Below are positions 1 to 21,131 of a DNA stretch of 21,131 bases, piece by piece. The position numbers were made by a program, and so were the translations under genes. The stretch's first letter is position 1. Every line of letters starts with the position of its first letter. Source of the stretch: a virus; the IMG/VR virus record IMGVR_UViG_3300044954_000181, positions 1 to 21,131 of that record; one strand, 5' to 3'. Below the pieces are notes generated by a model that did not search any database, was not told the DNA's origin, and saw nothing but the letters and a program-made list of their open reading frames with translations.

Positions 1-241
1 AGACTTCGTCAGGCTGGATCTTGCCGACGAGCCGCGCCAGGCCGCTCGCGTCGCTGAGGTCGCCGTAGTGGAGGAAGAGCTTGTGCTTCGGCGAATAGGG
101 GTAAAGATGGTCGAGGCGGTGCGTGTTGAACGTGCTGGCACGCCGGATGATGCCGTGGACCTCGTATCCCTTGGCAAGCAGCAGTTCCGCGAGATAGGAT
201 CCGTCCTGTCCGGTAATTCCTGTTATGAGTGCACGAAGCAT
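1..241 (-). CDS. gmd: GDP-mannose 4,6-dehydratase, N-terminal part (runs off left edge)
   Basis: Reading leftward from an ATG at 241-239, the frame stays open to the window edge (80 codons). The product begins [20 protein letters not shown], the Rossmann-fold NAD(P)-binding GxxGxxG motif of the short-chain dehydrogenase/reductase family in its Gmd form, followed by the family-typical [12 protein letters not shown] and a HYGDLSD segment at about residues 66-72. Gmd converts GDP-D-mannose to GDP-4-keto-6-deoxy-D-mannose, the precursor of GDP-L-fucose and GDP-D-rhamnose, in the cytoplasm. The catalytic YxxxK lies outside the window, so activity cannot be judged. Codons are strongly G/C-ending (CTC, GCG, CTG, GGC), unlike the AT-rich intergenic DNA just upstream and the genes further right, which suggests recent acquisition from a high-GC bacterium. 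A sigma70-like promoter about 95 bases upstream faces it. Identification is confident; being part of the phage genome rather than an assembly join is inferred. Confidence 0.93.
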
Positions 242-556
242 ATAATGTTAATAAACAACTACCAAGTACGTTATCTGCCCTTATCATCGGACATTTCCAC
301 TATAATAACGTCTATTATTAGTTGTCTTATTTGGAGAGAATAACAGTGTGAAATTAAACTGTCAATCTTTTTGTCTAAGAATTAGTAGCAATGGCTACAT
401 TCATCCAAAATTATCACGAGGAAACAACCGAATTAAATAAACAAAATCGATTGACCGGTGGGATAGGTGAACAGTGAGGTCCACGGCTACCGAATCAAAA
501 GTTCGGTGGCAAGTAAGATTAGAGAAGTTGTGATTGAAGGGGATTTTATAAAAACT
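242..556. other. intergenic region between gmd and tRNA-Lys
   Basis: This stretch of about 315 bases is AT-rich and holds no convincing gene. It contains the candidate gmd promoter and a nine-pair inverted repeat, GCTACCGAA/TTCGGTGGC, at about 486-510 with one G-T pair and no T-run after it, so it is not a clear terminator. A short plus-strand frame at 391-477 would encode a 28-residue peptide starting MATFIQNYHEETTELNK. Its composition is protein-like, but it has no ribosome binding site or recognised relative, so I do not call it a gene. The hairpin loop resembles a tRNA-Lys anticodon loop on the minus strand, but no D or T arm surrounds it. Confidence 0.4.
337..365 (-). promoter_or_regulatory. 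candidate sigma70-like promoter for gmd
   Basis: On the minus strand a perfect TTGACA (365-360) is followed after 17 bases by TATTCT (342-337), four of six matches to TATAAT. It points toward the gmd start at 241 and would leave a leader of roughly 90 bases. Seen by eye only; no expression evidence. Confidence 0.45.
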
Positions 557-631
557 TGGTGCGCTCGGCGAGACTCGAACTCACAACCAATGACTTAAAA
601 GGTCACTGCTCTACCATTGAGCTACGGGCGC
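557..631 (-). tRNA. tRNA-Lys (anticodon TTT)
   Basis: The minus strand folds into a full cloverleaf. The acceptor GCGCCCG pairs with CGAGCGC with one C-A mismatch. The D arm is GCTC...GAGC, the anticodon stem GTGAC/GTCAT encloses the loop CTTTTAA with anticodon TTT (T33 and A37 as expected), and the T arm is GTGAG-TTCGAGT-CTCGC. The 3' CCA is encoded (plus-strand TGGT at 557-560). It reads AAA/AAG lysine codons, which are abundant in the AT-rich phage genes. A good promoter lies just upstream at 652-679. Confidence 0.93.
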
Positions 632-651
632 TTTTTAAAGAAAACACCAAT

Positions 652-679
652 AGTCTATCCGACTTTATTGATGTGTCAA
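652..679 (-). promoter_or_regulatory. promoter of tRNA-Lys (TTGACA-16-TAGACT)
   Basis: On the minus strand TTGACA (679-674), a 16-base spacer and TAGACT (657-652) lie 20 bases upstream of the tRNA 5' end. The -10 hexamer and the 16-base spacing are identical to those of the tmRNA promoter at 6048-6075 and nearly so to the site at 1228-1255, which strengthens all three. Confidence 0.65.
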
Positions 680-836
680 TGATATTTTAAAGTTTGGAAT
701 GTTGATTACGGTACTCCGACTCTACCTCGGCATGACTACGTTGAGAACCGTTAAAATGTCAACAAAGAAAACAATGCGGAGATTATCTTCCCTCCGTTTG
801 ACAAATCGAAACTGAAGGAAGTTAAGTAATTTACTT

Positions 837-1007
837 ATGAAATTAATAGTTAAAAACAAACGGCCTATCGGCCTAATCATCCTCTGTAGCTGTGTCGGTT
901 TCTTGTTTGACCGGCCGGGCACAGGTATTATCGTCGGGGTCGCCTTGGTTGCGGCTGCCAACTGTTTCCTCACTGACAAGACCTTCCATATCCGCAATGA
1001 AGACTAA
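837..1007 (+). CDS. small two-helix membrane protein, unknown function
   Basis: A 56-residue product beginning MKLIVKNKRPIGLIILC. Two hydrophobic stretches at about residues 10-24 and 29-45 are separated by a short polar turn (FDRPGTG), suggesting a helical hairpin in the inner membrane with charged ends (HIRNED at the C terminus). There is no obvious Shine-Dalgarno sequence. Its stop codon overlaps the start region of the next membrane gene (ATG at 997 lies inside it), an arrangement typical of translational coupling. Codons prefer C at the third position (ATC, GGC, GTC). I do not recognise a family. Small phage membrane proteins of this kind often act early on the host envelope, but that is only analogy. 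Confidence 0.5.
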   Translation: MKLIVKNKRPIGLIILCSCVGFLFDRPGTGIIVGVALVAAANCFLTDKTFHIRNED

Positions 1008-1218
1008 ATTGACCAACAAACTGACGGTTTGGGCGATTTTTCTCGCCGTCGCGTTGATCATCACATGGGTTTTGACCACGTTGATGATTGTGCCGGAGGC
1101 CCGTGGGAGCGAACTCCACGTCATGTTGTTGTGGTTACAGAGCCTTATCACCCCCATCTTCACCACCATTATTTTCCTTCCCATGCCGGTAGGTCATTTC
1201 GACCCACTTTTTGAGTGA
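997..1218 (+). CDS. small two-helix membrane protein, unknown function
   Basis: A 73-residue product starting MKTKLTNKLTVWAIFLAV. I chose the ATG at 997 because it directly precedes the first hydrophobic helix (about 11-32, WAIFLAVALIITWVLTTLMIV) and overlaps the upstream gene by eleven bases; the frame is open further upstream but without a sensible start. A second hydrophobic segment spans about residues 42-63. The N-terminal Lys residues suggest the amino end stays in the cytoplasm. Together with the previous gene it may form a two-protein membrane unit, an inference from adjacency and overlap only. No family recognised. Confidence 0.55.
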   Translation: MKTKLTNKLTVWAIFLAVALIITWVLTTLMIVPEARGSELHVMLLWLQSLITPIFTTIIFLPMPVGHFDPLFE

Positions 1219-1227
1219 TTTTTTCTG

Positions 1228-1255
1228 TTGACGTTTTTATAAAAAAGGATACACT
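1228..1255 (+). promoter_or_regulatory. candidate promoter (TTGACG-16-TACACT)
   Basis: TTGACG at 1228-1233 and TACACT at 1250-1255 are separated by 16 bases, just upstream of the ATG at 1264. The layout matches the tRNA-Lys and tmRNA promoters in spacing and -10 form (TANACT). A start point near 1262 would give an almost leaderless message. Confidence 0.6.
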
Positions 1256-1263
1256 GTCCTTAC

Positions 1264-1611
1264 ATGAATACCAACGTCTTCGCTGAAACCTCACGGACGG
1301 TCTTCCTCGACAATGGGGATGGAAGTCTCACCGTCAAACGGAAATCCAACCTCGTCACGGGTTCCACCGTCGCTTACTTCAAGAACGACGAACAAGGTCG
1401 GAAGGCTTACCAAAAGTTCCGTTCTTCCTACCCCAATCGGAAGGGTCTTTACATCCTCTACCGTGTTACCAACAATGGTAAGTCGTATGACGAAACCAAC
1501 AATCCGGAACGTCGGTTCAAGAACATCAGTCGTCGTGGTTCCATTCGGAAGTCGAATGCGAAGGTCTTCGCGGTGCTCGACAAGTCCTTCCAACTCACTA
1601 ACATTCTCTAA
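1264..1611 (+). CDS. unknown basic protein
   Basis: A 115-residue protein rich in Arg, Lys, Asn and Ser, beginning MNTNVFAETSRTVFLDNGDG. The first third looks like beta strands (TVFLDNGDGSLTVKRKSN). The C-terminal part is strongly basic (RRFKNISRRGSIRKSNAK at about 83-100), which would suit nucleic acid or ribosome binding, an inference only. There are no membrane segments or cysteines. It is the first gene behind a sigma70-like promoter, so it is probably expressed early by host polymerase. Codon choice is markedly C-ending (ACC, TTC, AAC, CTC) with CGG for arginine, unlike the AGA/CGT use of genes right of 3330. Family not recognised. Confidence 0.7.
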   Translation: MNTNVFAETSRTVFLDNGDGSLTVKRKSNLVTGSTVAYFKNDEQGRKAYQKFRSSYPNRKGLYILYRVTNNGKSYDETNNPERRFKNISRRGSIRKSNAKVFAVLDKSFQLTNIL

Positions 1612-1622
1612 TTCAACGACTT

Positions 1623-1814
1623 ATGTTAGAAAACTCCCCTACCCTACTCGTTCTTTCGACGGTCAGCTTGCTCATCATGTTGACTTCCCTCGCGGTGAGT
1701 CTATTCAATGATGCATTTGAGTCAAAGACCACCAAGGAAAGAATCCTCCTTTGGACCCTTGCCTTGACATTGTCCGCCATCCAAGGTTATCTGTGGTCAC
1801 AGTTCCTGTGGTAA
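1623..1814 (+). CDS. small two-helix membrane protein, unknown function
   Basis: A 63-residue product beginning MLENSPTLLVLSTVSLLIML. A first hydrophobic helix covers about residues 7-27, a charged stretch follows (NDAFESKTTKER, about 29-40), and a second helix covers about 41-62 (ILLWTLALTLSAIQGYLWSQ). It starts 11 bases after the previous stop and is followed 12 bases later by the next gene, so it sits within the small plus-strand operon beginning at 1264. No homologue recognised; a role at the membrane is all that can be inferred. Confidence 0.6.
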   Translation: MLENSPTLLVLSTVSLLIMLTSLAVSLFNDAFESKTTKERILLWTLALTLSAIQGYLWSQFLW

Positions 1815-1826
1815 ACCAATTAAGGT

Positions 1827-2126
1827 ATGACCGAAATCGTCACCTTTACTCGTCCCGACGACAGTCCCTTCTACCAATTCGGTAGTCAGCTATGGCTCTG
1901 TGCTCATAAACTAGAAGCTGCCTTGGGACAACAACTCGACAAGACCATCCAGATTAAGGTATCCACCACCCGATTCGCTGGTTCAACCAAACTGACCGTC
2001 AAACCCGGCATCCTTGGGTCAAATTGGTTTATTAAAAGAAAGAAATATACCCCTACTTTATCGACCGACCAGGCCTTCAATAACTTCACCTGTAATGCTA
2101 AGGCGGTATACTTCAAACTCATTTAA
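1827..2126 (+). CDS. unknown protein, tandem paralogue A
   Basis: A 99-residue protein starting MTEIVTFTRPDDSPFYQFG. It is clearly related to the next gene. Both carry T(F/L)T(R/Q)P(D/K)DSPFYQ near the start, then K-(T/L)-(I/K)-IKVST with (F)(A/K)G(S/A)T(K/S)LT in the middle, and both end NA(K/P)(A/V)VYFKL. The shared pattern looks like a small beta-rich domain without membrane segments. The spacing to the paralogue is four bases. No known family comes to mind. Tandem duplicates of small early genes are common in large phages and often reflect adaptation to host targets, but nothing in the sequence tells which. Confidence 0.72.
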   Translation: MTEIVTFTRPDDSPFYQFGSQLWLCAHKLEAALGQQLDKTIQIKVSTTRFAGSTKLTVKPGILGSNWFIKRKKYTPTLSTDQAFNNFTCNAKAVYFKLI

Positions 2127-2130
2127 CTAT

Positions 2131-2433
2131 ATGACCCGAACCCTCACCTTCACTCAACCCAAAGACAGTCCCTTCTACCAATGCAAGGACTTTTGGATTT
2201 TATCCCGAGAAATGTCCATGGCCTTCGGTAAGAAACGCCTGCCCAAGACCCTCAAAATAAAGGTTTCCACCAAGCCCTTCAAGGGTGCAACCAGTCTGAC
2301 CAAAGGCCATAACCCGTCCTTCGGACACTATTGGACTATCAATTATCTGATTCACCTCCCTATCGAATGGGTGGCGGAGGCCTTGAATGACATGACGGGC
2401 AATGCACCGGTGGTGTATTTCAAACTCGTTTAA
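2131..2433 (+). CDS. unknown protein, tandem paralogue B
   Basis: A 100-residue protein from the ATG at 2131, MTRTLTFTQPKDSPFYQCKD. I chose this start because it aligns with the start of paralogue A, although the frame remains open upstream. It differs from A by more lysines and a WTINYLIHLPIEW segment at about 68-80, and keeps the conserved ends. The first unit of the 52-base tandem repeat begins at its TAA stop codon (2431), so that repeat forms its 3' untranslated region. Function unknown. Confidence 0.72.
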   Translation: MTRTLTFTQPKDSPFYQCKDFWILSREMSMAFGKKRLPKTLKIKVSTKPFKGATSLTKGHNPSFGHYWTINYLIHLPIEWVAEALNDMTGNAPVVYFKLV

Positions 2434-2534
2434 CCCCCTACCCTCCCCAGGCAACCCTCGAAAATGACGGCATCCCCCACCTTAACCCCCTACCCTCCCC
2501 AGGCAACCCTCGAAAATGACGGCATCCCCCACCT
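2431..2534. repeat. exact tandem duplication, 2 x 52 bases
   Basis: Units 2431-2482 and 2483-2534 are identical at every position. They are C-rich, beginning TAACCCCCTACCCTCCCCAG and containing GAAAATGACGGCATCCCCCA. The first unit starts on the stop codon of the gene ending at 2433. A degenerate third partial copy (GAATATGACGGTACCCCCCA) follows at about 2577-2596, after a C5/G5 hairpin at about 2549-2567. An exact two-copy repeat implies a recent duplication or a functional site under selection. Confidence 0.95.
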
Positions 2535-2650
2535 ACTGGGGTGGCAACCCCCGTCAAAAAGGGGGGGCTATCTTCTGAATATGACGGTACCCCCCACCAG
2601 GGTTCGCCGGCTAGTTGCGCAACACACACGGCAATTTTTTTCATGGGGCG

Positions 2651-2707
2651 TTTCTTTGCTCAAAGCGATGTTTTTTGGGATATTTCTTTGCTCAAAGCGA
2701 TGTTTTT
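2651..2707. repeat. 25-base direct repeat, two copies at 32-base period
   Basis: Positions 2651-2675 and 2683-2707 are identical. The unit begins TTTCTTTGCTCAAAGCGATG and ends in five T. It contains the near-palindrome TTTGCTCAAA. The spacing of 32 bases is about three helical turns, so two bound proteins would sit on the same face of the DNA. Confidence 0.92.
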
Positions 2708-2849
2708 GAGGTTTTTATCATTCCTCTGCGGTCGTCCTCTCCCTATATAGGTCTAACTCAGTGATATAGGGTTTTTATAGGGTAGATTTTAAGGTTTTGT
2801 CCTTATTTCTGGAAAAAACCAGGGGCAAATTTTTTCTCTGGGGTGTTTC

Positions 2850-3156
2850 TTAGGGGTGTATATCAGATACCGGAAGGGAACCTGAATCAGTTATGACGAA
2901 TTTGATTTCAATGGGGTCCACCGGTTTTATCTTTACTATATAAACATCAGCAATTCTGGTTTCTGGATTATAAGAAGAGGATACGTTCAGGGTTTCGTTC
3001 TGGTTTAGATTCTGGACGACTTCCTTTTAGTTTATCTTGCACTCGGAGACTTTCTAGGGTGTCCTCGAAGACTTGGTTTATTTTAACTTCTACCGCACGG
3101 TTATCTAAGGGTGCACCGATATAGGGTATTTCTTCAGGATTTATATTTAAGTTCAT
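2850..3156 (-). pseudogene. unknown phage protein, apparently frameshifted (+1) at about 3023
   Basis: From an ATG at 3156-3154 the minus strand reads MNLNINPEEIPYIGAPLDNR and continues to ...LRVQDKLK at about 3025. That frame then turns Arg/Pro-rich (GSRPESKPERNPE) and stops at 2968. Skipping one G at 3024 gives an unbroken, natural-looking continuation, EVVQNLNQNETLNVSSSYNP then ETRIADVYIVKIKPVDP, ending at TAA 2850-2852, for a product of about 101 residues. The site is CTA AAA GGA AGT, a plausible +1 slip on AAA-G, but a real indel mutation or a sequencing error fits equally well. A TTG at 3192 is an alternative start. No family is recognised. The downstream half, strand-rich and ending SGSLPVSDIHP, suggests a small folded domain. 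Confidence 0.5.
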
Positions 3157-3330
3157 ATCAGCATATATACCGCACGGGGATTGGGGAATCAAGTTATATT
3201 ATTATCTTTATTGTCGGGGTTCCCCTGGGCAAAATTTTCGGGAATCCGGCGGGATTTTTGCGCAGGCGGGAGCAAATTTTTTTACTGGGCGTTTTTACGT
3301 TCGATTTAACTAATTATAGTGTATATCGAT

Positions 3331-5070
3331 ATGTCCACCATTAAATTAAAAGAGTTGCTTTTAGAGAACCCGGATACTTTGATATTGCGATTACCTAACG
3401 GAGAGGATCGTTATATTGGTTATGGTGGCAGCACGAACGCGGTGACGGGAATTATTTTCGATGACCCCAAGGCTGGCACACAATACAATTACGTGGCTTT
3501 GGTGGATGACCCCGAAGCCGGTGAAAGAGCGGTCGCTGAATATCATAATGAGGAATTAAACAAAAAGGCCGTGGAATTTTTATCTAACCCACAAAAATTT
3601 GAATATGGAAAAGATCGGTGGATGGAAAAACATATCCTAAGTGAGTTTGTGGAGGATGAAATGAAGGGTCACGGTTCTTTGGAAAGTTTTATAGAGTATC
3701 TTACTGTTCATTTATATGACACAGAAAAAATAGAGGTTTATGGTAAGTATTTGGTTCGCGGACGGTTTGAGGAAGTTTACCGTTTTAGAATTTTTAATGT
3801 AAAGGGAAAACGGTATTTTACCATTTGGAAGAGCAGTCTGGAGTTGTTCAACCACCACTTAGATCTTTTCGTAAAGATTGTCAAAGATTGTGGTATGGAC
3901 CCGAATACAATGATGTGGGAAGTTGCTCACGTTCCGGAAGCTGATAACTATGGCAGAGTCAAGATTTTTACTTTTAAAGAACTTTCTGAACGATTACACC
4001 GTCCAGCAGCACCGGAAAATAATGCACCGGAGTCGGAAATCAAAAAACGGATTAAAGAACTTTCCAAGAAATTTTCTGAGATGGAAGCCGATGAACACGT
4101 AAAAGGTGCAACGTGGAGTGAATCTGATAGAAAGCGGCATAAAATCGAAATGACGAACATAAAAGCGGAACTAGATGCGTTATTCTTAGCGGACAAGTCT
4201 GGTGAGACAGACATTAAAAAAGTAGTAATAAAAACCATCGATACCTTGGCGGATGACGATGAAATTGTTCCGGCTGACGTGCTTTATGCTGAATTAGAGA
4301 AAAAGTTGAACCGTTACGGCACCTCCGCAATAGCAATCATAAGAGCGCTCCGAGATAAAGGCGTCGATATCAAGAAAGCGTTGCGAGAAATAAATGAAAA
4401 ATTTGGAGGCAAAGCTTCCGCCACCGAACTCTTGAGTGAACTTTCAAAATATACCCAGGAACCAAAAAATATGAATGAAAATGACCAATCACCGGCTTTA
4501 GTCCAACCATCGACAATTGAAAGATTTCGTGAAACCGTGAATTCTCCTGAAGCGTTCTTAGCAATATTCAAGGGACACAAACTGTCCGAATTATTGGAAA
4601 AGTTAAGCTATTGTAGAATTTATGTGATGAATAAGTTTGACGATTTTCGAGGCGAAGACCCGCAACAGAGATTTGTGTGGATGCTTGACCACGCAATCAG
4701 TTACATAAATTATAGACTTATTTCTCCACACAGAAAATTTGTGGATGACCAAGACGAAGAAGATAGAAAACGTCCTGAAGTTATCGCCCACGCAAAGAAA
4801 AAATCGGAAATTTTAAAACAATCTTTCGCGGCAGCACGTGCCGGAGATCACGACCGAGCAGTAAAACTTCGGCAGAGTCTTCTCGGAATGGACGATCCGC
4901 CGACACGTTATGCCGCAAATATGAAAAACATGGAGAAAAAGGTAGCCGAGATCCATAACACGCCTTTGAGTAAAGACGAAGTAACTCCATCACCAGATGA
5001 CTCGGATGCAGATAAAAAACGGTTTGATGCGTTCGTGAGAGCGTTCAACGAATTCAAGAAATCCAATTAA
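3331..5070 (+). CDS. large unknown phage protein
   Basis: A 579-residue protein from the ATG at 3331; a GTG at 3319 would add four residues. It begins MSTIKLKELLLENPDTLILR, a KLxELLxE-type start also seen in the next gene. Residues about 1-230 are mixed alpha/beta with aromatic-rich segments (RYFTIWKSSLELFNHHLDLF around 170-190). Residues about 230-300 and 470-579 are highly charged and helical, resembling coiled coil or a disordered tail (SPDDSDADKKRFDAFVRAF near the end). No catalytic motif, signal peptide or membrane segment is visible. It is followed 12 bases later by the 316-residue gene, probably in one operon. Its length and charged helical C-terminal half would fit an internal or virion-associated protein, but that is a guess. 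Confidence 0.85.
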   Translation: MSTIKLKELLLENPDTLILRLPNGEDRYIGYGGSTNAVTGIIFDDPKAGTQYNYVALVDDPEAGERAVAEYHNEELNKKAVEFLSNPQKFEYGKDRWMEKHILSEFVEDEMKGHGSLESFIEYLTVHLYDTEKIEVYGKYLVRGRFEEVYRFRIFNVKGKRYFTIWKSSLELFNHHLDLFVKIVKDCGMDPNTMMWEVAHVPEADNYGRVKIFTFKELSERLHRPAAPENNAPESEIKKRIKELSKKFSEMEADEHVKGATWSESDRKRHKIEMTNIKAELDALFLADKSGETDIKKVVIKTIDTLADDDEIVPADVLYAELEKKLNRYGTSAIAIIRALRDKGVDIKKALREINEKFGGKASATELLSELSKYTQEPKNMNENDQSPALVQPSTIERFRETVNSPEAFLAIFKGHKLSELLEKLSYCRIYVMNKFDDFRGEDPQQRFVWMLDHAISYINYRLISPHRKFVDDQDEEDRKRPEVIAHAKKKSEILKQSFAAARAGDHDRAVKLRQSLLGMDDPPTRYAANMKNMEKKVAEIHNTPLSKDEVTPSPDDSDADKKRFDAFVRAFNEFKKSN

Positions 5071-5082
5071 CTATATAAATCT

Positions 5083-6033
5083 ATGAAACTTTCCGAACTT
5101 AAATCCATCATCCGTGAGTGTATTGTGGAATCCAACGAAGCTGTGTCTCCATATGTAGAGTATGTTAAAGATATGGCCGGCGAAGAACCATTTGAAATGG
5201 GTGGTAAAAAATTTCAATATGTTTGGGCAAAATACCCCAACGGAAAACGTGATGTAGGGGTGTATTCCTTCGCCGACGATGTTGTCTATGGTTATACCCA
5301 CTTTAGAAAGATGTATAATTTGAATGAGTCAGCTGGGGCTCCGATAGAAAAGCGGACCCATTTCTTTGTCAATTCAACCGACCTATCACTCGGCAGCCGT
5401 GACCCTGACGCAGAAAGAGAAATTGTATATCAAGTAGTGAGAGTCACATCCGATCTTCATGGAGACGATTATTATGATGAAACCGTGGTTTCCAGAGATT
5501 ATTATAATTACGACGATGCTAAGGCGTTGGCTGACCAATTGAATCGAAAGTTGGCAGGAAAAACTCTTAGTGAAGACGTAGAACATTTTTCAAAAGTCAC
5601 AAAAGGAACGGTGAATGTAGGCGAATTAGATTATGATTACACCGCCACGGTTTCTGGAAATGTAGTAGGGACACCTCAACCACATGGAGAATTTTATTCG
5701 GAAATTGACGAATCCTCAATTGAAATTGATATTACTGAAGTGGTTCCTCCACCAACGGATGAACTGTGGGAAAAGGTGGATAACGCCATTTATGACGATA
5801 TCATGGGAAAGAATCTCTGGGACTTTGTTAATGAAATTCAATCATTTACACTTCCAAAACCAGAGGCGAAGCCTAAAAAGGTGATAAACATAACCGGCAA
5901 GAAATGTGTGAAGTGTAAAAAAGGCACTTATGGAGAAGTTTCTGTTCATAACGACATTGATGGAACAAAAACGTGCAATGCCTGTGGACACACTCTTCCG
6001 ACTAATTCTACAAAAGAGGATTTGTTAAAATAA
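5083..6033 (+). CDS. unknown phage protein with C-terminal zinc ribbon
   Basis: A 316-residue protein beginning MKLSELKSIIRECIVESNEA. This MKLSELKxIIRE-type leader recurs in proteins of T4-like and metagenomic phages and resembles the start of the preceding gene. The middle is acidic, with an aromatic segment (KKFQYVWAKYPNGKRDVGVY at about 44-63) and many Asp/Tyr pairs. At the C terminus C275-x2-C278 and C298-x2-C301 form a clear four-cysteine zinc ribbon (KCVKCKKGTYGEV ... KTCNACGHTLP), suggesting nucleic-acid or protein binding. Translation starts only two bases after TATAAATC, with no Shine-Dalgarno sequence. The tmRNA promoter begins 15 bases after its stop. Function not recognised. Confidence 0.87.
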   Translation: MKLSELKSIIRECIVESNEAVSPYVEYVKDMAGEEPFEMGGKKFQYVWAKYPNGKRDVGVYSFADDVVYGYTHFRKMYNLNESAGAPIEKRTHFFVNSTDLSLGSRDPDAEREIVYQVVRVTSDLHGDDYYDETVVSRDYYNYDDAKALADQLNRKLAGKTLSEDVEHFSKVTKGTVNVGELDYDYTATVSGNVVGTPQPHGEFYSEIDESSIEIDITEVVPPPTDELWEKVDNAIYDDIMGKNLWDFVNEIQSFTLPKPEAKPKKVINITGKKCVKCKKGTYGEVSVHNDIDGTKTCNACGHTLPTNSTKEDLLK

Positions 6034-6047
6034 CCAATATATTCGAG

Positions 6048-6075
6048 TTGACTTTATATTTATTGGTGTTAGACT
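6048..6075 (+). promoter_or_regulatory. promoter of tmRNA (TTGACT-16-TAGACT)
   Basis: TTGACT (6048-6053), 16 bases, then TAGACT (6070-6075), ending 20 bases before the inferred tmRNA 5' end at 6096. The same hexamers and spacing precede tRNA-Lys at the same distance of 20 bases. Primary transcripts would begin near 6082 and be trimmed by RNase P at the acceptor stem. Confidence 0.65.
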
Positions 6076-6095
6076 TGGATAGTTCTTTGAATATT

Positions 6096-6474
6096 GGGGC
6101 CATACTGGTTTCGAGGTAATGTGAACGAAATCTAAGGCACGTAGAAGATGATAGTTGGCTTCTTAAAAAATCTATCAAAAAGATAAACGCTAAAAACGTA
6201 ATCGCATACGACTTCACTCCGGAAGGTGTCGAGGTCGAACTCGCAGTAGCCTAAGGCTGCTCCGTAACATGAACTGACACACGATATTTTTATGTTACGT
6301 CACTTATCGTGTATGATTCACCATTTGATTTGGTTGGTGGATCGAGATAATCAAATCTAAGGAAAGGGAACTTTCGGATTTTAGTATCACTTTCACGAAA
6401 AAATAAAAGTCATAAACGTGTAGTCTTGGGTTGAGTAAATATTATCGACGCGGGTTCGACCCCCGCTGGCTCCA
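6096..6474 (+). ncRNA. ssrA: transfer-messenger RNA (tmRNA), one-piece
   Basis: Ends: 5' GGGGCCA pairs with 3' TGGCTCC (6467-6473) through a G3-U70 wobble, the alanyl identity element, with discriminator A73 at 6474. CCA is not encoded. The T arm is GCGGG-TTCGACC-CCCGC at 6450-6466. P2 is visible as CTAAG...CACGT with ACGTG...CTTGG. The tag reading frame runs from resume codon GCT (6189) to TAA (6252-6254) and encodes Ala then KNVIAYDFTPEGVEVELAVA, ending in the small hydrophobic residues typical of protease-recognised tags. Just after it lies a perfect interleaved pseudoknot: GTAACAT (6264-6270)/ATGTTAC (6292-6298) and ACACGATA (6279-6286)/TATCGTGT (6305-6312). tmRNA with SmpB and EF-Tu rescues stalled ribosomes and tags incomplete proteins for degradation. 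The length of 379 is normal. No smpB gene is seen in the window. Confidence 0.96.
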
Positions 6475-6903
6475 GAGCACAGCGAATATCACCTTCACGC
6501 GGTTGTGCTTGAGTAACGCCAAGAATATTCTTTATAGTTGAAAGTTACCTGTGTAGAACTAGAATATATTCGTCATACTTCATATACGAATACTCACGAG
6601 AAACAGTAAGTTATTAAGTTTAACCGAATTACCGTGATAGGACGCCGCCTCGAATGTGTGGGCCTTGGATGGGACGAGATTCCTGTGGTCAAAATACTTT
6701 CACTTATTTCCAAGTAAAAGATCGAATAATTCCATCTCTAAAGAAAACGAACTTCGATTTGTATTCCTTGTATAATAACTTGCCAGACACCAACTTATAT
6801 GTTATACGTATGATACATCTTGAATGTAGAACTATGTGAAAAATTCTATCTAAAAGACCGTGGCGAGGATACGAATTCATAGTTATAATAAATATTAAAA
6901 TAT
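6475..6903. other. unassigned region between tmRNA and the next gene
   Basis: About 430 bases with no recognised RNA or gene. A frame at 6654-6839 would encode 61 residues (starting MCGPWMGRDSCGQ, then NTFTYFQVKDRIIPSLKK) with AT-rich third positions like the phage genes. It lacks a clear initiation context and any recognisable relative, so it remains a weak candidate. A six-base inverted repeat, AGCACA (6476-6481)/TGTGCT (6504-6509), follows the tmRNA but has no T-run. TATAATA at 6884-6890 lies 13 bases before the ATG at 6904 and could be a -10 element. The stretch could carry a further structured RNA, since it follows tmRNA directly. Confidence 0.35.
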
Positions 6904-7191
6904 ATGAACGATCACGCTAAAAATAGAACAAAATTTATCAAGTGTGCCTGTTATGGGCATCTATTGGAAATAGAACACGACACAGAGTTTAATCAATATA
7001 ATTTGTCAATATGGCAATACGGAAATGATGTTCGTCCGCTTTCAATAAAAGATAGAATTCGATGGATTTGGAGATTGATTAGAACAGGACATCTTTGGGC
7101 AGACGAGATTGTTCTGACCGAAGCTGCGAAGAAAGAACTTGTGGATTTTTTAAATGAAAGAAAAAATGAAAAAACCCTATTACATGGATGA
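6904..7191 (+). CDS. conserved small phage protein, function unknown
   Basis: A 95-residue protein beginning MNDHAKNRTKFIKCACYGHL. It has the pattern I associate with a small conserved protein of many phages: a short beta segment KCACYGHLLEIEHD, then LSIWQYGN, then a helical RIRWIWRLIRTGHLWADEIVLT and an ELVDFLNE end. The I-C-x-C-x-x-H start with a Trp-rich centre may bind metal or a partner, but only two Cys and one His are present. It opens a run of three short, closely packed genes ending at a strong terminator. The next start lies inside its last codons. No Shine-Dalgarno sequence is visible upstream. Confidence 0.8.
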   Translation: MNDHAKNRTKFIKCACYGHLLEIEHDTEFNQYNLSIWQYGNDVRPLSIKDRIRWIWRLIRTGHLWADEIVLTEAAKKELVDFLNERKNEKTLLHG

Positions 7192-7465
7192 AGACGACTT
7201 CCATCAGGAAGGCGTAGGCATTTCAGACTCCGAAAATTTAGTCCCAAAAAGTTTTCTTACACAAGAAGTTCGTAAAAAGAATGCCTTAATAAAGGTTGTC
7301 AAAGAAATCCGAAAAATATTAACGGAGTCAGCAATTTCATGTGCAGATAAAGTGGATTCGGGAAATTTTAGAACCGATGCGATAAAGGTTTTACCTTTAC
7401 TTTCAGATACGCTTAACAAAATTTCAATTGTCATTAAAGATGTTGACATTGAAAACAAATCGTGA
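7154..7465 (+). CDS. unknown small helical protein
   Basis: Up to 103 residues. Three in-frame ATGs compete: 7154, 7166 (MKKPYYMDEDDF) and 7184 (MDEDDFHQEG). The last overlaps the upstream gene by only eight bases, closer to the habit of this genome, and would give 93 residues. After an acidic start the protein is a series of amphipathic helices (VRKKNALIKVVKEIRKILTE at about 39-58, then KVLPLLSDTLNKISIVIKDV near the end), with one Cys and no catalytic motif. It may pair with the neighbouring small proteins; nothing more can be said. Confidence 0.7.
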   Translation: MKEKMKKPYYMDEDDFHQEGVGISDSENLVPKSFLTQEVRKKNALIKVVKEIRKILTESAISCADKVDSGNFRTDAIKVLPLLSDTLNKISIVIKDVDIENKS

Positions 7466-7477
7466 GAACATTTAATT

Positions 7478-7696
7478 ATGACTGATACATCCAATAAATC
7501 ATCACAAGCAAAAACCGCAAAACAAACCAAGTATGTAGTCGTTAGAGACGGGCGGAGAGTATCTCCCGAAGAATATGTTGACCAAGAATCCGCCGCCTCA
7601 GAATATGGATATTGGCAAGAGTTGGTCCAAAAATGGGATCCGTCATCACGAGTAGAGGTCGTAGAGAAGAACGAAAAGAAACACAGGATTTATTGA
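7478..7696 (+). CDS. unknown small protein
   Basis: A 72-residue protein starting MTDTSNKSSQAKTAKQTKYV. The first 18 residues are polar and probably disordered. A compact part follows with a beta turn (KYVVVRDGRRVSPEEYVD) and a helical, Trp-containing stretch (AASEYGYWQELVQKWD), ending in charged residues. It begins 12 bases after the previous stop and is the last gene before the terminator at 7727. No Shine-Dalgarno sequence or recognised family. Confidence 0.7.
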   Translation: MTDTSNKSSQAKTAKQTKYVVVRDGRRVSPEEYVDQESAASEYGYWQELVQKWDPSSRVEVVEKNEKKHRIY

Positions 7697-7726
7697 TAAT
7701 GTAAAGAATAAATATCCGAAAAATCA

Positions 7727-7760
7727 CCCGACGAAGTAAATTTCGTCGGGTTTATTTTTT
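7727..7760 (+). terminator. rho-independent terminator
   Basis: A nine-pair perfect stem, CCCGACGAA (7727-7735) with TTCGTCGGG (7742-7750), encloses a six-base loop and is followed by TTTATTTTTT. It closes the three-gene unit starting at 6904 and separates it from the PhoH unit. It is the clearest terminator in the window. Confidence 0.93.
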
Positions 7761-7816
7761 ATCAAAATCGAACTCTGGACATATTAAATGATATTTATTA
7801 TTCGTATAAGTTTAAT

Positions 7817-8122
7817 ATGGGTGATATTCGTCACAAGTCTTTAAAGCTGCCCTCCGAGGATTCGGAACTTAAAAAGTTTTTGTCTAAAAACAAGCTGAGT
7901 TTAATGGAACAGGTTTTAAATTCTATAGAATATGCTATAGAAAACGAAATCGAAAGTGTAGAAATTTTTTCATTCAAAGACTCGGATTTTATTGTCTCTC
8001 TCCACAGAGATAAGTTTCTGGAAAATATAGAAAACATTTATAAATTTTATGTAAACGAAGAGAAATACGAACTCTGCTCCAGAGTAAAACGTATCAATCT
8101 CAAATTACTAAAAAAAGTATGA
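7817..8122 (+). CDS. unknown acidic helical protein upstream of PhoH
   Basis: A 101-residue protein starting MGDIRHKSLKLPSEDSELKK. It is highly charged with long predicted helices (SLMEQVLNSIEYAIENEIES at about 28-47) and a central strand pair (VEIFSFKDSDFIVSLH). It ends in a basic patch (SRVKRINLKLLKKV). There is no membrane segment. TATAAG lies six bases before its ATG, so it is the likely first gene of a unit made with phoH, whose start overlaps its stop by four bases (ATGA). The coupling suggests joint expression with PhoH. Family not recognised. Confidence 0.75.
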   Translation: MGDIRHKSLKLPSEDSELKKFLSKNKLSLMEQVLNSIEYAIENEIESVEIFSFKDSDFIVSLHRDKFLENIENIYKFYVNEEKYELCSRVKRINLKLLKKV

Positions 8123-8853
8123 AAAATAAAAATCGTAGGAAACCCGACACAAGTCCCGTAATCCCTCAACGTAATAAAATAAAAAATAATTTAACCATAT
8201 TAGAAAAACAACAACTAACTGAAAAACAGCGCCGTTTTATTGAACTTGCCACAAATAAAGATGTAAAAATGATATTTGTGGAGGGGCCCGCAGGAACATC
8301 AAAGACCTATCTTTCCGTATTAGCTTCGCTTAAACTTATCAATGAAAAAAGAGTCAGTGATTTGATGTACATAAGAAGTGCAGTGGAAAGCAGCGATAGT
8401 AAACTGGGATTTTTGCCCGGCGAGTGTGATGAAAAAATGGCTCCGTATCTACAACCTCTTATAGATAAACTGGATGAATTGCTTCCAAAACAAGAAGTGA
8501 TAGCATTACAAACTGAGGGTCGTATAGAATCTGTTCCCGTGGGCTTTCTCAGAGGATTAAGTTGGAACGCCAAAGCAATCGTTGCAGACGAAGCACAGAA
8601 CATGACTCATAAAGAATTGCTTACCCTAATTACGCGTGTAGGTGAGTTTAGTAAAATTTTTGTGTTAGGTGACACCGATCAAACCGACATTGGGGTAAAG
8701 AGTGGATTTAAAAAAATGTTCGATACGTTTAACGACGAAGAGAGTCGTGAAAATGGAATTTATACTTTTAATTTTACCGAAGATGATATAGTTCGTTCAA
8801 AACTTGTTAAGTTCATAATCAAAAAAATTAAAAAAGAAACCAAAAAGAGCTGA
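8119..8853 (+). CDS. phoH: PhoH-like ATPase
   Basis: A 244-residue protein with the PhoH family's P-loop NTPase core. Walker A is GPAGTSKT (residues 56-63), preceded by LTEKQRRFIELA (33-44). A conserved YIRSAVESSDSKLGFLPGEC block lies at about 84-103. Walker B is IVADEAQNM (154-162) and a sensor-like GDTDQTD lies at 184-190. The family is related to the N-terminal half of superfamily 1 helicases and is among the commonest phage auxiliary genes. ATP binding is known for E. coli PhoH; some PhoH domains act with RNases, but no nuclease domain is present here. A lysine-rich start and end (KNKNRRK, KKIKKETKKS) fit nucleic-acid binding. It is translationally coupled to the upstream gene. Confidence 0.93.
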   Translation: MKNKNRRKPDTSPVIPQRNKIKNNLTILEKQQLTEKQRRFIELATNKDVKMIFVEGPAGTSKTYLSVLASLKLINEKRVSDLMYIRSAVESSDSKLGFLPGECDEKMAPYLQPLIDKLDELLPKQEVIALQTEGRIESVPVGFLRGLSWNAKAIVADEAQNMTHKELLTLITRVGEFSKIFVLGDTDQTDIGVKSGFKKMFDTFNDEESRENGIYTFNFTEDDIVRSKLVKFIIKKIKKETKKS

Positions 8854-8881
8854 GATTTCATACTTATGTGTATAATAAGTA

Positions 8882-10126
8882 ATGCCTAATAGTCAGCTGT
8901 ACAATTTAACTCCGATAAGCAACTCAATAAGTCCTGCTGATTTATTTGTGGTTGTAGATAAAAGCAAATTGACCACCCATAAAATTTCATTGGGGGAGCT
9001 TTCTGATTCTATTGATGGTGCTATATTCCTCTCTTCCAGCTATTCCAACTCTAGTTCTTTAACCAATCCTACTACACAGGTATCAGTGAGTCTTTCACAG
9101 ATGGTTATATCGTCTTCGTATACATTCGGATTGAGTGGATCTAACGCTTTCGCTTGGTCTAGCAGCAATGCTTTTAATTGTAATCATTGTTGGACAAATT
9201 TTGACACCTTTGAAATAACCGCAAGCGATGATAGTCGAGACGTATATCAATTTCCAAATGGTGCAGGATCGATAGAAATACGGCCAAAACATCCAACAAG
9301 TATGACCGGTGTTTATGTGATAGAACCACTAAAATACTATGACGAATTGGGTGCAAAAATAATCACGTCTTCAGCAACAAGTTACCAAAGATTATCTGCC
9401 CGACAATATGAATTTGAAATATATAGAATCAACGCAAATGATCGCCGAACTAGATTTAATGTAACACTGATTGGGTCGGTGAATAGTGCGGGAACAAAAT
9501 ACGGCACAATTGTTCACTACTATTCCGGCGGAGCGTTATACGCAAATGGACAATCCCCAACTGGGTCAGTAACCGCCATAACTTCATCCGTTGTAACCAA
9601 TGCATCCTTTGCTCACCTATTAAACACCGTAATAAGTTCTTCCATTACGACATTTGTAAACAGCGCAAGTGGGTCAGGAATTTTTTCCCTTTCCTCCTCG
9701 TATGCAAGTAGGTCTTTGTTTTCACAAACAACTTCTACCTCAGAAACATCTTCCAATGGACCTCTTCCAGGCATGATACTGCTATATGCCGGAGTCAGAG
9801 TGAGTGGGTCTTCTAATTGGTATAATTGCGATGGAGGATTGTATAATACTAACTATACAGAACTTTCTGCGTCTCTCCAATCCAAATTCACAGATGGAGT
9901 TTCTTCTAATAGATTGCCTAAACTGTCCTCTAATTTAAATTCTGGTTCCGGTCCATTCAACCAGCAAGTTTATATATCACAGTCTTCGTTAGGACACCCA
10001 ACGAACGATCAAATAAGTCAGTCATATGGAACGGGAACGATAGTTGGTGTATATACTGAAGGTACAGTTTATGGAACCGACATAGGTTCGTCAGGAAGCG
10101 CGTTTTATTACAACATTAAAAGATGA
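8882..10126 (+). CDS. tail fibre protein with C-terminal tail-collar domain
   Basis: A 414-residue protein. The N terminus (ISPADLFVVVDKSKLTTHKI at about 17-36) matches the virion-attachment start common in marine T4-like fibres and recurs in the next gene (ISSEDLFLVQD). The stalk is rich in Ser, Thr and Asn (SSSYSNSSSLTNPTTQ; SGIFSLSSSYASRSLFSQ). From about residue 292, GPLPGMILLYAGVRVSGSSN, then WYNCDGGLYNTNYTEL, is a phage tail-collar (T4 gp12-type) domain, and the protein ends FYYNIKR as collar proteins often do. It probably forms trimers at the baseplate and recognises the host surface. Start: TATAAT lies five bases upstream of the ATG, with no Shine-Dalgarno sequence. Confidence 0.85.
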   Translation: MPNSQLYNLTPISNSISPADLFVVVDKSKLTTHKISLGELSDSIDGAIFLSSSYSNSSSLTNPTTQVSVSLSQMVISSSYTFGLSGSNAFAWSSSNAFNCNHCWTNFDTFEITASDDSRDVYQFPNGAGSIEIRPKHPTSMTGVYVIEPLKYYDELGAKIITSSATSYQRLSARQYEFEIYRINANDRRTRFNVTLIGSVNSAGTKYGTIVHYYSGGALYANGQSPTGSVTAITSSVVTNASFAHLLNTVISSSITTFVNSASGSGIFSLSSSYASRSLFSQTTSTSETSSNGPLPGMILLYAGVRVSGSSNWYNCDGGLYNTNYTELSASLQSKFTDGVSSNRLPKLSSNLNSGSGPFNQQVYISQSSLGHPTNDQISQSYGTGTIVGVYTEGTVYGTDIGSSGSAFYYNIKR

Positions 10127-10152
10127 CCTATCTAATACTTATTTAAAGACGT

Positions 10153-11613
10153 ATGGCAAATAAGAGAATATCAGAATTAAGCAGCCTTAATGGAAACATT
10201 TCCTCGGAAGATTTGTTTTTGGTACAAGATGTCTCCCCAATCTCTGAATCCAAAAGTGTTACTTGGGGGTATCTTTCCCAAGTTATTGCTGCTTCGGCTT
10301 CAGTGGAGTCTTCCAGTTATTCACTTACGTCGTCTTTTTCTCAAAGAATTTTGTCGGCAAGTTGGGCATCTTCCAGCATCACGTCAAGTTTTTCTCTCGC
10401 CGGTAGCGGCAGCGGCATATATGCTATAAGTTCAAGTTGGGCCGCAAGTTCGTCATACTGTTTGACCGCGAGCTTCGCATCGGGGTCAGGAGTATTTTCT
10501 TATTCCGGTTCATATGCATTTACAAGTAGTTATTCTTTGAGCGGGTCGACTTCGCTGACCGCTTCCTACTCTATATCTGCAAGTTATGCTTCAGGAAGTA
10601 ACATAATTGCAAACAGTAGCAGTTTTGCCCACAGTTCAAGTCATGCAGCCACTGCAAAAAATTCAAACTATTCATCTAACGGAATAGAAACAGGATATAT
10701 GGTTCTTTATGCGGGACAAGATACCTCAGCCATAGAATCTACCGGAAACTATTTGGTCTGCAATGGTCGGGACGTGTTTGTAAACTCTTATCAAAATCTA
10801 TACAATTCAATAGGTAAAAAATTTGGGTTTTATCCGGAACTAACAATCACTGCTTCTAGGTCGTCTACAACCCAAGCAATGAGATGTGAGGTATATCACG
10901 ACAATGTAAATATTTATGGATGGGCACTGAGTTCCGGTATAGTTGCATTTCATACTCAATCTTTCGGTGATATAAAAGGACTCTTCACCATAACCTCAAT
11001 AAAAGCAGGAATAAGCGGGTCTTCCAAGATTTTAAGCAACGAATCTCCGTCAGCAATTTTCTACGGACTTGGTGCGGACGAATACAGATTCATAATAACC
11101 GAACAAAACACCAACAGTAGTAGCATTTACCCAGTATCTATTCATATTCTTGGAGAAAATTATACAGAAAGTGTGAATTTTGGTCCGTATTTCGCCATTT
11201 CGTTTTCTCCTAGTTCAAATGTGGCGTATAGTTCAAATTTCTCCGTCACCGACACGGTTACAGATCAAACTTCGGTCGGGTATTTAAGACAAACTTCTCC
11301 GGCAGCTATATCTCATTTAGTTCCGGCTGAACTCTTATTGCCAGATTCTCAAGCATTCACTTGTAGTATATCAAGATACAGTGGATCTTATAATGATATG
11401 CCTACCGCATCGTTGAGAATGTCTTCTCAAACACTTGAATTCTCCGGTCTTAACAATAACAGCTTTGTTCCTATCACCAAAGTATTTTCTTCATCATTTT
11501 TTATTCCGAATGTAAACGCTACGGGAAGTATACCTGAAAATTTATCTCCAAGAAATTCACAGATAACAAGTTCTGGATATAATTATGCGTTTAGATACTT
11601 AATAAAAACATAA
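10153..11613 (+). CDS. serine-rich tail fibre protein with internal collar-like domain
   Basis: A 486-residue paralogue of the preceding fibre. It has the same N-terminal attachment pattern (ISELSSLNGNISSEDLFLVQ, residues 6-25). Residues about 47-176 form a repetitive stalk of the (S/A)SxAxxSSYS type in which about 40 percent of residues are serine. A collar-like unit follows at about 179-230 (GYMVLYAGQD ... YLVCNGRDVFVNSYQNLYNS), and then a distal region of about 250 residues that probably carries receptor-binding surface. It ends YAFRYLIKT. Repeated Ser-rich stalks of this kind are seen in T4-like marine phages. Genes for glycosyltransferases follow directly, so the stalk is a candidate glycosylation target (inference). 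Confidence 0.82.
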   Translation: MANKRISELSSLNGNISSEDLFLVQDVSPISESKSVTWGYLSQVIAASASVESSSYSLTSSFSQRILSASWASSSITSSFSLAGSGSGIYAISSSWAASSSYCLTASFASGSGVFSYSGSYAFTSSYSLSGSTSLTASYSISASYASGSNIIANSSSFAHSSSHAATAKNSNYSSNGIETGYMVLYAGQDTSAIESTGNYLVCNGRDVFVNSYQNLYNSIGKKFGFYPELTITASRSSTTQAMRCEVYHDNVNIYGWALSSGIVAFHTQSFGDIKGLFTITSIKAGISGSSKILSNESPSAIFYGLGADEYRFIITEQNTNSSSIYPVSIHILGENYTESVNFGPYFAISFSPSSNVAYSSNFSVTDTVTDQTSVGYLRQTSPAAISHLVPAELLLPDSQAFTCSISRYSGSYNDMPTASLRMSSQTLEFSGLNNNSFVPITKVFSSSFFIPNVNATGSIPENLSPRNSQITSSGYNYAFRYLIKT

Positions 11614-11622
11614 TGTTATAAT

Positions 11623-12321
11623 ATGGTTACGTTACAATCTTGGCTGACAAAGACACTAAAAAATAGCTGTGGGTTTTTAAATACTGTGGATGACTCTTCC
11701 ATAGTTTATTCAAAACCCTACAGCAAAATTTCTGATGAAGTTTTTTGTGAAGGAAACTTTAGATTGAAGAATCTTGTTACGGGAGAGTTAGACGTGGTAG
11801 ATCCTGTTAAAATAATAAATGTAGAACTGTTCATGCTTAGTAGTTACAGCGAGTCTTTAAATAAGACCGTGGAGATTGCTTCAAAGAGATTTGATCCCAT
11901 TTTGTCCGAACCGTATAAGACACTTTCGAGAAAAAATGTAGAAAATATGATGTTCCTGGATGGAATGAACGTGAATTACATGAGAATATTGGATTTCATG
12001 GAATACACCTCTCCTAAAGATTTTGACTTAGTTAACTTTGACAGGTTTAAATTGAAAACTCCGACTGACGAGGAAGCAGATGAGGCATACAAAAACTTTT
12101 CTAAAATAGTATTAAAGAAATCCGAAACGATCATTTCAGATATATCTCGAAATTTAGGCAAGGAATCTGAACCAATAGTTGCTGATATAACCCAGAATGT
12201 CACCGAGTTTTTGGATAAAATACGAGAAATCCCTGTAAAAGATTTACAGAATCACTGGCCCACTCTCATAAATCCTTCTCCGTATTATTTCCACCCAACT
12301 TCGGCGGAAAGAGACGGATGA
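11623..12321 (+). CDS. unknown protein at the head of the modification island
   Basis: A 232-residue protein starting MVTLQSWLTKTLKNSCGFLN, with the ATG directly after TATAAT. The first half mixes strands and helices; the second half is mostly helical (residues about 145-205) and it ends with an aromatic/proline-rich tail (NHWPTLINPSPYYFHPTSAE). No catalytic motif, signal peptide or membrane segment is seen. Its stop overlaps the sialyltransferase-like start by four bases, so it is made together with the glycan enzymes, yet it sits just behind the fibre genes. It could be a fibre accessory protein or chaperone, or an adaptor for the enzymes; neither is supported beyond position. Confidence 0.8.
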   Translation: MVTLQSWLTKTLKNSCGFLNTVDDSSIVYSKPYSKISDEVFCEGNFRLKNLVTGELDVVDPVKIINVELFMLSSYSESLNKTVEIASKRFDPILSEPYKTLSRKNVENMMFLDGMNVNYMRILDFMEYTSPKDFDLVNFDRFKLKTPTDEEADEAYKNFSKIVLKKSETIISDISRNLGKESEPIVADITQNVTEFLDKIREIPVKDLQNHWPTLINPSPYYFHPTSAERDG

Positions 12322-12917
12322 AAAAATTGGCATTGATAGGAAACGGATGTGGGGTGTTATCTGAAAATAGGGGCAGTTATATAGACACATTTGAAACGGT
12401 CATACGGTTGGGGTCGTATAAGTTAGAGGGATTTGAAAACTTTGTGGGCACACGAACAGATTATTGTATAACCGCTCACTGGAAACTGGATTTTTCTAAA
12501 TTAGAAACTGTAAAAACTTTTGTTACATTTCCGGTATTCAATGATTATTACGACGATGTAAAAATTGAATCCATAAAATCAGAAATAGTGTCTAAACTTA
12601 ATGAACGACAACGAAACAATTTGGTTCATTTTATGAACCGACAAGATGCTTTAGATATAATGGGTTCCTACAAAGAACTTGGGCCGGTGAATATAAATTT
12701 GTCTCTTATTAATCCTAGCTTGGGTTATAGAGCAATTAGGTTGGTTATAAAACATTTTCCATCCTACGAAATACACACACATGGTTTTGATTTCTTTAAG
12801 ACCGGATGGTATTGGAAACAAGACCACAACCGAGACATAAAGAATAGGCATCCGTATTCGTATGAAAGGGCGTTGTATTCTCTGTTGGAAAAAAATGGAA
12901 GGATAAAGTTTTTATGA
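12318..12917 (+). CDS. GT29-like (sialyltransferase-family) glycosyltransferase
   Basis: A 199-residue protein with the sialylmotif pattern of glycosyltransferase family 29. The N-terminal KKLALIGNGCGVL (2-14) leads into TFETVIRLGSY...GFENFVGTRTDY (24-49), comparable to sialylmotif L. INPSLGYRAIRLVIKHFP (131-148) then IHTHGFDFF corresponds to motif S, and the His-containing end QDHNRDIKNRHPYSYERALY (168-187) corresponds to the short motifs carrying the catalytic His. Bacterial and viral relatives of this compact size exist. It would transfer a sugar, possibly a nonulosonic acid, from CMP-sugar to a glycan; the true donor cannot be read from sequence. There is no signal peptide, so it should be cytosolic. 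It overlaps both neighbours by ATGA junctions. Confidence 0.8.
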   Translation: MKKLALIGNGCGVLSENRGSYIDTFETVIRLGSYKLEGFENFVGTRTDYCITAHWKLDFSKLETVKTFVTFPVFNDYYDDVKIESIKSEIVSKLNERQRNNLVHFMNRQDALDIMGSYKELGPVNINLSLINPSLGYRAIRLVIKHFPSYEIHTHGFDFFKTGWYWKQDHNRDIKNRHPYSYERALYSLLEKNGRIKFL

Positions 12918-13807
12918 ATACGGTCTTTTCACTAAAAAACACAGGATTATCAGGCAATATATTAAAATTTCTTATATTGTTTGATTTCTGTAAAAAATCT
13001 GACCGAGAGCTTGTATTTCCGTGTTCCGATACAGAGAAGGAGATAATGCTTAGATTTGATCACGTAGATTTGGATATTGTATCTTTTCCAGGATACAATC
13101 AGACTCAAAAACAAATTTTTAACGAAAATTATAGAAAGAACGATGAAAACGAATACATCAGAGAATATTTGTTTTTTATAAATAAATGGTATTCTTTCTC
13201 TATAAAAGGTACACCAATCTACGTTTACGGAAATGTGGATTCTATTCCAAATACAAAAAACTGCACGGTGTTAATAGATTACAATGACGGGCTTTGTGGA
13301 TACAGACGTTCTTTGGGAAATGTTTACACGGGTATAAACTTCTCGCCAATTTTATCCGATAAGTTTGTTTTTAGAAATTTTACTAAAGACGTGGTTTCTT
13401 TTAATCTAAAGACCACGACTCCCGAAAATTTTGAGTCAGAAAGAAATTATTGGATTAAAGCCGTGGAAAAATATCTTCTTGAAAATCCTTCAAAGACTCC
13501 ATTCTTTGTTTCCGGAAACAACGAAATGAAAAATTCTATGTGTGAACGATTCGGAATTAAATTCTCTCCGTCGGAGGTAGAGAAAAAAATGTCAATCCGT
13601 GAATCGGGAGAAATAATAAGAGGGAAATCGTCCGATGTTATTGTTGATATACAAAACTGCGTAAATACTCGGTTTGTTTCAATAGAGGAATTGGCTAAAA
13701 CGTTTTCGATTGACGGTATTTGTCCGTGTCCGTCTCTTTTTAGAACAGGAAAAGCAGAGAAATTTGATTTACTTGTGGAGTTTTTAAAAACTGTAAATTT
13801 TACTTGA
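12914..13807 (+). CDS. putative GT-B glycosyltransferase, distantly fucosyltransferase-like (copy A)
   Basis: A 297-residue protein. No strong family signature is present, but it shares a layout with the gene at 14951. Copy A has VVSFNLKTT (about 160-168) where copy B has TSFHVKNKS, the place of the HVRRGD donor-binding loop of GT11/GT23/NodZ-type fucosyltransferases, here with Lys instead of Arg. The strand TPFFVSGNNEMKNSMCERFG follows (about 185-204), and then SSDVIVDIQNCVNTRFVS (about 229-246), analogous to the D-x-x-x-(L)-(S)-x-C segment near the C terminus of those enzymes. Cytosolic. It overlaps the GT29-like gene by four bases and ends eight bases into the convergent oxygenase gene. 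The fucosyltransferase link is inferred from motif order only. Confidence 0.45.
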   Translation: MNTVFSLKNTGLSGNILKFLILFDFCKKSDRELVFPCSDTEKEIMLRFDHVDLDIVSFPGYNQTQKQIFNENYRKNDENEYIREYLFFINKWYSFSIKGTPIYVYGNVDSIPNTKNCTVLIDYNDGLCGYRRSLGNVYTGINFSPILSDKFVFRNFTKDVVSFNLKTTTPENFESERNYWIKAVEKYLLENPSKTPFFVSGNNEMKNSMCERFGIKFSPSEVEKKMSIRESGEIIRGKSSDVIVDIQNCVNTRFVSIEELAKTFSIDGICPCPSLFRTGKAEKFDLLVEFLKTVNFT

Positions 13808-14387
13808 GTTTTATCTCCGTATTAAACTCCACATAATTCATCATCAGTATTTTTCTGTGAGTTTTTATTTTTTTCTTTTCTAATCCGTGCCAGGTGTCTT
13901 TCCCAGGATAGAAAAAATACCCAGTATTGTCTATGAAAGGCACTGTCTTTTTTACTATTAAATCAGAAGAATACAAATCGGTGCCTATATTTGGGTTTTC
14001 GTTGGAATCATTTATAAATAACAAAAAACTTACATATTTTTCCATTATATCACAGTGAGGTTCTAACCAAGATTCTCCGGTATCCTTTATCACTTCTAGT
14101 CTTAGATAATTTGGTACTGATTTATTGACATATGACTCGAATAGTTCGATGGTTTCTTTAGAAACAAAGAAATCTCTTATATTTCTGTATATCTCGTAAG
14201 TTTTACACAAATTATCGTCTATGAATATTCTATTTTTGCTGCTTGTCCGCGTTCGCGTCAACTCGTTTCCATGATTGCCGTGTGGGTCAATCGATTTATA
14301 CGCCGAAAGTTCGTCTTCATCGAAGAAGTTGGAAAAAGTGTAATGCAGGAATGGATCCGTCCACTCAAAAATAGGTTTTAATTTCAT
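13800..14387 (-). CDS. 2-oxoglutarate/Fe(II)-dependent oxygenase
   Basis: A 195-residue protein with the double-stranded beta-helix signature of the prolyl-4-hydroxylase-like 2OG-Fe(II) superfamily. The iron triad is H111-x-D113 (WLEPHCDIMEKYVSFLLFIN) and H167 (FFYPGKDTWHGLE), with R178 (THRKILMMNYVEF) positioned to bind 2-oxoglutarate. Such enzymes hydroxylate protein side chains, nucleic acids or small molecules; T4-like phages commonly carry them, substrate usually unknown. It lies on the minus strand, seven bases behind the phosphatase-like gene, so the two form an operon opposed to the surrounding glycan genes. Its end overlaps the convergent gene by eight bases. Family assignment is good; the substrate is open. 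Confidence 0.85.
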   Translation of the reverse strand: MKLKPIFEWTDPFLHYTFSNFFDEDELSAYKSIDPHGNHGNELTRTRTSSKNRIFIDDNLCKTYEIYRNIRDFFVSKETIELFESYVNKSVPNYLRLEVIKDTGESWLEPHCDIMEKYVSFLLFINDSNENPNIGTDLYSSDLIVKKTVPFIDNTGYFFYPGKDTWHGLEKKKIKTHRKILMMNYVEFNTEIKLK

Positions 14388-14394
14388 GGCAGAA

Positions 14395-14925
14395 TTATAC
14401 CTTCTCCAAGGAGTTCATAAACATATTATAACACTTCAATATATTTTTTGTTCTTTGAACGTGTGTCATGTTTTTGCCGCTTTCTGGCAAAGCATCAAGT
14501 ATAAAATTTGAACTACGATTGTTTTTTATATTTTCAATTATAAGACAGAACACCGGTGACATTTTATTCATCTTATTGCAAACTAATAATATGTTTCCTT
14601 CAAAATTTGCCAAATTTTTTAAAATTGGTGTGGTTTTTATAGCCTGGGCTCGCAACTCGTCTCTTATTTTAGAAAATTCTTCGGTTCCTTTAATTTTAAA
14701 CCTCGTTTGATATATCAAGTTTTTTGTGTCAAAAATGACATCCATTCCAATATCATTTTCCATCAAAAACTTGGCTAACGACTCGTCTTTTAATATTTCT
14801 GTGTCGATGTATTCCGTGCAAATCAACAATCTTTTTATGTTATTCTTCAGTAATAATTTGTGATTATTTGAATTAAATAAAAAGTATTTGTCTGATAAAT
14901 ATATGTTGTCTTTTATGTTGATCAC
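14395..14925 (-). CDS. dual-specificity-phosphatase-like protein, catalytic Arg missing
   Basis: A 176-residue protein. The start, INIKDNIYLSDKYFLFNSNN then LLLKNNIKRLLICTEY, follows the pattern of the cysteine-phosphatase (DUSP) fold (strand with LYLG-like turn, helix, NI-x-x-(I/L)-(L/I)). At NILLVCNKMNKMSPVFCLII (111-130) it has the strand, P-loop and helix of the HCx5R signature, but His is Val115 and the essential Arg position, six after C116, is Met122. If homologous, it should bind rather than hydrolyse phospho-groups: a pseudophosphatase. The divergent spacer to the next plus-strand gene is 25 bases with a dyad. It is co-transcribed with the 2OG oxygenase. The fold call rests on motif pattern alone. 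Confidence 0.5.
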   Translation of the reverse strand: MINIKDNIYLSDKYFLFNSNNHKLLLKNNIKRLLICTEYIDTEILKDESLAKFLMENDIGMDVIFDTKNLIYQTRFKIKGTEEFSKIRDELRAQAIKTTPILKNLANFEGNILLVCNKMNKMSPVFCLIIENIKNNRSSNFILDALPESGKNMTHVQRTKNILKCYNMFMNSLEKV

Positions 14926-14930
14926 GATAG

Positions 14931-14943
14931 TATGTAATACATA
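14931..14943. promoter_or_regulatory. 13-base dyad in a divergent promoter region
   Basis: TATGTA-A-TACATA is a perfect dyad around a central A. It lies within the 25 bases that separate the minus-strand phosphatase-like gene (start 14925) from the plus-strand gene at 14951. Both directions need a promoter here or inside the opposite gene, so a shared operator is plausible. Confidence 0.4.
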
Positions 14944-14950
14944 TTAAGTC

Positions 14951-15838
14951 ATGCAGTTTCATAACTTATCGCAGGATTATTTCGGTGTCACGACAAATTT
15001 GATGGCCTTTGTGAAGAGTCACATTTTAGCTAAACAATTTGGCGCAGATTTGGTGATGCATAATGATGCTTTAATGGGGTTGAATTTTTTGTCTGACATA
15101 TCTGTTAAAATCGAGCCAGATTTTTTCAAAGGCATCCCTATAGAACAGTTTCGTCAATTAAAGAACAAAACATCGGCGAATTTCGACTCGTTTATATGTA
15201 AAAAATTTGAATCCACGTTTAACAAATCTTGCAAATTAATTAGAGAAGTTCCAGAAAAAATCGACGGCGACACTGTGATGTTTTATGAATGGTTTCCAAA
15301 AATTCATCCAGTAAAAACCGATTCGATAAGTCTAAAGATAAACCAAACCCTTCCAATTCCATTGGAACTACACAGTTCTATAACATCTTTTCACGTCAAA
15401 AATAAAAGTCTATTAAATGTAACTTCGGATATAGAAATAACCGAATATTTGGTTGAAAGGTATATAAAAGAGTTTCACCCGAAAGAACTGTTATTCGTTG
15501 GAGGTTGTAAAGAGATGGTAGAATACTTTTCAAAAAAATATAACACCTATACCTTTGACCGAAATTATAATCGACCACTATATCACCGAGAAAAGGGCGA
15601 TATGAACAGCGTATTGTTGGACATAGTCATGTGCGCCGAGACTAATTTCGTAACCAATGACTTTCTACACGAAAGATATTGGAGAGATATAGAAGAAAAA
15701 TATAAACAACTGCCTCCTGAGTTGTGCTTTTTTAACTCTATAAGATATAAAAAGCATATTTTTGACGAAAATTTATTTATGAGTAATTACTTTGACTTGT
15801 TTGTGCTGCTCCAAAAAACTTACAAATTTTTAATATGA
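14951..15838 (+). CDS. putative GT-B glycosyltransferase, distantly fucosyltransferase-like (copy B)
   Basis: A 295-residue protein. The N terminus, FGVTTNLMAFVKSHILAKQF then GADLVM (11-36), has the shape of the GT11 start (G-x-x-N-x-x-x-x-(F/Y)...A-x-(A)-K). SITSFHVKNKS (143-153) corresponds to the HVRRGD donor loop, with His kept and Arg replaced by Lys. KELLFVGGCKEMVEYFSKKY (178-197) and LLDIVMCAETNFVTNDFL (222-239) complete the C-terminal nucleotide-binding half. It resembles copy A at 12914 in this order of motifs. It would use a GDP-sugar if the analogy holds, which would fit the Gmd gene at the left edge. Its stop overlaps the radical SAM start by four bases. Confidence 0.5.
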   Translation: MQFHNLSQDYFGVTTNLMAFVKSHILAKQFGADLVMHNDALMGLNFLSDISVKIEPDFFKGIPIEQFRQLKNKTSANFDSFICKKFESTFNKSCKLIREVPEKIDGDTVMFYEWFPKIHPVKTDSISLKINQTLPIPLELHSSITSFHVKNKSLLNVTSDIEITEYLVERYIKEFHPKELLFVGGCKEMVEYFSKKYNTYTFDRNYNRPLYHREKGDMNSVLLDIVMCAETNFVTNDFLHERYWRDIEEKYKQLPPELCFFNSIRYKKHIFDENLFMSNYFDLFVLLQKTYKFLI

Positions 15839-16686
15839 TAGCCAATTCAAAACTGGATGTAATAAGTCTCCGACAGTCTCAACTTTTGACTTCTGAAACC
15901 ATAAACGATTGTCTTCAAAGCATAACACTCAATCCCACGGAACTATGTAATAGGAAGTGTGGATTTTGCCCAAGGTCGGATGAAAAGGTATATCCGAACA
16001 GAAACTTACATATGTCAAAAGAAACGGTTGTCTCAATTTCAAAAAAACTCAAAGAGTTTAACTACCGTGGGAGATTAGGCTGGTCTGGTAATGGCGAACC
16101 GTTGTTGACCAAAAATTTTTTAGAACTCACAAAAATGGTGTCAGAAGAAAATCCGGGCTTATCGGTGCACGAAATTAATACAAACGGCGACTTACTCACA
16201 GAAAAGTTAATATCAGATATATACAATTCAGGAATAAATCACATAATAGTGAGCGTATATGACGGTGAAGAGGCGCTGAGTAAATTTAAATCGTTGTTTG
16301 AAAGATACAAGTGTGAGAGTTATACGCTTAGGGTTTCTTTTGTAAACACCAATCCAATTGGTTTCACAAATCGGGGAGGAATGGTAAAGGTCAATGTAGA
16401 TAAAATAAAAGAATTCAAAGAAAACAAATGTTATTTACCGTTCTATAAATTGGTCATAGATTGGAACGGCGATATTCTGATATGTTGTGAAGATTGGAGT
16501 AGACGAAGTAAAAGTCGTTTAAATATAAACACACATACTCTTTCAGAGATTTGGTCTTCTACAGAACTTAATGAATACAGAAACAAATTAAAAGACGGAA
16601 TTCGTTCTCTTTCTCCGTGTAATGTCTGTAATATACATGGTGAGAAGGTCGGAGAAAACCTAGTAAAAATTTTTTATGAAAAGTGA
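15835..16686 (+). CDS. radical SAM protein with SPASM/twitch-type C terminus
   Basis: A 283-residue protein. C38-x3-C42-x2-C45 in NPTELCNRKCGFCPRS is the radical SAM [4Fe-4S] site; SGNGEPLLT (84-92) is the GGEP-like SAM-binding motif, and HEINTNGDLL (112-121) a further core strand. The C terminus holds C199, C217-C218 (YKLVIDWNGDILICCEDWSR), an LSEIW-(S)-S motif (236-242) and C262-x2-C265, as in SPASM or twitch domains binding an auxiliary cluster. Such enzymes modify peptides (RiPPs), sulfatases or small molecules through a 5'-deoxyadenosyl radical. It is coupled to glycosyltransferase genes on both sides. No RiPP precursor is obvious nearby, so a protein or glycan substrate is open. Confidence 0.9.
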   Translation: MIANSKLDVISLRQSQLLTSETINDCLQSITLNPTELCNRKCGFCPRSDEKVYPNRNLHMSKETVVSISKKLKEFNYRGRLGWSGNGEPLLTKNFLELTKMVSEENPGLSVHEINTNGDLLTEKLISDIYNSGINHIIVSVYDGEEALSKFKSLFERYKCESYTLRVSFVNTNPIGFTNRGGMVKVNVDKIKEFKENKCYLPFYKLVIDWNGDILICCEDWSRRSKSRLNINTHTLSEIWSSTELNEYRNKLKDGIRSLSPCNVCNIHGEKVGENLVKIFYEK

Positions 16687-17362
16687 TGAAGTCAAAATTT
16701 GGATTGGATTGGATTCGTCTCATACCGATGTATACGATATCTGTAAATTTAGCATAGAGACTAACACTACGGAAAAGCTGCCGATATATCCTATAAATAA
16801 ATACACCGTATCGGAGTATAGGAGAAACGTCGATCCAACTGAATCCACGGATTTTTCTTTTGCTAGATTTTTTGTTCCCTATTGTTCAAATTTTAATGGA
16901 ATTTCTATTTTCTTGGACGGAGATTTCCTTTTTTTGGATGACATAAAAAATCTTCTTGATCTTTATGACGAAAGATATGCTATAATGTGTTGTAAACACG
17001 AATACACTCCAAAGACTTCAGTTAAAATGGATGGAAAGATTCAAACCACGTTTCCTAAAAAAAACTGGAGCAGCCTTATGATATTTAATAACGAACATCC
17101 AAAAATAAAAACGTTATCACCTGGCACCATAAATTTTCAATCAGGAAAATTTTTACATCAATTTAAATTTTTGGAAGACGATGATATAGGAAGTTTGCCT
17201 ATACAGTGGAATTGGTTGGTCGGTTGGTATAAAGAACCGTCAGATGGTTCTCCCAAGGCATTACATTTTACAGAAGGCGGGCCGTGGTTAAATGGATACG
17301 AAACTGTAGAATATTCCGATGTCTATAATACTTATAGAAAAAACTATGAACGAAGATTTTGA
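16676..17362 (+). CDS. GT8-like (GT-A fold) glycosyltransferase
   Basis: A 228-residue protein with a GT-A layout: STDFSFARFFVPYC (57-70), then ISIFLDGDFLFLDDI (76-90) with the D81-G-D83 metal-binding DxD motif. PKKNWSSLMIFNN follows at about 127-139, IQWNWLVGWYK at 176-186, and ALHFTEGGPWLNGYE at 195-209, where the His is in the position that often binds metal in GT8 enzymes. These blocks recur in a group of small bacterial and phage glycosyltransferases. It should transfer a sugar from a nucleotide donor in the cytoplasm. It starts eleven bases inside the radical SAM gene and overlaps the next small gene, marking the end of the modification island. Confidence 0.8.
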   Translation: MKSDEVKIWIGLDSSHTDVYDICKFSIETNTTEKLPIYPINKYTVSEYRRNVDPTESTDFSFARFFVPYCSNFNGISIFLDGDFLFLDDIKNLLDLYDERYAIMCCKHEYTPKTSVKMDGKIQTTFPKKNWSSLMIFNNEHPKIKTLSPGTINFQSGKFLHQFKFLEDDDIGSLPIQWNWLVGWYKEPSDGSPKALHFTEGGPWLNGYETVEYSDVYNTYRKNYERRF

Positions 17363-17516
17363 AAAAATGGATTCAGTAAAATTGTTGCGTGAAAGAATAG
17401 AAAAAATACTCGAACTCACCTATGAACGGTCCAAGGACGGTGACGTTTCCTTTGCAGCCATAAATTCTGTCGCAGACGATTGTATTAAACTGTTGGATTA
17501 CGTAGAGAATAAATAA
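17346..17516 (+). CDS. unknown small helical protein
   Basis: A 56-residue product from the ATG at 17346, MNEDFEKMDSVKLLRERIEK. I prefer this start to an upstream ATG at 17319 because it gives a modest overlap with the glycosyltransferase gene and a natural N terminus. It is predicted to form two amphipathic helices (about 8-29 and 35-55) joined by a KDGDVS turn, resembling small phage proteins that act as helical-bundle partners. No function recognised. The next gene begins 39 bases after its stop. Confidence 0.65.
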   Translation: MNEDFEKMDSVKLLRERIEKILELTYERSKDGDVSFAAINSVADDCIKLLDYVENK

Positions 17517-17555
17517 ACTTGATAGTTCAGTGTTATGTGGGTATTGTGTATTCAT

Positions 17556-18224
17556 ATGAAAGAATACACAGAAAAAGAATTACAATCCCTTTACGACAAG
17601 TTTATAACGTTATTAGAGAAAACTTTTTCTGGAGAAAGACTGACCCAACTAAAGAAACTTTATTCCGAAGAAGCTTACGGAGTTAGATTAGTTACCGCCC
17701 CGGCGTCTGCTAAAGCACACTTTCACAATGCCTACGTAGGTGGTTACATAGACCACATTATGAATGTTTACAGATGTTCTATTGGAACCAAAAAGTTGTG
17801 GGAGGCTATGGGCGCCACGATTGATTTTACGGACGAAGAATTGATTTTTTCAGCTCTCCACCATGATTTAGGTAAGCTCGGTGACTTAGAACAAGGAGAG
17901 TATTATTTACCCCAAACCAGTGATTGGCACATAAAAAACAGGGGAGAAATATATAAATTTAATCCGTCCTTACAATACATGGATGTGACTGACCGTGCCC
18001 TATTCATTCTACAACAACATAAAATTGTATGTTCTTGGAAAGAAACGTTGGCAATAAAACTCTCTGACGGATTGTATCACGACGCATCTTCTGCTTATTT
18101 AAAAAGTTACAATCCCGATAATGAGCTTAAAACCAACCTTCCTCGGGTTGTTCATCACGCTGACTATTTGGCTTGTAGATCGGAGTATGATACGTGGAAG
18201 AGAGAAGAATCCACCAATATATAA
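17556..18224 (+). CDS. HD-domain metal-dependent phosphohydrolase
   Basis: A 222-residue protein from the ATG at 17556 (MKEYTEKELQSLYDKF); an ATG at 17535 would add MWVLCIH, less likely as it lacks any initiation signal. The HD signature is present: HFHNAYVGGYIDHIMNVYR (H55, H57, H67), then ALHHDLGK (H102, H103, D104), H145 in LQQHK and a late HHADYLA (H190, H191, D193). HD proteins hydrolyse phosphate esters such as dNTPs, (p)ppGpp or cyclic nucleotides; T4-like phages often carry single-domain versions whose substrate is unassigned. No nucleic-acid-binding domain is attached. The product is cytosolic. Confidence 0.87.
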   Translation: MKEYTEKELQSLYDKFITLLEKTFSGERLTQLKKLYSEEAYGVRLVTAPASAKAHFHNAYVGGYIDHIMNVYRCSIGTKKLWEAMGATIDFTDEELIFSALHHDLGKLGDLEQGEYYLPQTSDWHIKNRGEIYKFNPSLQYMDVTDRALFILQQHKIVCSWKETLAIKLSDGLYHDASSAYLKSYNPDNELKTNLPRVVHHADYLACRSEYDTWKREESTNI

Positions 18225-18235
18225 TCTCGATTTTT

Positions 18236-18269
18236 CATATCGTATAGATATTTATATTAATACGATATG
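18236..18269 (+). promoter_or_regulatory. inverted repeat covering a start codon
   Basis: CATATCGTAT (18236-18245) and ATACGATATG (18260-18269) are exact inverted copies, ten pairs with a 14-base AT-rich loop. The second arm ends in the ATG of the membrane gene (18267-18269), so the folded RNA would hide the start codon; alternatively it is a protein-binding dyad. It is the most precise dyad next to a gene start in the window. Confidence 0.55.
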
Positions 18270-19067
18270 AATAACTTTAAAAAATTAGTAGCATTTTCGT
18301 CCCTTTTTATAGCAGCGTGCGCAGCCTACTTTTCTATAGTAGGTATCACTATGTTATTTTCTGGTTCAAAGGTAGCTGCGGCCATCATGGCCACCTCACT
18401 TGAAATAGGAAAACTTGTTTCCACGAGCTTTTTGTTTAAGTTCTGGAAAAAGACTAAAACCTTTCTAAAAATATATCTTACAATAAGCGTAGTAATTTTA
18501 ATGTTCATAACTTCGCTTGGAATATTTGGATACCTTACCGCTTCTTATCAAAAATCTTCTCTTGATGATAAACTTACTTCCGAAAAAATTTCTATATTGG
18601 AATCCAAGAAGTCGGATATGGTGAAACAGATTGAGACATATAAATCAAGAATCACGTCTATTAACGACCTAAGAAAATCTCAAGAAAGTAGATTGAGTCA
18701 AACACTAACCAATTCCCTCATAGCTAGAAATCCAATTCAATTACAAGAACTTCAAACCCAAACAATAGAATTAATATCTAAAACTGAAGAAAACATTACG
18801 ACCGAGAACAAAAAAATCTCCACGGCCTATGATGAAATAGAAAAGGTAAATGCGTCTATAACCCAATTGAAGTCTGACAGTATGGGTAAGAACGACATTA
18901 TAACCTTTAAGTTCGTGGCCGATGACCTCGGGTTGCCAATGGATAAGATTGTAAAGTGGTTTATAATATTGATAATTTCGGTGTTTGACCCGCTAGCAAT
19001 TTGTTTGTTGTTGGCCTACAATACCAGCGACGACGACTCGGATACTGTCGTTGAAAAAAAAAGTTAA
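18267..19067 (+). CDS. membrane protein with central coiled coil; possible -1 frameshift extension to 19195
   Basis: A 266-residue protein with hydrophobic segments at about 8-31, 36-57 and 68-91, a long heptad-like coiled coil at about 95-205 and a final transmembrane helix (WFIILIISVFDPLAICLLLA, 231-250). Relatives with the ending VFDPLA-(x)3-LLLAYN occur in T4-like phages, function unknown. The frame ends VVEKKS-TAA, but nine consecutive A at 19054-19062 include an A AAA AAA slippery heptamer. After a -1 slip, 44 further codons follow (KLIDIDKNTESPISSNKNLT ... KRRRHDYFSRLFKN) to TAA 19193-19195, where an AT-rich hairpin begins. The extension has phage-like codons and a basic tail that would face the same side as the coiled coil's C-terminal exit. 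A homopolymer read error is the rival explanation. Confidence 0.82.
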   Translation: MNNFKKLVAFSSLFIAACAAYFSIVGITMLFSGSKVAAAIMATSLEIGKLVSTSFLFKFWKKTKTFLKIYLTISVVILMFITSLGIFGYLTASYQKSSLDDKLTSEKISILESKKSDMVKQIETYKSRITSINDLRKSQESRLSQTLTNSLIARNPIQLQELQTQTIELISKTEENITTENKKISTAYDEIEKVNASITQLKSDSMGKNDIITFKFVADDLGLPMDKIVKWFIILIISVFDPLAICLLLAYNTSDDDSDTVVEKKS

Positions 19068-19186
19068 TTGATATAGATAAAAATACCGAATCGCCAATTA
19101 GTTCAAATAAAAATTTGACAGATATGGGATCGAGTAGTAAATTTGTCACGAAACGAAGACGCCATGATTATTTTTCTCGTCTTTTT

Positions 19187-19207
19187 AAGAATTAATTGAT
19201 TCTTTTT
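19187..19207 (+). terminator. weak AT-rich hairpin followed by T-run
   Basis: AAGAAT (19187-19192) and ATTCTT (19199-19204) pair around a six-base loop, followed by TTT. It coincides with the stop codon of the -1 frame (19193-19195) rather than with the zero-frame stop at 19067. The stem is all A-T except for one G-C pair, so termination strength would be low. Confidence 0.35.
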
Positions 19208-19234
19208 AAGTTTACTGATATATAGATTCATACT

Positions 19235-19366
19235 ATGAATGAATGTGATATTGCTGAACTTTTAAGGTTATTGAAAAATGGAATAAAAAGATCTGACTGG
19301 GATTTGGTTGTGGAGGCCGTAGAATTCTTAGAAGAATTTTCGGATGGCGACGACGAAGAATTATGA
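19235..19366 (+). CDS. very small acidic protein
   Basis: A 43-residue product, MNECDIAELLRLLKNGIKRS then DWDLVVEAVEFLEE, ending SDGDDEEL. It looks like two amphipathic helices with an acidic tail. Its TGA overlaps the ATG of the following gene (ATGA, 19363-19366), the coupling pattern used throughout this genome, which supports it being real despite its size. TATATAG lies about 12 bases upstream. No family recognised. Confidence 0.65.
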   Translation: MNECDIAELLRLLKNGIKRSDWDLVVEAVEFLEEFSDGDDEEL

Positions 19367-19650
19367 CAGTGACAATTTTAAGTATACTCTTAGTGATATC
19401 CGTGGTTATTAATATTTTCCTTGTTAAAGGGATAAATTTGGCTATGGATAAAAACGAAGAGTATGAGTCTTGGATTTTTAAGTTAAAAAATAGACTTACC
19501 TCGACTTATGATTCGTTAAAGTTGATAGACGAAAAGCATATATTCGAGCGTGATGATGAAGTCGGCTTCGTGTTCTCAAATATCGTAGAATTAATCTCCG
19601 ATCTAAATGAAAAAACCTATGTCGAACAAAAAAAAGAAAACCAAAGTTAA
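19363..19650 (+). CDS. small membrane-anchored phage protein, T4-like accessory
   Basis: A 95-residue protein with an N-terminal anchor helix (TVTILSILLVISVVINIFLV, residues 2-21) and a cytosolic helical domain. The segment KHIFERDDEVGFVFSNIVEL (59-78) followed by LISDLNEKTY has a DDEVG-x-x-F pattern that I recall in small proteins of T4-like marine phages located near gene 55. Start and stop overlap both neighbours: four bases with the 43-residue gene and 44 with the sigma factor gene. Function unknown. Confidence 0.75.
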   Translation: MTVTILSILLVISVVINIFLVKGINLAMDKNEEYESWIFKLKNRLTSTYDSLKLIDEKHIFERDDEVGFVFSNIVELISDLNEKTYVEQKKENQS

Positions 19651-20470
19651 AGTCAAAAAGCACCCAGGCCGTCCATCCAAAAACAAAAAGACTCGCCAAG
19701 AGGTTGGTTCAATTCCTAAAGTAAATATATCAGCCAACACCGTTAATAAACCCGAAGAGGTTGTTGCCGAAGATAAATCTAAGACCAAAAAAGTGTCGGT
19801 TGAAAAGATGTATTTCACAAAAGAAACGGAAGACGCCATCATTAGGTTTAACAAAGAAGAAGACATACAGAAACGAAATGCCATATATGAAAAATACATT
19901 CAAAGGGCTTTTGAAAAACTGGTAGAAAACGTATTTAACACGTTTAAGTTCAGTTACTTTGAAGTTGGTCCACTTGAAGTTCAAAAAGAAACTTTGTCTC
20001 ACTTGGTAGCGAACATCCATAAATTTGAAGAGGGTAAAGGAAAGGCCTTTTCATATTTCAGTATAGTTGCTAAAAATTATCTTATATTTAACAACAACTC
20101 AAATTACAAAAGATACAATCAACAGGTCGATATCAGTGAGGAAAACGAAGAGAACACCGTAAGACTACAAACATCGGACACCTATCAGAAGGATAGGGAG
20201 AACGAGGAATTTATTAAGATGATGGTGGATTATTGGGATGAAAATATAAAAAAAATTTTCCCTAAATCCAGAGATCTAAAGATAGCCGAAGCAGTGGTTG
20301 AGTTATTCAGAAATAGCGATAGATTGGATTATTTCAACAAAAAGGCTCTGTATCTCTATATTCGTGAAATTTCTTCATGCAAAACTCAGCAAATCACCAA
20401 GATAATCAATAAAATGAAGGAATACCAAGATAAAATAACCAGGAAGTATGTAGAGGATGGGTTTATTTGA
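19607..20470 (+). CDS. late-transcription sigma factor, T4 gp55-like
   Basis: A 287-residue protein. The core from about residue 85 resembles sigma region 2 of T4 gp55: NAIYEKYIQRAFEKLVENVF, HLVANIHKFEEGKGKAFSYF then SIVAKNYLIFNNN (about 132-163), where the AFSYF-(x)3-AKNY segment corresponds to the -10-binding, core-binding helix. A helical C-terminal part (ALYLYIREISSCKTQQITKI) follows. gp55 directs host RNA polymerase to TATAAATA-type late promoters with the sliding clamp. This version is about 100 residues longer than T4 gp55. Its Lys-rich first 65 residues contain KKHPGRPSKNKK, an AT-hook-like GRP core that could hold the minor groove of AT-rich DNA. The ATG at 19619 is an alternative start. 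Confidence 0.82.
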   Translation: MKKPMSNKKKKTKVKVKKHPGRPSKNKKTRQEVGSIPKVNISANTVNKPEEVVAEDKSKTKKVSVEKMYFTKETEDAIIRFNKEEDIQKRNAIYEKYIQRAFEKLVENVFNTFKFSYFEVGPLEVQKETLSHLVANIHKFEEGKGKAFSYFSIVAKNYLIFNNNSNYKRYNQQVDISEENEENTVRLQTSDTYQKDRENEEFIKMMVDYWDENIKKIFPKSRDLKIAEAVVELFRNSDRLDYFNKKALYLYIREISSCKTQQITKIINKMKEYQDKITRKYVEDGFI

Positions 20471-20523
20471 TTAAATTTTACTTTTATATCCGAAGGATTG
20501 GAGTTCTCTGATATGTATAGACC

Positions 20524-20919
20524 ATGAACACCGAGTTAAGCGAATTCGAGATATATAAAGGAAAATCATTTTCCGCACTTTGTAAGGAAATAGTAGTAAA
20601 TCAGAACGAAAAGAAGGATCAGTTAGACATCCTTATAAGTGAACTCCGTTCCCTTATAAAAGGGGTGAATGACGCCATCGTGATTGTACCTCTTATAAGA
20701 GATTATTTGGACGTTGGGGTAAAAAATGACGAACAACTTGTAAAGTTGGCCGCAATAATTCAGAGAATCATTTCAAAAAATTCCGAAGATTCCTCCGCCG
20801 GCGTCAATGGTTTCTCCATAACGGATGAAGAACGAAAACAGTTAATGGAGGAAGTGGAAAAGCTACAGTCATCTCAATCCGTCGAAGTAGGCAAAGTTCC
20901 GGTAAAAGAAATAAAATGA
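20524..20919 (+). CDS. conserved T4-like phage protein, function unknown
   Basis: A 131-residue protein. The opening SEFEIYKGKSFSALCKEIV, followed by DQLDILISELRSLIKGVNDA, VPLIRDYLDVGVKNDEQLVK and LAAIIQRIIS, matches a small helical protein I associate with T4-like marine phages, usually next to structural genes. The last 40 residues are Ser/Glu-rich and probably flexible. It starts 53 bases after the sigma gene and is followed after one base by the next gene, so the two are likely coupled. No enzymatic motif seen. Confidence 0.78.
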   Translation: MNTELSEFEIYKGKSFSALCKEIVVNQNEKKDQLDILISELRSLIKGVNDAIVIVPLIRDYLDVGVKNDEQLVKLAAIIQRIISKNSEDSSAGVNGFSITDEERKQLMEEVEKLQSSQSVEVGKVPVKEIK

Positions 20920-20920
20920 T

Positions 20921-21131
20921 ATGGATAGATATTCTATTTTCGATTCCTCCGTTAATGATTCGTTGAAATTATCGACGAATAGAGACAATCGTTTAATTTC
21001 TTCCTACAATCCAACGTTTCAATACGAACCCGCGATTGTATTGGATATAGTTTTAGACGACTCTCATCCAAAATTTTTGGAAGGAATGGGAAAGATTGGG
21101 TTTCCAAAAGAAAATCCTCCTGATTTTATGG
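20921..21131 (+). CDS. unknown phage protein, truncated by the right edge
   Basis: The first 70 codons of a gene starting MDRYSIFDSSVNDSLKLSTN, then YEPAIVLDIVLDDSHPKFLE (about 36-55). The beta-strand-like AIVLDIVLDD followed by a glycine-rich turn is reminiscent of the N-terminal OB-fold part of T4-like baseplate hub or other tail proteins, but too little is present to assign it. It begins one base after the previous stop and shares the operon with the preceding conserved gene. Confidence 0.7.
   Translation, partial: MDRYSIFDSSVNDSLKLSTNRDNRLISSYNPTFQYEPAIVLDIVLDDSHPKFLEGMGKIGFPKENPPDFM

Follow-up and report, generated by a model that had tools for sequence, protein, structure and literature searches.

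What does a phage make with a set of sugar-handling enzymes encoded beside its fibres, and on which molecule do these enzymes act? The question is raised by a tailed, T4-like water phage (IMG/VR record IMGVR_UViG_3300044954_000181), in whose 21,131-nucleotide stretch analysed here, referred to as the window, genes for glycan enzymes lie directly 3' of the tail-fibre genes. An earlier note on this DNA had placed the island at positions 11623-17362, behind two Ser-rich fibre genes, and we confirmed this position. The two fibre genes, FibA (8882..10126, plus strand, 19% Ser) and FibB (10153..11613, plus strand, 23% Ser), are paralogues, both with weak matches to the Pfam Collar family that lie under the cut-off (0.0014 for FibA). 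As set out below, the analysis supports the island as a real glycan-modification cassette tied to the fibre locus.

The island opens on the plus strand with orfA (11623..12321), which encodes a linker protein with the C-terminal motif WPTLINPSP, followed by a GT29 sialyltransferase-family enzyme (12318..12917) and GTx1 (12914..13807), the first of two NodZ/POFUT-fold transferase copies. Two minus-strand genes come next, for a P4H-type 2OG-Fe(II) oxygenase (13800..14387) and a protein without database match (14395..14925), after which the plus strand resumes with GTx2, the second transferase copy (14951..15838), a BtrN-like Twitch radical SAM enzyme (15835..16686) and a GT8 glycosyltransferase (16676..17362). 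The right edge is a small plus-strand ORF (17346..17516), which the comparison of junctions places immediately 3' of FibB in the island-less relative L078. Four-base overlaps, said earlier to join most of the genes, occur at only three of the seven junctions (orfA/GT29, GT29/GTx1 and GTx2/radical SAM). Because the same order and strands recur in five other contigs, the gene order is not due to chance. No membrane segments were detected in the island proteins (highest 19-residue hydropathy mean, 1.46), and a GtrABC-type serotype converter was rejected, as its membrane-spanning transferase and flippase are lacking. Matches to the T4-type late promoter TATAAATA are uninformative (4 against 2.2 expected).

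The GT29, GT8 and radical SAM assignments made from the sequence alone correspond to real Pfam matches (1e-6, 2.5e-6 and 8.7e-12, respectively), the first two above the cut-off. The GT29 enzyme matches PDB sialyltransferases at 1.5e-7 and carries sialylmotif L (Pfam match over residues 5-51, and PDB alignment), the S motif (S134/G136) and the VS motif HX4E (H178/E183), with N9, S134, G136, H178 and E183 invariant in 14 sequences. The S and VS sialylmotifs have known roles, the latter contributing the catalytic His (HX4E). The donor may be CMP-sialic acid, Kdo or another CMP-sugar. The GT8 enzyme reaches 27.7 bits against a Pfam cut-off of 24.3, matches phrog_28018 at 6.3e-49 and has DGD as its DXD motif. 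GTx1 and GTx2 gave no database match by sequence. Their description as GT-B/fucosyltransferase-like proteins was nonetheless borne out, as an iterated HMM identifies them as paralogues and the AlphaFold2 model of GTx2 (pLDDT 83.5) adopts the NodZ/POFUT/FUT8 fold: Foldseek matches it to NodZ at 5.6e-4, the comparison with 3siw gives a Z of 10.8 over 219 residues (rmsd 4.9), and the best 30 structure matches are all fucosyltransferases. The fold is thus common to the GTx enzymes and the NodZ, POFUT2 and FUT8 fucosyltransferases, at 12% identity, and the stretch FHVKNKS suggests a Lys where the GDP-fucose-binding Arg would be expected in NodZ/POFUT/FUT8.

For the radical SAM enzyme, earlier labelled radical SAM-SPASM, the first half of the label stands and the second does not. 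The SPASM domain is a seven-cysteine motif that holds two auxiliary clusters (PMC6231123); here there are four auxiliary cysteines, as in Twitch domains, and a SPASM peptide maturase was rejected, as the CX5CX3C...C part is missing after C265 and a single auxiliary cluster is left. Among proteins of known structure, BtrN (4m7t; phmmer 3e-23), a dehydrogenase of butirosin synthesis, is by a wide margin the closest relative, with similarity over nearly the full length. The radical cluster cysteines C38/C42/C45 (CX3CX2C) are invariant in 21 sequences, C199/C217/C262/C265 are invariant and aligned with the spacing of the four-Cys auxiliary cluster of BtrN, and the invariant R180 (FTNRGG) aligns with BtrN Arg152 (LSNRGG), although BtrN differs in its genomic setting. 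The phage enzyme therefore resembles, on sequence grounds, a sugar or cyclitol dehydrogenase and not a peptide modifier, and radical chemistry on the fibre, as previously suggested, is unlikely because BtrN acts on an aminocyclitol. Bacterial relatives of the enzyme have methyltransferase, aminotransferase and sugar epimerase genes as neighbours; one is grouped with two NeuB genes, an Epimerase_2 gene and a cytidylyltransferase, and another adjoins a GT29.

The 2OG oxygenase also held up: it falls under the Pfam cut-off, but a profile of 13 members leads to the prolyl 4-hydroxylase-type structure 9ei6 (3e-5), and H111, D113, H167 and R178, which form the HXD...H...R active site, are invariant across 13 sequences. 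Its minus-strand neighbour had been called phosphatase-like, a name that we drop, as it has no database match and the catalytic Arg of CX5R is missing in 9/9 family members; a dual-specificity phosphatase was rejected on the absence of this catalytic loop.

Several observations on donor supply fit a glycan cassette: the island of contig L029 has an extra cytidylyltransferase (1.6e-38), cyanophage S-SCSM2R carries a GT8 homologue with KdsA, KdsB and two 2OG genes, the bacterial radical SAM loci are as described above, and the window itself begins with the N-terminus of a GDP-mannose 4,6-dehydratase (2..241, minus strand; TIGR01472 3.3e-33, Pfam 1.5e-27, PDB 1.1e-29). The dehydratase is a possible source of donor for the NodZ-fold enzymes, in a segment of 60% GC that could be a contig-end chimera.

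The first reading of the sequence left orfA undescribed, although no other member of the island is as constant. In the islands read in detail, orfA or a motif-bearing relative comes first, directly after a structural-type gene. W212, P213, P218 and P220 are invariant in the family alignment, and in a set of 1,095 ORFs of comparable length the motif WPxLxPxP is confined to orfA-type proteins, which also head other fibre-side islands. Three of these motif-headed islands (L033, L035 and L036) have a possible 2OG gene, recognised by the HXD...H...R pattern only and with no Pfam match; in that of L048 the motif is kept, yet no 2OG gene was recognised. The predicted model of orfA (pLDDT 72) combines a small beta domain with a long helix and found no significant fold match in viral and PDB structure libraries, and the protein matched no Pfam family. 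A likeness between its C-terminus and tail-fibre assembly chaperones was dismissed as a mere impression, and the idea that orfA tracks the structural gene, hinted at by the pair L022/L023, was not upheld by a Mantel test over seven contigs (p 0.21). In the reading preferred below, orfA would be a dedicated adaptor or acceptor of the cassette; it probably links the sugar enzymes to the fibre.

Independent searches of 2.9 million viral contigs, one with the GT29 family and one with the 2OG family, returned identical sets of 18 contigs, all of which (18/18) carry orfA, across two unrelated T4-like groups; therefore, the three were never found apart there. Among 50,697 named phage records, orfA, the 2OG oxygenase and GTx2 had no match. 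The cassette, orfA included, passes as one unit from phage to unrelated phage, and in the marine contigs enzymes and structural genes occur in changing combinations: between L022 and L023 the radical SAM, 2OG and GT8 proteins are 92-95% identical and the structural gene 38%, and between L017 and L022 the structural gene is 91% identical and the enzymes 51-83%.

The proposal that the enzymes decorate a Ser-rich stalk did not survive the comparison of related phages. L078, which the backbone tree places as sister to an island carrier (100% support), lacks the island and keeps FibA and FibB at 19.0 and 21.8% Ser, and in 13 contigs of another T4-like group the cassette is present and FibA/FibB are absent, the structural genes before it having 7-12% Ser where measured. 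We rejected the Ser-rich stalk as substrate, as fibre composition is unchanged by the presence of the island. Fibres without the island and the island without these fibres, the survey outcome named earlier as damaging, thus both occur, yet an association remains. In L078, fibres and island changed as one block, and the backbone tree together with the sharp drop in identity at the block edges indicates that the island was lost; the joint exchange could follow from physical linkage alone. The FibB tree places L078 outside the island carriers with only 77% support, and the FibA tree is unresolved. L078 and L089 have nothing between the fibres and the following gene; in L086 one GlcNAc-type transferase occupies this slot. 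The structural genes before the marine cassettes had no PHROG match and no database match as fibres; their position and, in the aligned L016, L019, L022 and L023, an N-terminus that is conserved while the rest varies point to putative fibres.

An island of this kind is not without precedent, and the claim that no such phage pathway is known was too strong: hypervariable islands beside the fibres that hold transferase and radical SAM genes have been published for pelagimyophages, and what is new is the gene set and the linker protein with its C-terminal WPxLLxPxP. In the part of the pelagimyophage account considered here, the host recognition cluster, also found in cyanomyophages, lies between VrlC and gp14 and combines, as here, fibres, GT8-type transferases and radical SAM cassettes in a hypervariable slot, with no mention in that part of GT29, NodZ-fold enzymes or a linker protein (PMC7029224). 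Campylobacter phages have exchangeable radical SAM modules; in the radical SAM/amidinotransferase module of CP220/CPt10, which lies 3' of baseplate-type genes, the homologue is 28-30% identical to that of the window, but these phages have many radical SAM genes and no annotated GT29 or NodZ-fold enzyme (PMC2853527). The sugar island of S-SCSM2R (PQ898602) has the GT8 homologue (43% identity), KdsA, KdsB, an amidinotransferase and two 2OG oxygenases, but it is not fibre-adjacent in the stretch seen and the BtrN-like gene lies elsewhere in the genome. In the portion of a phage announcement considered here, capsid glycosylation was proposed from transferase genes (PMC11256854). A literature search returned no paper joining phage tail fiber, glycosyltransferase, radical SAM and oxygenase.

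What we observed directly is the gene content, the folds, the conservation of catalytic residues, the co-inheritance and the junctions; what the cassette makes is a matter of weighing readings. The one we tentatively prefer, at somewhat less than even confidence, is that cytoplasmic enzymes build an acidic, deoxyhexose-containing glycan on a fibre-complex protein, with orfA as adaptor or acceptor. With donors, timing and order of steps that we infer, soluble enzymes would assemble or reshape a short sugar chain in the cytoplasm, probably at a late stage of infection: the GT29 would transfer an acidic sugar from its CMP-activated form, the NodZ-fold pair deoxyhexoses and the GT8 a hexose, the BtrN-like enzyme would convert an alcohol group on a sugar or cyclitol unit into a ketone, and hydroxylation of either the acceptor or a sugar would fall to the 2OG oxygenase. 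Least certain is the acceptor, a fibre-complex protein reached via orfA being slightly likelier than a host surface sugar. This reading draws on the constant company of orfA, GT29 and 2OG, the place of orfA, the kept catalytic motifs, the lack of membrane segments, the donor genes and the joint exchange in L078; the reassortment among marine contigs, the Mantel result, the unchanged fibre composition and the missing fibre matches ahead of the marine cassettes count against it. A credible competitor, to which we give about one chance in three, is that during infection the cassette changes a host surface glycan (LPS core, O-unit or capsule precursor, at the inner membrane face) and so blocks adsorption of competitors or released siblings. 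This role was proposed for comparable pelagimyophage islands, where GT8 is the commonest family in the part of the account considered (PMC7029224); it also agrees with the bacterial radical SAM relatives, whose gene neighbours are those of surface polysaccharide loci and in L104 include sialic-acid-type genes, and with enzyme sets that reassort independently of the structural gene. However, neither a membrane transferase nor a flippase, polymerase or initiating enzyme was recognised, and orfA, constant at the fibre junction, would be left without a role.

A narrower form of the fibre-complex reading takes its lead from Dictyostelium, where Skp1 is reportedly modified by prolyl hydroxylation and glycosylation, a P4H-type oxygenase and several transferases acting on one small protein. 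By analogy, and as a lead only, the P4H-type oxygenase and transferases of the cassette may act alike: orfA would be the acceptor, a Pro of WPTLLNPSP would be hydroxylated, the transferases would add a chain ending in a CMP-derived acidic sugar, the radical SAM enzyme would oxidise one sugar, and the fibre-complex product would alter receptor binding. We consider this unlikely; the invariant motif prolines, the strict company of orfA, GT29 and 2OG, and the other motif-headed fibre-side islands, three of them with a possible 2OG gene, speak for it, and the L048 island speaks against it. Rather improbable, too, is that the genes are mere exchangeable cargo, functionally unrelated to the fibres, at a fibre locus prone to recombination: empty or one-gene slots and reassortment among marine contigs would suit it, but not the strict co-occurrence in two groups or the fixed place of orfA. 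The BtrN likeness, a related island with a PIG-L deacetylase, a DegT aminotransferase and a sugar epimerase, and the annotated amidinotransferase of CPt10 could indicate a diffusible modified sugar or aminocyclitol-like metabolite instead of a polymer-bound glycan, an outcome we regard as improbable, since there are four transferases and the window shows no recognisable exporter or cyclitol synthase. Still less probable is direct action of the oxygenase and the radical SAM enzyme on the fibre protein, through hydroxylation and peptide cross-links, the sugars being of secondary importance; the fibre genes adjoin, SPASM/Twitch enzymes include peptide maturases and weak NCBIfam matches to RiPP maturases exist, but these lie far under cut-off, BtrN is by far the better match, and the single auxiliary cluster and the sugar genes around bacterial relatives point elsewhere. 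Phages do combine oxygenases with transferases for DNA hypermodification, in which the base would be hydroxylated and then glycosylated; we hold this to be the least probable reading, as the oxygenase is P4H-type by profile, the window shows no recognisable partner gene for base modification, and the genes sit with fibres and always with orfA.

The result defines, in two unrelated T4-like groups, a compact co-inherited set of orfA, GT29, NodZ-fold, 2OG, BtrN-like radical SAM and GT8 genes, and provides in orfA a marker protein for the junction between fibre and island. Phage radical SAM enzymes gain a likely sugar, rather than peptide, substrate, and the vague statement that fibre islands contain transferases becomes a testable question, namely whether such phages decorate their own fibres or repaint their hosts.

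The 21 kb virus record carries, in order, PhoH, the two Ser-rich fibre genes FibA and FibB, and an island of sugar enzymes. The island starts with a small protein, orfA (11623-12321, +), followed by GT29 (12318-12917, +), the transferase GTx1 (12914-13807, +) and, as a minus-strand pair, a 2OG oxygenase (13800-14387, -) and a protein of unknown function (14395-14925, -), for which the phosphatase-like identity proposed in an earlier note was not borne out; behind these lie GTx2 (14951-15838, +), a radical SAM protein (15835-16686, +) and, as last enzyme, GT8 (16676-17362, +). Four-base overlaps, previously thought to join most of these genes, occur at just three of the seven junctions. The sequence ATACTTAT, a candidate promoter or translation element, is found at 8860, 10135 and 17328 (+), 18-22 bases upstream of the starts of FibA, FibB and a small post-island ORF; within the window clade it is enriched 5' of ORFs, and relatives carry it ahead of g131 too. 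The phage further encodes a complete tmRNA (6096-6474, +; tag AKNVIAYDFTPEGVEVELAVA), and an exact 52-base tandem duplication adjoins stretches that are 83-86% conserved at the DNA level in relatives and hold no clear gene (2430-2533 and 2484-2849).

GT29 scores above the Pfam cut-off, its profile matches mammalian sialyltransferases (1.5e-7), and 14 sequences share without exception the residues of its L, S and VS motifs, among them His178 (HX4E), the presumed catalytic residue. GTx1 and GTx2 belong to the same family, and the predicted model of GTx2 (pLDDT 83.5) matches NodZ, POFUT2, FUT1, POFUT1 and FUT8 with Z scores of 8.4-10.8, the next, unrelated match lying at 7.0. The 2OG oxygenase is, judging by its sequence, of the prolyl 4-hydroxylase type, and GT8 is a member of phrog_28018. 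For the radical SAM protein the closest match is BtrN (3e-23; profile 9e-36), which oxidises an aminocyclitol alcohol (PMC9012708); the radical-cluster cysteines, the four auxiliary-cluster cysteines and the equivalent of BtrN Arg152 are conserved, whereas the additional cysteines expected of a SPASM domain, the label given in the earlier note, are absent.

A GT29 enzyme implies a CMP-sugar. The island of contig L029 holds a cytidylyltransferase and an aminotransferase, and S-SCSM2R encodes KdsA and KdsB near a GT8 homologue. The radical SAM protein also has relatives in bacteria, many of them from SAR11 and some from Prochlorococcus, and these neighbour methyltransferases, aminotransferases and epimerases; in one locus (L104) the relative occurs with two NeuB genes, Epimerase_2 and a cytidylyltransferase, in another (L136) it adjoins GT8, and in Bradyrhizobium nitroreducens (L102, 6872-8490) a GT29 gene directly follows a BtrN-like gene preceded by an aminotransferase. 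Aminotransferase-type genes (L017:5483-6409, L029:11547-12461, L217:10588-11280), partly identified by record annotation, recur in phage sugar islands alongside BtrN-like radical SAM genes. The window itself opens, at the contig edge, with the 5' part of a gene (2-241, -) for GDP-mannose 4,6-dehydratase, an enzyme that would supply GDP-6-deoxyhexose to the NodZ-fold enzymes; this edge has a GC content of 60%, against about 40% just inside, and may be a recent import or an assembly chimera.

Profile scans of viral contigs with GT29 and 2OG returned identical sets of 18 contigs, 17 of which were also found with orfA, the 18th orfA being recovered by HMM; at least four pairs look near-identical in coordinates, identities and scores, so that distinct genomes number about 14. 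Against 50,697 phage records, tblastn gave no match for orfA, 2OG or GTx2 and one weak match for GT29. We did not find orfA without sugar enzymes; wherever an island was examined closely, orfA follows a structural-type gene and precedes the first enzyme. Its predicted model, a small beta domain with a long helix, had no significant match in fold searches. Its C-terminus reads WPTLLNPSP, and a looser WPxLxPxP occupies the same position in further sugar islands beside fibre genes (L033, L035, L036, L048) and occurs in none of the rest of 1,095 similar-sized ORFs. The L048 island (464-11592) is a different one, ahead of genes related to those downstream in the window, with an orfA relative, GT8, DegT aminotransferase, epimerase, PIG-L deacetylase, radical SAM and a DXD transferase; in the relative L086 (13402-14349) the slot behind the fibres holds one GlcNAc-type transferase (PF11397, 3.8e-68).

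The order of fibres, island and flanks is common to five contigs. An island-less relative, L078, retains both fibres, and the small ORF that overlaps the end of GT8 in the window there lies 8 bases past the FibB stop; since the backbone tree places L078 as sister to the island carrier L003 (100% support), loss is the simplest reading. On either side of the fibre/island block L078 and L003 are 83-84% identical in DNA. Protein identity is 90-96% in most flanking genes but 58% in the fibres, from about 170 bases into FibA through the end of FibB: the fibres and the island have changed together, as a single block. Fibre Ser content is equal with and without the island. A second, marine T4-like group lacks FibA/FibB; it keeps orfA, GT29, NodZ-fold enzymes, 2OG, radical SAM and GT8, though in altered orders, and one gene close to its cassette matches cyanomyoviruses. 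Here the pattern is opposite: radical SAM, 2OG and GT8 are 92-95% identical between L022 and L023, the preceding gene 38%, whereas L017 and L022 share 91% in this gene and just 51-83% in the enzymes. The enzymes correlate among themselves (radical SAM with GT8: rho 0.69, p 0.014); their correlation with the preceding gene is not significant. Block change and reassortment together tie the island to the fibre locus, not to one particular fibre.

Hypervariable islands beside fibre genes, carrying transferase and radical SAM genes, are already known (PMC7029224), as are exchangeable radical SAM modules in Campylobacter phages (PMC2853527). As far as the searched libraries show, the new elements are orfA, GT29 and 2OG as a strict unit, the assignment of enzymes to the NodZ fold and to BtrN-like proteins, the motif of the linker protein, and the exchange of the island together with the fibres as a block. 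The cassette sits among structural genes and would thus probably be expressed with the late ones, its soluble enzymes building in the cytoplasm an acidic, deoxyhexose-containing, partly oxidised glycan. For similar islands, the pelagimyophage authors proposed a role in the host surface glycan (PMC7029224); because orfA is tied to the enzymes by presence and to the fibre locus by position, we slightly favour the fibre complex, via orfA, over host surface glycan as the acceptor.
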